From IMG/VR virus record IMGVR_UViG_3300043466_003163, positions 1-64,000 of that record: a DNA stretch of 64,000 nucleotides; one strand, 5' to 3'. Position 1 is the stretch's first letter. Each line of letters starts with the position of its first letter. Position numbers and translations under genes: made by a program. The notes under the pieces are model-generated. The model was not told where the DNA came from and did no database searches. It saw only the letters and a list, made by a program, of their open reading frames with translations. Of the stretch, positions 1-64,000 are shown in pieces. Source of the DNA: a virus.

Positions 1-995
1 GCATACCACAACCATCTTGGTTGACCCATATTTAAAACTAAAGTTATATTCCCTTGAGCACTTGACAATACTTTAGATGCAGTACCATTACCAATCATAT
101 TTTGTATATCTGAAACTGATGGGTTTTGTATATCAGTAACGCCATAATAGTAAGGATATATTCCTGTTATTACTTTTTGAGTAGTTAATGTATTTGATGC
201 ATCTTGTGGTTGATTTGATCTTACTGCATATCCTCGATCATCGGGAGTACCCTTATTATCAAGTAATTTATTACCTTGATCATAAACTGAAGTACCTATA
301 TAAGTATATACTTTAGATGTTTCCCCAGGTGCTGGTACATCAATAATAAAACTATCACTTGCAGTTACGGTAAAACCTTTATTTGGATTATTTGTGTTAA
401 GATATCCGAATTGCGGCCCTAAATCTGACTGTGTATCAGTTGAAATAGGACTCGTTTGCAAAGTATTACCATTTTTTGAAATGGCTAGGGCAGTGAAATC
501 TCCAGCATCATTTTTTACACCTTTTAATGATAAAGTTTGATTTATTGCTTCACCAATCTCTTTAATTCCTTGTTGACCTGTAAGAGATAATGTTGGTATA
601 GTATATGAAGGATATTGTTTTGGAAATAAAATGGTATCCAATACCTCAACCATGTCTAACTGTTTCCATTCTGATGCTGGTTTAGCTGGTGTAGTACCTA
701 TTATTTGTGACGATACATTATCTTCAATTTGTGTATTATATTTTGTTGAAACGGTATTTGAACTTATTACAATTATATCTTTACTATCTGCAGAAAGTGG
801 TGAAGATGATCCTGATAGTGATATATTTGTGGACAAAGTACCACCAGTTGGATTTATCAATGTTAAAGTATCCCCTGAAAAATTAATTCCTATTACTCCA
901 ATAGATTGTAGATAATATAAGTTATCATCCATTTCTTTTATAGTAAGTATTGAACCTTTACCATTTGGGCCGTAAAATCTAGTAATTAAAGGCAT
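1..995 (-). CDS. Virion/tail-fibre-like protein, C-terminus beyond window edge
   Basis: The reading frame starts at an ATG at 993-995 and stays open to the left edge, so at least 331 residues are present and the C-terminus is missing. The N-terminus reads MPLITRFYGPNGKG. The body is rich in Ser, Thr, Gly and Asn, with short beta-prone stretches and phrases such as INFSGDTLTLINPTGG, which resemble phage fibre and baseplate-adhesin proteins. I recognise no catalytic motif. It is the first gene of its unit, next to LamG-type adhesins in the same orientation, and has a candidate late promoter octamer 14 nt upstream. Structural role is inferred from composition and neighbours. Confidence 0.6.
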   Translation of the reverse strand, partial: MPLITRFYGPNGKGSILTIKEMDDNLYYLQSIGVIGINFSGDTLTLINPTGGTLSTNISLSGSSSPLSADSKDIIVISSNTVSTKYNTQIEDNVSSQIIGTTPAKPASEWKQLDMVEVLDTILFPKQYPSYTIPTLSLTGQQGIKEIGEAINQTLSLKGVKNDAGDFTALAISKNGNTLQTSPISTDTQSDLGPQFGYLNTNNPNKGFTVTASDSFIIDVPAPGETSKVYTYIGTSVYDQGNKLLDNKGTPDDRGYAVRSNQPQDASNTLTTQKVITGIYPYYYGVTDIQNPSVSDIQNMIGNGTASKVLSSAQGNITLVLNMGQPRWLWY

Positions 996-1009
996 ATATA
1001 TTTTATTTA

Positions 1010-1017
1010 ATAAATAT
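1010..1017 (-). promoter_or_regulatory. Candidate phage late promoter octamer
   Basis: On the minus strand this reads ATATTTAT followed by an A-rich stretch, 14 nt before the start codon at 995. It belongs to a family of identical octamers before virion genes in this window. Confidence 0.55.
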
Positions 1018-1031
1018 TATCAAAATCATTT

Positions 1032-2735
1032 TTATTCAAAATAGTTAGAAACATATTCACATTCTACATAATTATTTTTACAATTAGGAAAAAAAGTACC
1101 TATTATATTATTTATTTCTTCTCTTATTGTTGTTATATCTAATGCACAACCATATAATCTAAATTTAGAAATATTCCCTTCAAACGTACCCGCAAAATTA
1201 TTTTGTATAACTAAATTATTATCTTTTTCATCTTTACCATTAATTGTATTAGTTTCAATTAACCCTTGTGATCCACCACCTAAACTATAATTATACGGAA
1301 CACCTTGTTGTTTTTCTCTATATTCATCTAATTCTCTAAATATAAACTCATCAAAATTATCTAAAGTCCATTTAAGATAACCATTTACATAAACTGTTAA
1401 AACACCTTTCCTTTTAGGTACATCTAATAGTTCACATTTACTATATTGTTCATAAGGTTTAAATCTTATTGCGACGTGAGACCATACATCATCAATTATA
1501 ATACCAGTATCACTATAACATTCATAGATACTCGTACCTGTTAAATACTGAATAGTGGTACTTGTGTAGGTAGTAGTTCCAGTACAACCACACCCACATT
1601 GTTCATGACAATCCACAACTATTGTTTCGGTAACTGCGGAACAAACTCCAGTCATTACGACAGTTCTAAAACCAATACTACCATCATCCTTTATTCTAAA
1701 CCCTAATGCGTTATCAATAATATCTGCATTTCTATCTTTTTCGTATGTAATTTCAGAGGTAATCCCACTAAAACAACAACAATCTCCTGGTTGATAAACT
1801 AAAAATGGGTTATCATTTAAAACTTTTTTTGTTTCTTTGGGTGGTGGTAAAGGATATCCTGATGAGGTAGTGTAACCTGTTTCTCCACTAAATAAATTCC
1901 AAAATTTATTTTCTGATCTAGTACCCATATAAAAGAAAAATCCTTTATTATTTGGGTAAATATTATTAAGTGTGTTACCACTACAATTACTTGAATTTTT
2001 ATTTAACCAAAATGTTGCGGTCCACCCATCTAAACAAGGTGTATAACTACTTCCTAATCGTTTAGGTAGTATTTCATAATTATATGGTACTGGTTTTAAA
2101 TCTAAATAACATTGGTATGATTTATTTGGGTCAGTATAACATAAATTATTAATACTATCACCACTACAAAATGGAGGACAATTAAACCATTCTATTGGCC
2201 AAGTAAACTTATTATCCGATATTTCCTCAAAATATGTTATGTCAGATAATTTAAAAAATCCTTGATAAAATCCACCACATAATTTTGTATATCTACCTTC
2301 ATTTTCTCCTAATGTAATTTCTAATGGATATTCATATGTACAACCAGTAACCCTAGTCATAGAAAATCTAGTATCTGCGGATGTTAGTGTTAATGTTGAA
2401 CCAGTAAATGCGGATAAGAAAGTTGATCCTGTAGTCCCACCCGTACAATCATATAAAATAAATCCATTATCTATACCCGTTAAACCAATATCGTTTAATG
2501 TAATACCACTACCATTTATTTTTGAATCTTTCCAAGTTGTTAGACTATATAGGGTATCCCCAGAAAATGAATTATCATTATTTACATCAATATATACTAA
2601 AATACATTCTTCTAATATATGATTATTATCTTGTTCATCTGTACAATCATAACAAAGAAATAAGTCCCAGTAATCACTGTTACTTAATTTCATTTTTAAA
2701 CAGTTATCGAAATTATGTTGGTAAATGTTACTCAT
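1032..2735 (-). CDS. LamG-like adhesin / tail-associated protein
   Basis: A 567-residue protein. Its C-terminal third has a concanavalin/LamG-type signature: WSHVAIRF, then VLTVYVNGYLKWTL, then FAGTFEGNISKFRLYGCALD, which is the usual order of strands in phage LamG domains. An earlier part (TWKDSKINGSG... GFILYDCTGG) looks like a second, degenerate jelly-roll. It is unusually cysteine-rich for a cytoplasmically assembled virion protein (clusters GDCCCFSG and CHEQCGCGC). It follows a second LamG gene and the big fibre gene in one minus-strand unit. Such domains usually bind surface glycans, so receptor binding is the likely role. Fold assignment is fairly sure, function is inferred. Confidence 0.65.
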   Translation of the reverse strand: MSNIYQHNFDNCLKMKLSNSDYWDLFLCYDCTDEQDNNHILEECILVYIDVNNDNSFSGDTLYSLTTWKDSKINGSGITLNDIGLTGIDNGFILYDCTGGTTGSTFLSAFTGSTLTLTSADTRFSMTRVTGCTYEYPLEITLGENEGRYTKLCGGFYQGFFKLSDITYFEEISDNKFTWPIEWFNCPPFCSGDSINNLCYTDPNKSYQCYLDLKPVPYNYEILPKRLGSSYTPCLDGWTATFWLNKNSSNCSGNTLNNIYPNNKGFFFYMGTRSENKFWNLFSGETGYTTSSGYPLPPPKETKKVLNDNPFLVYQPGDCCCFSGITSEITYEKDRNADIIDNALGFRIKDDGSIGFRTVVMTGVCSAVTETIVVDCHEQCGCGCTGTTTYTSTTIQYLTGTSIYECYSDTGIIIDDVWSHVAIRFKPYEQYSKCELLDVPKRKGVLTVYVNGYLKWTLDNFDEFIFRELDEYREKQQGVPYNYSLGGGSQGLIETNTINGKDEKDNNLVIQNNFAGTFEGNISKFRLYGCALDITTIREEINNIIGTFFPNCKNNYVECEYVSNYFE

Positions 2736-2747
2736 CTTTACATTTTA

Positions 2748-3467
2748 TTAAATTTGATACCTACCTCTATCTGCATTAAAATTCTTTAAAATTTCATCAG
2801 AAGTTAATTCTTTATGATAGACCCTAACAATCCCAATTTTACCTGCAAAACATTCACTAAGACAAAATGTACCTATTGAAAGTACACACCCTACAGCTAA
2901 TGTAGTATCGGGAGAAAATGGTTGAACATTTGATGCAACTAATACCCCATTAACATATGCTTTTAATCCTGATTGACTGAACACTGCTACCGCATGAACC
3001 CATTCATTTAAATTTATTATAGGGCTTGACGATATAGTATTTATTGTGGTCGTATTTTGTGAATATAACCATATTCTACCGTCACTAGTAAATCTATACC
3101 TATACCCATAATTAGAACCTTTAGCGATTATATTTGGATCTGTCAATAAGCTACTAGGTTTGACAAATGCCTCTAATGTGACCTCATCATCAAAATTATA
3201 TGAATCTACTGCAAAAGTATTTCCCGGAGGTCTTATAAATGTATGTACCAATAACCTATCATCTATACCATCAAATAAAATACAACCACCTCCATCAGTA
3301 CTATCATAATTATTATTTATATCAAAAGAACTAAATGTACCTGTTGCTACGTTAGTTGATAAATCATTCCATGTGGTACTACTCAATGAATAAGATTTCC
3401 TATTAACTGGATCCAAATATAAAACTAATCCATCTGTTACTATTTCTTTTCTACCTGTTCTTATCAT
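2748..3467 (-). CDS. LamG/concanavalin-fold tail protein
   Basis: About 239 residues from the ATG at 3465-3467 (MIRTGRKEIV). A longer reading from 3506 would overlap the upstream gene and lacks a sensible start context, so the internal ATG, 10 nt after the upstream stop, is preferred. The sequence follows the LamG pattern closely: VTDGLVLYLDPVN, TTWNDLS, GGCILFDGIDDRLLV, FDDEVTLEAFVKPSS, LNEWVHAVAVF, LKAYVNGVLVAS, CLSIGTFC-like and AGKIGIVRVYHKELTSDEI. This architecture is common in adhesins of phages that infect Bacteroidota. It probably binds a host glycan. Operon with the genes at 3478 and 3778. Confidence 0.75.
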   Translation of the reverse strand: MIRTGRKEIVTDGLVLYLDPVNRKSYSLSSTTWNDLSTNVATGTFSSFDINNNYDSTDGGGCILFDGIDDRLLVHTFIRPPGNTFAVDSYNFDDEVTLEAFVKPSSLLTDPNIIAKGSNYGYRYRFTSDGRIWLYSQNTTTINTISSSPIINLNEWVHAVAVFSQSGLKAYVNGVLVASNVQPFSPDTTLAVGCVLSIGTFCLSECFAGKIGIVRVYHKELTSDEILKNFNADRGRYQI

Positions 3468-3477
3468 AATAATTATA

Positions 3478-3765
3478 TTATTGGGGGGTATCGTTATTAT
3501 TACCAACTAAATCTGTATAAACATCATTCCATACATTAGTTGACACTATTTGAATCATTTCTTCGTGTGTGTAAGGACCATATTTAGTCGTCAAAGAATT
3601 AAGTGAATTAGGTATGTTTAAACCATTCCATTTAACAATTGTTAATGTCCCATCTATAGATAGTCTAAGTTCCTCTTTATCACTTTGTATTATTTCATCA
3701 AAATTAACAGAATCAATATCAGAGTAATTTATTACCATATATCTTCTATTTTTATAAATTTCCAT
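3478..3765 (-). CDS. Small hypothetical protein in the fibre operon
   Basis: A 95-residue protein that I do not recognise. It begins MEIYKNRRYMVINY and contains an acidic N-terminal half (DIDSVNFDEIIQSDKEELRLS) followed by IDGTLTIVKWNGLNIP. It lies 12 nt after the large fibre gene and 10 nt before the LamG gene, with all three on the minus strand and co-transcribed by position. It has no signal peptide or membrane segment. A tail-fibre accessory or assembly role is possible by location only. Confidence 0.6.
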   Translation of the reverse strand: MEIYKNRRYMVINYSDIDSVNFDEIIQSDKEELRLSIDGTLTIVKWNGLNIPNSLNSLTTKYGPYTHEEMIQIVSTNVWNDVYTDLVGNNNDTPQ

Positions 3766-3777
3766 TTTTAAAAAAAT

Positions 3778-6258
3778 TTAAATACTTCTTATTATTGTTT
3801 TAACTACAAATCCTGTAGTATTTGCTGATGATTGAAAAATGCAACTATTATTATCAGCAGAAAAACTAAATGATATTCCTGAAGTAGTACCAATACTACT
3901 GGTAGAAGTTTCAATGTAATTAACAGTATTACCACTAAAAACTGCCATTATTTGTCCTGTTCTAAGACCAGGAGTTATATTATTTATAACTGTATATTCA
4001 TACCACGCACCAGTATAAGCACTCATTGGTAAAAAATGTATATTAGTTAATCCTGTGTAGGCGTATGATTTAACCGATGAATATAATCCAGGTGCTGAAA
4101 AATTACCCATTAAAACAGTATCATTATCAAAAACTTCTAATACAGGAATTGATGATATATTATTTACCGAAAATAGAGAACCAACCAAACTGTCTTTAAT
4201 TGTAAATAATTGACCACTACTACCTGAAATACCAACTATTGGTTCGGTTGTACTACTTCCTGAACCAATTATATTTAAAACATTAGTAGTATTACCTGAT
4301 AATAATGTCTCACCTTTTACATCTAATGTTTTTGTTGGGTTTGATCCATTAACCCCAATCCTATTATTTGTTATATCTATTGTTATTCCGCTTGTTGAAC
4401 CGAAATAAACATTCCCTTCATCTAAAGGATTTATATTAAGTGGAGAACAAGAATGAATGTTTGAAACATATATATTATCAATACAATCTCCTGAACTACC
4501 TATGGTAGTTGCTGATATTGTAGTTGCGGATAATCCATTTGTAAAATTAGTTGTACCAGTAACAGTACCACCCGTAAATGCCCCACCACCTGAAGATACT
4601 TGCCAACTGGCATTACCACTAGCATCAGATGTAAGAACATAACCAGGTGTTGCACCTGATGTCATTTGAAAATTAATAGTTTTTGTTTTACCACTAACAT
4701 CTAATTTTTCTGATGGTGTTTCAGTTCCTATACCAACATTACCAACATTTGTAATTATCATTTTGGTGTCTGTAGTGGTTACAAAAGAAGTACCATCATT
4801 TCTAGTACCAAAATGTATATTAGGGGTAGTATTTGAATTAACTCCGACTACTAAATTATTGTTTGTATCAGGTGTTATACCAAAAACGGCAGTACTAACT
4901 CCACCATCTTGTGATAATAAAAGTTGAACATTGTGTGTTTCGTCTAAATTATCCGTATCGGCTTCTAATTTAACTCTTACCGCACCTGTGCTTTTTAAAT
5001 GTAACAATTCAGTTGGGGACGAGTTATTAATACCAACAAAACCTCTTGTGGGACCAGAACCTTGTATATGTATATCGGGAATATTGATGACATCGGCATT
5101 TTGACCAGCATAAAATCTTATATAGTCTTCAGTTCCTGTACCACTGGCGCTTATTACATTTAATCCATTATTACTAATTGATGAATATAAAAATGCGTCA
5201 TTAATTTTTCCATATTCGTCATTTCCAACGTTTGTTGTACCCCTAATCCCCATTCTCGCAACTGATGTTCCACTAATTCTGGCTTCAACAAAAGTTAAAC
5301 TTGTGTTACCACCACTAACCATTATATTTGTATTAATCGGATCATAAGAAAATCTAGAAGTACCATTAACCACATCCAATATGGTTGCTGGTGATGATGT
5401 TCCTATACCTAACCTATTATTAGAAACGTCAACAGTAACACCACTTGTTGACCCAAAATACACATTACCTTCATCTAAGGGATTAATGTTTAACGGAGAG
5501 CAAGAATGTATGTTAGAGATATAAAGGTCACTAATACAATTTCCTGACCCACCACTAAAAGAAGGTGATTCTTGCCAACTACCATTACCAAATTCATCTG
5601 AAGTTAATACATAATTAGTTGTTGCAGAACTAGCACCATTAGTAATTGTTATTTTATTAGTGATAAGTCTTCCATCTACAGTAATATTTTCTTTTGATGA
5701 AATATAATCTAATGGACCTTTATAATCTAATGTACCTGCAGAAAAATTTTGTTGTGATGCGATTGTGAAACCAGAAAATAAAGTTGATCCTGTATTAAGT
5801 GATGATAAATTAACAAAAGAATAACTGATACTATATCCAGTATATTGTGTACCTATTACATATTCTCCAGTATACCCAGTTTGAGTTAAAGTCCAAAAAG
5901 GACCTACAGTTTGGGTATCCGCACTTAATGGTGTTATGGGTAATGTTAATCCAGAAACATAAATACCGAATAGAGGGTTTGTCCATGTATTTGCAGAAAA
6001 ACTATCAAATATAGGGTTATAATTAGGTGATGATGGATTTGAAACATCGAATACTGTTGTACCAGTATCACCACTAAAAACTGCAGTCTGATTAGAAACT
6101 ACTCCTAATGAAACTGTAGTTGCGGTATCAACACCTGTAGGGTATCCACTAAAAGGAATACCTGCCTGTATTTTACCATCAAATGTCGCAGTTTCACCTG
6201 TAATAATTTTGGATTGTCTCGAAAGATCTAATAAAGTAGTAAATTTATTTATTGGCAT
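3778..6258 (-). CDS. Large tail fibre protein with duplicated GIGTxxP modules
   Basis: An 826-residue fibre-like protein with a Gly/Ser/Thr/Asn-rich composition. It carries repeated motifs of the form NRLGIGTSSP, FVGINNSSP, GNVGIGTETP and NRIGVNGSNP followed by a hydrophobic LDV segment. These are hallmark repeats of long fibres in Bacteroidota phages and secreted Bacteroidota proteins. A module containing NIHSCSPLNINPLDEGNVYF occurs twice, and its DNA is also clearly duplicated. The N-terminal 120 residues (MPINKFTTLLDLSRQSKIITG) may attach to the baseplate. I see no chaperone-of-endosialidase domain at the C-terminus. First gene of the fibre operon, with a late promoter octamer upstream. 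Confidence 0.75.
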   Translation of the reverse strand: MPINKFTTLLDLSRQSKIITGETATFDGKIQAGIPFSGYPTGVDTATTVSLGVVSNQTAVFSGDTGTTVFDVSNPSSPNYNPIFDSFSANTWTNPLFGIYVSGLTLPITPLSADTQTVGPFWTLTQTGYTGEYVIGTQYTGYSISYSFVNLSSLNTGSTLFSGFTIASQQNFSAGTLDYKGPLDYISSKENITVDGRLITNKITITNGASSATTNYVLTSDEFGNGSWQESPSFSGGSGNCISDLYISNIHSCSPLNINPLDEGNVYFGSTSGVTVDVSNNRLGIGTSSPATILDVVNGTSRFSYDPINTNIMVSGGNTSLTFVEARISGTSVARMGIRGTTNVGNDEYGKINDAFLYSSISNNGLNVISASGTGTEDYIRFYAGQNADVINIPDIHIQGSGPTRGFVGINNSSPTELLHLKSTGAVRVKLEADTDNLDETHNVQLLLSQDGGVSTAVFGITPDTNNNLVVGVNSNTTPNIHFGTRNDGTSFVTTTDTKMIITNVGNVGIGTETPSEKLDVSGKTKTINFQMTSGATPGYVLTSDASGNASWQVSSGGGAFTGGTVTGTTNFTNGLSATTISATTIGSSGDCIDNIYVSNIHSCSPLNINPLDEGNVYFGSTSGITIDITNNRIGVNGSNPTKTLDVKGETLLSGNTTNVLNIIGSGSSTTEPIVGISGSSGQLFTIKDSLVGSLFSVNNISSIPVLEVFDNDTVLMGNFSAPGLYSSVKSYAYTGLTNIHFLPMSAYTGAWYEYTVINNITPGLRTGQIMAVFSGNTVNYIETSTSSIGTTSGISFSFSADNNSCIFQSSANTTGFVVKTIIRSI
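4361..4500. repeat. Duplicated fibre module, copy A
   Basis: This 140-nt segment aligns without gaps to 5414-5553 and differs mainly by scattered base changes, many at third codon positions. It encodes the Asn-Arg-(I/L)-Gly, STSG and NIHSCSPLNINPLDEGNVYF block of the fibre in both places. Confidence 0.75.
5414..5553. repeat. Duplicated fibre module, copy B
   Basis: This is the partner of 4361-4500, with the same length and reading frame. The protein identity is higher than the DNA identity, so the duplication is not very recent and the peptide is under constraint. Confidence 0.75.
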
Positions 6259-6272
6259 AACATCATTTTAAA

Positions 6273-6280
6273 ATAAATAT
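6273..6280 (-). promoter_or_regulatory. Candidate phage late promoter octamer
   Basis: ATATTTAT on the minus strand, 14 nt before the large fibre gene start at 6258. It lies back to back with a plus-strand copy at 6294. Confidence 0.55.
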
Positions 6281-6293
6281 TTAGATTTCTGAT

Positions 6294-6301
6294 ATATTTA
6301 T
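6294..6301 (+). promoter_or_regulatory. Candidate phage late promoter octamer
   Basis: ATATTTAT then ATAAAAAAAA on the plus strand, 17 nt before the ATG at 6319. It forms a divergent pair with the octamer at 6273. Confidence 0.55.
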
Positions 6302-6318
6302 ATAAAAAAAACTTTAAT

Positions 6319-6915
6319 ATGAATAAAACATTTAAAAAGTCCGATATTAATAAATATTTAGATGAGGAAAGAATTGATGAATTAATTAGTGCTAATGGTG
6401 CATTAATTAATCCATCAAATAATTATAAACAAAATAGAAATCATATTAAATCTAAAAAAACTACTGATGATTTTGTTAGAAACTCTACACAAGGACCAGA
6501 AGCTTATTTTATTTATGGCGGACCTTATTATGGTATAAATTATACTAGGGTGGTTAATGAAGAAGAAGATATTTCTGAAAGTGATGAATCTATGAAATCT
6601 TTGGTTGATGAAATAATTAGAAACAAAAAAGATAAAAATAGAGATGTAGTTAAAAGAATGAAAGAAGAAGATATAATGTCTGAACCTATTTCTATACCTG
6701 ACATTTCTGAATTAAAAGATGTTCATGAAAAACCAATAGTGATTAGAAAAATTAACAGTCTTTTAGATTTAATTCATAAAGAAAATTTAAAAGGTGATGA
6801 ATTAGCAATTCTTTTAAATCATTTAATAAATAATTTAGATTTATCAACATTATCTGAAGAACATAAAGAATTAATTGGGGATAAAATTAAGTATGGCGAA
6901 CAGGAAGAAAAATAA
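6319..6915 (+). CDS. Hypothetical protein, charged
   Basis: A 198-residue protein with no family I can name. The N-terminus (MNKTFKKSDINKYLDEERID) is followed by a Gly/Tyr patch (AYFIYGGPYYGINYTR). A highly charged C-terminal half is probably helical (SLVDEIIRNKKDKNRDVVKRM, then LLDLIHKENLKGDELAILL). It is the first gene of a five-gene plus-strand unit, overlaps the next gene by about 23 nt and has a late promoter octamer upstream. A late, possibly virion-associated role is inferred from the promoter and position. Confidence 0.65.
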   Translation: MNKTFKKSDINKYLDEERIDELISANGALINPSNNYKQNRNHIKSKKTTDDFVRNSTQGPEAYFIYGGPYYGINYTRVVNEEEDISESDESMKSLVDEIIRNKKDKNRDVVKRMKEEDIMSEPISIPDISELKDVHEKPIVIRKINSLLDLIHKENLKGDELAILLNHLINNLDLSTLSEEHKELIGDKIKYGEQEEK

Positions 6916-7441
6916 AGGTGGTAACAGTAAATTACATGGTAAGTACTATAATTGTCCTGATTATGTACTTAACGCAATTGGTAATGCAGTAAAGACATAC
7001 GAAACACTAAAGAAAGAAGAAATTGCTAATGATAAACCTGTTGAGGGTTATAAAAGAGCGAAAGGTATTTTAGAAAATAAAAAAATAGAATATAAACAAT
7101 TAAAAAGAATTAAAAACTGGTTTGATAATTTTGATGGGGATCATAAAGATATTGAATATAGATTAAATGGTGGTAAAACGATGCATAATTGGGTTGAGTC
7201 AACTTTAAATAGGGAAACTCAATCAATTAAAAACCCTAAAAAAATAAAAAGTGAAACTGGTTTAACAAATCAATTTATAAAACAACATAGTAAAGATAAT
7301 AATAAAGTAAATAAACATAGTTTAAAAATAAAAATACCCAGACCCAATAAAGATATAAGTGGTCAACTTATGAGAGGTAAACCTGTTTATGAAGAAATAA
7401 AAAGAATACAAAATTTAATAATATACGAATCTAAAATTTAA
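6893..7441 (+). CDS. Hypothetical basic protein
   Basis: A 182-residue protein from the ATG at 6893 (MANRKKNKGG). This start is favoured over an upstream non-ATG one because it leaves a short overlap with the preceding gene. It is lysine-rich and basic (KKIEYKQLKRIKNWFDNF, NPKKIKSETG), with a tryptophan-containing middle (GGKTMHNWVESTLNRE). A conserved-looking segment, HGKYYNCPDYVLNAIGNAV, lies near the N-terminus. No known domain is recognised. Basic charge suggests nucleic acid contact or a virion-internal role, but that is only a suggestion. Confidence 0.65.
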   Translation: MANRKKNKGGNSKLHGKYYNCPDYVLNAIGNAVKTYETLKKEEIANDKPVEGYKRAKGILENKKIEYKQLKRIKNWFDNFDGDHKDIEYRLNGGKTMHNWVESTLNRETQSIKNPKKIKSETGLTNQFIKQHSKDNNKVNKHSLKIKIPRPNKDISGQLMRGKPVYEEIKRIQNLIIYESKI

Positions 7442-7445
7442 TATT

Positions 7446-7763
7446 ATGAGTAAGACTAAATTAATGGAATTAGGAGACCAATTTAGAGTTGATAACGTAA
7501 TTAAAAACGCGTACTTAGATAGTGATGGTAAAAGATATGGTGCAACGCACCCAAACGCATTATCTAATGGAGATGAAAAAGGTAAAGGTACTGCAGGAAA
7601 TGCAGATGCTTTAAATAGTTCTTCTGGTGGTGGTTCTGTCGATATTTCGGCTAGACAAGATTTAATTGCTAGAAATGAATCTAAATATGGAAGTACTACT
7701 GGGCCTAATGGGTATGGACCAAATAAACCATACTTCCCTAACTATATTTTAACTAATAAGTAA
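7446..7763 (+). CDS. Small Gly/Ser/Asn-rich hypothetical protein
   Basis: A 105-residue protein beginning MSKTKLMELGDQFRVDN, with a low-complexity centre (LNSSSGGGSVDISARQ) and a C-terminus rich in Gly, Pro and Tyr (GPNGYGPNKPYFPNYIL). It starts 4 nt after the preceding stop. The flexible composition fits a small structural or linker protein. I do not recognise a family. Confidence 0.6.
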   Translation: MSKTKLMELGDQFRVDNVIKNAYLDSDGKRYGATHPNALSNGDEKGKGTAGNADALNSSSGGGSVDISARQDLIARNESKYGSTTGPNGYGPNKPYFPNYILTNK

Positions 7764-7774
7764 TATTTTTTATA

Positions 7775-8143
7775 ATGAATCTTTACAATTTAGCTGAAGG
7801 ACTTATTCTTGAAATAGCCAATAAGGAAAGTATCAAAACTATAATGGATCGAAAAAGATTGGCTTCGGTTTATTATGATGATGGTGAAGATCCTGGTGGT
7901 AAAAATAAAAGATGGATAGAAATTTATTGTTTTGGGACTTCACTTGCGGGTAATGATGTAGTTAGAGTATACCAAATAGGAGGTGATACTAAAACAATAC
8001 AACCAGGATGGAAATTATTTAGGGTTGATAGAATGAATAATTTACAAATGTTAGGTGGTAATTTTAATTCACCTAGACCTTTGTTTAATCCTAATGGTGA
8101 TAAAAGTATGACACAAGTTTATAAAATATTAAAATTTGACTAA
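7775..8143 (+). CDS. WYL-like phage protein
   Basis: A 122-residue single-domain protein. After a short leader, the segment DRKRLASVYYDDGEDPGG, RWIEIYCFGTSLAGNDVVRVYQ and PGWKLFRVDRMNNL matches the strand and motif order of WYL-type SH3-like domains found in many phages. WYL domains are proposed ligand- or nucleic acid-binding modules and occur in transcription regulators. Here the domain stands alone, without a DNA-binding helix-turn-helix. The leader (NLAEGLILEIANKE) contains L-x-E motifs like those of candidate capsid-targeted proteins. Family call moderate, function unknown. Confidence 0.6.
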   Translation: MNLYNLAEGLILEIANKESIKTIMDRKRLASVYYDDGEDPGGKNKRWIEIYCFGTSLAGNDVVRVYQIGGDTKTIQPGWKLFRVDRMNNLQMLGGNFNSPRPLFNPNGDKSMTQVYKILKFD

Positions 8144-8145
8144 AA

Positions 8146-8718
8146 ATGAGTGATGTAAATAGATTAAAAGAAATTTTAAATAAGTCTAAAGCTATTATGC
8201 AAGTGACTGAAGAAAATTATGGGAGTTCAAAAAATATAACTCAAAGTATTACTAATGAAAGTGAAGAAAAAGAAATACCTAATTTAACTGAAAATTTTAT
8301 TAGAAATAATCAAAGGAGTGCAACTAAATCGGTTGCAACCACAAATGGTAAGTATAGAAATTTAGAAAAATCTAAAATGCCTGATGTAATTAAAAAGGCT
8401 ATGTTAGAAAATCCAATAGAAATTCCTGAAACTCCTTTTCATACTTTTGAATTAGATGATGTTTCAGATTTTATTCATACTAACTATAATCAAGAAAATA
8501 TACAAAAAAGTAAAAAAAGTAGTTTAACTGAGAACACTTCATTGAATCTTAATGATACTGTTATTAGAAAAATAGTAAAAGAAGAAATGATGGATGTTGT
8601 TAGAACAGTTATAGAAGAATATTTTGAAAAATCTTTAGTTACTGAAGATATACAAATTAGAGTCGGTGGTACAACATTTTCAGGTAAACTTAAACCTTTA
8701 CCAAATAAAAAGAAATAA
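8146..8718 (+). CDS. Hypothetical charged protein, last gene of unit
   Basis: A 190-residue protein, mostly hydrophilic and probably helical. The N-terminus is MSDVNRLKEILNKSKAIMQ. A C-terminal helix (IRKIVKEEMMDVVRTVIEEYFE) is followed by a compact strand-rich tail (IQIRVGGTTFSGKLKPLP). It starts 2 nt after the previous stop and is followed directly by a bidirectional terminator. I recognise no family. The helix plus short beta tail could be an oligomerisation or virion-binding module. Confidence 0.6.
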   Translation: MSDVNRLKEILNKSKAIMQVTEENYGSSKNITQSITNESEEKEIPNLTENFIRNNQRSATKSVATTNGKYRNLEKSKMPDVIKKAMLENPIEIPETPFHTFELDDVSDFIHTNYNQENIQKSKKSSLTENTSLNLNDTVIRKIVKEEMMDVVRTVIEEYFEKSLVTEDIQIRVGGTTFSGKLKPLPNKKK

Positions 8719-8750
8719 AAAAACCCTCATAAGAGGGTTTTTATTTTTTT
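8717..8750. terminator. Bidirectional intrinsic terminator
   Basis: A perfect 8-bp stem AAACCCTC/GAGGGTTT with a 4-nt loop is flanked by an A-run on the left and a T-run on the right, so it can end transcription from both convergent genes. The same stem is used at 42525. Confidence 0.85.
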
Positions 8751-9318
8751 AGTTAATTTGTGATTGTAAATCATCTAATCCCTCAACAATCTGTGATTTA
8801 GGAATCCAAAAAGTTAAATCACCTATTTCATCAATTTTAAGTTTAAGTAATTTTTTAAAAACTAAAACATCTTCTTGATTTTTTACATATGGAATACCCA
8901 ATTTTTTAGCACATATAGGTCCAACTCCAGTTGCTTGTGATTTCCAATCAGTCAAATCTAAACCACAACATCTACAAGAGGTAACATCGGAAGTATTCAT
9001 TCTACCAACAACTTGATAAGCTTTGTTAGTTGTTTTAAGAACTTTACTAATTGTCACTAAAAAAGGTCTAAATTCTAATTTATTATCATCCGCAATACGT
9101 TTTGCAATAAATTTAGTAACCTTTAGATTAACATTAATATTTTTACTATCAGAAATTTGATTGGTTGGTACCTCAAGTTTAGAGAAAAAATTATCAGCTG
9201 CGGATAATTGTTTAGGTGTTAAAGAACCATATTTATTTAATCCTGATTTGAGTGAAAGAATAAAATTGTTATTTCCTTCATACTCTTTAACTTTTGTTAA
9301 AATTAGTGAATTTTCCAT
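8749..9318 (-). CDS. DUF6011-like protein with Cys-rich motif
   Basis: A 189-residue protein. The centre holds CRCCGLDLTDWKSQATGVGPICAKKLG in order: a CxxCG pair, a short polar linker, then a GVGPIC motif. This is the pattern of DUF6011-type zinc-binding domains found in phage and plasmid proteins. The N-terminal half (LTPKQLSAADNFFSKLE) is helical. Molecular role unknown. It lies downstream of the lipoprotein gene on the minus strand and starts with a short AAACAACT-ATG context shared with that gene. Zinc binding is inferred from the cysteines. Confidence 0.6.
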   Translation of the reverse strand: MENSLILTKVKEYEGNNNFILSLKSGLNKYGSLTPKQLSAADNFFSKLEVPTNQISDSKNINVNLKVTKFIAKRIADDNKLEFRPFLVTISKVLKTTNKAYQVVGRMNTSDVTSCRCCGLDLTDWKSQATGVGPICAKKLGIPYVKNQEDVLVFKKLLKLKIDEIGDLTFWIPKSQIVEGLDDLQSQIN

Positions 9319-9361
9319 AGTTGTTTTATTTTGATAATGTAAAGATATAAAAAAATAATTT

Positions 9362-9571
9362 TCAAATATTAGATTCTACGGTTACTTTAGTAGACTTAAA
9401 AAGATTTTTTTCTTTTTTTGATATTTTACGGATTGCTTTCTTATAAGAACTTCTAACCATCCTATCGTACTTTTTTTGTGTTACGAATTCACCGTTTGTA
9501 AGTTTCACTGTTTTTTGAGTTGCACAAGAAGTAACTAATAGTACAAACAATAATTTAATTAAATTTTTCAT
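9362..9571 (-). CDS. Small predicted lipoprotein
   Basis: A 69-residue protein with a classic lipoprotein signal peptide (MKNLIKLLFVLLVTSC), in which LVTSC is a lipobox and Cys16 would be lipidated. The mature part is about 54 residues and strongly basic (YKKAIRKISKKEKNLFKSTK). It would sit on the host membrane facing the periplasm or outside. Phage lipoproteins of this type often act in superinfection exclusion or lysis timing, but nothing here decides this. A well-formed Bacteroidota-type promoter lies just upstream, so it is probably transcribed by the host polymerase. Confidence 0.7.
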   Translation of the reverse strand: MKNLIKLLFVLLVTSCATQKTVKLTNGEFVTQKKYDRMVRSSYKKAIRKISKKEKNLFKSTKVTVESNI

Positions 9572-9591
9572 AGTTGTTTTTTTTATTAAAA

Positions 9592-9622
9592 CAAATATAT
9601 ATATAAATTTTTAATCTACAAA
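9592..9622 (-). promoter_or_regulatory. Bacteroidota-type host promoter
   Basis: On the minus strand: TTTG, 19 nt spacer, then TATATTTG, matching the Bacteroidota primary sigma consensus TTTG-N19-TAnnTTTG. The -7 box ends 20 nt before the lipoprotein start at 9571. Confidence 0.65.
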
Positions 9623-9640
9623 ATTTTTAATCAAATTATC

Positions 9641-9648
9641 ATATTTAT
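9641..9648 (+). promoter_or_regulatory. Candidate phage late promoter octamer
   Basis: ATATTTAT followed by ATAATAAAAAA, 22 nt before the ATG at 9671. It sits next to the host-type promoter of the divergent lipoprotein gene. Confidence 0.55.
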
Positions 9649-9670
9649 ATAATAAAAAATATTTTAATAT

Positions 9671-11452
9671 ATGAAAAAACCATTAATAGAACAATTATCC
9701 AGAATGAAACATTTAATGCTTTTTGAAACTGGACAATATAAACCATTAGTTGAGGATGAAAATCCACCTGAAAATTCAACAGATAAAGTATATATAGATA
9801 AAAAAGTTGAGTTTGGTCCTGGTTATTATGATTTAAAAGGTAAACACACTGGTCGTAATAATAAAACTTGGGATTGGGATGTACCGTCTAATTTAAATCC
9901 TGAATTAGAAAAAATAAAAGAATTTTTACAAAAAAATCCATCAGGTTATATTGTAAATGTTAAATTATATGCAGGCGAATCTCAAATACCTAATGTTGAT
10001 AGAACAAAAGGTGGTGTAAAAGGTACTAAAGTCCAACCAGGATACTTATCAAAGGCTAGACTTAACGTAATAGAAAATTATATTACAAATGTTTTAGGGG
10101 AATGGAAAAAACAGGGTATCATCAGTTCAGACGTTAAGGTTGAAAAAAATGAACCTGTTATTGGATCAACTCCTTGGGTAGGGCAGGATTTTTGTCCTAA
10201 AAATAGGGCTGATGTGTCGACAGATCCTGAAGGCTATAATTGTTCAGATGAATTTAATAAATCATCAAGTTTTAAAGATTTAATAAAAAAATATACTGAT
10301 GAACAATATTTAAGAGTTGTGATGTCTGTAGATAAGGTAGAAGAAGTACCTAATGAAACACCACAAGAAGAAAAAAAGGACCCTATAGAATGTGCAGCAA
10401 GTTTAAAAATTAGAATATGGGTTAAGAGTCATAATTGTCAAAATGCAGAATTTTTTGTTTTTGCTAATTCAAGAGCATTAAAAAATGTTGCGGGTGGTAT
10501 GACAGCAAATTTGAATAATGCTAGTGATGATAGAGGTGTACCTAGAGTTGATTCTGAACCTATATTTCAGTCACAGTTTTTAAATCCTGGATACGGATAC
10601 TTACCAAATGGTGATGGTACGTTTAATTATAAACTGGGTAATATAAATGAAGATGGTGACATAGGTAAAGGTAGATCAGATACATTTATTGTAAGCGAAC
10701 AAGATGTTAAAGATATTATTAACGAAAATACAAAAGATAAATCTAAAATAAGTATATGGATGGTATCTACTACAACAAACGCGCATAAAGATATACCGAT
10801 AGTTACAATTTATTTAGGTGATGAAAAAATTTATGATGGTAAACCTAAAGTTGTTAAGGGTAAATTATTAACTATCGATATATGTACTAAAAAAGTTGTG
10901 GAAAGTAATGACGATTCTCAACCTGATATACCATCATTAATTAATAAAATTGTTAAAGAAAAAAGTGAACTACAAAATAAAAGTGTTTCAACAGGTAAAG
11001 TAAGTAGAAAACAAAAGAAAAAATTAGATCAAAAAGCAGTATTATTAGAAAAATCTGAAATTTTATTAGATAAAATGACATCTTTATTAACATTTCTTAG
11101 TAAAAATCTTAAAAAAGGACAAGAAATGTCTGATGAAGTTTATAAAAGGATTGAAGATGATTATGATTACTTTAAAAAGGAATTAGAACCAGTTAATGAG
11201 GATCAACCATCATTTAAGGCTGAGCTTTCTGATGGGGAAATAATCTTTAAAGATAAAACTATTAGAGATAATGAACTTTATGGTGATATAAGAATTGATT
11301 TAAATAAATTCTATAAAGGTTATATTGCAGTATACTGGAATCCTAAAACACAAGAAATTTCTGGAAGGAGAAATGGTAATGAAAAACAAATAATTACTGC
11401 AATGAATAAACCAGACATACAACAAGAATTTGGTTACCAAAAAATTGCTTAA
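9671..11452 (+). CDS. Probable virion protein with OmpA-like stretch and protease-type leader
   Basis: A 593-residue protein. The leader MKKPLIEQLSRMKHLMLFE contains L-I-E and L-F-E, fitting the I/L-x-E motif of T4-type prohead protease sites. Residues about 90-160 (GYIVNVKLYAGES, then LSKARLNVIENYITNVLGEW) resemble OmpA-like peptidoglycan-binding domains, where a strand precedes a helix with an LSxxRA motif. The middle is strand-rich with several cysteines. The C-terminal 200 residues are helical and charged, ending in a small beta segment. A late promoter octamer precedes it. Role in the virion is inferred; the OmpA resemblance is suggestive, not proven. Confidence 0.55.
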   Translation: MKKPLIEQLSRMKHLMLFETGQYKPLVEDENPPENSTDKVYIDKKVEFGPGYYDLKGKHTGRNNKTWDWDVPSNLNPELEKIKEFLQKNPSGYIVNVKLYAGESQIPNVDRTKGGVKGTKVQPGYLSKARLNVIENYITNVLGEWKKQGIISSDVKVEKNEPVIGSTPWVGQDFCPKNRADVSTDPEGYNCSDEFNKSSSFKDLIKKYTDEQYLRVVMSVDKVEEVPNETPQEEKKDPIECAASLKIRIWVKSHNCQNAEFFVFANSRALKNVAGGMTANLNNASDDRGVPRVDSEPIFQSQFLNPGYGYLPNGDGTFNYKLGNINEDGDIGKGRSDTFIVSEQDVKDIINENTKDKSKISIWMVSTTTNAHKDIPIVTIYLGDEKIYDGKPKVVKGKLLTIDICTKKVVESNDDSQPDIPSLINKIVKEKSELQNKSVSTGKVSRKQKKKLDQKAVLLEKSEILLDKMTSLLTFLSKNLKKGQEMSDEVYKRIEDDYDYFKKELEPVNEDQPSFKAELSDGEIIFKDKTIRDNELYGDIRIDLNKFYKGYIAVYWNPKTQEISGRRNGNEKQIITAMNKPDIQQEFGYQKIA

Positions 11453-11503
11453 TAGTATTTAAAAATATAAATTTTATTTGTAAACTTAAATAAAATTTTT
11501 ATT

Positions 11504-12760
11504 ATGAGTAAGATTAAAGTATTAGTTGTTCCAAGTGATAGAACAGGTGTATCATATTATAGATCAACAATTCCACACATTAAATTAGAAGAGTATTTCC
11601 CTAATGAATTTCATGTGGACATCGATTATGAACCACAATTAAACAGTGATGAATACCTAAAAAAATATGATTTAATACATTATCATAGAACATTAGGTGA
11701 TTATGATGATTTACCTAATCTATTGGAAAGATGTGATAAATTAGGTGTCTCAACTATTATGGATATTGACGATCATTGGTCACCAGGACCTGATCATCCA
11801 GCTTGGCAAATTATTAAACAACATAATTTAGATAAAAAAATATTTAATAATTTAAAAGTTTCTAAAAATATCACTACGACAACATCTGTATTTGCAAATG
11901 AAATTAGTAAAATTAATAAAAACGTGTTTGTAATACCAAATGCTATTGATACCGAAGAAAAGCAATACCAGAGTAATCCTGAAAAAAGTGATAGAATTAG
12001 AATAGGATGGTTAGGTGGTTCTTCACATATGAAAGATTTAGAAATTCTAAGGGGATTAATGAATAAATTAAAAACTGATGGGTTAATCGATAGAGTACAA
12101 TTTGTTCTTTGTGGATTTGATTTAAGAGGTACTATAACATTAATCGATCAAAAAACTGGTGAACAAAAACAAAGACCAATTAAACCTAAAGAATCTATAT
12201 GGTATCAGTATGAAAAAATATTTACTGATGATTATAAATTAGTGAGTGAAGAATATAAGGATTTTTTATTATCTTTTGAGAATAAAGAATATGAAAACTT
12301 TAAAAATGAACCATATAGAAGAGTTTGGACTAAACCTATAACTTCATACGCAACAAATTACAATTTATTTGATATATCATTAGCTCCATTAAAAGAAAGT
12401 ACATTTAATAAGGTTAAATCCCAATTAAAAGTGATAGAAGCTGGATTTCATAAAAAGGTTATAATTGCACAAGATTTTGGACCATACCAAATAGATATTG
12501 TAGAATCATATGAAAAAGGTGGAACAATAAATGAAAATGGTAATGGATTTTTAGTTTCAAGTGCAAAAAATCATAAATTGTGGTATTCACATATTAAAAG
12601 ATTAATAGAGAATCCTGAATTAATTACAAAATTAGGTGAAAATTTATATAATTCTGTAAATGGTAAATACGATATGAAAACAGTATGTGCACAAAGAAGA
12701 GACTTATATAAAAAATTAGTATCTGAAAAAAAAAGTGTGGAATTTGACTTAGTAAAATAA
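11504..12760 (+). CDS. Glycosyltransferase, GT4-like (GT-B fold)
   Basis: A 418-residue protein opening the glycan island. The N-terminal domain starts with KIKVLVVPSDRTGVSYYR and continues with DLIHYHRTLG and TIMDIDDHW. The linker NVFVIPNAID and the C-terminal domain start RIRIGWLGGSSHMKDLEIL are typical of GT4 retaining transferases. Late in the protein, ISLAPLKESTFNKVKSQLKVIEAGFHKK carries the E-containing donor-site region. It probably transfers a sugar from a nucleotide donor in the cytoplasm; donor and acceptor cannot be told from sequence. It is the first of many sugar-handling genes on this strand. Confidence 0.85.
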   Translation: MSKIKVLVVPSDRTGVSYYRSTIPHIKLEEYFPNEFHVDIDYEPQLNSDEYLKKYDLIHYHRTLGDYDDLPNLLERCDKLGVSTIMDIDDHWSPGPDHPAWQIIKQHNLDKKIFNNLKVSKNITTTTSVFANEISKINKNVFVIPNAIDTEEKQYQSNPEKSDRIRIGWLGGSSHMKDLEILRGLMNKLKTDGLIDRVQFVLCGFDLRGTITLIDQKTGEQKQRPIKPKESIWYQYEKIFTDDYKLVSEEYKDFLLSFENKEYENFKNEPYRRVWTKPITSYATNYNLFDISLAPLKESTFNKVKSQLKVIEAGFHKKVIIAQDFGPYQIDIVESYEKGGTINENGNGFLVSSAKNHKLWYSHIKRLIENPELITKLGENLYNSVNGKYDMKTVCAQRRDLYKKLVSEKKSVEFDLVK

Positions 12761-12788
12761 ATTCCTTATTTTTAATAAAAATATAAAT

Positions 12789-13352
12789 ATGGAATTGAAA
12801 GATAAAATTTTAAAGAACAGAGAAAAGTTCGAAAAAACTAATAAAATTCATAACATACTTAATGATGGATTATTAAAATTTTTAGGTGAAGATTTATTTA
12901 CTGCACCCGCATCTAATATGGAAAGTATGTATAATGCGTATCCTGGTGGGTTAATAGATCACATTTTAAAAGTTACTAAGTACACTTTATTTTTAAATGA
13001 TAGTTTACCTGAAAATATTAGATTAAAAAAAGAATCAATTATTAAAGTTTGTTTCTTACACCAAATAGGTAAAACCAAATTATTTAAATTTTGTGAATCT
13101 GAATGGCATAGAAAAAATACTGGTAAAGTATACGATTTTAATGAAGAGTTAATTTCTATGAGGGTTGGTGAACGTTCAGCATATTACGCATTGAGTTATG
13201 GAGTTGAATTAACTGAAGAAGAATACCAATCAATAATAAATTTCGATAAACCTGATGATGATAAACAATCAAAATGGTATGGTAGTATTTTGTCTACTAT
13301 ATTGAGACAAGGAAATGAATTATCAATAATAGAATGTAAAAATAATAAATAA
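12789..13352 (+). CDS. HD-domain-like protein lacking the catalytic Asp
   Basis: A 187-residue protein related to HD-type phosphohydrolases. The pattern YPGGLIDHILKVTKYTL, then IIKVCFLHQIGK, then ILRQGNELS follows the order H...HD...D of the superfamily. The defining HD pair is HQ here, and the final Asp region reads GNELS. Metal-dependent hydrolysis is therefore doubtful, and a nucleotide-binding or regulatory role is more likely. It ends exactly where the dUTPase gene begins (1-nt overlap), so the two are translationally coupled, which suggests a link to nucleotide metabolism. Confidence 0.6.
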   Translation: MELKDKILKNREKFEKTNKIHNILNDGLLKFLGEDLFTAPASNMESMYNAYPGGLIDHILKVTKYTLFLNDSLPENIRLKKESIIKVCFLHQIGKTKLFKFCESEWHRKNTGKVYDFNEELISMRVGERSAYYALSYGVELTEEEYQSIINFDKPDDDKQSKWYGSILSTILRQGNELSIIECKNNK

Positions 13353-13945
13353 TGAATATAAACGATAATGAAAACAACTCATTTGATGGTGAACTTATGA
13401 ATAGTTTAGAGGAACTTAAAACATTAATGTCACAAGTTGAGATGTTAAATTCACCAGAAAATAATTTTGTTACTTTTGAAAATGATTTATTTGATTTTAA
13501 GATTAAAACTAAATTTATAAATAATTCTAATAATCCTGATCCTGAATACGCTAAGGTTGGGGATAGTGGATTTGATTTAAGAGCATATATAGAAGAACCT
13601 ATAACTCTAAAATCATTAGAGAGAAGACTTATACCAACAGGTTTAAAATTTGAATTATCTCCTAATACAGAATTACAAGTGAGACCTAGAAGTGGTATGG
13701 CATTAAAACATGGTATTTCTGTATTAAACACACCAGGAACAGTAGATGAAGGTTATAGGGGAGATGTTGGAATAATCGTAATTAATTTAAGTAACGAAGA
13801 ATACACTATACAACCAGGAGATAGAATCGCACAAGGTGTAATTATGAATGTAGTTGGGCAAGGTATTAGTCAACTACTTAAAGTAAATAATTTAAATGAT
13901 AGTGAAAGAGGTGATGGAGGATTTGGGTCAACAGGTAAACAATAA
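13352..13945 (+). CDS. dut: dUTP diphosphatase (dUTPase)
   Basis: A 197-residue trimeric-type dUTPase that hydrolyses dUTP to dUMP and PPi. This keeps uracil out of phage DNA and feeds the thymidylate synthase encoded at 56188. All five motifs are present in order: GDSGFDLRA, PRSGMALKHGI, NTPGTVDEGYRGD, QPGDRIAQGVI and the C-terminal P-loop-like ERGDGGFGSTGK. The motif 3 catalytic Asp and the motif 5 arm look intact. An N-terminal extension of about 45 residues, acidic and helical, is not part of the usual enzyme. It overlaps the HD-like gene by one base. Confidence 0.95.
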   Translation: MNINDNENNSFDGELMNSLEELKTLMSQVEMLNSPENNFVTFENDLFDFKIKTKFINNSNNPDPEYAKVGDSGFDLRAYIEEPITLKSLERRLIPTGLKFELSPNTELQVRPRSGMALKHGISVLNTPGTVDEGYRGDVGIIVINLSNEEYTIQPGDRIAQGVIMNVVGQGISQLLKVNNLNDSERGDGGFGSTGKQ

Positions 13946-13956
13946 AAATTAAGAAT

Positions 13957-14160
13957 ATGACTAAAGAAAGAACACTAAATGAATTAAGACAAGAAAAAGA
14001 ATATGGGTACAAGGTACCTGTAACTAAAGTTAATTATTATTATCAAAATAATATTAATTTGGATTCTCAGTATATTATTGAATTAATAGAACTTTACCCT
14101 AATGATCAAGATTTAGGTAAACAAATAAGAAAATATTTTTTAGAGTTAAAAAATGATTAG
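13957..14160 (+). CDS. Small hypothetical protein
   Basis: A 67-residue protein (MTKERTLNELRQEKEYGYKV) that I do not recognise. It is charged, with a C-terminal helix (ELYPNDQDLGKQIRKYFLEL). It overlaps the following glycosyltransferase by 8 nt, which suggests coupled translation. It has no membrane segment. Confidence 0.6.
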   Translation: MTKERTLNELRQEKEYGYKVPVTKVNYYYQNNINLDSQYIIELIELYPNDQDLGKQIRKYFLELKND

Positions 14161-15556
14161 TGTAGTTTTTTCTACAAGAGTAGATAATCCGAACCATAAA
14201 GAACATATAGAAAAAACCTCTGGTATCCATAAAGGGCTGGAGGTTATTCAGTTTATAAATAATGGAGAATTTTCTTTAACGGAACTATATAATAAAGCCT
14301 TAAAAGAAACTACAAACGATATTGTAGTTTTTTGTCATGATGACGTTATTATTGAAACTAATAATTGGGGTAACAAAATTATAAACCATTTTAAAAGGAA
14401 TAGTGAATATGGTATTTTAGGAAAAGCGGGTACTAAATATATGCCTAAATCTGGTATGTGGTGGGATGTCGGCATGACTGAAGTTGTAGGACAAGTATAC
14501 CATCAACACGGAGATCAAAAATGGTTATCACAATATAGTGAATCGTTTGGTAATAAAATAGATGATACAATAATAGTAGATGGTTTATTTTTTGCAATCA
14601 ATAAAAAAAATATTAAAACTGAATTTGATGAAAGTATAAAAGGTTTTCATTTTTATGAAGTTGATTTTTGTTTTAATAATTTTTTAAAAGGTGTTAAAGT
14701 AGGTATAATTAGTGATATTTCTATTACACATTTATCTATTGGAGTAACTAATCAACAGTGGGATGAAAATAGAAAACAATTTGTAGAGAAATATAAAGAA
14801 AATTTACCTCAAATTATTCCGTATAGATATAATATTAATAAAATTAAAAAGGATGAACCACTAGTATCTATTTTGATGCCGATTTATAACTATGGTAATA
14901 GAATTAATCAAACATTGAAATCCATATTTAATCAAGATTATACTAATTATGAGATTATATTGGTTGACGATGGTTCTACAGATGAATATGTAAAACTAAA
15001 ACTTAAACAATTAGAGTCTGTAGAAAGAATTAAAGTTATATATAAAGATAACGGTGGACCTTCTTCCGCAAGAAATGAGGCATTTAAACACTCAAAAGGG
15101 GAATATATTTTACCATTAGATTCTGATGATATGATTAAACCAGAATATTTAAAAACTTGTGTTAATATATTAAGAAACAATGAAAATATAAGTCCAGTAT
15201 ATTGTGATACACAACATATAGGTCAAATGAATGGGGTAGAAAAAAGACCTGAATGGACAAAAGAAAGATTAGTGCAGGGACCATTTATTGTAAATTGTTC
15301 TATGTTTCATAGAAAATCATTTGAGGTAGTTAATGGTTATGATGAATCATTATTTGGTTGGGAAGACTATGATATGTGGATAAGAATGATGAAATCGGGA
15401 TACGTTGGTAAAAGGATACCTAAACCTTTATTTATTTATTTCCATCATGAAAAAGATGGAACTGTATCTACAGAAGCAAATAAAAATCATATGGAATTAT
15501 ATCAAAAGATAATACATAAAAATTTTGATGTAGTAGATAATAAAATAGTTGTATGA
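14153..15556 (+). CDS. Two-domain glycosyltransferase (GT-A plus GT2)
   Basis: A 467-residue protein with two transferase-like halves. Residues 1-235 form a GT-A-like domain that carries TTNDIVVFCHDDVIIET, whose HDD is a metal-binding DxD equivalent, and GMWWDVGMTEV. From about residue 237 a canonical GT2 domain follows: VSILMPIYNYGNRI, YEIILVDDGSTDEY, GGPSSARNEAF and YILPLDSDDMIKPEY (metal site DSDD), then FGWEDYDMWIRM with the catalytic-base region. It probably adds two sugars in succession or extends a polymer. It overlaps the next gene by ATGA. Confidence 0.85.
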   Translation: MISVVFSTRVDNPNHKEHIEKTSGIHKGLEVIQFINNGEFSLTELYNKALKETTNDIVVFCHDDVIIETNNWGNKIINHFKRNSEYGILGKAGTKYMPKSGMWWDVGMTEVVGQVYHQHGDQKWLSQYSESFGNKIDDTIIVDGLFFAINKKNIKTEFDESIKGFHFYEVDFCFNNFLKGVKVGIISDISITHLSIGVTNQQWDENRKQFVEKYKENLPQIIPYRYNINKIKKDEPLVSILMPIYNYGNRINQTLKSIFNQDYTNYEIILVDDGSTDEYVKLKLKQLESVERIKVIYKDNGGPSSARNEAFKHSKGEYILPLDSDDMIKPEYLKTCVNILRNNENISPVYCDTQHIGQMNGVEKRPEWTKERLVQGPFIVNCSMFHRKSFEVVNGYDESLFGWEDYDMWIRMMKSGYVGKRIPKPLFIYFHHEKDGTVSTEANKNHMELYQKIIHKNFDVVDNKIVV

Positions 15557-16173
15557 AATTAAAAAAATATTTTGATAAAATTTATTGTATTAATTTAGAT
15601 CGGAGAAAAGATAGGTGGGAAGAATCCGACAAAGAATTTCAAAAATGGGGGATATCTGAGGAGATTGAGAGGTATTCTGCGATCGATGGTTCACAGTTAG
15701 AAAATAATTATAGTATTAATAATGGTGAATTAGGTATTTTAATGACTCATTTTAATTTAATAACAGAGGCGAAAAAAAATAATTTAAAAAATATTTTAAT
15801 CATTGAGGACGATATAGAATTTACTGACGAAATAAAAAATATCGACAAATATATGTCTTTATTACCTATTAACTGGGATATGGTATATTTTGGGGGTAAT
15901 CATAATAAACATATGGGTAAAAAAATAAATTTAATTAATGAAAATGTAATAAAATTAGAGGAGACTTATGGTATTCATTGTGTTGCAATTAATGAATCTA
16001 TTTATGATTTAATTTTAAATTTATTAAAATATAAACAAAAACCTGTTGATGTTTATTATTCAGATATACAAAAAACTTATGATTGTTATGGATTTAATCC
16101 TAGTATTGCATTGCAAAGGATAAGTTATAGTGACATTCAAAATAAAGTAATGGATTATAAATGGTTATTTTAA
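15553..16173 (+). CDS. Glycosyltransferase family 25
   Basis: A 206-residue protein. The N-terminus KIYCINLDRRKDRWEESDKE is the GT25 signature, and NILIIEDDIEF supplies the EDD metal site. GIHCVAINESIYDLIL and PVDVYYSDIQK correspond to the C-terminal part of the family. GT25 enzymes act on lipooligosaccharide (beta-1,4-galactosyltransferase type) or on collagen-like proteins. The exact sugar is not readable. It starts within the stop of the preceding gene (ATGA) and is followed after 4 nt by the GT11 gene, so this is a tight operon. Confidence 0.85.
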   Translation: MKLKKYFDKIYCINLDRRKDRWEESDKEFQKWGISEEIERYSAIDGSQLENNYSINNGELGILMTHFNLITEAKKNNLKNILIIEDDIEFTDEIKNIDKYMSLLPINWDMVYFGGNHNKHMGKKINLINENVIKLEETYGIHCVAINESIYDLILNLLKYKQKPVDVYYSDIQKTYDCYGFNPSIALQRISYSDIQNKVMDYKWLF

Positions 16174-16177
16174 AAAT

Positions 16178-16993
16178 ATGTTTATCACTTCACATCTAAT
16201 GGGGGGATTAGGAAACCAAATGTTCCAAATTGCCAAAGCCAAAACAGAAGGATTAATACATAATCTCCCTGTTTATTTCCGTTTAAATTCTTTTATACCA
16301 ATGGAAGGTAGGCAACCCATTAATTATAGAGATAATATTTTTAGAAATATTATATTTAAATCTGATTTAAACCCATTAAAAAGAATTAATGAAATTCAAT
16401 GGAATTATAATGCACATGATTACGTCATAAATGAACCAACAGAATTTTATGGATATTATCAGAGTAGTAAAAATTTTAAAAATTATAAAGAAACTATAAG
16501 AGATTTATTTTTACCTTCTACCGAATTTATTGAAAAAATAAAAAATAAATACCCTAAAATATTTGAAAGTGATTCAGTATCAATTCATGTAAGAAGAGGG
16601 GATTATTTAGGTGTATCAAGTATTTTACCTGTTATAAACAAATCTTATATAGACGAATCTTTAAGTACTATTGGTAAATATAGTCATATTTTTATCTTTT
16701 CTAATGATAAAAAATGGTGTGAAGAAAATTTAAAATATGAAAATTCTACAATAGTCTATGATTTAGAGGACTATGAGGAATTATGGGTAATTAGTTTATG
16801 TAATCACAATATAATGTCTAATTCTTCATTTTCTTGGTGGGGATCTTACCTTAATAAAAATATAAATAAAAAAATTTTAGCCCCCTCAGTATGGTTTGGA
16901 CCTAATGGAGAAAAAGAATACGAATCAATATATGAGAATGAATGGGAAATAATTAATACCAAATATAAAAATGGTGAAATAGTTTACATTTGA
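16178..16993 (+). CDS. Alpha-1,2-fucosyltransferase-like, GT11
   Basis: A 271-residue protein with the full GT11 pattern. GGLGNQMFQIAKAKTEG lies at the N-terminus, VSIHVRRGDYLGVS (GDP-fucose binding HxRRGDY) in the middle, and IMSNSSFSWWGSYLN near the C-terminus. GT11 enzymes transfer L-fucose from GDP-fucose to galactose-containing acceptors. The donor could be made by the gmd and fcl products encoded 9 kb downstream on the same strand. It has no membrane segment, so it is cytoplasmic. Length is normal for bacterial GT11. Confidence 0.9.
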   Translation: MFITSHLMGGLGNQMFQIAKAKTEGLIHNLPVYFRLNSFIPMEGRQPINYRDNIFRNIIFKSDLNPLKRINEIQWNYNAHDYVINEPTEFYGYYQSSKNFKNYKETIRDLFLPSTEFIEKIKNKYPKIFESDSVSIHVRRGDYLGVSSILPVINKSYIDESLSTIGKYSHIFIFSNDKKWCEENLKYENSTIVYDLEDYEELWVISLCNHNIMSNSSFSWWGSYLNKNINKKILAPSVWFGPNGEKEYESIYENEWEIINTKYKNGEIVYI

Positions 16994-17034
16994 AGATATG
17001 TGAATTATAATAATTTAATAAAAAAATAAAAAAT

Positions 17035-17652
17035 ATGTTATTGAATTTAGATAATTTAAAAGAAAAATATAACTTAGATATTAAAGGAGTATTACACATT
17101 GGTGCCCATGTAGGACAAGAATTTAAAACTTATCAGAGATTAGAAATAAAAAATGTAATGTTTTTTGAACCTATACCAACGACATTTCAAAAGTTAAAAG
17201 AAAACGTAGGAGATAATGCAATTTTAATTAATACGGCATTAGGTAATATGGTTGGTGAAGTTGAGATGTTTACAGAAACAATAAATCAAGGACAATCAAG
17301 CTCAGTATTAGAACCTGAACACCACCTAATCCAACACCCGAATATTCAATTCAACGGTAGACAAAAAGTTACGATTACTAAACTAGATAATTTCATAGAG
17401 AATAAAGATAAATTTAATTTCATTAATATTGATGTGCAAGGATATGAATTAGAAGTTTTTAAAGGTGGATCAGAATTTCTTAAAACAATTGACTATGTTA
17501 TGACAGAAGTTAATAGGGCTGAATTGTATAAAGGATGTGCCAAAATTGAGGACTTAGATAAGTTTTTAGGTGATTATGGATTCGAAAGAGTTGAAACTAC
17601 ATGGGATGGTGGAACATGGGGTGATGCATTTTATATAAAAAATAAAAATTAA
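17035..17652 (+). CDS. FkbM-family methyltransferase
   Basis: A 205-residue class I SAM-dependent methyltransferase. VLHIGAHVGQEFKTYQ is the SAM-binding motif I and VMFFEPIPTTFQKL is motif II. FNFINIDVQGYELEVFKGG is the FkbM hallmark, followed by TIDYVMTEVNRAELYKGC. FkbM enzymes O-methylate sugars or polyketide hydroxyls. Inside this island a sugar O-methyltransferase acting on the phage glycan is most likely. Confidence 0.85.
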   Translation: MLLNLDNLKEKYNLDIKGVLHIGAHVGQEFKTYQRLEIKNVMFFEPIPTTFQKLKENVGDNAILINTALGNMVGEVEMFTETINQGQSSSVLEPEHHLIQHPNIQFNGRQKVTITKLDNFIENKDKFNFINIDVQGYELEVFKGGSEFLKTIDYVMTEVNRAELYKGCAKIEDLDKFLGDYGFERVETTWDGGTWGDAFYIKNKN

Positions 17653-17665
17653 AAAATAAAGAATT

Positions 17666-18199
17666 ATGCCCTCATTAAATGAACAACAATTAAAAAATAT
17701 TTTAAAAAAAAATAATTTAGAGTTAAAAGACTTTAATGTTTTTTTTGAAACTGGTAGTCATATAGGTGAAACTATAAACAATATGTTAGATCATTTTGAA
17801 AAATTAATCACTATAGAAGTTTCTGAAAAATATTATAACATAGTAAAAAATAAATTTAAAGATATCCAAAAGGTAAAATGCGTCTATGGTGATAGCGCAT
17901 TAATTATGGAAGATGTTATACCAACTGAAAGAGAAGGAGTGATATTTTGGTTAGACGGCCATTATTCTAGCGACGATACTGGTAAAGGTATTAATGATTG
18001 CCCACTAATTGAGGAATTAAATGTCATTAATTCTAAATTCAAAAATTCTGTAATTATAATTGACGATTATAGAATGTTTGGAACAAAGGGCAACGAGGAT
18101 TGGACTAATATAACACAAGATAATGTCATTAAATGTTTTGACAATAAAAAAATTAAAGATGTTTTTTCAATAGATGATAGACTAATAATTTTTATTTAA
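17666..18199 (+). CDS. Methyltransferase-fold protein
   Basis: A 177-residue protein with a Rossmann-type layout. VFFETGSHIGETINNML resembles SAM motif I, LITIEVSEKYYNIVKNKF motif II, KCVYGDSALIMEDVI motif III, and VIFWLDGHYSSDD gives a D-G-H metal-like site. SVIIIDDYRMFG is the terminal strand. It resembles sugar methyltransferases in capsule clusters. A short G-x-G loop makes SAM binding likely but not certain. Position between two sugar-modifying genes supports a glycan role. Confidence 0.65.
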   Translation: MPSLNEQQLKNILKKNNLELKDFNVFFETGSHIGETINNMLDHFEKLITIEVSEKYYNIVKNKFKDIQKVKCVYGDSALIMEDVIPTEREGVIFWLDGHYSSDDTGKGINDCPLIEELNVINSKFKNSVIIIDDYRMFGTKGNEDWTNITQDNVIKCFDNKKIKDVFSIDDRLIIFI

Positions 18200-18203
18200 A
18201 AAA

Positions 18204-19004
18204 ATGATAAAAGAAAAATTATATATACATGATACAATATTTAATCACGCAAAATCTAGCAGTTGGTACAACGATCCAGAACTATTTGATTGGGTTAGAA
18301 AATATGATGAAGATCATTTAGTATTTACAGATAAAACACTAAGTCAAGTTGATAATTTTCATAATAAAAAAAAATATGCATGGTTGCTTGAATCTCCTGA
18401 AATAACACCATTTGCATATAATTTTATTAAAGAAAATTATAATAAATTTGATTTAATTTTTACTTTTAGTAAAGAATTACTGGAATTATCTGATAAATTT
18501 ATTTTAATACCATATGGTGGATGCTGGATAGAAGAAAAAGATAGAATAATTCATGAAAAATCTAAAGAAGTTTCTATAATATTATCAGCAAAACGATCAA
18601 CTATTGGTCACATGATTAGGCATGAAATTCACCAAAAATATAATTATATTGATTCTTTTGGATATCATAATCCGATAGAAAATAAAATAACCGCATTAAA
18701 AGATTATAGATTTTCATTAATAATTGAAAATTGTCAAAAAGATTATTATTTTAGTGAAAAATTAATAGATTGTTTTATAACAGGTACCATTCCTATTTAT
18801 TGGGGATGTCCCTCTATAGGAGAATTTTTTGACATAAATGGTATGTTAATATTCAACAAAATAAGTGATTTAGATCTGATAATGGGTAAATTAAATGAGG
18901 ATTTATATCTTTCTAAAATTAAATCAATTAAAAGTAATTTTGAGGTGTCAAAAAAATATTTAGTGGCAGATAATTTAATTTATGAAAAGTTAAAAAATTT
19001 ATGA
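18204..19004 (+). CDS. GT10-like fucosyltransferase
   Basis: A 266-residue protein. The C-terminal half carries the GT10 (alpha-1,3/4-fucosyltransferase) signature: FSLIIENCQKDYYFSEKLID, followed by CFITGTIPIYWGCPSIGEFF. The N-terminal half (YAWLLESPEITPFAYNF, then FDLIFTFSKELLEL) matches the acceptor domain seen in bacterial relatives. The predicted donor is GDP-L-fucose, in agreement with the local pathway. It overlaps the next gene by 4 nt. Confidence 0.8.
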   Translation: MIKEKLYIHDTIFNHAKSSSWYNDPELFDWVRKYDEDHLVFTDKTLSQVDNFHNKKKYAWLLESPEITPFAYNFIKENYNKFDLIFTFSKELLELSDKFILIPYGGCWIEEKDRIIHEKSKEVSIILSAKRSTIGHMIRHEIHQKYNYIDSFGYHNPIENKITALKDYRFSLIIENCQKDYYFSEKLIDCFITGTIPIYWGCPSIGEFFDINGMLIFNKISDLDLIMGKLNEDLYLSKIKSIKSNFEVSKKYLVADNLIYEKLKNL

Positions 19005-19711
19005 AAAAATATTTAGTAAATTATTCAGATAAAACACATAAAAATTCGCAAATAGAAAACACCCGTTCCGCGTTAACAATTGGTGGTTTTGATGAAGTTT
19101 TTTCATTTAATTATGAAGATTTAGATGAAGAATTTATTTCCCAAAATAAAAAAATCCTATCAGAATCTAGAGGTGCTGGTTATTGGATGTGGAAACCATA
19201 TGTTATTAAAAAAGTATTAGATAAAATTGGTGAAAATGATATTTTAATGTATTCTGATTCTGGTATTTCATTCATAAGAAATGTTGATGAAATACTAGAT
19301 ATTATGGATAAAACGAATGAAAAATTATTACTATTCGAATTGGAGGATGTCCACCCTAACAAACGTTGGACTAAACGAGATTGTTTTGTCTTATTGGGAT
19401 TAGATTCTGAACCATATTTATCACAAAATCAGTTATTGGCTAGTTACATTTTAATGAGGAAAAATAATTTTGTTATAAATTTTATTAATGAATGGTTAGA
19501 ATATGCAAAAGACTATAGAATTATAACAGATTCACCAAATGAATGTGGTTTACCTAACTATCCTGAATTTGTTGACCATAGGCACGATCAAAGTATTTTA
19601 AGTTTATTAGGTAGGAAATACAATATAAAAAATATTCCCGATGTTAGTCAATTTGGTAATGGTAGAATGATTACATCTCAGGTATTTAATCACCATAGAA
19701 ATAGAAATTAA
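19001..19711 (+). CDS. Putative GT-A glycosyltransferase, unassigned family
   Basis: A 236-residue protein. RGAGYWMWKPYVIKKVLDKI followed by DILMYSDSGISFIRNV is a pattern seen in capsule and LPS clusters. WMWKPY precedes a D-S-G triad in place of DxD. The later SPNECGLPNYPEF and DHRHDQSILSLLGRKY resemble the C-terminal motif of small nucleotide-sugar transferases. I assign a transferase by this pattern and by context, not to a numbered family. The ATG overlaps the stop of the GT10 gene. Confidence 0.65.
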   Translation: MKKYLVNYSDKTHKNSQIENTRSALTIGGFDEVFSFNYEDLDEEFISQNKKILSESRGAGYWMWKPYVIKKVLDKIGENDILMYSDSGISFIRNVDEILDIMDKTNEKLLLFELEDVHPNKRWTKRDCFVLLGLDSEPYLSQNQLLASYILMRKNNFVINFINEWLEYAKDYRIITDSPNECGLPNYPEFVDHRHDQSILSLLGRKYNIKNIPDVSQFGNGRMITSQVFNHHRNRN

Positions 19712-19712
19712 A

Positions 19713-20435
19713 ATGAAAATTAAATATGCTATTATGGGTTCTAACATGAACCCACTTTATTATGATTTTTGGCCAATAATATCTAAAACATGGAAAGAGG
19801 TTTTTGATATTACCCCTATTTTAGGTTTAATATGTGACGAAGATTCTGATTTTATAAAAGATAAGTATGGGTTAGTTAAAAAATTCAAATCTGTTGATGG
19901 TATTGATGATGGATTGCAATCCCAGATTGTTAGATTTTATTTACCTACTATATTAGATGATATCTCAGTAACCTCAGATATTGATATGGTTCCGTTATCA
20001 AAAAGATACTTTATTGATTTTATTAATTCTTTTGATGAAAATAAGTTTTATGTTATGACATCTGATAACCCAGAATGTCTTAAAAATCATGAGTATCAAA
20101 TGTGTTACAACATTGCAAAACCACAACTATTTAAAGATGTTTTAAAAATTGATGATTCATGGATAGATTTTGTTACTAAGTTAAAAAATTTAGGACTCGG
20201 GTGGACAACTGATCAGCGTTATTTATATGATATGGTAAATACATATACTAATAAAGAAAATATTGTTTTATTAAACAGAGGATTTAGTGGTTTTGCACAT
20301 AATAGAATTGATAGGGCGATATGGCAATATGATGTTAATGGGGTTAAAAATGGAAATTATATCGATTCACATTTACTCAGACCTTATCAACAGTATAAGA
20401 CAGAAATCGATAATTTAATTAATTTGTTATATTAA
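19713..20435 (+). CDS. Putative GT-A glycosyltransferase with DID motif
   Basis: A 240-residue protein. ISVTSDIDMVPLSKRYF supplies a D-x-D metal site at the end of a strand, as in GT8-type folds. GIDDGLQSQIVRFYLP precedes it and GWTTDQRYLYDMV follows it, together typical of small retaining transferases. The family number is not readable. It starts 1 nt after the previous stop and its own stop overlaps the next start (TAATG). Sugar transfer onto the growing glycan is inferred. Confidence 0.65.
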   Translation: MKIKYAIMGSNMNPLYYDFWPIISKTWKEVFDITPILGLICDEDSDFIKDKYGLVKKFKSVDGIDDGLQSQIVRFYLPTILDDISVTSDIDMVPLSKRYFIDFINSFDENKFYVMTSDNPECLKNHEYQMCYNIAKPQLFKDVLKIDDSWIDFVTKLKNLGLGWTTDQRYLYDMVNTYTNKENIVLLNRGFSGFAHNRIDRAIWQYDVNGVKNGNYIDSHLLRPYQQYKTEIDNLINLLY

Positions 20436-21199
20436 TGGAATTAATAACTGGGAATAAATTTAAAAGAATTTGTCATCATTCGTATGATGAATTTGGCTTT
20501 ACGTTACAATCGAACCCAATCGATGACGAACCATTAAAAGTGTTTGTTAAAATTGACTACGTTCATAACTTTTTTATTACCCCACCGTCAAGACCTTTTA
20601 TTTTAATAACTCACAATGGAGATTTACCAGTGGATAGTAATTATTTACAGTACATGGACAACCCAAATTTGTTAAAATGGTATGGTCAAAATATAATGAC
20701 AGTTCACCCAAAATTACAATCAATTCCAATAGGTATTGCAAATGAAAAATGGGATCACGGTAACGAATCAGTTTTTTTTGAGGTAATGAATCAAAATATT
20801 GAAAAGGAACGTTTGTTATACATTAATTTTGACGTTAATACAAATAGAAGTGAAAGAAATTATTGTTTGTCTGAATTAAACAAAAAAGGTTTAGAAATGA
20901 ATGTTAAACTACCGTTCAAACAATATTTAGAAGAAGTATCAAAAAGTTATTTTGTCGTCTCACCAAACGGTAACGGTGTTGATTGCCATAAAACGTGGGA
21001 GTCTTTGTATTTAAAAACGATACCAATAGTCACAAAATCTATTAATATTGACTATTATAAAAAATTACCTATAATTGTAATAGATAATTGGTTAAACTTT
21101 GATTTTAACATGTTTAATATTGATTTATATGAAAAAACATGGAAAAATTTTAATATAAATAATTTATGTTTTAAAAAACATGAAAAGTTAATAAAATAG
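20435..21199 (+). CDS. Exostosin-like (GT47-type) glycosyltransferase
   Basis: A 254-residue protein. SRPFILITHNGDLPVDS and IMTVHPKLQSIPIGIANEKW match the N-terminal part of exostosin-like bacterial proteins. YFVVSPNGNGVDCHKTWESL followed by KTIPIVTKSINIDYY is the conserved C-terminal donor-binding region. Such proteins transfer sugars such as galactose or glucuronic acid; substrate unknown here. It overlaps the preceding gene by one base. Confidence 0.7.
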   Translation: MELITGNKFKRICHHSYDEFGFTLQSNPIDDEPLKVFVKIDYVHNFFITPPSRPFILITHNGDLPVDSNYLQYMDNPNLLKWYGQNIMTVHPKLQSIPIGIANEKWDHGNESVFFEVMNQNIEKERLLYINFDVNTNRSERNYCLSELNKKGLEMNVKLPFKQYLEEVSKSYFVVSPNGNGVDCHKTWESLYLKTIPIVTKSINIDYYKKLPIIVIDNWLNFDFNMFNIDLYEKTWKNFNINNLCFKKHEKLIK

Positions 21200-21205
21200 T
21201 TTATA

Positions 21206-21850
21206 ATGATTAATTTGTATTATAATTATTATCGTTCAGATAACGAAAAAAGAATGAAAGAATTAGATTTTTGTTTGCTAAAAACAATAGAAAATAAATT
21301 TATAGACAATGTTTTTGTAATCATTTCTAAATCTGATTTACTTAACTTTAAATTAGATAATAAAAAAATAACTATTGTTGAAATAGAAAACAGACCAACG
21401 TATAACTTTGTAATCGAATTAATCAATAAAACAACAAATAATGAAGATATAAATGTTATCATAAATTCAGATTGCTTTATTGATGAATCAACAACAAATC
21501 TAATACAAAAAATAAACATTGATGAAATGTGGTGTATGAACAAATATGACATTATTGACGATTACTTTAATTTAAAATTTCATGGAGATTCATCCTCACA
21601 AGACTGTTGGATTTTTAAAGGATTTTCAAAAAAAATAGAAAACATAAACTTTAATTTTGGTACACCTGGTTGTGATAATAGGTTTGCACATGAATCTAAA
21701 TCTGCTGGTTATACTTTAAAAAACCCATCAATAGATATAAAAATATTACATTATCATTTAAGTCAAATAAGAACTTGTCCACATATTGATTGGGATAAGC
21801 ACAGAATAAATGGTGATTATGAATTTGTGACACCAGAAAAAATACTTTGA
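21206..21850 (+). CDS. Putative small glycosyltransferase (GT-A-like)
   Basis: A 214-residue protein. NVIINSDCFIDESTTNLI provides a D-C-x-x-D site in the position of DxD, and SSSQDCWIFKGFS with GTPGCDNRFAHESKSAGY resembles a C-terminal acceptor region. ILHYHLSQIR may be the terminal His metal ligand found in GT-A folds. No exact family is recognised. Location inside an unbroken run of sugar transferases is the main support. Confidence 0.6.
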   Translation: MINLYYNYYRSDNEKRMKELDFCLLKTIENKFIDNVFVIISKSDLLNFKLDNKKITIVEIENRPTYNFVIELINKTTNNEDINVIINSDCFIDESTTNLIQKINIDEMWCMNKYDIIDDYFNLKFHGDSSSQDCWIFKGFSKKIENINFNFGTPGCDNRFAHESKSAGYTLKNPSIDIKILHYHLSQIRTCPHIDWDKHRINGDYEFVTPEKIL

Positions 21851-21857
21851 AAATAAC

Positions 21858-22502
21858 ATGAAAATTATTACATTTTATTCGGATTCTCATTATGAGATGT
21901 ATAATGATTATTTTTTATCTTCATACAATAAACATTTATCAGAACATAAATTAATAGCAAAAAAAATAGAACAGGTATCTCCAACTGGAGAATATGAATC
22001 TACTGGTTTTGACTATGCTATGCTTGAAAAAATAAATTTAATAATTGAAAATATTGATGTAAATGATGGAACCCCATTTGTTTATTCAGATTGCGACATA
22101 CAATTTTTTGGTAATATTGATGTTGATATGGGTGATAACGACATTTTATTTCAAAATGATTTTAATAGTTACTGTGCAGGTTTTTTTATTGCTAAACAAA
22201 GTAAAAAAGTTTTAGATTTTTTTATTGATGTTAAAGAAAGGTTTATCAAATCTATGAACGGTAAAATACATGATCAAGTTGTTATTAATCTTATGTTTTC
22301 AGAGGGATATAATAAGATAAAAAAAGACTTATTACCTAATAATAAATTTTGGACGGTTGCTTTTTTAACGAATGGTCATCATTGGAACGGACAAGATGTA
22401 AACGTTCCGAAAGAAATAGTGATGCATCATGCCAATTTTACTATTGGTGTTAAAAATAAACTTAACCTATTGAAATTAGTGAAAGAAAAAAATGGAAAAT
22501 AA
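21858..22502 (+). CDS. Putative nucleotide-diphospho-sugar transferase (GT77-like)
   Basis: A 214-residue protein. TPFVYSDCDIQFFGNIDVDM holds the DCD metal site. SYCAGFFIAKQSKKVLDFF and IHDQVVINLMFSEGYNKIK are the typical core, with acceptor-site D-Q, of GT77-like transferases, and IVMHHANFTIG ends the domain. Its 11-nt overlap with the next gene implies coupled translation. Confidence 0.7.
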   Translation: MKIITFYSDSHYEMYNDYFLSSYNKHLSEHKLIAKKIEQVSPTGEYESTGFDYAMLEKINLIIENIDVNDGTPFVYSDCDIQFFGNIDVDMGDNDILFQNDFNSYCAGFFIAKQSKKVLDFFIDVKERFIKSMNGKIHDQVVINLMFSEGYNKIKKDLLPNNKFWTVAFLTNGHHWNGQDVNVPKEIVMHHANFTIGVKNKLNLLKLVKEKNGK

Positions 22503-23019
22503 AATATCTTTAGACACTGAAAGAATGAAAGGTTTTGGAAATTACATTGTTGATAATTTTGAAGTAAACTACTTATTTGGTTTGAATGACTTATGTGAAA
22601 AATATGTTAAAAAAAATTTTAAGATATTAGAACTTGGTTCAAACGAAGGTGTCAGCGCTAGACTATTTTCTTACTTTGCCGAAAAAGTTGTTTGTGTAGA
22701 TTTAAATAAAACTAAATCGATGGATGAAGCAGTATCGAAACATAATAATATCATTTTTTACCATACATCATTTAAAAATTTTTTAGAAAATGATAAAAAT
22801 AATGAATACGATTTAATTTACATTGATGGTGGTCATGATTTCAAAAATGTGAATGAAGACATAGAATTTTTTAAAAGTAAAGTAAAAAAGGGTGGATACA
22901 TATCTGGACACGATTGTAACTCAGAAACACCAGGCGTTAGATTAGCAATTGAAACCCATTTTCCAAATGAGGAAATAATCTTGTTTTCAGATAGCTCTTG
23001 GTTAATTAAAATAACATAA
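22492..23019 (+). CDS. Class I SAM methyltransferase (Methyltransf_24-like)
   Basis: A 175-residue methyltransferase. ILELGSNEGVSARLFSYF is motif I, VVCVDLNKTKS motif II, and YDLIYIDGGHDFKNVNEDIE carries the D-G-G-H metal site typical of sugar and antibiotic O-methyltransferases. KVKKGGYISGHDC is the next strand. It probably methylates a sugar hydroxyl on the phage glycan, with a divalent metal assisting. Confidence 0.75.
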   Translation: MENKISLDTERMKGFGNYIVDNFEVNYLFGLNDLCEKYVKKNFKILELGSNEGVSARLFSYFAEKVVCVDLNKTKSMDEAVSKHNNIIFYHTSFKNFLENDKNNEYDLIYIDGGHDFKNVNEDIEFFKSKVKKGGYISGHDCNSETPGVRLAIETHFPNEEIILFSDSSWLIKIT

Positions 23020-23036
23020 TAATAAAAATAATAAAA

Positions 23037-23606
23037 ATGTACGGAACAGAAAACAAAAAACATTTAGGTGGTTATATAATAAACTTAACAGATCATGGAG
23101 ATCCTAATTCATATTCTACGGAAGTATGGGATTGGATGATTAATAACGGTATAAAATCGATAATAGATGTTGGTTGTGGGGAAGGGCATTCAACAAAATA
23201 TTTTTTAGATAGAGGTGTCGACGCTATAGGGGTAGAAGGGGGTGAAAACGCATATAACAACAGTCCTGTCAAAAATAATTTGGTGTTACATGATTACGTT
23301 GATGCTCCTTTTATACCAAAAAAAAAATATGATGCAGTTTGGTCTTGTGAATTTGTAGAACATGTTGAAGAAGTTTTTTCTGAAAACTTTTTAAAAACTT
23401 TCGATTTTGCCGATAAAATTTTTATGACACATGCGGTTGTTGGACAAGAAGGGTATCATCATGTAAATTGTCAGAACACAGAATATTGGATTGAAAAAAT
23501 AGAAAAAAGAGGTTATAAGTATAACAATGATTTATCTATATATTTAAGAACCTTGACTGATAAAATACATGTGAAAAACACATTATTAGTGTTTGAAAAA
23601 ATATGA
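23037..23606 (+). CDS. Class I SAM methyltransferase (Methyltransf_11/23-like)
   Basis: A 189-residue methyltransferase. SIIDVGCGEGHSTKYFLDRG is a textbook motif I, DAIGVEGGENAYNN motif II, and YDAVWSCEFVEHVEEVF motif IV. A conserved histidine-rich segment (MTHAVVGQEGYHHVNCQ) follows, as in enzymes that modify nucleotide-linked sugars or lipids. Acceptor unknown. It sits between two other methyltransferase genes. Confidence 0.8.
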   Translation: MYGTENKKHLGGYIINLTDHGDPNSYSTEVWDWMINNGIKSIIDVGCGEGHSTKYFLDRGVDAIGVEGGENAYNNSPVKNNLVLHDYVDAPFIPKKKYDAVWSCEFVEHVEEVFSENFLKTFDFADKIFMTHAVVGQEGYHHVNCQNTEYWIEKIEKRGYKYNNDLSIYLRTLTDKIHVKNTLLVFEKI

Positions 23607-23607
23607 T

Positions 23608-24252
23608 ATGAAATTAGATGATTTTATTAACATAGTAAAACCATTCACTATGACATCAGTTGAAAGAATCACTGGATTATATTATTCGTTGGAACATATA
23701 AGAATAAATAAAATTGAAGGTGATTTTGTAGAATGTGGTGTTTGGAAAGGGGGAAATGTTTTGGGTATATTAGAATATTTAACCAAACACAATATGACAA
23801 AAAATAATGTTTGGTTATACGACACCTTTGAAGGTATGACAGATCCTGAAGATATTGATGTAGACTCAAGTGGTAAAAAGGGTGATATTAAATTAGAAGA
23901 AGTGTTATGTTATTCTTCATTAAAAGAAGTTAAAAATATTTTATCTGTTTCTAGTTATCCAAAAGATAAAATTAAATTTATAGAAGGAGATGTTTGTGAA
24001 ACATTAAAAACAAACGTAAACGTTCCGAAAAATATAAGTTTATTAAGATTAGACACTGATTGGTATAAATCAACAAAAAAAGAGTTAGAAGTATTATATC
24101 CACTATTGTCCTCAAAAGGAGTTCTAATTGTAGATGACTATGGACATTGGAAAGGTTCAAAAATGGCTGTTGACGAATATTTTAATAATCTTAATTTGGA
24201 TGTTGAAATACATAAACTTGACTATACTGGTATTAAAATAATTAAAGATTAA
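23608..24252 (+). CDS. TylF/MycF-family O-methyltransferase
   Basis: A 214-residue protein from the ATG at 23608, which follows the previous stop by one base; an alternative start 15 nt upstream would overlap it. GDFVECGVWKGGNVLGIL, NVWLYDTFEGMTDPEDID, LLRLDTDWYKSTKKEL and VLIVDDYGHWKGSKMAVDEY are the ordered TylF motifs, including the Asp metal ligands. The family 3-O-methylates deoxysugars on macrolides and is common in capsule clusters. A deoxysugar such as fucose made by this phage would be a plausible target. Confidence 0.85.
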   Translation: MKLDDFINIVKPFTMTSVERITGLYYSLEHIRINKIEGDFVECGVWKGGNVLGILEYLTKHNMTKNNVWLYDTFEGMTDPEDIDVDSSGKKGDIKLEEVLCYSSLKEVKNILSVSSYPKDKIKFIEGDVCETLKTNVNVPKNISLLRLDTDWYKSTKKELEVLYPLLSSKGVLIVDDYGHWKGSKMAVDEYFNNLNLDVEIHKLDYTGIKIIKD

Positions 24253-24259
24253 TAAAATT

Positions 24260-25024
24260 ATGGGTGTAAGTATTGATAATTGGTTTGGTAGATTAGGTAA
24301 TAATATTATACAACTAACCTCCGCTTTAAGCTTTTGTGAAAAGAATAAAACTAATTTAACAATACCAAAACATGATGTAATAACAAAAACAGAAATAGAT
24401 TTAAACGGTGAAAACAATTTAACGTACTCAAATTTATTTTGGGGTGATTATGTTTCAGATGATGAAAGACGAAAACTAGCTAAAAAATATATATTACCAA
24501 TACTTAAACACAAAAACATTAATTTAACAGACAAAGATTTAATAATACATCTTAGGGGTGGTGATATCTTTAGCCATAACCCACCTAAAAATTATGTGCA
24601 AGCCCCCATATCGTATGTTGAAAAAATAATACAAACAGAAAACCCAAAAAATATAATAATAGTTTATGAAGATTTTTCAAACCCAAGTGTTAATTATCTA
24701 ATAAATAATTATAAAAATATTGTTTTGGTTAATAATTTAATAGAAGGGATAAGTTATATTTTATCTGCAAAAAAAATAGTTATAACTGGAGTCGGAACAT
24801 TTGCTAGAAGTTTGGTAATGTGTTCTAACAATATTGAAAAAGTTTTCGTACCATCTTTTTTAAAAAAAGATAATAATAATGATAACACTCTTTATGATTA
24901 TGATTGTTGTGTTGATTATTCAGATTTAGAAATAATAAAAATTAATATACCAAACTACTTAACAACCAATAGCTGGGAATGGAATAATGAAATAAAAAAT
25001 TTATATGTAACACATAAATTATAA
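24260..25024 (+). CDS. Fucosyltransferase-like protein (GT11-related)
   Basis: A 254-residue protein with a GT-B-type layout. It begins SIDNWFGRLGNNIIQLTSAL, which parallels the GGLGNQxFQ motif of GT11. It carries LIIHLRGGDIFSHNPP in the position of the GDP-fucose-binding HxRRGD motif. ISYILSAKKIVITGVGTFAR resembles the final donor-contact region. It differs enough from the gene at 16178 that a separate acceptor or donor is likely. Confidence 0.65.
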   Translation: MGVSIDNWFGRLGNNIIQLTSALSFCEKNKTNLTIPKHDVITKTEIDLNGENNLTYSNLFWGDYVSDDERRKLAKKYILPILKHKNINLTDKDLIIHLRGGDIFSHNPPKNYVQAPISYVEKIIQTENPKNIIIVYEDFSNPSVNYLINNYKNIVLVNNLIEGISYILSAKKIVITGVGTFARSLVMCSNNIEKVFVPSFLKKDNNNDNTLYDYDCCVDYSDLEIIKINIPNYLTTNSWEWNNEIKNLYVTHKL

Positions 25025-25055
25025 TAATTGATAACATTAAATTAAAAAATATATA

Positions 25056-26033
25056 ATGAAAAAAGCACTTATTACAGGAATTAATGGTCAAGATGGTTCC
25101 TACTTAGCCGAATTACTTTTAGATAAGGGATATGAGGTTTGGGGTACAGTAAAAAGAAATTCAGTATCAGAAACACAATCCAATAGAATAGATCATTTAA
25201 GGGACTTTAATAAAGTAAATTTAGAATACGCCGATTTGACTGATATGGCATCTTTAATTAGAGTACTATCTTTAGTTCAACCAGACGAAGTGTATAATTT
25301 AGCAGCACAATCACACGTAAGAATATCTTTTGATCAACCAATTTATACCGCAAATGCAACAGGATTAGGTACGTTAAATTTATTAGAAGCAGTTAGGATG
25401 GTTTCACCACATTCCAAAATTTATCAAGCATCTTCATCAGAGATGTTTGGTAACAATATTGATATTGACAGTTACCAAAGAGAAACTACCCCGATGAACC
25501 CTGTTTCTCCTTATGGTTGTGCCAAAGTATTTTCTTACAACATTTGTAAGAATTATAGAAATTCATACGGAATGAAAATTTGGAATGGTATTCTATTCAA
25601 TCACGAATCACCAAGAAGAGGGACAAATTTTGTAACTAACAAAGTTGTTAAAGCCGCTGTCAGAATCAAGTTAGGGTTACAAGATAAACTACATTTAGGA
25701 AATCTTGACGCAACAAGAGATTGGGGGCACGCAAAAGATTATGTTAAGGCAATGTGGATGATGCTACAAACAGATACACCTGATGATTACGTTTGTGCAA
25801 CAGGAATATCACATTCGGTTAAAGATTTATGTGAATACACATTTACAAAATTAAATTTAGATTTTAAAGAATTTGTTGTTGTAGATGAAAAACATTTCAG
25901 ACCTGAAGAACTGCATGATTTAAAAGGCGACTCATCAAAGTTAAGAAATGAATTAGGATGGAAACCTAATTATACTTTTGAGTCTATGTTAGATGAAATG
26001 ATAGAATATTGGTTGGATTATTATGGGAAATAA
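25056..26033 (+). CDS. gmd: GDP-mannose 4,6-dehydratase
   Basis: A 325-residue short-chain dehydrogenase-type enzyme that converts GDP-D-mannose to GDP-4-keto-6-deoxymannose with bound NADP. KKALITGINGQDGSYLAELL is the nucleotide-binding start. QSNRIDHLRDF, LAAQSHVRISFDQP, YQASSSEMFG (catalytic Ser/Glu) and SPYGCAKVFSY (catalytic Tyr-x-x-x-Lys) are present. FNHESPRRGTNFVTNKV and LGNLDATRDWGHAKDYVKAM are GMD-specific. It looks complete and functional. It overlaps the next gene by 11 nt. With fcl it supplies GDP-L-fucose to the transferases upstream. Confidence 0.95.
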   Translation: MKKALITGINGQDGSYLAELLLDKGYEVWGTVKRNSVSETQSNRIDHLRDFNKVNLEYADLTDMASLIRVLSLVQPDEVYNLAAQSHVRISFDQPIYTANATGLGTLNLLEAVRMVSPHSKIYQASSSEMFGNNIDIDSYQRETTPMNPVSPYGCAKVFSYNICKNYRNSYGMKIWNGILFNHESPRRGTNFVTNKVVKAAVRIKLGLQDKLHLGNLDATRDWGHAKDYVKAMWMMLQTDTPDDYVCATGISHSVKDLCEYTFTKLNLDFKEFVVVDEKHFRPEELHDLKGDSSKLRNELGWKPNYTFESMLDEMIEYWLDYYGK

Positions 26034-26934
26034 AATTTTAGTAACAGGTGGAAATGGTTTAGTTGGATCAGAATTTATAGGAGACAAATATTATAAACCC
26101 ACATCAAAAGAGTATAATCTAATCGATAAAGAAGAAACACACCATTTAATGTCTAAAAAGTTTTACGGTGTTATTCATTGTGCCGCTAAAGTAGGTGGAG
26201 TTGGTGCGAATTTGAATTATAAAGGAGATTTCTTTTATGATAATATAATGATGAATACAAATGTTATCAATGGAGCTAGATTATCTGGAGTTAAAAATTT
26301 AGTATGTTTTCTTTCTACATGTATATTTCCTGATAATATTGATTATCCATTAACTGAAAAAAAAATACATCTTGGTCCACCACATTTTTCTAATGATGCC
26401 TACGCCTACGCTAAAAGAATGGCGGATGTTCAAATAAAAGCATATTGGGAACAATATGGTTTGAATTATAAATCGGTAATACCTACAAATATTTATGGAC
26501 CAAATGATAACTATAGTTTAGATAATGGACATGTGATACCTTCATTAATACATAAATGTTATTTAGCTAGAGAAAATAAAACTGACTTTATCGTTTGGGG
26601 TAGTGGTAAACCTTTAAGAGAATTTATTTTTAGTAGGGATGTTGCCAAATTAACCGAATGGGTTTTAGAGAATTATAATGAAAATGAACCTATAATATTA
26701 TCAACCTCAGATGAAATATCTATAAAAGAAATAGTATCTATAATAGTAGAATTAATGAATTTTAAAGGTGATATTATTTTTGATGAATCAAAACCTGATG
26801 GGCAATATAGAAAACCTAGTGATAATTCTAAAATAAAGTCGTATTTACCTAATTTTAGTTTTACACCGTTATATGATGGATTAAAGGAAACTATTGAATA
26901 TTTTGAAAATAATTACGAAATTATTAGAAGATGA
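26023..26934 (+). CDS. fcl: GDP-L-fucose synthase
   Basis: A 303-residue epimerase-reductase that turns GDP-4-keto-6-deoxymannose into GDP-L-fucose with NADPH. KILVTGGNGLVGSEF is the cofactor-binding start. VIHCAAKVGGVGANLNY is the family signature, FLSTCIFPDNIDYPLTE supplies the Ser/Cys active-site region, and YAYAKRMADVQ is the Tyr-x-x-x-Lys pair. TNIYGPNDNYSLDNGHVIPS and WGSGKPLREFIFSRDVA complete the substrate site. The start overlaps the end of gmd, so both enzymes should be made together. Confidence 0.95.
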   Translation: MGNKILVTGGNGLVGSEFIGDKYYKPTSKEYNLIDKEETHHLMSKKFYGVIHCAAKVGGVGANLNYKGDFFYDNIMMNTNVINGARLSGVKNLVCFLSTCIFPDNIDYPLTEKKIHLGPPHFSNDAYAYAKRMADVQIKAYWEQYGLNYKSVIPTNIYGPNDNYSLDNGHVIPSLIHKCYLARENKTDFIVWGSGKPLREFIFSRDVAKLTEWVLENYNENEPIILSTSDEISIKEIVSIIVELMNFKGDIIFDESKPDGQYRKPSDNSKIKSYLPNFSFTPLYDGLKETIEYFENNYEIIRR

Positions 26935-26971
26935 TCTTTAATTTTTCATTATTAATTAATAAATTTAATGT

Positions 26972-27724
26972 ATGAGTAGAAGTAGAAGAAAAAATAAACA
27001 ACTTTCTGAAGAAGAAATTTTAGAAATGGAAGCGTTCCTTAATAGGAATAACATAGAAGAAGAGAAAGTTTTTAAAACAATCTCAATAAATGTAAAATCT
27101 AAAACAGAAAATCAAAAAAAATTAATAGATTCTATACGTAATAATGAGATAACTATTTGTAGTGGTTTACCAGGATCTGGAAAAACATTTTTATCTTGTG
27201 CAGAGGCATTAAGACTTGTTACTACACAAGAAAAATATAAAAGAATCGTTTTAGTTAAATCTATTACACCCTTAAAAAATGAAGAGATTGGGCATCTACC
27301 TGGTGATTTAAAAGAAAAAATGGCACCAATAATGGAATCTTTTACTGACAATATAAGAAAAATAATTGGTAAAAGTAGAATGGAGAAATTAATTGAATTG
27401 GGTGTTATTGAAATTGTCCCTATCGCTTTTGCTAGAGGTAGAAGTATAGACAGTTCAATAATCCTAATTGATGAAGCTCAAAATATTACATTGGATAACA
27501 TTAGAACGCTTATGACTAGAATAGGCGACAATTCCAAAATGGTTATTATGGGGGATGTTAAACAAAAAGATTTACGTAATAAAAAAGAAAGTTCTTTAGA
27601 GATTGTTTTAGAAAAATTTAAGGACGTTGAGGGATTTGGATGTGTTGAATTAAGGAATCCTGAAGATGTTGTTAGAAACCCTATAATAAAAATAATTGAG
27701 GAGATTTTTGAGGGATTAGAATAA
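26972..27724 (+). CDS. phoH: PhoH-like ATPase
   Basis: A 250-residue PhoH-type P-loop ATPase. The N-terminal 50 residues are charged. ITICSGLPGSGKTFLSCAEA is the Walker A region, SSIILIDEAQNI the Walker B, and MVIMGDVKQKD the sensor region. LVKSITPLKNEEIGHLPGDL is the characteristic PhoH segment. Widespread in marine and T4-like phages, it is a predicted RNA-related helicase/ATPase whose role in infection is unsettled. It follows the glycan island with a 37-nt gap. Confidence 0.9.
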   Translation: MSRSRRKNKQLSEEEILEMEAFLNRNNIEEEKVFKTISINVKSKTENQKKLIDSIRNNEITICSGLPGSGKTFLSCAEALRLVTTQEKYKRIVLVKSITPLKNEEIGHLPGDLKEKMAPIMESFTDNIRKIIGKSRMEKLIELGVIEIVPIAFARGRSIDSSIILIDEAQNITLDNIRTLMTRIGDNSKMVIMGDVKQKDLRNKKESSLEIVLEKFKDVEGFGCVELRNPEDVVRNPIIKIIEEIFEGLE

Positions 27725-27741
27725 TAAAAATACATTAAACT

Positions 27742-27909
27742 ATGGAAAAGTTTATTTTAAAGACAAAGAATGGAGAAAAGATAAATATTACAGAACAGGA
27801 AGATTTAGATTTATCCATAGAATTTTTTGCTAAAATGAAAAAAATTAGTAAAAAAGAATTATTAAAAATTTATATCGTAGAAAAATATGAAAATAGGAAT
27901 ATCGATTGA
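27742..27909 (+). CDS. Very small hypothetical protein
   Basis: A 55-residue reading frame from ATG at 27742 to TGA at 27907-27909 that fills the gap after phoH. It reads MEKFILKTKNGEKINITEQE, then a helix rich in Lys/Leu (ISKKELLKIYIVEKYEN). It overlaps the next gene by 23 nt, and codon use looks like that of its neighbours. No family is recognised. Confidence 0.55.
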   Translation: MEKFILKTKNGEKINITEQEDLDLSIEFFAKMKKISKKELLKIYIVEKYENRNID

Positions 27910-28504
27910 TGGTGTTATTAGAGATTTTATAACAAAATTTGAATCTGTTTATGATAAATATCATCCGTTAGAAACTGAAGGGGGTGAAGAACCCCAAAAA
28001 AGAGAAATAAATAATTTAAATCTTTTAGAACATTTTGTTTTTACTGGTGGTACTGACGAATTAAATAAATTTCTTTATGTTGATGCGTCTTTAGAAATAT
28101 TTGGACATGCTGGAGAAACAAAATTAAATTCTGTAGAACATTTAAATCAATTACATAACATTATTGAGGATATGGGTCATACCCCAATAGTTATAAGTAA
28201 AGAATTAAATAATAGTAAACCTGCGACTTTATTCTTTTTATCTAAATTATCGTCCAAAGTTAATAATATAATATTTGTGAGAGATAATGAAAAGAAATGG
28301 GAACATGTCGATGTATTAATAACTGCAAATCCTGAATCTTTAGATAAAAAACCTGATGGTAAAATTTCTATTAAAGTTATTAATCATTATAATAAAGATT
28401 GTTCATCCGATTATACCATAATTGATTTAAAAGAGTTATTGGATGATAAAAAACTATTGGAAAAAATATTAAATACGGAAACTATAGAATTTGAGGATAT
28501 ATAA
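27887..28504 (+). CDS. HAD-like protein with altered nucleophile position
   Basis: A 205-residue protein. The N-terminus KIGISIDGVIRDFITKFESV resembles HAD-superfamily 5'-nucleotidase/phosphatase motif I (DxDGV), but the nucleophile position is Ser rather than Asp. HTPIVISKELNNSKPATLFFL fits motif II/III and NNIIFVRDNEKKW and HVDVLITANPESL fit the strand order that ends the HAD core. As the first Asp is lost, hydrolase activity is doubtful. A binding role or a misread of the fold are both possible. Confidence 0.5.
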   Translation: MKIGISIDGVIRDFITKFESVYDKYHPLETEGGEEPQKREINNLNLLEHFVFTGGTDELNKFLYVDASLEIFGHAGETKLNSVEHLNQLHNIIEDMGHTPIVISKELNNSKPATLFFLSKLSSKVNNIIFVRDNEKKWEHVDVLITANPESLDKKPDGKISIKVINHYNKDCSSDYTIIDLKELLDDKKLLEKILNTETIEFEDI

Positions 28505-28549
28505 TCTTTACTTATTCTTAAAATTAAATAAAATAATAAATAAAAGCTT

Positions 28550-28870
28550 ATGGATAATTTACTTTTAGAAATTGGTGGTAAAGAATTATATTTTGATATT
28601 GATAGACTTTCAGATGTAGTTAAGATAGAATCTAAAATTACCCCTAACCAACCCTTAACTGATTCAGAAGGTGAGGAAATTATGGACGAATCTTTATTAC
28701 AGATAGATATAACTAAATACGAAATGTATAGAGAAATGATATCAACTATTTTAAATTATAATGAAGAAATAGATGATAAATTAGGTTTTGTTGGTTTAAA
28801 TAAGACTAACGTACCTTTTAAAATAGCTTATAATACTTTACTTATGAAAGGTATTATTAAGGAATTATAA
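28550..28870 (+). CDS. Small acidic hypothetical protein
   Basis: A 106-residue acidic protein (MDNLLLEIGGKELYFDIDRL) ending in a helical segment (GFVGLNKTNVPFKIAYNTLL). No family is recognised. It lies between the HAD-like gene and a glycosyltransferase, all plus-strand. Single-domain, no membrane segment. Confidence 0.6.
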   Translation: MDNLLLEIGGKELYFDIDRLSDVVKIESKITPNQPLTDSEGEEIMDESLLQIDITKYEMYREMISTILNYNEEIDDKLGFVGLNKTNVPFKIAYNTLLMKGIIKEL

Positions 28871-28891
28871 TAATAAAATAAAAAAACTATT

Positions 28892-30007
28892 ATGAGTGAA
28901 CAATTAGAAAGAATTAAAGAGTCTATTGAAAAAATTAAAAACAAAGATTTTGGAATTTATTTTTTTACTATTGATACTAAAGGTAACCCAACCGCAGGTG
29001 TCGCAACAATTTATGAACATGTTAAAAAATTAAGAGAGTTAGGGTATAACGCTCAAATTTTACATGATAAAGACGATTACAAACTACGTGAAGATGAAAA
29101 TGGTATGGGTATTGCGGAATGGTTAGGTGAGGAATACGCAAATTTACCACACGTATCTATAGAATCGCAAAAACTACAAGTAAGTGCCTCTGATTTTGTA
29201 GTAATACCTGAAGCGTTTGCTAGTATTATGAAACAAACTGTTAATTTCCCTTGTAAAAGAATTGTATTTTTACAATCTTACGAATACATTTTTGAAATGT
29301 TAGAAATTGGTGAGGGTTGGGAGCAGTTTGGTATTAGAGATGTTATCACCACAAATGAAAATCTTAGTAAGTATGTAAACTCATTGTTTAGAGGTTTATC
29401 TACTGATGTTATACCTGTAGGGATTCCTTCCTATTTTGAGTATGATGGAAAACCAAAAATACCTACGGTATCTTTATCTGCTAGAGATAAAAGAGAATTG
29501 CTTAAAATAGTGAAAATATTTTACCAAAAATACCCACACTATAGATTTATCACTTTTAGAGATATGTCAGGATTACCTAGAAAACTATTTGCTAAAGATT
29601 TGAGTAAGTCTTTTTTAAGTGTTTGGATAGATGAATTATCTAGTTTTGGTACATTTCCATTAGAATCGATTAAAGTTAATACACCAGTTATTGGTAAAAT
29701 ACCTAGAATGGTTCCTGAATGGATGGGTACGGTTGATGAAACTGGTAACCTTATTTTAAATGATAATGGTGTTTGGACTGCCAATTTAAATGCAATTCCT
29801 GATATTATTGCAACTATGGTAGGTTTGTATTTAGAAGATGCATTACCTAAAAATATTTTAGATGGAATGGTAGAGTGGAAAGATAAATATTCTACTGAAG
29901 AATCAGATAAAATTTTGTCAGAAGTTTATGATAATATCTTTAAACGAAGAATTGTTGAATTAGAAGTTAGTTACCAACAATTATCTACTAAACAAGAAAT
30001 CGTATAA
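28892..30007 (+). CDS. Glycosyltransferase, GT-B type
   Basis: A 371-residue protein with GT-B characteristics. GIYFFTIDTKGNPTAGVATI and LRELGYNAQILHDKDDY form the N-terminal sugar-acceptor domain, and DFVVIPEAFASIMKQT, RIVFLQSYEYIFEML and DVIPVGIPSYF lead into the donor domain. LSVWIDELSSFGTFPLESIKV contains the E-rich donor motif of GT4 (E-x-F-G-x-x-x-x-E). It is about 2 kb outside the main island but probably belongs to the same pathway. Confidence 0.7.
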   Translation: MSEQLERIKESIEKIKNKDFGIYFFTIDTKGNPTAGVATIYEHVKKLRELGYNAQILHDKDDYKLREDENGMGIAEWLGEEYANLPHVSIESQKLQVSASDFVVIPEAFASIMKQTVNFPCKRIVFLQSYEYIFEMLEIGEGWEQFGIRDVITTNENLSKYVNSLFRGLSTDVIPVGIPSYFEYDGKPKIPTVSLSARDKRELLKIVKIFYQKYPHYRFITFRDMSGLPRKLFAKDLSKSFLSVWIDELSSFGTFPLESIKVNTPVIGKIPRMVPEWMGTVDETGNLILNDNGVWTANLNAIPDIIATMVGLYLEDALPKNILDGMVEWKDKYSTEESDKILSEVYDNIFKRRIVELEVSYQQLSTKQEIV

Positions 30008-30029
30008 TAATTTTTAAATTTAAATTAAG

Positions 30030-30168
30030 ATGTCTAAGATTCAAAGTGCCACATATTACGTAGGTAACGCTAGAAAAAAAAGAAAAGGTGTTCATGCAAA
30101 GACTAAAACTAGTAAAACTAAATCGAGTAAACTCTATAAGAAAAAATATAGAGGACAAGGTAAATAAT
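30030..30168 (+). pseudogene. Small basic phage protein interrupted by a +1 frameshift
   Basis: From the ATG at 30030 the frame reads MSKIQSATYYVGNARKKRKG, then VHAKTKTSKTK, and stops early at 30129-30131. Removing one A from the AAAA run at 30120-30123 joins it to SSKLYKKKYRGQGK ending in TAA at 30166-30168, giving an intact 45-residue lysine-rich protein. The resulting C-terminus is like that of small basic proteins common in large myoviruses, from memory of the family. The break may be a sequencing error in a homopolymer, a real mutation or a recoding site. Confidence 0.55.
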
Positions 30169-30194
30169 AACATAAAAAATAATTAAAATTAAAT

Positions 30195-30971
30195 ATGAAT
30201 AGTATTTCATTAATAGTACCAGTACATAAATTAGAAAAAGAATTTTTAGATAGTTGTATATTGAGTATTAAAAATCAAAAAGAAAAGCCTGATGAGGTTT
30301 TATTTGTAACAACAAAAGATGAAGAAATTACATCTTTTTTAACTGATTATGATTTTGGTGATTTAAAAGACGTTGTTAAAGTTATTACAAATGACGGAGA
30401 TGATTACGGGTTTCAATCACAAATTAATTATGGTGTTAAATCATCAACGTCAACATACTTTACATTTTTAGAATATGATGATCAATTATCACCAATATGG
30501 ATTAAAAATGCTAAAGAGTATATTCATCATTATCCAGAAGTTGGGGTATTTTTACCTATTATTTATGAAACTGATGAAAATGGTAATTTTATTTCATTCA
30601 CAAATGAAAGTGTTTGGGCAAAAGATTTTACTGAAGAATCAGGTTATTTAGATAATAATGCGCTACAAAGAGTTCAAAACTTTAATTTTGATGGTATGGT
30701 TGTAAAAAAATCTGATTTTGAGGAATATGGTAAACTTAAAAGTAATATAAAATTGACTTTCACATATGAATTTTTATTAAGAATGACTTATTTTTCTGTA
30801 CCTGTTATGGTAATCCCTAGATTAGGGTATAAGCATTTAAACAATAGAGAGGGATCTTTATTTGTAGAGTATAAAAATACTATTGATGTATTAGAAAGTA
30901 AATTTTGGGTAAATAAAGCCAAAAAAGAATATTTCTTCAAAGAAGATAGAGAAATAACATATGAAGTATAA
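30195..30971 (+). CDS. Glycosyltransferase family 2
   Basis: A 258-residue GT2 protein. ISLIVPVHKLEKEFLDSCIL is the start of the domain, then PDEVLFVTTKDEEI, FQSQINYGVKSSTSTYFTFL and LEYDDQLSPIWIKNA with the D-D metal site (EYDD). VVKKSDFEEYGKL and FTYEFLLRMTYFSVPVMVI correspond to the acceptor and catalytic-base region. It is the last sugar gene before the sigma factor, with 8 nt between them. Confidence 0.8.
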   Translation: MNSISLIVPVHKLEKEFLDSCILSIKNQKEKPDEVLFVTTKDEEITSFLTDYDFGDLKDVVKVITNDGDDYGFQSQINYGVKSSTSTYFTFLEYDDQLSPIWIKNAKEYIHHYPEVGVFLPIIYETDENGNFISFTNESVWAKDFTEESGYLDNNALQRVQNFNFDGMVVKKSDFEEYGKLKSNIKLTFTYEFLLRMTYFSVPVMVIPRLGYKHLNNREGSLFVEYKNTIDVLESKFWVNKAKKEYFFKEDREITYEV

Positions 30972-30979
30972 ATTTGTTT

Positions 30980-31714
30980 ATGTCAGAAGAACCTAAAAAA
31001 AGGGGTCGGAAGAGAACAAAGAATTTATATTTTGGTCCAGAACAGGAAGAAGCAGTAGTTAATTTTTTAACAAGTGAATCGTATAGTGAAAGAAATAAAA
31101 TTTACAATGAGCATCTAAAAGGCCCAATTGATAAGATGGTTGAGTCCATCATAAGGCGTTATAAATTATATAGAAAAGAATATGAGTATGAGGACGTACA
31201 TTCTGATACTCTTTCTTTTTTGATAACTAAAATGCATAATTTTAAACCCGATAAGAATAAAAAAGCTTATTCTTATTTCGGTACAATATGTAAACATTAT
31301 CTTTTAGGACAATTAATAAAAGATGATAAAAAATTAAAATCTGATGTGTCATACGAAGATGTTTACAACACAGTAGAAACTATGGAGGATTTAACCTATA
31401 CCATAGATGATGATAAGTTGCAGTTAGATATTTTTATTGAGGAAATTTCTGCAAGTATTAAGGCAGAAATGAAATATAATAAATTATCGGATACTGAATC
31501 TAAAGTTGGGTCCGCATTAACAACTATTTTAGATAATTGGGAGACTATATTTGAACAAATAGAAAGTGGTAATAAATACAATAAAAATTTAATACTTTCT
31601 TATATCAGAGAAATATCTGATTTATCAACCAAAGACATCAGAATAGGTATGAGAAGATTTAAAAAGATATATGTTTTTATGAAGAATGATAAATTAGAAG
31701 ATGATTCTATATAA
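30980..31714 (+). CDS. Late sigma factor, T4 gp55-like
   Basis: A 244-residue protein from the ATG at 30980 (MSEEPKKRGRKR); an upstream TTG is less likely. NLYFGPEQEEAVVNFLTSES is followed by IDKMVESIIRRYKLYRKEYE, DVHSDTLSFLITKMHNF and KKAYSYFGTICKHYLLGQL. These match sigma region 2 of T4-type late sigma factors (core-binding and promoter-melting part), as in gp55. It would direct host RNA polymerase to phage late promoters, most likely the ATATTTAT family here. Its C-terminal half is divergent and acidic. Confidence 0.8.
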   Translation: MSEEPKKRGRKRTKNLYFGPEQEEAVVNFLTSESYSERNKIYNEHLKGPIDKMVESIIRRYKLYRKEYEYEDVHSDTLSFLITKMHNFKPDKNKKAYSYFGTICKHYLLGQLIKDDKKLKSDVSYEDVYNTVETMEDLTYTIDDDKLQLDIFIEEISASIKAEMKYNKLSDTESKVGSALTTILDNWETIFEQIESGNKYNKNLILSYIREISDLSTKDIRIGMRRFKKIYVFMKNDKLEDDSI

Positions 31715-31728
31715 AAAACTAATATCAG

Positions 31729-31736
31729 ATATTTAT
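31729..31736 (+). promoter_or_regulatory. Candidate phage late promoter octamer
   Basis: ATATTTAT followed by AGAAAAAGA, 14 nt before the ATG at 31751. It begins the plus-strand tail block just after the sigma gene. Confidence 0.55.
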
Positions 31737-31750
31737 AGAAAAAGATTAAT

Positions 31751-32134
31751 ATGAGTAGACCGAAAAAAACTAAGATCAATTTAGATAAAAATAGTTTACA
31801 AGAATTAATGCAAGAAATCTATAATGATTGCACTAATATAATGAGTAGTGCTAGAAGAGAATTAACTGAAAGAAAACATAGGGTAGATATTGAAGATATC
31901 AATGATGAATATCAAATAGGTAAAGTAAACAATGAGACACTAAAAATTATTGAGACTACTATTGATAAAAAAATTGCCTTAGCAAAATTACAATCACAAA
32001 TTTTAGGTAACAATTCAAACGATAACGAACAAACTTCATCTAATGGGGGTATTACTGAAGATGATAAAAATATTCTTAGGGAGTTATTTAAAGAGAAGGC
32101 TATAACTAAAAATACTGAATACGATGTAGATTGA
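31751..32134 (+). CDS. Hypothetical protein at head of tail operon
   Basis: A 127-residue protein, basic at the N-terminus (MSRPKKTKINLDKN) and helical through the middle (LQELMQEIYNDCTNIMSSAR, then IDKKIALAKLQSQIL), with an acidic C-terminus. It is followed after 1 nt by the large structural gene. No family is recognised. By position and promoter it is a late protein, perhaps a small tail or neck component. Confidence 0.6.
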   Translation: MSRPKKTKINLDKNSLQELMQEIYNDCTNIMSSARRELTERKHRVDIEDINDEYQIGKVNNETLKIIETTIDKKIALAKLQSQILGNNSNDNEQTSSNGGITEDDKNILRELFKEKAITKNTEYDVD

Positions 32135-32135
32135 T

Positions 32136-33842
32136 ATGAATGAAAAATTTAGAAATGTTGTTTGTGAACCTAAAGATGTTATTGGTGATATTAAAAGACA
32201 GATACTTGAATTAATATCACTAAATCAAACTATTTGTAATAATCTACCTGATTTATCAATCCCCAATATAATACCTGAAGTACCTGATCTTAATATAAGT
32301 CAAAGAATTATTGATTTATTAAATGATATATTGGCAACAGTTTCAGGAATCAATGTTGATGAGATGAGGATGCAATTAATTAATTGGTTAGTTGAGCAAC
32401 TAAGACCCCTTTCTGAAGATTTATCGTTAACTCTAATAGATAAAATTAAATGTTGTTATGCATGTAAAATAAGTCCTAAAATACCTAATTGGTTATTTGT
32501 TACTGATCCGTCAACAATAGTATTTGATTCTAATGGCGTTCCTGTACCTAACTCTGGTAGTCCAGGTATTGGAATAAATATAGAAATTAACAAGATTGAT
32601 TTAAGTTGTTTATTTGCGGTTGAACCTAATAGTAGTGTAGGTAAATTATTTTATGACGGTAACTCAAATGAAGATATAAACGCATTTTTATGGGATGTAA
32701 TACAAGAAAATGGTAATCCATTGATATGGAAAGACCCAATTTCAGGTAAAGAAATTGCTGAAATAAGATATTTAGAAAATAGTTCTACCGCTTTCGTTAA
32801 GAGTGATGGTACAGTAAATTATCAAAACATAGAATCGAGACCTAGAGTTTTTAATGTAAGGATAGTTAATCAAACTTACCAAAATAAAACTCTAATTAAT
32901 TTTTTAATTGATTACTTTAATAGTCAAAATCCATTATTTAATCCTGAAAAAGTGGTACCAAATGTTATAGATTTAATTTATGGTTCTTTAACTAATAAGG
33001 TTAAATTACCAGATGAGTGTTTGAATAAAGTTGTTGAACTAGAAAAATCTATTGAGGATTATGTAGATAAAGGTGTAGACAATCCTGAAGTTACTTTAGA
33101 TGATAGTTTTTATACTTTTACTTCTGCCCAATTAGCTAATATAAAACAAACAGTCAATGAAAAAAAATTAGGAGTAAAACAATTCCAAAAATGTTGTAGT
33201 AAACAAACTAGTAGTATTTCATTTGAGACTTTAGATACTATAGATAAAGAAATAAAAAATTCATCTAATTTAGAACAAAAAATACAGACTTATACTAAAG
33301 CGTTAGATACTTTAATTTCTGAATCAGTTGCGGGTGTAAAAAATTTAGAAAAAAATAATGCAACATCTGAATTTTTAGCAAACTTTATCAGTTCATTACA
33401 AATTGCATTAACTAAAATAGTTTTAACACCTAAAAATCTTTTAATGTTAAATATTTTTTATTATTTAGTTAATTCTAAACCAGTCGAAAAAGTTAGGATT
33501 AAAGAAATATTGAGGGAATATGAATGTATTATAAGTGCAATTATTGCCGATTTGATAAGGAAAATTGTTTACGAATTTTTATTACCTATGATTTTAAAAG
33601 CATTAAAAGAAATTATTTTATGTGCAGTTAGAAAAAAAATTAAAGAAATTAATATAAATTATTTAAAAACTAAAAGAAGTCTATTACCTCCATTTGTTAC
33701 TGATACTGCAAATGCGATAGAAGGACTTTTAGGTAAGGCGGAAAATACTGTAGATAAGGCTAGAGGATTTACAGATAAAATAAATTTAGATTCATTGAAT
33801 AATGTTAATCTATTTAATAATAAAGGAAGATTTTGTGATTAA
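32136..33842 (+). CDS. Large tail/baseplate protein, unassigned
   Basis: A 568-residue protein with helical N-terminal segments (VIGDIKRQILELISLNQTIC, then IIDLLNDILATVSGIN) and a Cys-containing stretch (DKIKCCYACKISPKIPNW). A strand-rich centre with Gly/Asn/Pro loops follows. A C-terminal hydrophobic-helical part (LLMLNIFYYLVNSKPVEKV, then IIADLIRKIVYEFLLPMIL) contains amphipathic segments. It is embedded between late tail genes and precedes a one-membrane-helix protein by 2 nt. Structural role inferred from the position; no family recognised. Confidence 0.6.
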   Translation: MNEKFRNVVCEPKDVIGDIKRQILELISLNQTICNNLPDLSIPNIIPEVPDLNISQRIIDLLNDILATVSGINVDEMRMQLINWLVEQLRPLSEDLSLTLIDKIKCCYACKISPKIPNWLFVTDPSTIVFDSNGVPVPNSGSPGIGINIEINKIDLSCLFAVEPNSSVGKLFYDGNSNEDINAFLWDVIQENGNPLIWKDPISGKEIAEIRYLENSSTAFVKSDGTVNYQNIESRPRVFNVRIVNQTYQNKTLINFLIDYFNSQNPLFNPEKVVPNVIDLIYGSLTNKVKLPDECLNKVVELEKSIEDYVDKGVDNPEVTLDDSFYTFTSAQLANIKQTVNEKKLGVKQFQKCCSKQTSSISFETLDTIDKEIKNSSNLEQKIQTYTKALDTLISESVAGVKNLEKNNATSEFLANFISSLQIALTKIVLTPKNLLMLNIFYYLVNSKPVEKVRIKEILREYECIISAIIADLIRKIVYEFLLPMILKALKEIILCAVRKKIKEININYLKTKRSLLPPFVTDTANAIEGLLGKAENTVDKARGFTDKINLDSLNNVNLFNNKGRFCD

Positions 33843-33844
33843 TT

Positions 33845-34291
33845 ATGGCTAGTGGATGTGAATCAAATGATAGAAACGATATCTATAAAAATATAGGTAT
33901 TGCTGGTGCACTCGTAACAATTGCTTTGTTACTTAAAAATGCGTTTAAAACACCTAAGAAAAAACCATTCGTCTCTAAGGAAGAAATTTTAATTGGTACT
34001 AAAACTAGAGAAGGTCTTAGTGCAATTAGAATGGCATCTAAAATTATTGAAAGGAAAAAGGAATTAGGTATCCCAACAACACCGTTAGAAAGTGGTGGAG
34101 TTAATTTAGATTTACAGATGGAGGTAGTTAGGTGTGAAACTATTATTGATGAATTTTTAACTCACGCTAGAGTAGAATCTGCATTCCCTCCTGGTGTTCC
34201 TATAACTGCAACTGGTGGTAATGCTGGTGGACCAATAGTTGTTCAAGGTGCAACAACAAATTCAGTTAAGGTTGATGGTATTGTAACATAA
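33845..34291 (+). CDS. Small protein with N-terminal hydrophobic helix
   Basis: A 148-residue protein. GIAGALVTIALLLKNAF (about residues 17-33) is a single hydrophobic helix, followed by a basic turn (KTPKKKPFVSKEEILIG) and a helical middle (LSAIRMASKIIERKKELG). The C-terminus is Gly/Thr/Val-rich (AFPPGVPITATGGNAGG). It could be a tail component with a membrane-active helix. No family is recognised. Confidence 0.6.
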   Translation: MASGCESNDRNDIYKNIGIAGALVTIALLLKNAFKTPKKKPFVSKEEILIGTKTREGLSAIRMASKIIERKKELGIPTTPLESGGVNLDLQMEVVRCETIIDEFLTHARVESAFPPGVPITATGGNAGGPIVVQGATTNSVKVDGIVT

Positions 34292-34301
34292 TGTTAGTTT
34301 T

Positions 34302-34493
34302 ATGAGTGATAATAAAATAAATTGGGATAATTTGAGTAATGCTTCTATAAAAATGAATTTAGAATCATTAATGCATGAACAAATATCTTTAAGAGAAAAA
34401 ATAATCAAATTATCAGAAAAATTAGAATCTATAGAGAAAGAATATTTTTATGGTAATAAAGTTTTAATTAAAAGATATAAAGGTGAAGAATGA
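34302..34493 (+). CDS. Small coiled-coil protein
   Basis: A 63-residue protein that is mostly heptad-like helix (SLMHEQISLREKIIKLSEKL, then ESIEKEYFYGNKV). It overlaps the start of the baseplate gene by 4 nt. It may serve as a chaperone or spacer for the following gene product. No family is recognised. Confidence 0.6.
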   Translation: MSDNKINWDNLSNASIKMNLESLMHEQISLREKIIKLSEKLESIEKEYFYGNKVLIKRYKGEE

Positions 34494-35797
34494 TGAATAA
34501 TTTTTATAATGATAGTACAAATACTAATGTAATCCCAATTATAAGGGTAGGTGAAGTAATATCTATTGCGGATACAACTAAATCAGGTAGAATTAAAGTT
34601 AGAATAACAGGCGTTGATGATACAGAAAGTGATAAAAGTTTAATTGATTGTGTACCATTAATACCAAAATATTTAATTACGTTACCTAAAGTAGGTGAAT
34701 GTGTTTTTGTTTTTCAATACGAACATAATGATTCATCACCGACAGCATCTTTCAAAAACAAAAGATTTTGGATTGGTCCGTTAATATCTCAACCAATTAA
34801 ATTAGATGGTGAAACATACAATTCATCACTTTCAATTTTACCTGATGGGTATAGTAAATTAAAAGATCCTAATTTAGAAATTGGTGCCTATGGTGATGAT
34901 GAAGATGTAATTTTACAGGGTAGATATAATACTGATATTATACAAAAAGATAGACAAATTTGGTTAAGGGCTGGTAAAAATATAGAAGGTTCTGTAAATA
35001 AATTTAATGATAAAACTTTAGGTTATGTCCAAATAAAATTTGGGGGAGAAAAACTAAAACGTACTTTAGTTGATAAAGAAATTGTCACATTTGTAGAATT
35101 ACAACCTGATATAATAATCACAGCAACTTTGAATACAGTAACTAATTCAGGTAATATTCTTTCTGGTAATTTACCTGAAGAGTCTTATAGGGGTACAGAT
35201 ATTAATAGAACTGAAGTATTTATAACTATAACTGACGCAAAAACAGGTACAGTTAAAAATTCTTTTGAAAACATAAATAGCTTCTTAGGTTCAGGATCTA
35301 GAGAAAGTGCATTAGGAGCTGCAAAAACTTTTATAGATACAAATAAGGGTGCGAGATGGAAAATTAAATCTACTTCAGTAGACTTAATAAAAATATATAA
35401 GGGTGATAATGGTATTGCAACATTTACTAGTGAACCTGTAGAAGTTAGAAAAAAAATAAAAGAACTTAAATTAGAAAAAAATAAAAGTGATAGTACCAGT
35501 GTAGTTAATATAGTGGCAAATAAAATTAATTTGATTAGTCATGATGGTGAACACACATTTAATTTAACTGACCCCAAAAATTTAATTACTGATGACGAAC
35601 AAACAAAAATAAACAATGAAGCTCACCCAATCGTATATGGTGATATTTTGGTGGAATTTTTAGATTTAGTTAAAAAATATGTACAACTTCATGTACACCC
35701 ATATCATGGTTTACCTGCGGATCCGAGTTCTATAGTAACAAATGTCACAAGTTTTGATTTAAATAAGATTCTCAATAAGAATATTAATAGCAATTAA
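34490..35797 (+). CDS. Baseplate hub/spike protein, gp5 OB-fold-like
   Basis: A 435-residue protein. The N-terminal 100 residues have the OB-fold of gp5/VgrG-type proteins: GEVISIADTTKSGRIKVRIT, VPLIPKYLITLPKVGECVFV and FKNKRFWIGPLISQP. DVILQGRYNTDIIQKDRQIW and INLISHDGEHTFNL resemble the strand repeats that follow. A His-rich C-terminus (YVQLHVHPYHGLPADPS) is similar to the metal-binding tip of tail spikes. It lacks the lysozyme domain of T4 gp5. Two start codons in tandem (ATGATG) make the first residue uncertain by one. Confidence 0.75.
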   Translation: MMNNFYNDSTNTNVIPIIRVGEVISIADTTKSGRIKVRITGVDDTESDKSLIDCVPLIPKYLITLPKVGECVFVFQYEHNDSSPTASFKNKRFWIGPLISQPIKLDGETYNSSLSILPDGYSKLKDPNLEIGAYGDDEDVILQGRYNTDIIQKDRQIWLRAGKNIEGSVNKFNDKTLGYVQIKFGGEKLKRTLVDKEIVTFVELQPDIIITATLNTVTNSGNILSGNLPEESYRGTDINRTEVFITITDAKTGTVKNSFENINSFLGSGSRESALGAAKTFIDTNKGARWKIKSTSVDLIKIYKGDNGIATFTSEPVEVRKKIKELKLEKNKSDSTSVVNIVANKINLISHDGEHTFNLTDPKNLITDDEQTKINNEAHPIVYGDILVEFLDLVKKYVQLHVHPYHGLPADPSSIVTNVTSFDLNKILNKNINSN

Positions 35798-35798
35798 G

Positions 35799-35806
35799 AT
35801 ATTTAT
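35799..35806 (+). promoter_or_regulatory. Candidate phage late promoter octamer
   Basis: ATATTTAT followed by TAATAAAAAG, 12 nt before the ATG at 35819. Confidence 0.55.
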
Positions 35807-35818
35807 TAATAAAAAGAA

Positions 35819-37228
35819 ATGGTATACAGAACTTATATAGATAAAAATAATACTATTATTTATGGTACATTAATTAATACGGGTAGAAATCCTATTGCTG
35901 AATTATATTATGGTGGTAAAGAAACTCAACCTAACTATACAAGACATTTACTTTACTTTGATGTAACCAATTTACAGGATAAATATAATAATGGTGAGTT
36001 AGGTGATTTATCGGATGTCAAACATGTATTAAGAATGACTAATAGTTCTTTTTTCGATAGGGATTTACAAGCACAAAAATTATTAGATGGTAAACAAAGG
36101 ACATCTTCTTTTGATTTAATTTTATTTAGAGTTAATCAATTTTGGGATGAGGGTTGTGGGTATGATTACCAACAAATTAGGTATCTTGATTATGGAGGGG
36201 ATATTACTTTTGTAGAATCCGCAAGTAATTGGTTAAATTCCACTACATCCACATCTTGGTCCGAACCAGGAGTGTATTCAGGTTCACCTTTAAGTAGTAT
36301 TACTGTTACAACACAACATTTTGATAAAGGTAATGAAAATATTGAAATGGATATTACTAACGAAGTTAATGATTTAATAACTGGTGGTACAACAAATTAT
36401 GGTTATGGGGTATCATTTGACTATGATTTAGAAACAAAAGAAATAGTTCCAGCACAATATGTAGGATTTTTTACTAGACATACACAAACTTATTATGAAC
36501 CTTTTGTTGAAACCACATTTAATAATACTATAAAAGATGATAGAAAAAATTTTTATAGGGGTAAATTAAATAGATTATATTTCTATACAAATTTAGGGGG
36601 CGAGCCAACTAATTTAGATAATAAACCTAGTGTCACTATTAAAGATACTAATGAATCAATTATTTCTGCATTTACTAGCAATGATGTAAAACAATCAGAT
36701 AAAGGAATATATTATATAGAATTATTTATACCAATAAATAATAAGGAATGTGGTTTATTTACAGATACTTGGTCAGATATAACCATAAATGGTGTTAGTT
36801 TATCTGATATTACTTTAGAATTTGAAGTAAAAGATGATACCGAATATTACAATTTTGGTAATAATGAGTCTTTACCTATTGAATATTTAGTAAATCTTAG
36901 TGGTATTATGAGAGATGAAAAAATTAAAAGAGGTGATAAAAGAAAAGTTTTTGTAAACGCTAGAATACCATATACTATTAATGAAACTAGTGTTATAGAT
37001 GGGTTACAATATCGTTTATGGATTAGAGAGGGTACAACTGAGGTTAATGTAATAGATTGGACTGATGTTAATAGGGCATATTTAAAAAATTATTTTATTT
37101 TAGATACTTCTTGGATGATACCTAATGAATATTATGTGGATATTAAGTTAACATCTAATCAATTAGTTAAAACTTATACAAATACACTTAAATTTAGTAT
37201 AGTTAATCAAATTGAGAATCTACATTAA
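35819..37228 (+). CDS. Probable tail/baseplate structural protein
   Basis: A 469-residue protein that is beta-strand rich throughout. The N-terminal domain (YRTYIDKNNTIIYGTLINTG, then HLLYFDVTNLQDKY) resembles a jelly-roll and includes FRVNQFWDEGCGYDYQ. It has several tandem strand domains in the second half (GKLNRLYFYTNLGGEPTN, then DEKIKRGDKRKVFVNARIPY). I know no named domain. It has its own late octamer and ends convergently with the next gene, overlapping it by 26 nt. Virion component by inference. Confidence 0.65.
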   Translation: MVYRTYIDKNNTIIYGTLINTGRNPIAELYYGGKETQPNYTRHLLYFDVTNLQDKYNNGELGDLSDVKHVLRMTNSSFFDRDLQAQKLLDGKQRTSSFDLILFRVNQFWDEGCGYDYQQIRYLDYGGDITFVESASNWLNSTTSTSWSEPGVYSGSPLSSITVTTQHFDKGNENIEMDITNEVNDLITGGTTNYGYGVSFDYDLETKEIVPAQYVGFFTRHTQTYYEPFVETTFNNTIKDDRKNFYRGKLNRLYFYTNLGGEPTNLDNKPSVTIKDTNESIISAFTSNDVKQSDKGIYYIELFIPINNKECGLFTDTWSDITINGVSLSDITLEFEVKDDTEYYNFGNNESLPIEYLVNLSGIMRDEKIKRGDKRKVFVNARIPYTINETSVIDGLQYRLWIREGTTEVNVIDWTDVNRAYLKNYFILDTSWMIPNEYYVDIKLTSNQLVKTYTNTLKFSIVNQIENLH

Positions 37229-38027
37229 TTGGATTTATAGTTTCAGGTAAATTAAATTTAGTATTAGATATTTTTTCTAATACATCATTCATAATTAATG
37301 TAAAAAGATTATTAATTACTTCTTTATTTAATTTTTGTGGGTATGGGACATCAAAAGACATAAAATTTTTCCATCCTTCCCCATCCGTATTACTTTTATA
37401 TTTAACAGTGATATTAAAATTATTCATATCAATAGTCTCATCATCTATATTAAAATATCTACCATCTAAAATAGTACCATCAACTTTTTTGGCGTTACAG
37501 TCTATTTCAAAACTCATACTTCTGGCACCATACTCAAAACTATTTAAATATCGTACTCTATCATTTTTTGAAATAGAAAAAGAAGGGAATGGTACATAAA
37601 AATATAAACCTCTGTAAGAGGTATTAACATTAACATCACGATTTTCATACTCACCTAAATCCTCATTTTTGAAAGATATTTTTGTAGATAAATTAGAAAA
37701 ATCATTTTTTCTAATAAATTCTTCTAATAATTTATATAAATTCTCAAAAAATAAACTTGGCATTGGGTAATTTTTTCTATAACTATCAAATTCAGAAAAT
37801 AATTCCCTTTTATTCCAACTATATGTTCTAGTTAAAGTATATGCGTCTACATAATCTAGTTCAAAATCCTCTATTAATTCTGCCGCCACTTCAAACATAT
37901 TAAAATCTTTATCTAAACCATATTTTTTATATAACATATATAATATCTTTTTTTCAAAAGGAGAAAATTCTGTACTAACATCTATTATTTTAGACTCTAA
38001 TAATATGTATTTCTTTTTTACTGCCAT
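37203..38027 (-). CDS. Hypothetical protein downstream of the capsid operon
   Basis: A 274-residue protein from ATG at 38027 (MAVKKKYILLESKII); a GTG six bases upstream is less likely. It has a helical N-terminal part (FSPFEKKILYMLYKKYGLDK) and a strand-rich C-terminal half (RGLYFYVPFPSFSISKNDR). The protein is acidic. It has its own octamer promoter and ends across from the tail gene, overlapping it by 26 nt. No family is recognised. Confidence 0.6.
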   Translation of the reverse strand: MAVKKKYILLESKIIDVSTEFSPFEKKILYMLYKKYGLDKDFNMFEVAAELIEDFELDYVDAYTLTRTYSWNKRELFSEFDSYRKNYPMPSLFFENLYKLLEEFIRKNDFSNLSTKISFKNEDLGEYENRDVNVNTSYRGLYFYVPFPSFSISKNDRVRYLNSFEYGARSMSFEIDCNAKKVDGTILDGRYFNIDDETIDMNNFNITVKYKSNTDGEGWKNFMSFDVPYPQKLNKEVINNLFTLIMNDVLEKISNTKFNLPETINPINVDSQFD

Positions 38028-38043
38028 AATCACAAATATAATA

Positions 38044-38051
38044 ATAAATAT
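38044..38051 (-). promoter_or_regulatory. Candidate phage late promoter octamer
   Basis: ATATTTAT on the minus strand followed by TATTATATTTG, 16 nt before the ATG at 38027. Confidence 0.5.
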
Positions 38052-38061
38052 TTTAAAAAAT

Positions 38062-38096
38062 AAAAAAGGGTAGAAAAAATCTACCCTTTTTTTTAA
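38062..38096 (-). terminator. Intrinsic terminator after major capsid gene
   Basis: A long AT/GC stem (AAAGGGTAGA paired with TCTACCCTTT) with a 5-nt A loop and extended A/T flanks. It lies just after the stop of the major capsid gene on the minus strand. Confidence 0.85.
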
Positions 38097-38111
38097 CCTA
38101 TTGATTTACGA

Positions 38112-39863
38112 TTATCTCAATTCGTTGATATCAAACGTTACTACACCGTCAACAGTTACAGTTCCGTAGAATCTGTTGTTAACCATTTTCTTAGCGTATC
38201 TCGTCATAATACCCTTCGTTGGAGCGAAGTTGAATGGATTTTGTAATGTAGGAGTCAATTGTAGAGGTACATACGGAGCGTAAATGTAACCTGTATCTAA
38301 CAATGACTTACCTTTATGTCCAACAATAATTGAGTTAGCTGGTGCGTAAGGGTCTCTATACACAGTATATCTACCACCTAATGAACCAATTTTCTCAATA
38401 CCCATATTGTACTGATCTTGCTCAGGAGAAGCGTTTGATACGTGGAAGTATTCTAAATCATCGAAAATTGCTGAAACTTCAGAAGATACAACGATAAAGT
38501 TAGCACCAGCTCTCAAAGTAGATTTGTGGATTTGAGCTGAAATTTGGTTGATTTTAGTAATCAACGTTTGATTCCACTCTTTTTGAGTGTAAGCATTGAA
38601 TCCACCACCGTTGTTAGCTCTTTTCCAACCGTTGTAATCCCATCTCAATTGCCAAGCCGCACCTTTTCTTAAATCTCTTAAGATCTCTCTATCGATCTCA
38701 GCAGCAACCTGCTCAGACAATAAAGCTGTAAGTTCAGCCTCAGCATCGATGTTATGGAATGCACTAACGTCTTGTGCTAATTCTGGTGACCAAGTAGCTC
38801 TTAGTTTTCTTTCTGTAACTGATACTACTACTTCATCTAATTCAAAAGATACTTCACCCATTTCTGTAGCGAATTCTAATGAATCATATCTTCTCCAAGA
38901 TATTGTTAAACCTGTGAATGTTGTAGCTGAAGATGCTCCAATGTAACCATCAAAAGTTTTAGAAGCACAATCAACACAAGTTGGGTGTGTTAAATCTAAT
39001 TCGATTAACAATTTACCATCTGCAGTACAGATATCACTATAATCTACAATTCCTCTACCATATTTTTGTGTAACCAATCTGAAAGGAACTTCAGAACCAG
39101 ATGCGATGATAGAATTTCCTGATGGGTCAACGATTGCTGGAGTAGAAACTACTTTCAAAGAAGATAAGAAAGTTTCAGTATCCATTTCATTACCATCTGG
39201 ACCAGTTAATCTACCAGCATTTGTAGTAGAGAAACCTGTTACTGCTAAAGTAACGTGTCTAAATGAACCGTCAGCTGCTTTTGCTTGTGCAGTAAGAGCT
39301 GTAGGAACTTGTACACCACTAGAGTTTAATACAACACCTTGGTAACCTGCAGTTGCGAAAACTATTTGTTTACCTTTTGAAGCGTCATATAAACCATCAT
39401 TATAAAACAAATCATACAATGATTTAGTTTGGAACTCAGTAAGAGTTGTTGATCCACAAGCTGAGATTGTACACTCAGGTAATGCACCGTGACCATCTAA
39501 ATCTTTACCGTTCAAAGGAACTTGTGTTGTAGATGTTTTTGGTACAAAGTAGAATAATTTACCGATTGGCATGTTCATCGCTTGTACCGATACGATATCG
39601 TTAGCCAATAATTTAGAGAATACTCTTCTTACAATTGGGAAAACAACTGTTTCGAATGATCCAGAAGAATCAGCAGAAGTTGACTCACTCAATAGAGCAG
39701 ACGCTTGGTTTTCGTATAATTGTGCGATGTTCTCTTTGATGTGACCTTTTAAACCATCTAAGAAACCTAAAGAGTTCCACTTAGAGATAGTTTTAGATCT
39801 AATTTGCTTTAGGTGCTCAAGTCCGATATTACCGACTTCACCAGAATTTAACAAATGTCCCAT
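38112..39863 (-). CDS. Major capsid protein, T4 gp23-like
   Basis: A 583-residue HK97-fold capsid protein of the T4 type. The N-terminus SGEVGNIGLEHLKQIRSKTI is a scaffold-type pro-region. TVVFPIVRRVFSKLLANDIV, SVQAMNMPIGKLFYFVPK, RKLRATWSPELAQDVSAFHN and IDAEAELTALLSEQVAAEID are gp23 hallmarks. IGSLGGRYTVYRDPYAPANS and NNRFYGTVTVD lie near the C-terminus. The N-terminal extension would be removed by the prohead protease at 41266. Codon use is visibly less AT-extreme than in neighbours, as expected of a highly expressed gene. It ends at a strong terminator. Confidence 0.95.
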   Translation of the reverse strand: MGHLLNSGEVGNIGLEHLKQIRSKTISKWNSLGFLDGLKGHIKENIAQLYENQASALLSESTSADSSGSFETVVFPIVRRVFSKLLANDIVSVQAMNMPIGKLFYFVPKTSTTQVPLNGKDLDGHGALPECTISACGSTTLTEFQTKSLYDLFYNDGLYDASKGKQIVFATAGYQGVVLNSSGVQVPTALTAQAKAADGSFRHVTLAVTGFSTTNAGRLTGPDGNEMDTETFLSSLKVVSTPAIVDPSGNSIIASGSEVPFRLVTQKYGRGIVDYSDICTADGKLLIELDLTHPTCVDCASKTFDGYIGASSATTFTGLTISWRRYDSLEFATEMGEVSFELDEVVVSVTERKLRATWSPELAQDVSAFHNIDAEAELTALLSEQVAAEIDREILRDLRKGAAWQLRWDYNGWKRANNGGGFNAYTQKEWNQTLITKINQISAQIHKSTLRAGANFIVVSSEVSAIFDDLEYFHVSNASPEQDQYNMGIEKIGSLGGRYTVYRDPYAPANSIIVGHKGKSLLDTGYIYAPYVPLQLTPTLQNPFNFAPTKGIMTRYAKKMVNNRFYGTVTVDGVVTFDINELR

Positions 39864-39901
39864 TTTTATTTTTTTTTGTTTTGTTATTTTTTTATTATTA
39901 T

Positions 39902-41167
39902 TTATGAGATTCTTCTCATTAAATCTTTAATAGCTGTAATTTGAGGATCAACATATGCAGTAGATTCATTCAAATTAGTAGTCTTATAAGATTTTACTGT
40001 TTTATTAACTTTATTTTCTACAGACTCATTAATTGGTTTTGTATTCTCTAATTCAGTTTTAATTGTCTTATAGATATTTTTAGATTCTTTAATTGTTTCC
40101 GCATTGTCGAATCTTTTTAAGATATCCATTTTTTCTTTCTTAGTAGTAGAATGTTCAGTAAACAATCTATTAACGTAAGCTAAATTAGTATTGAATAAAG
40201 CAACTTCATTAAGTTTGTCTTTGAATACGTTAAGTGCTTTTTTATACTCTTCGTTTTTATTTTTCAGCTCTTCGTATTCCTTCATTATTTTTGATTCGGA
40301 AACTGTGTTTTTGTTAGGTTTTTTAGAAATTAACGGTTTACGAACACTTCTAGATTCTCTAGCAGCAAGTCTAGCGCCATGATATCTTTGTTTACCACCA
40401 GATCTTCTGTGTCTTTGTAACTTGTCTTCTTCTAGTCTAGGTTCTTCATCTTCGCCACCTTCACCATCTTCATCGACAATTGTTTCATACATAGATGAAA
40501 GTTCGTCTAATTGAATTTCGTAAATGGTTTCTTCGCTGTCTTCGTACATAGAACCTGAACCACATTCAGAGCAATACTCATCTTCTTCTAAACCGAATCT
40601 ATCCATAGATTCCTTAATGTAATACTCTACACCTGTTTCGCGATCTGTCAAATGAATTCCTTTTTCATCTTTAACAACTTCTACTTCGTCATTATCACCT
40701 AATTTGTTTTTAAATACGTGAATAACTTCTTCGTCAGAAGCATCTGTTAAGTCTAAAACTTCTTCCCCTCCTGGTTCCTCAAAACCAAAATCAAATTCTT
40801 CAGGTTCTTCTTCACCTTCTTCTGAATCTAAATCTAAATCAACATCTAAATCTAAATCAACAGGTTCTTCTTCACCTTCTTCAGAATCTAATTCAGATGG
40901 TTCTTCTTCACCTTCTGGAGATTCAGTCTCTTCTTCATCGTCAAGATCTAACTCAACATCTTCTTCATCATCATTGGATCCTTCTAAATCTATATCGTCT
41001 ATTTCTACTTCTTCATCTTCCTCTTTTAAAGATGACTCAACGATACTTTCAATTTCTTTCGACAAGTGTGCCGCAAGCATTTCTTTCGTGTTGGCTTTTA
41101 AGGCATCCTCTAAAGACTTAGCTTCTAGCAAAGCCTCTTCGATGATAGATTTCTTTTTTTCAGCCAT
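39902..41167 (-). CDS. Acidic prohead scaffold, gp22-like
   Basis: A 421-residue scaffold-like protein between protease and capsid genes, the place of gp22 in T4. The N-terminus KKKSIIEEALLEAKSLEDAL has I/L-x-E motifs. A long acidic block follows (runs of Glu/Asp and repeats of LDVDLDLDSEEGEEEP type). Next comes a region with two Cys (EYCSECGSGS), then a basic patch (RLAARESRSVRKPLISKKPN). The C-terminal helices (EELKNKNEEYKKALNVFKD) end in IKDLMRRIS. It should form the prohead core and be cleaved during maturation. Confidence 0.8.
   Translation of the reverse strand: MAEKKKSIIEEALLEAKSLEDALKANTKEMLAAHLSKEIESIVESSLKEEDEEVEIDDIDLEGSNDDEEDVELDLDDEEETESPEGEEEPSELDSEEGEEEPVDLDLDVDLDLDSEEGEEEPEEFDFGFEEPGGEEVLDLTDASDEEVIHVFKNKLGDNDEVEVVKDEKGIHLTDRETGVEYYIKESMDRFGLEEDEYCSECGSGSMYEDSEETIYEIQLDELSSMYETIVDEDGEGGEDEEPRLEEDKLQRHRRSGGKQRYHGARLAARESRSVRKPLISKKPNKNTVSESKIMKEYEELKNKNEEYKKALNVFKDKLNEVALFNTNLAYVNRLFTEHSTTKKEKMDILKRFDNAETIKESKNIYKTIKTELENTKPINESVENKVNKTVKSYKTTNLNESTAYVDPQITAIKDLMRRIS
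40798..40920. repeat. Acidic low-complexity repeat in scaffold gene
   Basis: DNA repeats of TCTTCTTCACCTTCT and AAATCTAAATCAACA type, encoding LDLDVDLDL, EEGEEEP and SELDSEEG strings. It is simple sequence in frame and length-variable by nature. Confidence 0.6.
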
Positions 41168-41228
41168 TTTGTTTCTTTTTTAGTTTTTATTATTTTATTA
41201 TTACATTTACGCTAAAATGCGTTTCCTA

Positions 41229-41236
41229 ATAAATAT
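41229..41236 (-). promoter_or_regulatory. Candidate phage late promoter octamer
   Basis: ATATTTAT on the minus strand, 61 nt before the scaffold gene start at 41167. It has the longest spacing of the set and would drive scaffold and capsid genes. Confidence 0.45.
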
Positions 41237-41265
41237 GTAGTTTTTTTGAAAAAGATTAATTTTTT

Positions 41266-41955
41266 TTAATCTAATAAAAAATTGTTTAAATTATTTTTTA
41301 ATAAATCTAAATCTTTTTTAGTTTTTGATTCTGACATTTGTTGTTCTCTAGATGGTTCTTCACTATAAATCCAAGAACCAGGTGTAGATGGTGAAGTTAC
41401 AATATCCCAACAAATAAGTTCATAATCATCCTGAACTACATTTTTACCACCTTCTTTTTCTAATGAACCTACCCCTCTAGATGAAACACCAATTTTTAAA
41501 CCTTTTCTTAAATAATTTGCTACCCTATCTCCTTCACAAGAAATAATTCCTTGATTGACAAATCCTGGTGACATTATGATTTCTAATTTACCCATCAATA
41601 TATTACCTTCCCACCATAAGTCTACAACATTATGTGAAATTCTACTTACCGCAACTATTGACGATTCTGGGTGATCAGCTTCACCTAATGCTCTTTTTTC
41701 TTTTATAAGTTTAAGATAGTTTTCTGCTTCCCTTCTTAGAATTGCTTCGGGATATACTCTTTCATTTCTATTCTCTACACCGTATTTTTGCATAACGGCA
41801 TAAACAACTAAAGGTTCTTCTATTATAGGTGTACCTTCAGTTAATTTATTTACTTCATTTACAAAGTGTCTATTATCTTTAGGGGAAATATATCCTGCGT
41901 CATATTCGATTAGGATTCCCTTTTTTCTAAAGTCATTCTTTTTTAAGATTTCCAT
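41266..41955 (-). CDS. Prohead core protease, T4 gp21-like
   Basis: A 229-residue prohead protease. KRALGEADHPESSIVAVSRI carries the catalytic His (ADHPESS) and KIGVSSRGVGSLEKEGGKN the nucleophilic Ser (GVSSRG). NRNERVYPEAILRREAENYL and LICWDIVTSPSTPGSWIYSE complete the family pattern. It cleaves scaffold, portal and capsid precursors, typically after I/L-x-E in T4. The upstream late octamer and the neighbouring scaffold, capsid and portal genes fit the T4 order 20-21-22-23. Complete length. Confidence 0.95.
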   Translation of the reverse strand: MEILKKNDFRKKGILIEYDAGYISPKDNRHFVNEVNKLTEGTPIIEEPLVVYAVMQKYGVENRNERVYPEAILRREAENYLKLIKEKRALGEADHPESSIVAVSRISHNVVDLWWEGNILMGKLEIIMSPGFVNQGIISCEGDRVANYLRKGLKIGVSSRGVGSLEKEGGKNVVQDDYELICWDIVTSPSTPGSWIYSEEPSREQQMSESKTKKDLDLLKNNLNNFLLD

Positions 41956-41975
41956 AATAATGATATAGTTTTATT

Positions 41976-41983
41976 ATAAATAT
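41976..41983 (-). promoter_or_regulatory. Candidate phage late promoter octamer
   Basis: ATATTTAT then AATAAAAC on the minus strand, 20 nt before the protease ATG at 41955. Confidence 0.55.
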
Positions 41984-42001
41984 ATCATTATCCTAAAAAG
42001 A

Positions 42002-42439
42002 TTATTTTTTAGTTTTATAGAATTTAAAAATAGAATTATTTTCAAAACAGTTATTTACTACATCGTAAATAATTGTTTTTGTGTGGTCAATTATGTTTGG
42101 TTGATTTAATGATAAATTTTTCTTTTGATAAAGTGTTATCTCACAAGACATAAAACTTCTTTTATTAATATCAAAACCTGAAGTTCTCATATCTAAATCC
42201 ACTATGTATCTATCACTATAGAAATAATCTTTATTTAGAGTATTATTTAATTTTTGTTTTATTTTTTTTCTGATATTACTTAAAAAAATATCATAATTAT
42301 TTTCTTCCCCATCATTTATTATCTGTCCCCACGCAGTAAAGTTTATATACAAACTTTTTGATTCTTTATTGTTTACTGTACCAATTTTTGTTTTATAGTT
42401 GTCTAATAAATCTAATTTGATTTCTTTTCCTAATTTCAT
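42002..42439 (-). CDS. Hypothetical head-region protein
   Basis: A 145-residue protein (MKLGKEIKLDLLDNYKTKIG) between portal-side and protease genes. It has a beta-rich middle (SKSLYINFTAWGQII, then DRYIVDLDMRTSGFDINKR) and a C-terminal segment with many Asn/Lys. No family is recognised. Its place in the head cluster suggests a small head or head-tail joining protein. Confidence 0.6.
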   Translation of the reverse strand: MKLGKEIKLDLLDNYKTKIGTVNNKESKSLYINFTAWGQIINDGEENNYDIFLSNIRKKIKQKLNNTLNKDYFYSDRYIVDLDMRTSGFDINKRSFMSCEITLYQKKNLSLNQPNIIDHTKTIIYDVVNNCFENNSIFKFYKTKK

Positions 42440-42521
42440 TAAAATTTTCTTTCATATTATGTTATTTAAAGTTTACATATAATAATACAAATTTATTCGT
42501 GAAATGTCAAATTATGGTAAT

Positions 42522-42545
42522 AAAAAACCCTCACTAAGAGGGTTT
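42522..42545 (-). terminator. Intrinsic terminator
   Basis: The 8-bp stem AAACCCTC/GAGGGTTT with an ACTAA loop, adjoining an A-run that is the T-tract on the minus strand. It follows the stop of the gene at 42549. The stem sequence is identical to that at 8721. Confidence 0.85.
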
Positions 42546-42548
42546 ATA

Positions 42549-43328
42549 TTAATCATTTGTGATTGTTTGTTTTAAATTATAAAACTTAATTATGTCATCA
42601 CTAAAATTATCTTTTTGATATTTAGTATTTAATAGTTTATCTTTAACTTTAAGTAACTTATCTTTTAAATCTAAATCAGATGACTCATTCAATTTAGAAT
42701 CTACTGTAATTACACAATCTCTTTTTAATTTATTGTATATATCTTCTTTTTCACTATCACTACCATTTAAAATTGAGTGTATGATTTTTTTATCTGATTC
42801 ATTAATATCACTATATTTGCTATTAAACTTATTTACAAATAATTTAGTTAAAACACTAGGTGGTACATTAATAGTTTCATGATTAATTTCTTCTGTAAAG
42901 ATTTCATTTTTTGTAGTCATAAATTCTATTAATTTATTAGTTGCCTCATTTATTTGATTTATATTTGAAGGTGTTTTTTTAGTACTACCTAAATAAGATA
43001 TATTTTTATAAAATTCATTATTTTCTTTAACAATTTTTTTACCCTTTAAAAGTTTTAATAAAGAATTGTTAGATTCATTAATTTTATTTTTATCAATAGA
43101 TTTAAGTAGCTCAATATTTTCATTTAAATATTCTTTCGCCTCAAATTTATCGTCAAATTTTTTAGTCTCTAAATTCTTATATATTAAGAATTGATCTCTA
43201 ATAGTTTTATTTTCTTTTAATGTTTTTAAATACTTTCCAAATAATTTTTTACCTGATGAATCTTTTTTAATTACTGATTCAATAATTATTTTTTTAAAAG
43301 TATCCTTTATATTACCAAAATTTTCCAT
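42549..43328 (-). CDS. Hypothetical helical head protein
   Basis: A 259-residue protein, almost entirely helical and highly charged. It starts MENFGNIKDTFKKIIIESVI, with an I-I-E motif within the first 16 residues, and the end is basic with KLNESSDLDLKDKLLKVKDK. It lies next to the portal and has a late octamer 14 nt upstream, with its own terminator downstream. T4 has core proteins at this position (between gp20 and gp21), so a minor prohead core role is possible. No direct family match is recognised. Confidence 0.55.
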   Translation of the reverse strand: MENFGNIKDTFKKIIIESVIKKDSSGKKLFGKYLKTLKENKTIRDQFLIYKNLETKKFDDKFEAKEYLNENIELLKSIDKNKINESNNSLLKLLKGKKIVKENNEFYKNISYLGSTKKTPSNINQINEATNKLIEFMTTKNEIFTEEINHETINVPPSVLTKLFVNKFNSKYSDINESDKKIIHSILNGSDSEKEDIYNKLKRDCVITVDSKLNESSDLDLKDKLLKVKDKLLNTKYQKDNFSDDIIKFYNLKQTITND

Positions 43329-43342
43329 AGATGTTTTATTTA

Positions 43343-43350
43343 ATAAATAT
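43343..43350 (-). promoter_or_regulatory. Candidate phage late promoter octamer
   Basis: ATATTTAT followed by TAAATAAAAC on the minus strand, 14 nt before the ATG at 43328. Confidence 0.55.
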
Positions 43351-43367
43351 TAATTAATTTAAAAAAA

Positions 43368-45278
43368 TTAATCTATCATATTATCTATTTGTTTTGTTAT
43401 CTCATTTATCTTAGAATTTAATTTTTCTGCACCATCCTCAAACATATCTAAACTATATACATTCTCATTTTTTTCTAAACTTTCAGTTAATTTTTTTAAA
43501 TAAATTCCTTGATATTTTTTTACCTTTTCTAAATATTTTTTATTTTGTTGTTCTAATAGTAAGTTATCCGTTTTTTTGGTTGATTCCATAGCAGGTTCAG
43601 CACCTCCCGCAAGTTCAGCACCTCCCGCAGGTTCAGCACCTCCCGCAGGTTCAGCACCTCCCGCAGGTTCAGCACCTCCCGCAGGTTCAGCACCTCCACC
43701 AGCACCTGGTTCTGCAGCACCAGCACCTGCCATCAGTGAATCAAAATCACCATATAATCTATCAACCCTATCAAATATACCTGTCTTTTTAATAACTTCT
43801 GCAGTTTGTTCCATTTCTGCTGCCGCAGCTTTTTCTAATCTTTGTTGTTCTAAATCATTCCTTATTTCTTCCTCAGACATACCTAAAATTTCTTTTTTGG
43901 CTCTAGTCATTGACATTGCACCAAATCCATTACCTGCGTCCGCAACTGCATCTTTATAAAGGGTTACTTTTAATTGAGTTTGTTCTACTTTAAGCATTTC
44001 TGCTTGAGTTGATGGGTTATTTAAAGTTAAAGTAAAATTTTCTAATTCATCTTCTAACCCTAAAATGTATAAATGTATGATTGCAATCTTATTTAATTCT
44101 TGCAACATAGCTTGTTGTATTCTATTTATAGTTCTAGCAAATCTTATATCTTGTAAAGCTAAATTCTTACCTTCACCATTTGCTTCCTCAAACCCTAAAA
44201 ATGGTTTAGGTACTCTAAGAGCCGTAAATAATTTTTTCTGTAAATACTGAATATCCGCAATTTCAGATAAGTTAGTTGCACCAGCGAGTGTATCTATTGG
44301 GCTAGGGGCATTTGCATCTCTAACTGGAATAAAATAATCCTGATCCTGAGCCATTTGATTATAACGTGTATCTATTTGTCCTGTGTTTTGATCGATAACA
44401 GGACTTCTCTTAAAGTTATTTGCGATTTTATTAACATATGCGGGTACGTCTTGTTCATCAATGTTACCAACATAAATTTTAAATATTCTTCTTTCTGGTG
44501 CCCTTGTAACTCTATAAATTAACATTGCATCTTCAGAAAGTAATAATTGTTTCCATATTCTTCTACCTTTTTCTAACATAGATGTTCCATAAGGTAATCT
44601 TCTATCATCACCTAATAATCTAAAGTGTGCAACTTGCCACGCATTAAATTCAACATCTCTTTGACCCCAAACAAATTTTACTGGATTATATTTATCAGTT
44701 TCAGCATTCATAGAATTCTCACCAAAACCTTCATTTTCTTTTCTAGTAATTTCTATATTAGGTAATTGTTTTACCCCTAATATTCCTTCTTCACTATCTA
44801 TGTTTAAAAATAAAAAATTATCTCCGTATTTACAGGTATTTCTTGTCCACATTGGAAGTGAGGTGTGGATATCTAATCTATTAAAAAATAAATCTTCTAA
44901 TATTCTTCTAACTCTTTTACTTTCAGAAAAAATATTTATCATTTTATTTTCTGAATTAAGTGTAGTAGATTCTTCCATCATAATGTCTAACGCTGCAGAA
45001 ATTTCAGGAAAGAATTCCATACCCTCAAAATCTGCGTATGATGCCAATCTAGTTGTTTCATAATAAACGGAATGTTGATAAATATTATTATCAACTTTTT
45101 GCCACATATTAGCCAAATAGGCATCTTGCTGTCTTTTTAATTTTTCAAATTCAAATTCTTCTTTTGATTTTGTTTTTAATAATTCTTTATCGTTTAAAGA
45201 ATATCTAGATTTATTTTGTTGTTTTACTTCTGGTCCAAATAAATCATTCAATTGTTGGAATACAGTTTTTCTTGCCAT
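43368..45278 (-). CDS. Portal vertex protein, T4 gp20-like
   Basis: A 636-residue portal. MEFFPEISAALDIMMEESTT, VAHFRLLGDDRRLPYGTSML and EKGRRIWKQLLLSEDAMLIY, then RVTRAPERRIFKIYVGNI and RVPKPFLGFEEANGEGKNL, match the T4 portal family in order. The C-terminus has six repeats of the hexapeptide GGAEPA (or near variants) followed by a helical tail (YLEKVKKYQGIYLKKLTESL). The dodecameric portal nucleates the head and binds terminase. The Pro/Ala/Gly-rich insertion is unusual for a portal. Confidence 0.95.
   Translation of the reverse strand: MARKTVFQQLNDLFGPEVKQQNKSRYSLNDKELLKTKSKEEFEFEKLKRQQDAYLANMWQKVDNNIYQHSVYYETTRLASYADFEGMEFFPEISAALDIMMEESTTLNSENKMINIFSESKRVRRILEDLFFNRLDIHTSLPMWTRNTCKYGDNFLFLNIDSEEGILGVKQLPNIEITRKENEGFGENSMNAETDKYNPVKFVWGQRDVEFNAWQVAHFRLLGDDRRLPYGTSMLEKGRRIWKQLLLSEDAMLIYRVTRAPERRIFKIYVGNIDEQDVPAYVNKIANNFKRSPVIDQNTGQIDTRYNQMAQDQDYFIPVRDANAPSPIDTLAGATNLSEIADIQYLQKKLFTALRVPKPFLGFEEANGEGKNLALQDIRFARTINRIQQAMLQELNKIAIIHLYILGLEDELENFTLTLNNPSTQAEMLKVEQTQLKVTLYKDAVADAGNGFGAMSMTRAKKEILGMSEEEIRNDLEQQRLEKAAAAEMEQTAEVIKKTGIFDRVDRLYGDFDSLMAGAGAAEPGAGGGAEPAGGAEPAGGAEPAGGAEPAGGAELAGGAEPAMESTKKTDNLLLEQQNKKYLEKVKKYQGIYLKKLTESLEKNENVYSLDMFEDGAEKLNSKINEITKQIDNMID
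43591..43698. repeat. 18-bp tandem repeat, six units, in portal gene
   Basis: Six consecutive 18-bp units of GCAGGTTCAGCACCTCCC, differing by one base in unit 2 and one in unit 6. In the minus-strand frame each encodes GGAEPA. The units have no spacers, so this is a coding minisatellite. Confidence 0.9.
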
Positions 45279-45305
45279 TATATTTTTTTCTTTATTACTA
45301 TTATA

Positions 45306-45313
45306 ATAAATAT
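45306..45313 (-). promoter_or_regulatory. Candidate phage late promoter octamer
   Basis: ATATTTAT on the minus strand followed by TATAATAG, 27 nt before the portal ATG at 45278. Confidence 0.5.
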
Positions 45314-45329
45314 TGTGGAAAATTAAATA

Positions 45330-47120
45330 TTATTTAATACCAAATAACCAATTATATTCTCCATTATTGTTATTGTCGTGAGGTTGTTTTGGGTGATAAG
45401 ATGGTGTATTAACATAAAATGGATTAACATATCCTTCTTTCATCATAGGTTTTGACGGTGTAGTAGACATATTCACCCAACTCTCTAACATAGCCTTAGT
45501 TTGTTTTTCAACTTGTTCTAATTTTTTAAAAGATGTTTGTATTATAAAAATACACATCGCATATGCCATAATTATATCATCATGATATCCTTCCATATGA
45601 TCTGGTCTACCATTTTTATATACAAATGTTCTTAACTCAGATATCATCCTTTGGGAACGTATTATAGTTTTATTTTCTCTAATATGTTCTTCTAATTCCG
45701 AAACCATTTGTAATCTGGTGTTACCCACATTAAACCCAGGAACTTTATCACCCTCTTTATATTTTGTTTTTGCATATTTCTCACTCAATTTTCTACTTTT
45801 TGGGTCATCATAATGTAAAAATTTATAATCCATTTCCATTAATTTTAGTACCGTTGATACTCCCATACCACCAGTAATATCTATAACTGTATAGGCATTA
45901 TACATATTACCGTACTTATATACTATTTCCGCCAATATATCAGGTGGTAGTTTATATTTAAATTCTGCAACTTGTTCTAAATTTTCAAAGTCTAATATTA
46001 CTATTGTAGAACTATCTTTTCCATCACCTCTACTAACGTCTACACCCATAATATATTTATGACCAACTTCAGGTTCTTTCCAAATCCACATAGACTTTTC
46101 AATCTCTGACGCAAAATTAGGGTCAGTAACATAATTTTCTTCATGATATGTAATATATTCATCATCTATTACGTTACCTCCTGAACCAATAAAAGATACA
46201 TCTAATTCTTGTGCAATCTTTTTAGCATCACCCATATCTGCTGCCATCTCTTCATACCAAGGGGATAGAGGTTTCCAACCATCTTTTATCATCACCTCAT
46301 AGTATTCTATCGTAGATTCGTCAGTTTCATAAATTTTATCGAGATATTCCCACCTTAATCTAGTTCTGTCTAATGTTTTACAAAGTAATTTTTCATCGTC
46401 ACCTCTTTTCCAATATAAATTTCTATTATATCTTACATCTTGATACCACTTCATCTCAACAATGTTGAAATTGTTTTCTTTTTTCTTTGCCCCATCATAC
46501 GTTTTATAATATAAAGGATCCATACCATTTGGTGTAGAAATTAAAGATATCTTACCACCCGTACCTAATGATGCTAAAGCCGCCCCAAAAACTTCTGAAC
46601 CATTATCGATAAACGCCGCCTCGTCCATTACTAAGAATGTTGGTGTAAAACCCCTCAATGCATCTTTTGAAGTTGCTAAGGCTCTTATTTCACATCCATT
46701 TGATTTTAATTTTAAATGACCTTTAGAATTTATTTCTAAATAATCTGTGCCTTCATCTAACCCCCAAACCCAATAAGGAATTTGATCTAAGAAATCTTTA
46801 ATTTTTTTAAGAAATTCTTGTGCTAATGTTTGTTTGTTGGCTAATATCAAAACTTTATGTGGATTATCAGGATCACCAAAAGCAGTTTTAACTGCAATAT
46901 ATGCGGCAGTTGTTGTAGATACACCCGCCTGTCGAGGTTTAGTAACTAAATTACGATTATACTTTTCATACGATTTAATAATTTCTTTTTGTTTATAAAA
47001 TAACTTAAATGGTACATTACCTCCTTGAGTTAAATCGAATGTTTTTAAAAAAGTTTCTATCGCATAAATTGGATCACCTAAACATCGAGCATATGTCTTT
47101 AATTGTTCTGCTCTTTCCAT
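45330..47120 (-). CDS. Large terminase subunit, T4 gp17-like
   Basis: A 596-residue packaging motor. RNLVTKPRQAGVSTTTAAYI is the ATPase Walker A (PRQAGVST), FTPTFLVMDEAAFIDNG the Walker B, and KISLISTPNGMDPLYYKTYD the coupling motif. The nuclease domain starts YIMGVDVSRGDGKDSSTIV (first catalytic Asp) and continues with YTVIDITGGMGVSTVLKLM and a late MEGYHDDIIMAYAM with the final acidic pair. It cuts concatemeric DNA and pumps it through the portal. Both ATPase and nuclease motifs look intact. Confidence 0.95.
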   Translation of the reverse strand: MERAEQLKTYARCLGDPIYAIETFLKTFDLTQGGNVPFKLFYKQKEIIKSYEKYNRNLVTKPRQAGVSTTTAAYIAVKTAFGDPDNPHKVLILANKQTLAQEFLKKIKDFLDQIPYWVWGLDEGTDYLEINSKGHLKLKSNGCEIRALATSKDALRGFTPTFLVMDEAAFIDNGSEVFGAALASLGTGGKISLISTPNGMDPLYYKTYDGAKKKENNFNIVEMKWYQDVRYNRNLYWKRGDDEKLLCKTLDRTRLRWEYLDKIYETDESTIEYYEVMIKDGWKPLSPWYEEMAADMGDAKKIAQELDVSFIGSGGNVIDDEYITYHEENYVTDPNFASEIEKSMWIWKEPEVGHKYIMGVDVSRGDGKDSSTIVILDFENLEQVAEFKYKLPPDILAEIVYKYGNMYNAYTVIDITGGMGVSTVLKLMEMDYKFLHYDDPKSRKLSEKYAKTKYKEGDKVPGFNVGNTRLQMVSELEEHIRENKTIIRSQRMISELRTFVYKNGRPDHMEGYHDDIIMAYAMCIFIIQTSFKKLEQVEKQTKAMLESWVNMSTTPSKPMMKEGYVNPFYVNTPSYHPKQPHDNNNNGEYNWLFGIK

Positions 47121-47133
47121 AATATTTTATTAT

Positions 47134-47141
47134 ATAAATAT
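47134..47141 (-). promoter_or_regulatory. Candidate phage late promoter octamer
   Basis: ATATTTAT followed by ATAATAAAAT on the minus strand, 13 nt before the terminase ATG at 47120. Confidence 0.55.
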
Positions 47142-47150
47142 GGATATACT

Positions 47151-48005
47151 TTAAAAAGCAATTAAATTACCATTTTCCCACTCATCATAATTTGGTCCAA
47201 ATGTATATGTGACATTGTTACCTGACCCTATTTTTTGTATGATACCCGATTTATTTAAGGCACTCCAAAATGTAGCATGTTGTCCACCACCTAACGATGA
47301 ACCTATATATTTTAAAAATCCTGTTTTAGTTTTAATCTTTTCTGATGGATCTTTTAAATAATTAATTACATCTCTAACCATAGAATTTTCTTTTCTATTA
47401 AAAGTGAATCCTTTATCTTTTGGAATTAATAGTAAACCATTATCTTCCGCGTATTTTTTAACTACCTTAAAAGTCCTCTTTTTTAGAAAACTTAATTTAT
47501 CTGTGACAATTGATAGTTTTCTTACCGCATCTTTAGCTGGGTATTTATTAAACATTATGGGTATCACTCTATCTATTGAGGATTCTATTAAGTCAATTAA
47601 AAAATTATTGCGATAGGAATAAGGTAATTTTAATTTAAAGTCAACAAGTTTATAAAAATTATTTATAACATCTTCCTTATTTCTGACTAAATACATTGAG
47701 TAATCTTCAATTATATAGTCAAACATAGGGTATAAAAATTCATAATCCTTTAAATATGTGTTATAGAAATAGCCTGATTTAAATTTTTCTAAAAAAATAT
47801 TATAAAGTTCTCTATCATTTTGTACGACATTTAAAATAGTATTAATATCCTTTTCATCATTAAGATAAAAAATTCTATGAAAAACGTCTAAAAACGCAGA
47901 GGGGTTAACCCAATTATTTGAGACTTTTTTAAAATGTTCTATTTCATCTCTATAATCTTCAGATAATAGTTTTTTATATTGACTTTCAGTAATGATTATT
48001 TTCAT
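47151..48005 (-). CDS. Hypothetical protein with protease-type leader
   Basis: A 284-residue protein. The leader MKIIITESQYKKLLSEDYRD has I-T-E and L-S-E motifs like T4 prohead cleavage sites. The middle is helical with many aromatic residues (LYNIFLEKFKSGYFYNTYL). The end (TKTGFLKYIGSSLGGGQHAT, then SALNKSGIIQKIGSGNNVTY) looks like a small winged or DNA-binding segment. It lies in the packaging block. Function unknown; a packaged protein that is injected with DNA is one option. Confidence 0.55.
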   Translation of the reverse strand: MKIIITESQYKKLLSEDYRDEIEHFKKVSNNWVNPSAFLDVFHRIFYLNDEKDINTILNVVQNDRELYNIFLEKFKSGYFYNTYLKDYEFLYPMFDYIIEDYSMYLVRNKEDVINNFYKLVDFKLKLPYSYRNNFLIDLIESSIDRVIPIMFNKYPAKDAVRKLSIVTDKLSFLKKRTFKVVKKYAEDNGLLLIPKDKGFTFNRKENSMVRDVINYLKDPSEKIKTKTGFLKYIGSSLGGGQHATFWSALNKSGIIQKIGSGNNVTYTFGPNYDEWENGNLIAF

Positions 48006-48008
48006 ACC

Positions 48009-49031
48009 TTATAAATTGCCTATTATGTAGTCATTTAAATGTTCTGACACTTTAGAACTATCAGGGTAAAAATAACTCATATCTCTAGTTTGTAATTTGT
48101 CATCTATACAATCTAAATATTCTGAAATCACATTTAAAAAATAACTTTCATATTCTTCTGGTAATTGACCTTTACATTCGACATATCTTTCAATGTAGTA
48201 CATAAAAATTTTATCTACATTAAACTTTAATACTTGTTTTTTATTTTCAGTTTCTCCCCATTCACCTTCAGAACCTATTGTATCTACTATTTGTTCTTTT
48301 AATTCAGAAAATAATTCATCTTCTGCTGCAGATTCATATGACCATCTATAATGATTTTCTAATTCATTTCTTAAATCGTAAAAAATATCATCCTCATCAA
48401 TTAGATTTAAAATAGTTTCGGTATCGTCAACCATCTCTTCTGTTAAAACATCGGTATCGTAACCTTCTGGTTCATATTCTAACTCTTTCCCAATAAAATC
48501 ATTTTCCTTTATATAATTTTTTATATGTTCTATAGATTTTTCATCTAAATTATCTACAACATCATTTTCAAAATCCACATCAAACCAACCATAGATTTCT
48601 GCCCAATCAGGTTCTAATATTCTTCTTACAAAATCTCTATCGTCAGACTCAAAAAATTCTGAAAAATCATGCCATTCATCACATATTAAATATGGTGTTT
48701 CGCCCATCCATTCTATGTCATTAAAATGTTTTTCGTTCGCATATCTATCTTTATTAAGAAATTTTTCGACCCAACCCGACTCACTCAATATTTGATGTAT
48801 ATCTTCCGCATAAAACCATTTACCTAATTCACTGGTATCTATATAATCTAAAGGGTTCTCATCGTTATCTATAATATATTTAAATACCCCCTCAAATATA
48901 TCTTTTTCACTAAAACTATTATCAGTAATATCTTTTATATTATTTATATGTTCTATATAATCATCACCAATTTCGTCAAAGTACGTTACAATTAATTTAT
49001 TTATTAATTTTTGTAATCTACTATCTTCCAT
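48009..49031 (-). CDS. Acidic hypothetical protein
   Basis: A 340-residue protein from the ATG at 49031 (MEDSRLQKLINKLIVTYFDE). A further upstream reading would run through the terminator at 49068, so it is rejected. It is very acidic, with many Asp/Glu and aromatic residues (EWHDFSEFFESDDRDFVRRI). No known motif is seen. The octamer promoter 16 nt upstream marks it as late, and its neighbours are packaging and acidic virion-block proteins. Confidence 0.6.
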   Translation of the reverse strand: MEDSRLQKLINKLIVTYFDEIGDDYIEHINNIKDITDNSFSEKDIFEGVFKYIIDNDENPLDYIDTSELGKWFYAEDIHQILSESGWVEKFLNKDRYANEKHFNDIEWMGETPYLICDEWHDFSEFFESDDRDFVRRILEPDWAEIYGWFDVDFENDVVDNLDEKSIEHIKNYIKENDFIGKELEYEPEGYDTDVLTEEMVDDTETILNLIDEDDIFYDLRNELENHYRWSYESAAEDELFSELKEQIVDTIGSEGEWGETENKKQVLKFNVDKIFMYYIERYVECKGQLPEEYESYFLNVISEYLDCIDDKLQTRDMSYFYPDSSKVSEHLNDYIIGNL

Positions 49032-49047
49032 AATAAAATGTTTTTTA

Positions 49048-49055
49048 ATAAATAT
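49048..49055 (-). promoter_or_regulatory. Candidate phage late promoter octamer
   Basis: ATATTTAT then TAAAAAACA on the minus strand, 16 nt before the ATG at 49031. Confidence 0.55.
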
Positions 49056-49067
49056 ATTACATAATAT

Positions 49068-49092
49068 AAAAAATCCCACATTGAGTGGGATT
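49068..49092 (-). terminator. Intrinsic terminator
   Basis: The 8-bp stem AATCCCAC/GTGGGATT with a short loop, next to an A-run that is the minus-strand T-tract. It follows the gene at 49116. Confidence 0.8.
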
Positions 49093-49115
49093 AAATAATT
49101 TATTATAGGATGTTA

Positions 49116-50540
49116 TTACATAAATTTGTGTAATTTTTCTACTAATTCAAAATCACCTTTATCTAAAGCGTCATCTATTAATTTTTCTATTTCACGTTTA
49201 CTCATTTTAGAATAATCAACCTCTTCGTCTTCTTTTTCTTCAGTTTCAGGTTCATCACCTAAATGATTTAATATATCATCCATATCATCATATCCTGTAT
49301 CGTCAAACATATCAGATAAACTATCATTTTTATCTTGATTATGTAAATCTTTTAAGGTTTGAATTACTTCTTTACATTTTTGACTTCCCGATAAAATTTC
49401 TTTCATAAAATCATGAAATTGTTGTGCGGGTAGTTTAGTTAATTCTCTAAACAACCATTGTTTAATATCGTAATTTTCATTACCTACACAATCTAAGAAT
49501 TTTTCCCACATACCTGGTCCTAATCTCATACCCCAAATCTCCCCTTCATCTGTATCAGCCTTAGAGATTACTTCCTTTTGTTCATCAAAGTCCAAATGTC
49601 CGTCAGCCCAATTAATTGCGGATAATTCTAAAGTACCTTTAATTAATTCATGAACTAAAAGAGGGAAAATCCAAGCTTTAGCTACTACAACTGGCATATC
49701 ATCACCTTCTTCTAAGTTAATGTCTTCCATATCTTCTTCTTCATCTTTATTTTCTGGTTTTTCAGCCTTTCTCCATTCTATCTTTTCAACACCACCAACT
49801 TGTCCAGTCATTATAGAATCAGGAATTATCCAGTATTGGAAATCTGCTAATGACATTAATTTACCATATAGAACCATTAATCTGGGATCCAATGCGTCTA
49901 ATTCATCTGCCACCATATGAAATATATAATGTCCTTTTTTAGCTGCTCCTTGCATTAATGCATTTATAACTCTCCTTTTGTCAACCTCTAATTCTAATTC
50001 TTCCATTCTTTTAGCACTTTTAGGTTGTTTAGGTGTTTCAAAGTCAGAACCATAATCTTGATCGTCTTCCTCTTCTTCATCAGATTCATGACTTAATTCT
50101 GAACCAGGAGGTGTTAAAGTAGCCTCTAACATTTGTTCAGGGATATCGAACTCTTCTGATACTATATCTACCGCCAATCTTTCTAATGCTTCTTTATGTC
50201 TAGTTTCTATTTGACTTATTTCACCCATTATTTGAAACATTAATTGCATCATATTAGGAGTTATGGTATTTATACCGTGATATCTTTTAACTTTGTTAAC
50301 AATTTCTTTAAATCTTTGTCCTGCTAATTTTTCAGAATAATTTTGTGTTCCAGAACCTGCGGGTATAGATTTACTACCACCAAAAATATGTTCTCCACTT
50401 CTTAATTTACCTTCTAAACCTGGATGCATTCTTTCTGGATGTTCAGGATCATATTCTACGGCTTCACTTATTCTTTTAATTCTAACTTTTTCTGAAAGAA
50501 CTCTCTTAGTTACTTCACTAATTATATTTTTTCTTTTCAT
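49116..50540 (-). CDS. Acidic virion-block protein with protease-type leader
   Basis: A 474-residue protein. The leader MKRKNIISEVTKRVLSEKVR holds I-S-E and L-S-E motifs, and ISEAVEYDPEHPERMHPG follows. The middle has two acidic runs (HESDEEEEDDQDYGSDFE and NKDEEEDMEDINLEEGD). Between them lies a conserved-looking segment (QGAAKKGHYIFHMVADELDAL, then SLADFQYWIIPDSIMTG). The C-terminus is acidic and helical (SKREIEKLIDDALDKGDFE). No family is recognised. A protein sent into the prohead by its leader is inferred. Confidence 0.6.
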   Translation of the reverse strand: MKRKNIISEVTKRVLSEKVRIKRISEAVEYDPEHPERMHPGLEGKLRSGEHIFGGSKSIPAGSGTQNYSEKLAGQRFKEIVNKVKRYHGINTITPNMMQLMFQIMGEISQIETRHKEALERLAVDIVSEEFDIPEQMLEATLTPPGSELSHESDEEEEDDQDYGSDFETPKQPKSAKRMEELELEVDKRRVINALMQGAAKKGHYIFHMVADELDALDPRLMVLYGKLMSLADFQYWIIPDSIMTGQVGGVEKIEWRKAEKPENKDEEEDMEDINLEEGDDMPVVVAKAWIFPLLVHELIKGTLELSAINWADGHLDFDEQKEVISKADTDEGEIWGMRLGPGMWEKFLDCVGNENYDIKQWLFRELTKLPAQQFHDFMKEILSGSQKCKEVIQTLKDLHNQDKNDSLSDMFDDTGYDDMDDILNHLGDEPETEEKEDEEVDYSKMSKREIEKLIDDALDKGDFELVEKLHKFM

Positions 50541-50555
50541 AATTTATATATTTAA

Positions 50556-51233
50556 TTAATTTCTTTGATTTAATAAACTAACCCACATTTTAAAACATTC
50601 TTGACTTATTTTTTCAAAAACTCTTTGGACTATAGTTAACTCTAATTCCCCATTTGAATTTTCTATTCTTGTTATTGCAGCCCTTATTAAAATATCTCTA
50701 ACTTTATTTTTATTCTCTAACAAATAGTTAATATTTTCTTTTTGTGATTCTAACGATTCAATTTCAGAATCATTCTCACCTTCTTCATTATCATATTCTA
50801 AATCTTCTATTTCAGATTCTATAGACTCAATATCTTTACTCATACCATATAACCATCTATGTAAATCTTCTTTAGTCCAGTTAAGAATTACATGACTACC
50901 AAACATATTAATAACCCCACTATCCCTTAAATTTTTAAAGTATTTGAATATTTCTCTTTTTTCTGGTGAAGGTATCTCACTTACATAAAAAACATCTTCT
51001 GTATTTTCTTTTATAGAAAGTTTTTTATTGATGTATTCGACTAAATCTTTTTTCTTCATTTTAGGGTTAACACTTTCTTCTTTTTTCTTTTTAGAGTGTT
51101 TAACGTCTTTACACATTTCAGTCGCCTTACTTTTAGATATTTCTCTTTCAGATTTAGGTGCATTCATTTGCCAACAAGCCCATCTTCTTTGTTTTTCAGT
51201 ATATACTTCGTCTAAAATATCTATTTTTTTCAT
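50556..51233 (-). CDS. Hypothetical charged protein
   Basis: A 225-residue protein. It opens MKKIDILDEVYTEKQRRWAC, then WQMNAPKSEREISKSKATEM and a run of lysines (KHSKKKKEES). The rest is helical and acidic, with a predicted coiled coil (IESIESEIEDLEYDN) and WTKEDLHRWLYGMSKDIES. It starts in ATGA overlap with the 88-residue gene upstream. Function unknown; co-transcription with the other acidic virion-block genes is the main context. Confidence 0.55.
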   Translation of the reverse strand: MKKIDILDEVYTEKQRRWACWQMNAPKSEREISKSKATEMCKDVKHSKKKKEESVNPKMKKKDLVEYINKKLSIKENTEDVFYVSEIPSPEKREIFKYFKNLRDSGVINMFGSHVILNWTKEDLHRWLYGMSKDIESIESEIEDLEYDNEEGENDSEIESLESQKENINYLLENKNKVRDILIRAAITRIENSNGELELTIVQRVFEKISQECFKMWVSLLNQRN

Positions 51234-51496
51234 TTTAAACTTTTTTTAAATTGTTTCTTTTTTAAATTTTTAGATACAATTTTTTCTTCTTTATCTTCTT
51301 CATTAACAGTAACCGATTTAACTGTTCCTGTTTTTTCATCTTTTACACCATAAGTACCCTTTTCTAAAGTATCAAAAGCACTATTAAATTCGTTTTGATC
51401 GTAAACTGTCATTTGTTCTGCCTCGTCAATGTATCTTTCCATAAGTTTTCTTCTGATAGCCCTTTTTATTTCCGACTCATAAATTCTAATTTTCAT
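51230..51496 (-). CDS. Small protein with protease-type leader
   Basis: An 88-residue protein. The leader MKIRIYESEIKRAIRRKLME contains I-Y-E and L-M-E, and RYIDEAEQMTVYDQNEF follows. The C-terminus is lysine-rich (ISKNLKKKQFKKSLK-like). The layout (short leader with cleavage-type motifs, then a small charged body) is that of T4 internal head proteins. It overlaps the next gene by 4 nt. Confidence 0.55.
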   Translation of the reverse strand: MKIRIYESEIKRAIRRKLMERYIDEAEQMTVYDQNEFNSAFDTLEKGTYGVKDEKTGTVKSVTVNEEDKEEKIVSKNLKKKQFKKSLK

Positions 51497-51499
51497 AGT

Positions 51500-51898
51500 T
51501 TACGTATTTATTGTTTCTTTATCATATTTTATAATCATATCTTTTTCATATAGTTTATCTTCTACTGAAGAAATTGTTTCCCCAAAAGTAAAAAATAATC
51601 TTTTTTCTGGATATTCATCATACCCTTCCATATTTTCCCAACCCAATGCTATAATACCATCGACTGCATCCCACATTGCAAATGAATCAGATTCTTGTAC
51701 TAAATCTAATTTAAGTGTTGTGTTTAAAGTACCTGATTTTTTTATGAATTTAGTTTCAGGTGGTTCTGGATTTCCAGAAGAAGGATATGAATCCCAACCA
51801 TCACCGTCTATATCTTCTAAAATATCAGAAAAGAGGAACTCATAAATGTAGCTCCCCTCCCAGTTTTGTCCTATTTTATTAATATAAACTAAATACAT
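51500..51898 (-). CDS. Hypothetical protein, acidic
   Basis: A 132-residue protein (MYLVYINKIGQNWEGSYIYE). LFSDILEDIDGDGWDSYPSS and GNPEPPETKFIKKSG stand out, followed by SFAMWDAVDGIIALGWENME, which suggests a compact domain rich in aromatic and acidic residues. It shares one base with the preceding gene (TAATG). No family is recognised. Such small conserved proteins are frequent in the virion regions of large phages. Confidence 0.6.
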   Translation of the reverse strand: MYLVYINKIGQNWEGSYIYEFLFSDILEDIDGDGWDSYPSSGNPEPPETKFIKKSGTLNTTLKLDLVQESDSFAMWDAVDGIIALGWENMEGYDEYPEKRLFFTFGETISSVEDKLYEKDMIIKYDKETINT

Positions 51899-53679
51899 TA
51901 TCTAAACATTCCTCTTCTTCTGTATGATGGACGAATTCTTTCTTCGTCACCTAATGCCTTAGGTTTTGGTTGAACTTTAGGTCTTTTTATTCTATCCCAA
52001 TCTGTTCCTGTACCTGGTTTAGTTCCTGGTCTTGTAGTAGTTCTTTCTCTTTCTTTAGTACCAGGTTCACTATTTCTTAAAAAATCAATATCTAAATCAA
52101 TAAAATCATCACCTTTATTATCAGAAAAATCTAATACACCATCAGAATTATTATCTAAATCTAATCTATTTGGGATTCTATCAAAGTCTCTATCTAAATC
52201 TCCTGTTGGTAAATAACCTTGACCTAATTCCATTGCGTCTATAGTAGACATTTCATCTTCATCTATATATCTTCTTCTATCTCTTTTTCGACCTTCTTTT
52301 CTTAAAGCTGCAAAATCTGCTGAAGTTATTTTACCGTAAGGTTTAGCTCTATCTATTTTTTTTCTACCATCTTTAAACCCAGTATGTTTTTCTCTTAACA
52401 TAGTATTCTCATTCAAACCACATTCCATACATAACCCTTCTCTCATTATTCCACCACATTCAGAACACATACCTCTACTACTTTCATTGATACATGATTT
52501 ACAACCAGCACCCATACATCTTTCACAAATATTTCTACCTTCTCTTAAAACTTTTTTAAGTGATTTTTTTGTAGTGTTTCTTAAAAAAGATTCTAATAGT
52601 TGTTTTTTAGAAAAAATTTTACTTTCATTAGTTTCTTCTTTAGTTTCTTTTGTTTTATATACTAATTTATGTCCAGAGCATTCACACTCACCTTTTTTCA
52701 GTAACATTGCAATCATATCAGGTGTTATCTCTAAAGATTTTTTTGTTTTATCTTCTACTTCAGATAATTCTACACCTTCTGGTTCTGCAGGTTCTTCTGT
52801 TTCTTCACCTTCTGGTTCTGCAGGTTCTTCTGTTTCTTCACCTTCTGGTTCTGCAGGTTCTTCTGTTTCTTCACCTTCTGTTTCTTCACCCTCGATTTTT
52901 GCGATAATATCTTCTTTATCACTTTCATCCATATCATCTAAATGTAGAGCAGATATAATAGAATTAATTACATATTTTTCTAATTCTGGATCAACTTCTT
53001 CTTTATCTCTTAACATTTGACCAATTTTACCAGTAAGTTTTTGTATTTTTTTAGTAGTTTCATCACTACCTTCTTCACCTTCTGTATCCGTATCTTCTTC
53101 ATCACCAAAATCTACATCTGCAATATCACCACCCATATCAACATCAGGTTCTTCAGATTCAACGTCATCCTCAACAGGTTCTTCTGTTTTAGGTGCGTCT
53201 ACTTTTATAACTTTCTTTTCATCTGATATGATTTGTTCTTTATCTTCTTTCTTCTCATCTTCATCTTCTAAAACAAAACCAAAACCCGCACCTCCAGCAA
53301 TTGCTCTACCATCAGATTCAAAAATATTAATATTACCTTTGATGCCATATGATTCATTTAACATATCAAATTTTATATTTAAATGTTTTAGTGCCTCCGC
53401 ATAAGAACGATATCTTTCATCATATTTATTTTTTAAACCACCAATGTAGTTAAAATCTTCAGCTAAAAATTTACCTGATGGTTTATTAGAAGTTTTTATA
53501 AAATAATCATGATTTTCTCTAACAATACCATATACAATACCATTAGGTCCCCTTTTTATTAATTCTAATTCTGAAAATGATTTACTTTCATTTAAAGTAT
53601 TCATTTTACCCATAAGATCTAACATTCTATTTAATTTGTCTTGACCTTTTAATGTTTTTGGATTTACGTGTTTTCCCAT
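51898..53679 (-). CDS. Acidic virion-block protein with zinc-ribbon-like and calcium-repeat-like motifs
   Basis: A 593-residue protein. Residues about 1-120 form a folded start (LELIKRGPNGIVYGIVRENH). An acidic run then leads to three 11-residue repeats of EETEEPAEPEG type. The next part carries two four-Cys sites: CERCMGAGCKSC and CSECGGIMREGLCMEC. After a basic patch (KEGRKRDRRRYIDEDEM) comes a series of DxDxD/N motifs (DLDRDFDRIPNRLDLDNNSDG) like calcium-binding repeats. The C-terminus is basic. A packaged multidomain protein is possible. No full-length family is recognised. Confidence 0.6.
   Translation of the reverse strand: MGKHVNPKTLKGQDKLNRMLDLMGKMNTLNESKSFSELELIKRGPNGIVYGIVRENHDYFIKTSNKPSGKFLAEDFNYIGGLKNKYDERYRSYAEALKHLNIKFDMLNESYGIKGNINIFESDGRAIAGGAGFGFVLEDEDEKKEDKEQIISDEKKVIKVDAPKTEEPVEDDVESEEPDVDMGGDIADVDFGDEEDTDTEGEEGSDETTKKIQKLTGKIGQMLRDKEEVDPELEKYVINSIISALHLDDMDESDKEDIIAKIEGEETEGEETEEPAEPEGEETEEPAEPEGEETEEPAEPEGVELSEVEDKTKKSLEITPDMIAMLLKKGECECSGHKLVYKTKETKEETNESKIFSKKQLLESFLRNTTKKSLKKVLREGRNICERCMGAGCKSCINESSRGMCSECGGIMREGLCMECGLNENTMLREKHTGFKDGRKKIDRAKPYGKITSADFAALRKEGRKRDRRRYIDEDEMSTIDAMELGQGYLPTGDLDRDFDRIPNRLDLDNNSDGVLDFSDNKGDDFIDLDIDFLRNSEPGTKERERTTTRPGTKPGTGTDWDRIKRPKVQPKPKALGDEERIRPSYRRRGMFR
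52774..52872. repeat. 33-bp tandem repeat, three units
   Basis: Three adjacent 33-bp copies starting ACCTTCTGGTTCTGCAGG, in frame in the minus-strand gene. They encode repeats of the EETEEPAEPEG kind. Copies are identical or nearly so, which suggests recent slippage. Confidence 0.85.
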
Positions 53680-53700
53680 TTTATTTGTTTTTTATTTATT

Positions 53701-54024
53701 TTATCCGTTAGTTGGTAATCCTGTTTTAATATTTACAAATTGATATTCTTCAGTTCCACCAGTTGAAGTTATTAATCCTGTTTGGAATACACCTAATGGT
53801 TTAGGATTCCCTAAAAGTAAAAATCCTGAATTTAATGTAGTGGTTGGAGGTGCTTGTATTATATTATCTAATGTTTTTCCTGCCACACCAGTTACGGTAG
53901 CACCATTAATAGTATAAGATCCATTAGAATTAAAATATACTGCACTGTAAACATAGTTATCAAAATCAGCAGTTACATTAGTATGTATTACTGAATATGT
54001 TCCAGTTAAATAAGTTGTTCCCAT
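53701..54024 (-). CDS. Small beta-rich hypothetical protein
   Basis: A 107-residue protein rich in Thr, Val, Gly and Asn (MGTTYLTGTYSVIHTNVTAD), with strand-turn-strand units (NSNGSYTINGATVTGVAG). It has an octamer promoter 14 nt upstream. It could be a head decoration or small tail protein by composition. No family is recognised. Confidence 0.6.
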   Translation of the reverse strand: MGTTYLTGTYSVIHTNVTADFDNYVYSAVYFNSNGSYTINGATVTGVAGKTLDNIIQAPPTTTLNSGFLLLGNPKPLGVFQTGLITSTGGTEEYQFVNIKTGLPTNG

Positions 54025-54038
54025 ATATTATTTTATAA

Positions 54039-54046
54039 ATAAATAT
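54039..54046 (-). promoter_or_regulatory. Candidate phage late promoter octamer
   Basis: ATATTTAT followed by TTATAAAATA on the minus strand, 14 nt before the ATG at 54024. Confidence 0.55.
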
Positions 54047-54064
54047 TACGTTTTGATTAAAAAA

Positions 54065-54859
54065 TCACAATTTATAATTATTATATATTTTAGATTCTTT
54101 TAAAGTAAGTGATTTATCATACGCTTTGGTTTCTATATCACTTAACTTATCTAAATACATAGTTCTTCTTAATACTTTAAAAGATATATTTTCAAAAGAA
54201 TACTCACCTTCTCTATCTAATCCAGTTTGTCTCATTTTCTTTATTTTATCTTTTAAATTTTTAACCATTCTTATGGTTTTATCGTATTCACCAGATTTAT
54301 ACATAAAATATATTTCTTCTATCGTATCTACTATACTGTTAACTTTTTGTTCTACTTTTTTACTATCTATTTCCTTTTTAGTGGAGTCAGGTTTTACTAC
54401 CCATCCATCCCATAAAATAGAATAAACCCCACTAGAAACATGAGGTTCTTCAGTATCTTGCATATATAACTCTACATCATATCCTTTAATAGTAATATCA
54501 TGTTTTTCATTCCATAAGTTTTTCTTTGAATTAAAGTATTCTTTAACTAATTCTTCATTTTCATCAACATCATCAAAGTTAACTAAAATATGTAAATCTA
54601 CATCGGAGAATTTTGACCAGTTAAAATTAGCCAAACTACCAGTTAAAATAATGTCTTGAATGTCTACCCAATCTATATTTAAAGTTTCAAAAAAATCATC
54701 TGCAATCATAAGAAGTCTTCTTCTTATTTCCGAATAAATATGTTGATCTTTATCGAATATTTTAGGGTTTAATGTTGATCTTACCTCAAAAGAAGATAAG
54801 TCAATATTTTCTTTTTTGATTATATCGTTTACTTCTTGTTCTGTAATTTTCTTAACCAT
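54065..54859 (-). CDS. Nucleotidyltransferase-fold protein with protease-type leader
   Basis: A 264-residue protein. The core IILTGSLANFNWSKFSDVDL then HILVNFDDVDENEELV matches the nucleotidyltransferase signature GS...DxDL with its two metal-binding Asp, and KGYDVELYMQDTEEPH provides a third acidic residue. The C-terminal half is helical (EKNSIVDTIEEIYF-like). The leader MVKKITEQEVNDIIKKENID has an I-T-E motif. Known minimal nucleotidyltransferases transfer nucleotides to RNA, proteins or antibiotics. Packaging and injection is a hypothesis from the leader and the virion location. Confidence 0.7.
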   Translation of the reverse strand: MVKKITEQEVNDIIKKENIDLSSFEVRSTLNPKIFDKDQHIYSEIRRRLLMIADDFFETLNIDWVDIQDIILTGSLANFNWSKFSDVDLHILVNFDDVDENEELVKEYFNSKKNLWNEKHDITIKGYDVELYMQDTEEPHVSSGVYSILWDGWVVKPDSTKKEIDSKKVEQKVNSIVDTIEEIYFMYKSGEYDKTIRMVKNLKDKIKKMRQTGLDREGEYSFENISFKVLRRTMYLDKLSDIETKAYDKSLTLKESKIYNNYKL

Positions 54860-54873
54860 AAAATTTTTATTAT

Positions 54874-54881
54874 ATAAATAT
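54874..54881 (-). promoter_or_regulatory. Candidate phage late promoter octamer
   Basis: ATATTTAT followed by ATAATAAAAA on the minus strand, 14 nt before the ATG at 54859. Confidence 0.55.
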
Positions 54882-54895
54882 AAGGATAAATATAT

Positions 54896-54923
54896 AAAAA
54901 ATAAGAAACGGGCATTTTCTTAT
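54896..54923 (-). terminator. Probable terminator hairpin
   Basis: The 8-bp stem ATAAGAAA/TTTCTTAT with the loop CGGGCAT adjoins an A-run at its left (T-tract on the minus strand). It ends at the stop codon of the gene at 54923. Confidence 0.6.
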
Positions 54924-55282
54924 TAGTCGTTAAGGACTTGTTTTTTTGAAATTGTTTTTTTATTATCTAAATGTTCGAAGTACATATCGATTAATTTATC
55001 TATTCGAGAATCAATATAACTTCTTGTTTGTCTTATTTCATGATGAATATCTTTTACATCATTTTCTAAATGTCTAAAAATATTATCATGATATTCATCT
55101 ACTTTTCTATAACAACCATCTATTCGATAGTTTATTGATTGTTCTGTTTGATTTAATTGAGTAATTAAATCGTTTTTTTCTTTCTTTAACTTTTTTACCT
55201 GAAGCGTAAGCCATATCACAAGTACACCTAATAGCACACCTAAAACAGAACCTACACCTAAAGCGAATGAAATTGTTTCCAT
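54923..55282 (-). CDS. Membrane-anchored coiled-coil protein
   Basis: A 119-residue protein. VGSVLGVLLGVLVIWLTLQV (about residues 11-30) is one membrane helix. The rest is a long polar helix with coiled-coil character (KKLKKEKNDLITQLNQTEQS, then FRHLENDVKDIHHEIRQTRS). Topology resembles phage inner-membrane proteins with a periplasmic or cytoplasmic stalk. A lysis role (spanin-like) is conceivable, but no lysis partner is seen. It lies between two hairpins that share an inverted 10-bp sequence. Confidence 0.65.
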   Translation of the reverse strand: METISFALGVGSVLGVLLGVLVIWLTLQVKKLKKEKNDLITQLNQTEQSINYRIDGCYRKVDEYHDNIFRHLENDVKDIHHEIRQTRSYIDSRIDKLIDMYFEHLDNKKTISKKQVLND

Positions 55283-55309
55283 AATTTTTATTTTTTATTT
55301 TATTTATTA

Positions 55310-55334
55310 TTAATAAAACGCCCGTTTCTATTAA
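55310..55334. other. Hairpin upstream of membrane-protein gene
   Basis: TTAATAAAAC, loop GCCC, GTTT, one unpaired C, TATTAA: a near-perfect stem at the boundary between the genes at 55331 and 54923. It has no clear T-tract, so an RNA processing or structural role is as likely as termination. Confidence 0.4.
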
Positions 55335-55519
55335 TTTGTGATGGTTATGATTTCATATCTCCATCCACTATCTGTATTAGTATTTAATAATTTACATAAT
55401 TTTGATACCTCATCAAAATTAACGGTTTCAAAAACTTCATTATCTGAATTTAATAAAATAACATGTAATTTTTTACCGTTTAAATTCATAATTTTTTTAA
55501 TCTGATAACTTTTATTCAT
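55331..55519 (-). CDS. Small hypothetical protein
   Basis: A 62-residue protein (MNKSYQIKKIMNLNGKKLHV) with a strand-rich start and a central acidic patch (NSDNEVFETVNFDEVSKLCK). It overlaps the next gene by 4 nt. No family is recognised. Confidence 0.5.
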   Translation of the reverse strand: MNKSYQIKKIMNLNGKKLHVILLNSDNEVFETVNFDEVSKLCKLLNTNTDSGWRYEIITITN

Positions 55520-55713
55520 AACTTTTCATTTTTATATTCTTTCCAATTAACCCAAAAACCAATAGCGACTAATATATTCATACCAAAATAAGTAACTATT
55601 TCATATATATCTTCATATATATTTAAACTAAGATGAATATGACCAACTACCCAAAATGGAATAGCTAAATTTTGACTCACCCATAATAAAAAATATTTAA
55701 AAAAGTTTTTCAT
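55516..55713 (-). CDS. Small membrane protein
   Basis: A 65-residue protein with two hydrophobic segments. The first covers FLLWVSQNLAIPFWVVGHIH and the second FGMNILVAIGFWVNW, separated by a short acidic loop (LNIYEDIYEIVT). It overlaps the next gene by 17 nt. Compact two-helix proteins of this type are frequent in early regions of large phages, and some are holin-like. Function here is not known. Confidence 0.6.
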   Translation of the reverse strand: MKNFFKYFLLWVSQNLAIPFWVVGHIHLSLNIYEDIYEIVTYFGMNILVAIGFWVNWKEYKNEKL

Positions 55714-56185
55714 ATTTTAATCCCCATTTTTCACTTATTTCAGTGAATTTATTGTTTATTATTTCTTTTTTAATTCCATTTAAAGATGATAAATCATTCT
55801 CAAATTGTAAACCGTGTTCATTGTTTGCGTCCGTAATTTTTTGACTAAGAATGGAAAGTTCGTTTGAGGTGAAGAATTCCGTACCGTAGTCAACAATTCT
55901 AAGTTCCACAAGAATCTTATCATCAAAGGTTTTTATTTGGTGTGTCATAATTAATTTATTTTGTTTTGAGAGTTTAGCGTAACTAAACGGATTAAAAATT
56001 TCCTTATCATAACCAGTGATAACCATTTCAAACTCTACTTCATCACCATCTTTATATTTTGTTTCATCAACAACTTCTGTTTGATGTAGTGGTGTCCACA
56101 TCCAATGCGTTCCGTGTGCGAATGAATGTAGGTCTGACCATCTAATAAACCAACCTTCTTCTTTTTTTTCTAAAATTCCTTTCAT
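55697..56185 (-). CDS. Hypothetical protein
   Basis: A 162-residue soluble protein (MKGILEKKEEGWFIRWSDLH). The N-terminal part is beta-rich with many aromatic residues (SFAHGTHWMWTPLHQTEVVD), then the acidic DGDEVEFEMVITGYDKE. The last third is helical (SSLNGIKKEIINNKFTEISE). No family is recognised. It follows thymidylate synthase within 2 nt, so a role in the same early unit is likely. Confidence 0.6.
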   Translation of the reverse strand: MKGILEKKEEGWFIRWSDLHSFAHGTHWMWTPLHQTEVVDETKYKDGDEVEFEMVITGYDKEIFNPFSYAKLSKQNKLIMTHQIKTFDDKILVELRIVDYGTEFFTSNELSILSQKITDANNEHGLQFENDLSSLNGIKKEIINNKFTEISEKWGLKYEKLF

Positions 56186-56187
56186 AA

Positions 56188-57414
56188 TTAATTTGATAAC
56201 GGTGCTTTAATTGTTGGATGTGATTGATAATTTTCAACAACAAAATCCGTATTTTCTAAATGAGTAAATAAAGATATATCTTTAGATAGTGATTTATAAA
56301 ATTCATCTGTTTTCATATGTACCAATTTTGGTAGTTGGTAAGGTTCTCTTATAATTTGTTGTCCTGCTTGTGTTAAATGGTTTTCATACAAATGTGTATC
56401 ACCCAAGTTACCAATCAATTCATCAGGAACCATATTCACTGTCTTAGCAATGATTTCTAATAACAATCCATAAGATGCAATGTTGAATGGTAAACCTAAG
56501 AATGTATCTACTGAGCGTTGATTCCACATTAAAGAGATTGCTCTGGTTGGAATGTTATACTTATTCAAAACCTCTAATGTTTTACTTTCAGGAATTATTA
56601 ATCCTGATTTATATTTCATAAATTCATAAGGGTCTAAACCTCTTTTAGCATATTCTAAAATTCTGTCATTTAAACTTAACTCTCTTGTATAAACTTGAAA
56701 TCCATAATGACAAGGTGGAAGTACCATTAAATCCAATTCTCCAACATTCCAAGCATTAACCATTAATCGTCTTGAATCTGGGTTTGTTTTAAGGTCGTTA
56801 ATCAGGTTTGTGATTTGATCGTTATTAGGTACGTCATTATAATCGGTTACAGATCCATGGTTCCAGCCAGAAGGAACTCTTTTATAACCACCCCAATTTC
56901 TCCATTGCTTACCATAAATAGGTCCTAAATCACCCCATTTTTCAGCAAACACATTATCTGTTTTGATTTTGTTGATGAACTCTTCTTGCGTGAAAGGTCT
57001 AAAATACCCATTAGAGATGGAACCACTCACAGTTCCATAAACATCAATAGATTCCATATCAAAACCTGTTATTGTAATAACACCATTTCCTTTTACTTCA
57101 AAATCATCGAATGTTAAATCCTTTGTTTTATTATAATAATTCTTATAAGCATCACCATCCCATATATGACACCCATTATCAACCAAGAACTTAATGTTTG
57201 TATCACCACGTAGGAACCATATTAATTCCGTTACAATAAGACGGAATGGCATCTTCTTTGTTGTTAGGAGAGGAAACCCCTCACTCATTTTATGACGGAT
57301 TTGTCTACCAAAAACAGAACGAGTTCCTGTACCAGTTCTATCTTGTTTTTTAATACCATTTTCTATGATGTCAAATAATAATGATTGATATTGTCTATCT
57401 AAAAGATTATTCAT
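56188..57414 (-). CDS. thyA: Thymidylate synthase with lineage-specific insertions
   Basis: A 408-residue ThyA-type enzyme (E. coli ThyA has 264). It methylates dUMP to dTMP with methylene-tetrahydrofolate. DRTGTGTRSVFGRQIRH, WFLRGDTNIKFL, GDLGPIYGKQWRNWGGY, DPDSRR-like PDSRRLMVNAWNVGELDLM and the catalytic VLPPCHYGFQ (Cys at about 235) are intact. LPFNIASYG keeps the Asn that sets dUMP preference over dCMP. Two insertions stand out: about residues 96-145, and a second of about 40 residues after FQVYTREL. It overlaps the KTSC gene by 8 nt. The dUTPase at 13352 can supply dUMP. Confidence 0.95.
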   Translation of the reverse strand: MNNLLDRQYQSLLFDIIENGIKKQDRTGTGTRSVFGRQIRHKMSEGFPLLTTKKMPFRLIVTELIWFLRGDTNIKFLVDNGCHIWDGDAYKNYYNKTKDLTFDDFEVKGNGVITITGFDMESIDVYGTVSGSISNGYFRPFTQEEFINKIKTDNVFAEKWGDLGPIYGKQWRNWGGYKRVPSGWNHGSVTDYNDVPNNDQITNLINDLKTNPDSRRLMVNAWNVGELDLMVLPPCHYGFQVYTRELSLNDRILEYAKRGLDPYEFMKYKSGLIIPESKTLEVLNKYNIPTRAISLMWNQRSVDTFLGLPFNIASYGLLLEIIAKTVNMVPDELIGNLGDTHLYENHLTQAGQQIIREPYQLPKLVHMKTDEFYKSLSKDISLFTHLENTDFVVENYQSHPTIKAPLSN

Positions 57415-57703
57415 TTTTTTTTAATTTATTAATTTGTTCCATTATTGGCGATATATCCACTATATCTTTAGATTTATCAAAAGAGTATTTTTTAATTACT
57501 GTATTAAGTAATTTTCCTTGACTTTCACCACTCTCAAATAAATTATAATCTGTAAAAGTCACGTCCTTATAGACATATTGTAATCCAGATTTAAATATAA
57601 TTGCCAATTTACGTTCATTTTTTAAATATTTTGAACCTATTACGTTTGATGAGTCGTATATACATTCTACCGAATTATTTTCTTCATGTTTTAAAAGTAC
57701 CAT
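57407..57703 (-). CDS. KTSC-domain protein
   Basis: A 98-residue protein. ECIYDSSNVIGSKYLKNERK, then LAIIFKSGLQYVYKDVTFTD and YNLFESGESQGKLLNTVIKK, follow the KTSC fold pattern (strand, YxYxxV, F/L-E-S-x-S-x-G-K). This small domain is common in phages, alone or fused to RNA-related enzymes, and its biochemical role is unknown. It is translationally coupled to thyA through the 8-nt overlap. Confidence 0.75.
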   Translation of the reverse strand: MVLLKHEENNSVECIYDSSNVIGSKYLKNERKLAIIFKSGLQYVYKDVTFTDYNLFESGESQGKLLNTVIKKYSFDKSKDIVDISPIMEQINKLKKNE

Positions 57704-57706
57704 ATT

Positions 57707-57931
57707 TTAATTTTTAAATAATTTATATGAGTGAATATCTTTCATCTCAAAAATTTTCCCACTAACTGAAGCGGGAATATTTACATCGGATGAATTTTCT
57801 TCTGTTATGATAACATAATTTCCTGTTATTACTATTGCAGAATCTAAAAATTCTTCTTTGTCAGTTGGTTTACCTTCTTTATCTTTTAGAAGTAATACTA
57901 TTTTACCGAATTTTGGTGCGGATGGTATCAT
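57707..57931 (-). CDS. Small hypothetical protein, possibly from leaderless mRNA
   Basis: A 74-residue protein (MIPSAPKFGKIVLLLKDKEG) with strand-turn-strand character and an acidic tail (GKIFEMKDIHSYKLFKN). No family is recognised. A Bacteroidota-type promoter ends only 4 nt before its start codon, so transcription would begin at or next to the ATG. It is the first gene of a unit that continues to the KTSC and thyA genes. Confidence 0.6.
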   Translation of the reverse strand: MIPSAPKFGKIVLLLKDKEGKPTDKEEFLDSAIVITGNYVIITEENSSDVNIPASVSGKIFEMKDIHSYKLFKN

Positions 57932-57935
57932 TTTA

Positions 57936-57967
57936 CAAATATATATATAATATTATTATTTAACAAA
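57936..57967 (-). promoter_or_regulatory. Bacteroidota-type host promoter
   Basis: On the minus strand: TTTG, 20 nt, TATATTTG. The -7 box ends 4 nt before the ATG at 57931, which would give a leaderless or nearly leaderless transcript for the thyA unit. Confidence 0.6.
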
Positions 57968-57974
57968 TTAAATA

Positions 57975-58016
57975 TAAAAAAAAATCCATAACTGTAAAGC
58001 TATGGATTAAAAAAAA
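57975..58016 (-). terminator. Intrinsic terminator
   Basis: The stem AATCCATA/TATGGATT encloses a 10-nt loop and has A-runs on both sides. On the minus strand it follows the small heat shock protein gene at 58028. Confidence 0.75.
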
Positions 58017-58027
58017 TAGGATATTTT

Positions 58028-58477
58028 TTAATCTATTTTAACTTTTCTTTTATATGATTTTGTTTTAGTAGGTTTCTCTTTAGGTAAAAAAATTGTTGTT
58101 ATACCATTTTCTGTTTTTGCAAAAATTTCTTCACTTACAACATTGGAAGGTACTTCAAATACCCTATAAAATTTAGACCAATGATATTCTTTAGAGATAT
58201 ATTCACCTTTTTCTGTTTTATCTTGTTTACGTTCCCCACTAAAAATTAATTTATCCCCACTAATTTCAATATTTAAATCTTGTTTTGTTAGTCCTGGTGT
58301 AATAATTTCGTATTTGTAAACCCACTCATCCTCAAAAATATTGGTAGACACTAAATTATCCCCGACTCTAAAAATTTTAGTACTCCCTAAGTTATTTTTA
58401 AAATCATAATTAGAAAACGAATCTTTCCCAAATAAATTTTCAAACTCGTTAATTAAATCAATAAAATTTCTGTTCAT
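58028..58477 (-). CDS. Small heat shock protein (Hsp20/alpha-crystallin)
   Basis: A 149-residue Hsp20-type chaperone. It has a short N-terminal arm (FIDLINEFENLFGKDSF), an alpha-crystallin domain (WVYKYEIITPGLTKQDLNIE, ISGDKLIFSGERKQD, SKFYRVFEVPSNVVSEEIFA, ENGITTIFLPKEKP) and a short basic C-terminus. These proteins bind unfolding polypeptides without ATP. Hsp20 genes recur in marine T4-like phages. A late octamer lies 29 nt upstream, which may link it to virion assembly. Confidence 0.9.
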   Translation of the reverse strand: MNRNFIDLINEFENLFGKDSFSNYDFKNNLGSTKIFRVGDNLVSTNIFEDEWVYKYEIITPGLTKQDLNIEISGDKLIFSGERKQDKTEKGEYISKEYHWSKFYRVFEVPSNVVSEEIFAKTENGITTIFLPKEKPTKTKSYKRKVKID

Positions 58478-58506
58478 TTTAATTATATTTTTTAATTTTT
58501 GTTATT

Positions 58507-58514
58507 ATAAATAT
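58507..58514 (-). promoter_or_regulatory. Candidate phage late promoter octamer
   Basis: ATATTTAT followed by AATAACAAAAA on the minus strand, 29 nt before the ATG at 58477. Confidence 0.45.
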
Positions 58515-58557
58515 TTTTAGTCAAATGGTATACCATTACAAAAAATCTGTCAAAATG

Positions 58558-59481
58558 TCAGGGATTATTTATATGTTTACCTTTTATTTTATAATAATTG
58601 ACATCTATATCTTTTTCTTCTAGTAAATTTTTGGGGATATAAGTTTCACCTGTTTCTAAAAAATGATTCATTCGTTTGTTACCAAAATCTATATTAAACT
58701 CCACCAAATCAATACCTATAAACTTTCTATTATTTTTTAGTGATGCAACACCAGTTGTGGACGATCCAGCAAATGGGTCTAAAATGATATCATTCTCATC
58801 ACTACCAATCCTCACAAACCAATCTGCTAATTCAACAGAGAATGGTGCTGGGTGTAAAACACTTGGGTTTGATTCTGCAGCAGCAATAATGACATTATGT
58901 GGTAGAGAACCATTTTCGTTTAATTCCCTCATCTGAGAATCATAAATACCATCTCTAGAATTAATAGTAGTTACTGGTTTTTTAAATCTTCTTTTAGTGA
59001 CTTCAGAATGTTCAGTTCTACAATTATCCGCCCTAAATTTAGGTTTATTTGAGTTAGAGAAATGGAATACGTATTCATATCTATCTATTGCCCTATATTT
59101 ACAATTTGTTGGTACTGCATTCTTTTTAAACCATATATATGGTTTTGCTACTAAATACCAACCCTGTTTCCTCATTTTATATTTTAATTCATCTAAAACT
59201 GGATGAACTACACCATTTTCTATCTTATCATTTATGTTTAGAAAAAAACTACCATTTGGTTTTAATACTTTTAAGAATAATTCAGTAAATTCTAGAAACC
59301 AATCAACATAATCGTCTACATGTATAGAACCTATTTCTCCATCACCTTCTCCACTGTAATTTTTTCTCATAGAATAATAGGGTGGTGATGTAAATATCAT
59401 ATCTACTTTTTCACCTTTTTCTACCATATTTTTTAATATAATTTTTGTGTCCCCTAAATGTAATTTGTATTGACTTTCCAT
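58558..59481 (-). CDS. DNA methyltransferase, N4-cytosine/N6-adenine type
   Basis: A 307-residue beta-class DNA methyltransferase. The catalytic motif IV, MIFTSPPYYSMRKNY, comes early, and the SAM-binding motif I, ILDPFAGSSTTGVASLKNN, comes late, with RKFIGIDLVEFN after it. TSPPY suggests N4-cytosine or N6-adenine as product. It probably protects phage DNA from host restriction enzymes; there is no cognate nuclease nearby. It has a good Bacteroidota-type promoter, as expected for an early gene. Confidence 0.9.
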   Translation of the reverse strand: MESQYKLHLGDTKIILKNMVEKGEKVDMIFTSPPYYSMRKNYSGEGDGEIGSIHVDDYVDWFLEFTELFLKVLKPNGSFFLNINDKIENGVVHPVLDELKYKMRKQGWYLVAKPYIWFKKNAVPTNCKYRAIDRYEYVFHFSNSNKPKFRADNCRTEHSEVTKRRFKKPVTTINSRDGIYDSQMRELNENGSLPHNVIIAAAESNPSVLHPAPFSVELADWFVRIGSDENDIILDPFAGSSTTGVASLKNNRKFIGIDLVEFNIDFGNKRMNHFLETGETYIPKNLLEEKDIDVNYYKIKGKHINNP

Positions 59482-59503
59482 TTTATTATGTTTAAATTTG
59501 AAA

Positions 59504-59535
59504 CAAATATAATGATATTTATAATATAAAACAAA
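59504..59535 (-). promoter_or_regulatory. Bacteroidota-type host promoter
   Basis: On the minus strand: TTTG, 20 nt spacer, TATATTTG. The -7 box ends 22 nt before the methyltransferase ATG at 59481. It overlaps the plus-strand late octamer of the ClpC-like gene. Confidence 0.65.
59515..59522 (+). promoter_or_regulatory. Candidate phage late promoter octamer
   Basis: ATATTTAT followed by AATATAAAAC, 18 nt before the ATG at 59541. It lies inside the divergent host-type promoter of the methyltransferase. Confidence 0.5.
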
Positions 59536-59540
59536 TTAAA

Positions 59541-62021
59541 ATGAAAAAAGTCTTACCTAAAGTTAAAAAAGTGATTAATATGTCACTAAAACAGGCAAAA
59601 ATGTATGGAGATACGGAAGTTCGTATTGAACATATAATAATATCATTAATAAATGACTATAATAATAACGCAATACGAGTTTTAAATGATTTAGGTGTAG
59701 ATGTCGATAATTTACATAAAAAAATAGAGATTTCTCTTTTAAAAGAAAAAAAAGAAGAGTTAGTTATTGCTCAGAGCGGTGATTTACCTTTAGAATATGT
59801 ATCAGAAAAAATTTTAAAAGGTGCGGAAAAGGAATGTGATGAATTAAATGATGATTTTTTGGATACTCACCACATATTATTATCCACATTAAAAATAAAA
59901 AATAATGTTAATAGTATTTTAAAAACTATGAAAATAAATTATAATATAGTAAAAAAACATATGGAAAAAAATATAATACAAAATAGTATTGATCCTATAG
60001 ATAGTGAAGATGATAACTTCTTTAAAGATAATAAAAAAAGTAATAAAAAAAGTAATAAATCTAATGAAACCCCTATTTTAGATAACTTCTCAATTGACGT
60101 TACTAAAAGAGCATCTGAAGGTAAAATTGATCCTGTTATAGGTAGAGATGAATCAATACAAAGAGTAGCTCAGATATTAGCGAGAAAAAAGAAAAATAAT
60201 CCTGTTTTGATTGGTGATCCTGGTGTTGGTAAAACGACAATTGTTGAAGGTTTGGCATTAAAAATATTTCAGGGGGACGCACCTAGAACTCTTTTAGATA
60301 AAAGAATTTTATCATTAGATATAACTTCATTAGTTGCTGGTACAAAATATAGAGGTCAATTTGAAGAAAGAATTAAAGGTATTGTTGACGAACTTATGAA
60401 TGTGGATAATGTAATTTTATTTATAGATGAATTACATACAATTGTTGGTGCAGGAAACGCATCAGGTTCTATAGATGCTGCCAATGTATTAAAACCAGCC
60501 TTAGCGAGAGGTGATATACAAGTTATTGGGGCAACAACTTTAGATGAATTTAGAGAAAATATAGAAAAAGATGGTGCATTAGCTAGAAGATTTCAACAAG
60601 TTTTGATTAATCCCCCTTCAGTTGAGGACACAATTAAAATTTTAAATAAGATAAAAATATCGTATGAAAATTATCATAAAGTTTTTTATCCACAAGAAAC
60701 TATAGAACAATGTGTAAAAATGGCTGATAGGTATATTACCGATAGGGAATTTCCTGATAAGGCAATAGATATTTTAGATGAGGTAGGTTCTAGAACTCAG
60801 GTTAATGCTAAACCACCAAAAGGTATAAGTACCTTAGAAGAAAAAATTAATGAGATTAAAGAAAGAAAAAGTAATGTCGTTAAAAAACAAAAATATGAAG
60901 AAGCTGCTAAACTAAGAGATGAAGAAAGAAACATCAACGAAAAACTGGAAGTAGAAAAAGAAAAATGGTTAGAAACTATTAATAAAGAAAGAAAAAAGAT
61001 AACTCCTGAGGATGTTAATGAAGTTGTTTCTATTATGACAGGTATACCATTAAAAAGACTTAGTGGGGATCAAGGTAAACGAATGTTGGAGATGGAAAAT
61101 GAATTAATGAAACATATTATTGGACAGGAAAATGCGTTAGAAAAAATAGCTAAATCTCTTAGAAGAAATAGGGTAGGTATTAGAAATCCAAAAAAACCAA
61201 TAGGTTCTTTTATGTTTTTGGGTCCTACAGGTGTTGGTAAAACTCATATTGCTAAAAAATTGGCAGAATATATGTTTGGAGAAGAAGACTCTTTGATTAG
61301 ATTGGATATGTCAGAATTTCAAGAAAAACATTCTATTTCTAGATTAATTGGTTCTCCTCCTGGTTATGTCGGTCATGAAGATGGGGGTCAATTAACAGAA
61401 AAAGTTAGAAGAAAACCTTATTCTATCGTATTATTCGATGAAATTGAGAAAGCAAATAAAGAAATATATAATACATTATTACAATTATTAGATGATGGAC
61501 AATTAACTGACAGTTCAGGTAGAAAAGTAAACTTCAAAAATTGTATGGTAATTATGACATCAAATGTAGGAGTTAAAAAATTACAAGATTTTGGTACAGG
61601 AGTTGGTTTCGGAACTAAATCAAAAATAGAAAGAGAAGAGTCAGTAAAAGAAGGTATGTTACTCGATGAACTTAAAAAACAATTCCCACCAGAATTTTTA
61701 AATAGATTAGATGACGTAATTATATTTAAATCTTTAACCAAAGATCAGATAGGTAAAATTGTAGATTTAGAAATATCTAAATTAGAAGATAGAGTTTTAG
61801 AAATTGGGTATACATTACAAATAAATAAAACCGCAAAAGATTATTTAGTTGATCAGGGGTATGATGAAGAATATGGGGCAAGACCTTTAAATAGATCAAT
61901 TCAAAAATATATTGAGGATCCCGTTTCAGAAGAAATTTTGAGCGGTAGAGTTAAAGAAGGTCAAACTATTAAGGTAAGTTACTCCAAACCTAAAGAAGAA
62001 ATAATTGTTAAAATTTGTTAA
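59541..62021 (+). CDS. clpC: ClpC-like AAA+ unfoldase
   Basis: An 826-residue Hsp100 ATPase. The Clp N-domain ([20 protein letters not shown]) is followed by D1 ([18 protein letters not shown] and [15 protein letters not shown]). A UVR-type linker comes next ([20 protein letters not shown]), in the place taken by the UVR domain of ClpC. D2 carries [19 protein letters not shown] and [20 protein letters not shown] tripeptide at about residues 688-690 ([10 protein letters not shown]) corresponds to the ClpP-docking loop of ClpC. It lacks the long coiled coil of ClpB. No clpP is seen, so it would use the host peptidase or act alone. Confidence 0.9.
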
Positions 62022-62050
62022 AAAATTTTGATATTATAAAAACTTTTTAC

Positions 62051-62058
62051 AATATTTG
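62051..62058 (+). promoter_or_regulatory. Weak Bacteroidota-type -7 element
   Basis: AATATTTG, one mismatch to TAnnTTTG, preceded by TTTG at 62027-62030 with a 20-nt spacer. It lies 19 nt before the CAP protein ATG at 62078. Confidence 0.4.
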
Positions 62059-62077
62059 TATTATAAAAATAAAAATT

Positions 62078-62578
62078 ATGAAAAAGTTTGTTGTTTCTAT
62101 TTCCCTTTTAGTAAGTGTTTCGTGTTTCGGACAGGATTATTTCACTGAATATTGTTACTCTAACAACAAAAAAATTGTTAGTGAATTAAATATCGATTCG
62201 TTAGAGAATGTTCTATTCGAAAAAATCAACGATTTTCGAAAACAGAATGGTTTAAATCTTTTGGTCATGGATGAATCATTAAATAATTATTCCGAAAAAT
62301 GGTCAAGAAATATGTTGAGTAAAGACAAAATCTATCACTCGAGTATTGGTGAAAATGGTATTGTGTCGGAAAATGTTTATTTGACTAAAAGTTTTGGTGT
62401 ATTCCCAATGGAAAAAAGTAATATTCTAACAATATCCGATAGAATTTTCAAAAGTTGGGTAAATTCTGAAAAACATAGAAATAACATGTTATTGGAAAAT
62501 GTTGAAAATATTGGTGTATCGATTGTTTTATTACCTAATGGTATGATTGATGAGTCAGCAACAATGGTGGTTAATTAA
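62078..62578 (+). CDS. Secreted CAP/SCP-domain protein
   Basis: A 166-residue protein from ATG at 62078, chosen because it opens a signal peptide (KKFVVSISLLVSVSCFGQ); the open frame upstream has no such feature. The mature part has the CAP pattern: NDFRKQNGLNLLVMDESLNN, WSRNMLSKDKIYHSS, GENGIVSENVY and FKSWVNSEKHRNNMLLENV, then NIGVSIVLL. CAP proteins act outside the cell, and roles range from binding to proteolysis. The CFGQ signal end is typical of flavobacterial secreted proteins. It looks like an accessory (moron-type) gene. Confidence 0.75.
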   Translation: MKKFVVSISLLVSVSCFGQDYFTEYCYSNNKKIVSELNIDSLENVLFEKINDFRKQNGLNLLVMDESLNNYSEKWSRNMLSKDKIYHSSIGENGIVSENVYLTKSFGVFPMEKSNILTISDRIFKSWVNSEKHRNNMLLENVENIGVSIVLLPNGMIDESATMVVN

Positions 62579-62597
62579 CCACCATTGTTTATTTTTA
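62561..62597. terminator. Bidirectional terminator, 28-bp perfect palindrome
   Basis: ACAATGGTGGTTAA followed directly by its reverse complement, overlapping the last codons of the CAP gene and followed by TTATTTTTA. It serves both convergent genes. Confidence 0.8.
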
Positions 62598-63125
62598 GAA
62601 ATCCGTATCATATAAACATTCTGAAATAGATTTAATATTTTCTATATCTTTTGTGAAATCATATTTTTTAACCCATTCCTCAATTGATTCACCGCTTTCT
62701 GGTACATATTCAGGTTTTATATGTTTTATTTTTAGTGACACATCACTATCACCAGATTCAAATGTTTTGACAACTTCTTCTAGATGCCTTCTACACATAT
62801 TAACAGTTTTCTCAACAGCCTTTTCTTTAATTCCTGAATTAGTTATTTTAGATAAAATGCCAGCATTTAATTTTTTATTTTTTAATCCCTCACAATTTGT
62901 TATAGAGAAAATTACACCATCTCTTAATTTAGTGTATAGATTATTTTTATCTCTAGATGTTTCAGTGGCAGTAAGACCTACTGTTGTACTATCTGACCTT
63001 AACCATGATGGGAATGTTTGAAAACAAGAACTGAAATCTACTTTAGATTCATTAATAAACTTTAAAATAGATTTGATTTCTCTTTCAGTTAGTGTTATAA
63101 TTTGATTATTTTTTTTTATTTTCAT
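62595..63125 (-). CDS. Hypothetical protein with T-E leader motif
   Basis: A 176-residue protein from ATG at 63125 (MKIKKNNQIITLTEREIKSI); an upstream start would overlap the neighbouring gene. The leader contains an L-T-E motif as in other candidate packaged proteins. The body is helical with ASITNCEGLKNKKLNAG-like loops and several Cys (FSSCFQTF, VNMCRRHLEEVVKTFE). The C-terminal third is acidic (EYVPESGESIEEWVKKYDF). No family is recognised. Confidence 0.55.
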   Translation of the reverse strand: MKIKKNNQIITLTEREIKSILKFINESKVDFSSCFQTFPSWLRSDSTTVGLTATETSRDKNNLYTKLRDGVIFSITNCEGLKNKKLNAGILSKITNSGIKEKAVEKTVNMCRRHLEEVVKTFESGDSDVSLKIKHIKPEYVPESGESIEEWVKKYDFTKDIENIKSISECLYDTDF

Positions 63126-63153
63126 TTTTTTAATATTAATATTTAAATCGTTA

Positions 63154-64000
63154 TTAAAAACCTGGACAACAAGTTGGGCAAGTCCATTTTGGTACAAATG
63201 GACGAGTTCTAGGTTTAAACGATACTCTACCTAATTTTTTCCTAATTTTTCGTATACCTCTTTTTAAATCGTTCCATGTATCTGTTAAATTAAATTCACC
63301 ATTTGCATCAAATTGTAAACCTAAACCCGGAACTGCAATAACGTAGTAATCTTCACCAACTTCCTCTTTTGTTACGACTTCTGGTTTTTTAAGTGTTACA
63401 GTTAAACCACCTAAATTCATTCTATAAGGGCCATAAACTTTATTATATTCTCCACGAAGTTCTTTTTGTGAAATTTCTCTACCTGCATATTTGCTCGCCT
63501 GAATAGCCGATGATTCAGTTCTGTTACCGTAAAACATTTGTGGTGTAATTTTTTTACCTGCATCGTTAAATCTTTTATATGCAATTTGGAATAGTTCACC
63601 ATATTGGGATATAGGTACTTCAGATCCATCAGCATTTTTACCGTCAATCTTTTCCCATCCAGGTCCAATATTTGGACGAGTAACTTTAGATCCTAACACT
63701 ATATTGTATTTACCTAACCCTAATCTATCTAACATATTACGTATAGATGTTTCTATAGTATCACACCTATCTTCCGCCAATTGTATATTATTTTTTTCAC
63801 TAAATGTTTTATCTTTACTCTTATAAGTGGTTCTTACTTTACTAGTTGACCCATAAACATAAATATTTATAGATTCTACTACTAATGCAAAATCTTCACC
63901 TAAATTATGTTGGTTTCTTAATTTAATAACATCGTCTTCCTGTTGATTGATGAATTTTCTAAGTAATACAATTTGTTCTTTTAAACCTTCTCTGGCCGAA
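63154..64000 (-). CDS. Virion-like protein with OmpA-like segment, N-terminus beyond window
   Basis: The frame is open to the right edge, so at least 281 residues are present and the start is missing; an internal TTG is not the true start. Near the visible N-terminal part, INIYVYGSTSKVRTTYKSKD, then LAEDRCDTIETSIRNMLDRL and GKYNIVLGSKV follow the OmpA C-terminal order (strand, G-x-TS, N/L-x-x-x-RA-like helix, strand). After this come beta-rich stretches and a basic Cys-containing C-terminus (FVPKWTCPTCCPGF). Peptidoglycan contact is a possibility, not proven. Confidence 0.6.
   Translation of the reverse strand, partial: SAREGLKEQIVLLRKFINQQEDDVIKLRNQHNLGEDFALVVESINIYVYGSTSKVRTTYKSKDKTFSEKNNIQLAEDRCDTIETSIRNMLDRLGLGKYNIVLGSKVTRPNIGPGWEKIDGKNADGSEVPISQYGELFQIAYKRFNDAGKKITPQMFYGNRTESSAIQASKYAGREISQKELRGEYNKVYGPYRMNLGGLTVTLKKPEVVTKEEVGEDYYVIAVPGLGLQFDANGEFNLTDTWNDLKRGIRKIRKKLGRVSFKPRTRPFVPKWTCPTCCPGF

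Follow-up and report, generated by a model that had tools for sequence, protein, structure and literature searches.

The window considered here is a 64,000-nt stretch of viral DNA from a record of 88,589 bases, against a genome size of ~280 kb in its group of T4-like phages. Its head genes are of the T4 type by Pfam and PHROGs matches and lie on the minus strand in a block at 38112-47120, which holds the genes for the gp23 capsid protein (38112-39863), the S77 prohead protease (41266-41955), the gp20 portal (43368-45278) and the large terminase (45330-47120). An N-terminal leader, for example MKKIIRLTESDLRRIVSKVITEN or MKIIITENQFKRLINE, is common to about 11 ORFs that are otherwise unrelated, and in most cases it has an [ILVF]xE site; these ORFs include 47151-48005 (-) and 62595-63197 (-) in the window and others at 65-88 kb of the record (L062, L063). 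Because an S77 prohead protease is present, the shared leader suggests a capsid-targeting sequence of internal head proteins.

A complete clpC-like gene, with an ATG start and a product of 826 aa, occupies 59541-62021 on the plus strand (ORF list, Pfam, PDB and PHROGs). Its divergent neighbour in the related records compared is an N6/N4 DNA methylase gene, here at 58558-59481 (-; Pfam N6_N4_Mtase, 1.6e-39, and synteny), and 1 kb from clpC lies a gene for an Hsp20-type small heat-shock protein (58028-58477, -; Pfam HSP20, 4.1e-16). The hsp20 gene is found in G003, G007 and G010 and has no match in G001 or G002 in the synteny comparison. Immediately 3' of clpC (62015-62578, +) is a gene for a CAP-superfamily (SCP-like) protein, the start of which resembles a signal peptide. 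At 56188-57414 (-) lies a thymidylate synthase gene of 408 aa, whose domain match falls into two stretches and encloses extra sequence. A second ORF of 826 aa (3778-6258, -) was considered as a further copy of clpC and set aside, since it is unrelated and has no Pfam match.

The phage ClpC and its ancestry

The ClpC-like identity given to the product in the original prediction is borne out by the Pfam, PHROGs and PDB matches and by the tree. Pfam finds Clp_N, AAA, AAA_lid_9, AAA_2 and ClpB_D2-small domains; the PHROGs match is phrog_4871, 'ATP-dependent protease' (E 5.6e-253), and the top PDB match is S. aureus ClpC (HMMER, E 2.3e-228, residues 8-815). Identity is ~43% to S. aureus ClpC in the structure alignment and reaches 53% with ClpC of Bacteroidota. 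Both AAA+ modules have intact Walker A and B motifs, pore loops and Arg fingers, the Walker A motifs being GDPGVGKT in D1 (residues 225-232, 60213-60236, +) and GPTGVGKT in D2 (residues 561-568, 61221-61244, +), each placed by the alignment of relatives, in which the D1 motif is conserved.

The UVR-like linker that had been noticed in the middle of the protein is recognized by Pfam as the UVR motif of a ClpC M-domain (residues 433-467, 60837-60941, +; E 4.7e-6). Y452 aligns with the Phe in the QEFENAA of S. aureus, and the position is Y or F in almost every viral and host ClpC compared. In an AlphaFold2 model (mean pLDDT 79.9), the top structural matches of which are ClpC chains of ClpC-ClpP models or complexes, the M-domain is short and made of helices 427-449 and 452-482, whereas the M-domain of ClpB is long. 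A short M-domain of the UVR type, together with the presence of a docking loop, sets the protein apart from ClpB/Hsp104, and it is apparently a complete and ATPase-competent ClpC, a class I Hsp100.

The N-domain (residues 5-145, 59553-59975, +) is matched in two Clp_N stretches (Pfam, 2.2e-13) and is the least conserved and fastest-evolving folded part of the protein, with a dN/dS of ~0.08-0.16 in close pairs. In bacterial ClpC the N-domain picks substrates and adaptors, and its fast evolution in the phage protein would be fitting for a shift in targets. The bacterial ClpCs (S. aureus, B. subtilis, M. tuberculosis ClpC1 and Bacteroidota) have the same domain order, both AAA+ rings, the UVR/M-domain and a hydrophobic-G-F loop; the window protein differs from them in being phage-encoded on a record without clpP, in its divergent N-domain and in belonging to a separate viral clade.

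In the tree, which has cyanobacterial ClpC as the outgroup, 41 rows of viral ClpCs make up a clade (SH-aLRT 99) that lies next to and among the ClpCs of Bacteroidota; two long Bacteroidota branches adjoin the clade, and their join is unsure. The near clade has a support of 100, as does the pairing of the window protein with that of G001, and these group with L004, L006, L007 and L009 (= G002) at 99. On the tree, the ClpCs of two huge phages (L205 and L206) entered from Bacteroidota separately. As judged from these quick trees, made without bootstrap, the phage ClpC is derived from a Bacteroidota-type ClpC and the viral clade is old and monophyletic. The ancestry of the protein points to a host among the Bacteroidota, with some doubt left by a record labelled Prochlorococcus. 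At least three contigs from a related phage (L027, which is QCKH01000009.1, L013, L272 and L497) occur in a genome labelled Prochlorococcus sp. AG-409-L21, one of them bearing clpC and a second clpP; these may come either from an infected cell or from a co-sorted virion.

Inserted sequences were seen in the clpC genes of some relatives. In L018 and L025 clpC (~9696-10728) carries an in-frame intein in the D2 Walker A motif (GPTGVGK/C...HN/TH, slashes marking the junctions) with Hom_end_hint and Hom_end domains, and in G168 (L443 and L444; 58146-62614) the gene is interrupted at the D2 Walker A motif by ~2 kb. In L019, L020 and L024 clpC (7992-11189) is broken at the D1 Walker A motif: an intein-like start (CVLGDTKIKVKKISDISI) makes up the last 18 residues of the first ORF, which is followed by ~240 bp in another frame and a second ORF with an intein end (YVSNGIISHN/TGKTT). 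This break looks like an atypical split intein (a fractured gene) with a nuclease-like remnant.

The docking loop and selection on clpC

The D2 module carries GTGVGFGTK at residues 685-693 (61593-61619, +), identified as the ClpP-docking loop by alignment to S. aureus ClpC, by conservation and by the AlphaFold2 model. The motif and its docking position had been correctly predicted, with the numbering (686-694) one residue off. The VGF tripeptide, V688-G689-F690 (61602-61610), aligns exactly on A671-G672-F673 of S. aureus ClpC in the HMMER alignment. In the S. aureus protein the loop that enters the H-site of ClpP on docking has AGF 671-673 at its tip, and ClpP binding is abolished in G672D/F673D mutants (Commun Biol 2025, PMC12521514); ClpE docks likewise through a VGF (PMC13125188). 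In the AlphaFold2 model, helix 678-684 is joined to helix 693-714 by a coil of residues 685-692. Only four segments of the model have a pLDDT below 50, and one of them is 687-690, as expected for what would be a flexible exposed loop.

A hydrophobic-G-F/Y triplet was found at this position in all 68 viral ClpCs and all 66 host ClpCs and in none of the five ClpBs, and also in further viral ClpCs read beyond the 68. Because 13 near relatives all have GVGF but differ in the residues that follow, and because the triplet separates the viral ClpCs from the ClpBs, the GVGF match is, on comparative grounds, not due to chance. Residue 691 is G in the branch without clpP and mostly S or N in the marine branch that bears clpP. 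By the same comparison the docking loop of the window ClpC is an ordinary one, common to every host and viral ClpC examined, and the idea that this protein 'keeps' the loop as a special retention falls away.

Between the window and G001, the AAA-ring dN/dS is 0.033 with dS above 1, and it is 0.04-0.055 in four other close pairs; the GVGF codons of the window clpC and its G001 sister differ by synonymous changes only. By these measures clpC and the loop are under strong purifying selection and the gene is not decaying. Conservation of the loop could partly stem from another role of the loop.

ClpP in the related phages

The phage genomes compared are all metagenomic or single-cell. The window record (G000), G001, G002, G003 and G153 are syntenic, and G003 is continued by G153, with which the left part of G002 overlaps, so that the circle is closed. 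A protein conserved in the group, presumably related to IMP dehydrogenase from its resemblance by eye, is encoded at G001 1719-2828 and G002 87346-88416. G186 (254 kb) and G001 share 95.0% identity over 80 kb, and the ends of G186 map to G001 77532 and 49959; with G001 49959-77532 (27.6 kb) G186 gives a whole sister genome of ~281 kb, pieced together from two metagenome contigs that are 95% identical. G186 does not qualify as a clpC-free sister, since the 27.6 kb absent from it is exactly the G001 stretch that carries clpC.

ClpP was sought as PF00574 in whole records. Among viral records of 190 kb or more, 14 were chosen on the presence of ClpC alone; 13 of these have a strong ClpP match and one (W03) a weak match. 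A single clade with a support of 100 takes in most of the viral ClpPs (61 of 67 rows). Most of the length of the G153 ClpP can be aligned with canonical ClpP, and the protein has S139, H164 and D213 at what we take, by eye, to be the triad positions; these residues are also present in the canonical ClpP of a single-cell genome (SAG 2716884754). In both phages a distance of over 100 kb separates clpP from the position of clpC. ClpP is encoded directly before a DNA methylase gene in G153, G159, G160, two further contigs and the SAG 2716884754 contig. Because more distant phages have ClpP behind the same upstream neighbour genes, the methylase-flanked site is, from this synteny, an old position of clpP. 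In most viruses with such a ClpC, the partner is likely to be a phage ClpP. ClpP was rejected as a head-maturation protease: the phage has its T4-type S77 prohead protease, and the ClpP of the relatives is canonical.

No clpP is present in the window, as the original prediction had it, nor in the full 88,589-base record. As a hint this absence says little by itself, given the distance between clpC and clpP in the group. A viral-ClpP HMM found no clpP in the fetched sequence of G000, G001, G002, G003, G007 and G010, of which G003 and G010 stop short of the clpP site. Neither HMM nor tblastn found one in G186, which with G001 covers the ~281-kb genome as a composite; such searches would miss a very divergent or unrelated phage peptidase. 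The clpP site is empty in G002 and G186, with the flanking neighbours present, and tblastn gave no significant match at the empty sites that would point to a remnant of a decayed clpP. Pfam found no ClpS-like adaptor among nine small ORFs. A clpP gene that would make up a phage ClpCP pair is absent from the 88.6-kb record, which ends before the clpP site, and from the sister and cousin phages, and is present in more distant relatives.

A single loss of clpP is the simplest account because the sister (G001/G186) and the G002 lineage are both without it and the window phage groups with G001. The lineage of the window phage most likely lost clpP once, before its split from G001/G186 and G002; for the window phage itself this is a matter of parsimony rather than observation, as its record ends before the clpP site.

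A proposed partner for the phage ClpC

It is probable, in our judgement, that the lineage lost clpP and that the phage ClpC docks by its VGF loops on host ClpP. Host ClpP is proposed as the partner because the ClpC is constrained, its docking tripeptide is intact and the lineage is without a ClpP of its own; all 31 Bacteroidota genomes searched have ClpP. For the group as a whole we lean, if only slightly, to the view that the ~280-kb T4-like phages ancestrally had ClpC and ClpP, and that one branch, including this phage, lost clpP, kept clpC and its loop under constraint and runs a hybrid of phage unfoldase and host peptidase. The phage ClpC would have been inherited from an old viral lineage in which it formerly worked with a phage ClpP. 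After loss of clpP in the lineage leading to the window phage, the ClpC hexamer would use its VGF loops to dock on ClpP of the host bacterium, and in the course of infection the hybrid protease would pass to the host peptidase those substrates that the phage chooses by way of its N-domain. It is from sequence that we infer the lack of clpP in the window phage, the docking on host ClpP, the substrates and the timing. The recruitment of host ClpP that was originally predicted thus gains indirect support from the fixed site of clpP in the relatives, its loss in the sister and G002, and the constraint on ClpC and its loop, with the correction that most such viruses are likely to use a phage ClpP.

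An unseen phage ClpP, encoded by the window phage in the ~190 kb outside the record and giving a wholly phage-made ClpCP, ranks after host-ClpP docking as an explanation and is rather unlikely. Such a pair is the likely ancestral state, seen in all but one of the large viral-ClpC records, and the remote clpP position in G153 and SAG 2716884754 would agree with a gene lying beyond the record. However, G001 with G186 and G002 have no clpP at the site or elsewhere in their sequenced parts, and if the window phage had kept it, clpP must have been lost twice independently. Ranked after this is a ClpC that works independently of ClpP, either as a disaggregase or as a remodelling chaperone; virion assembly would be one such setting, possibly with Hsp20. 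The lack of clpP in the window record and its nearest relatives and the Hsp20 gene 1 kb away are in keeping with this, as is the suggestion that ClpA and ClpX of jumbo phages are assembly translocases (PMC7824862). Yet the docking tripeptide does not vary in the clade without clpP even though dS is above 1, hsp20 is unmatched in two of the relatives that carry clpC, G001 and G002, and a ClpP-independent role is made less likely because the ClpBs examined, which act independently of ClpP, are without the tripeptide. We regard the chaperone role as improbable, and its virion-assembly form, which was the other half of the original prediction, has found no positive evidence. That a host gene was acquired by chance and drifts without function in the phage is scarcely credible: descent from a Bacteroidota-type ClpC would suit such an origin, but the AAA-ring dN/dS of 0.03-0.06 in close pairs, the conservation of all the ATPase motifs and the old monophyletic viral clade speak against it. 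Docking on host ClpP is the best explanation.

Phage Clp proteins and the retargeting of host ClpCP are known. ClpP, ClpS, ClpA and ClpX were noted in jumbo phages by Iyer et al. 2021 (PMC7824862), where these likewise phage-encoded parts of Clp machines are read as serving host takeover or virion assembly; the passages on them do not name ClpC. SPO1 Gp53 is a phage adaptor that binds host ClpC and modulates host ClpCP (PMC6873191), and is a precedent for a phage protein redirecting this protease. In contrast to SPO1, the window phage would supply the unfoldase itself, docking it on host ClpP. A stable viral ClpC-ClpP pairing and the lineage-specific loss of ClpP were not found in the literature searched and are, to that extent, new.

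If host-ClpP docking is correct, the phage reprograms the main protease of its host with an unfoldase of its own, not with an adaptor or an inhibitor. Close phages with and without their own ClpP would then provide a natural experiment on the evolution of ClpC-ClpP docking specificity. ClpC relatives were found in at least 547 viral contigs in one scan, some of which may be other Clp ATPases, and they point to a widespread viral ClpCP system with substrates that could be tested in vitro.
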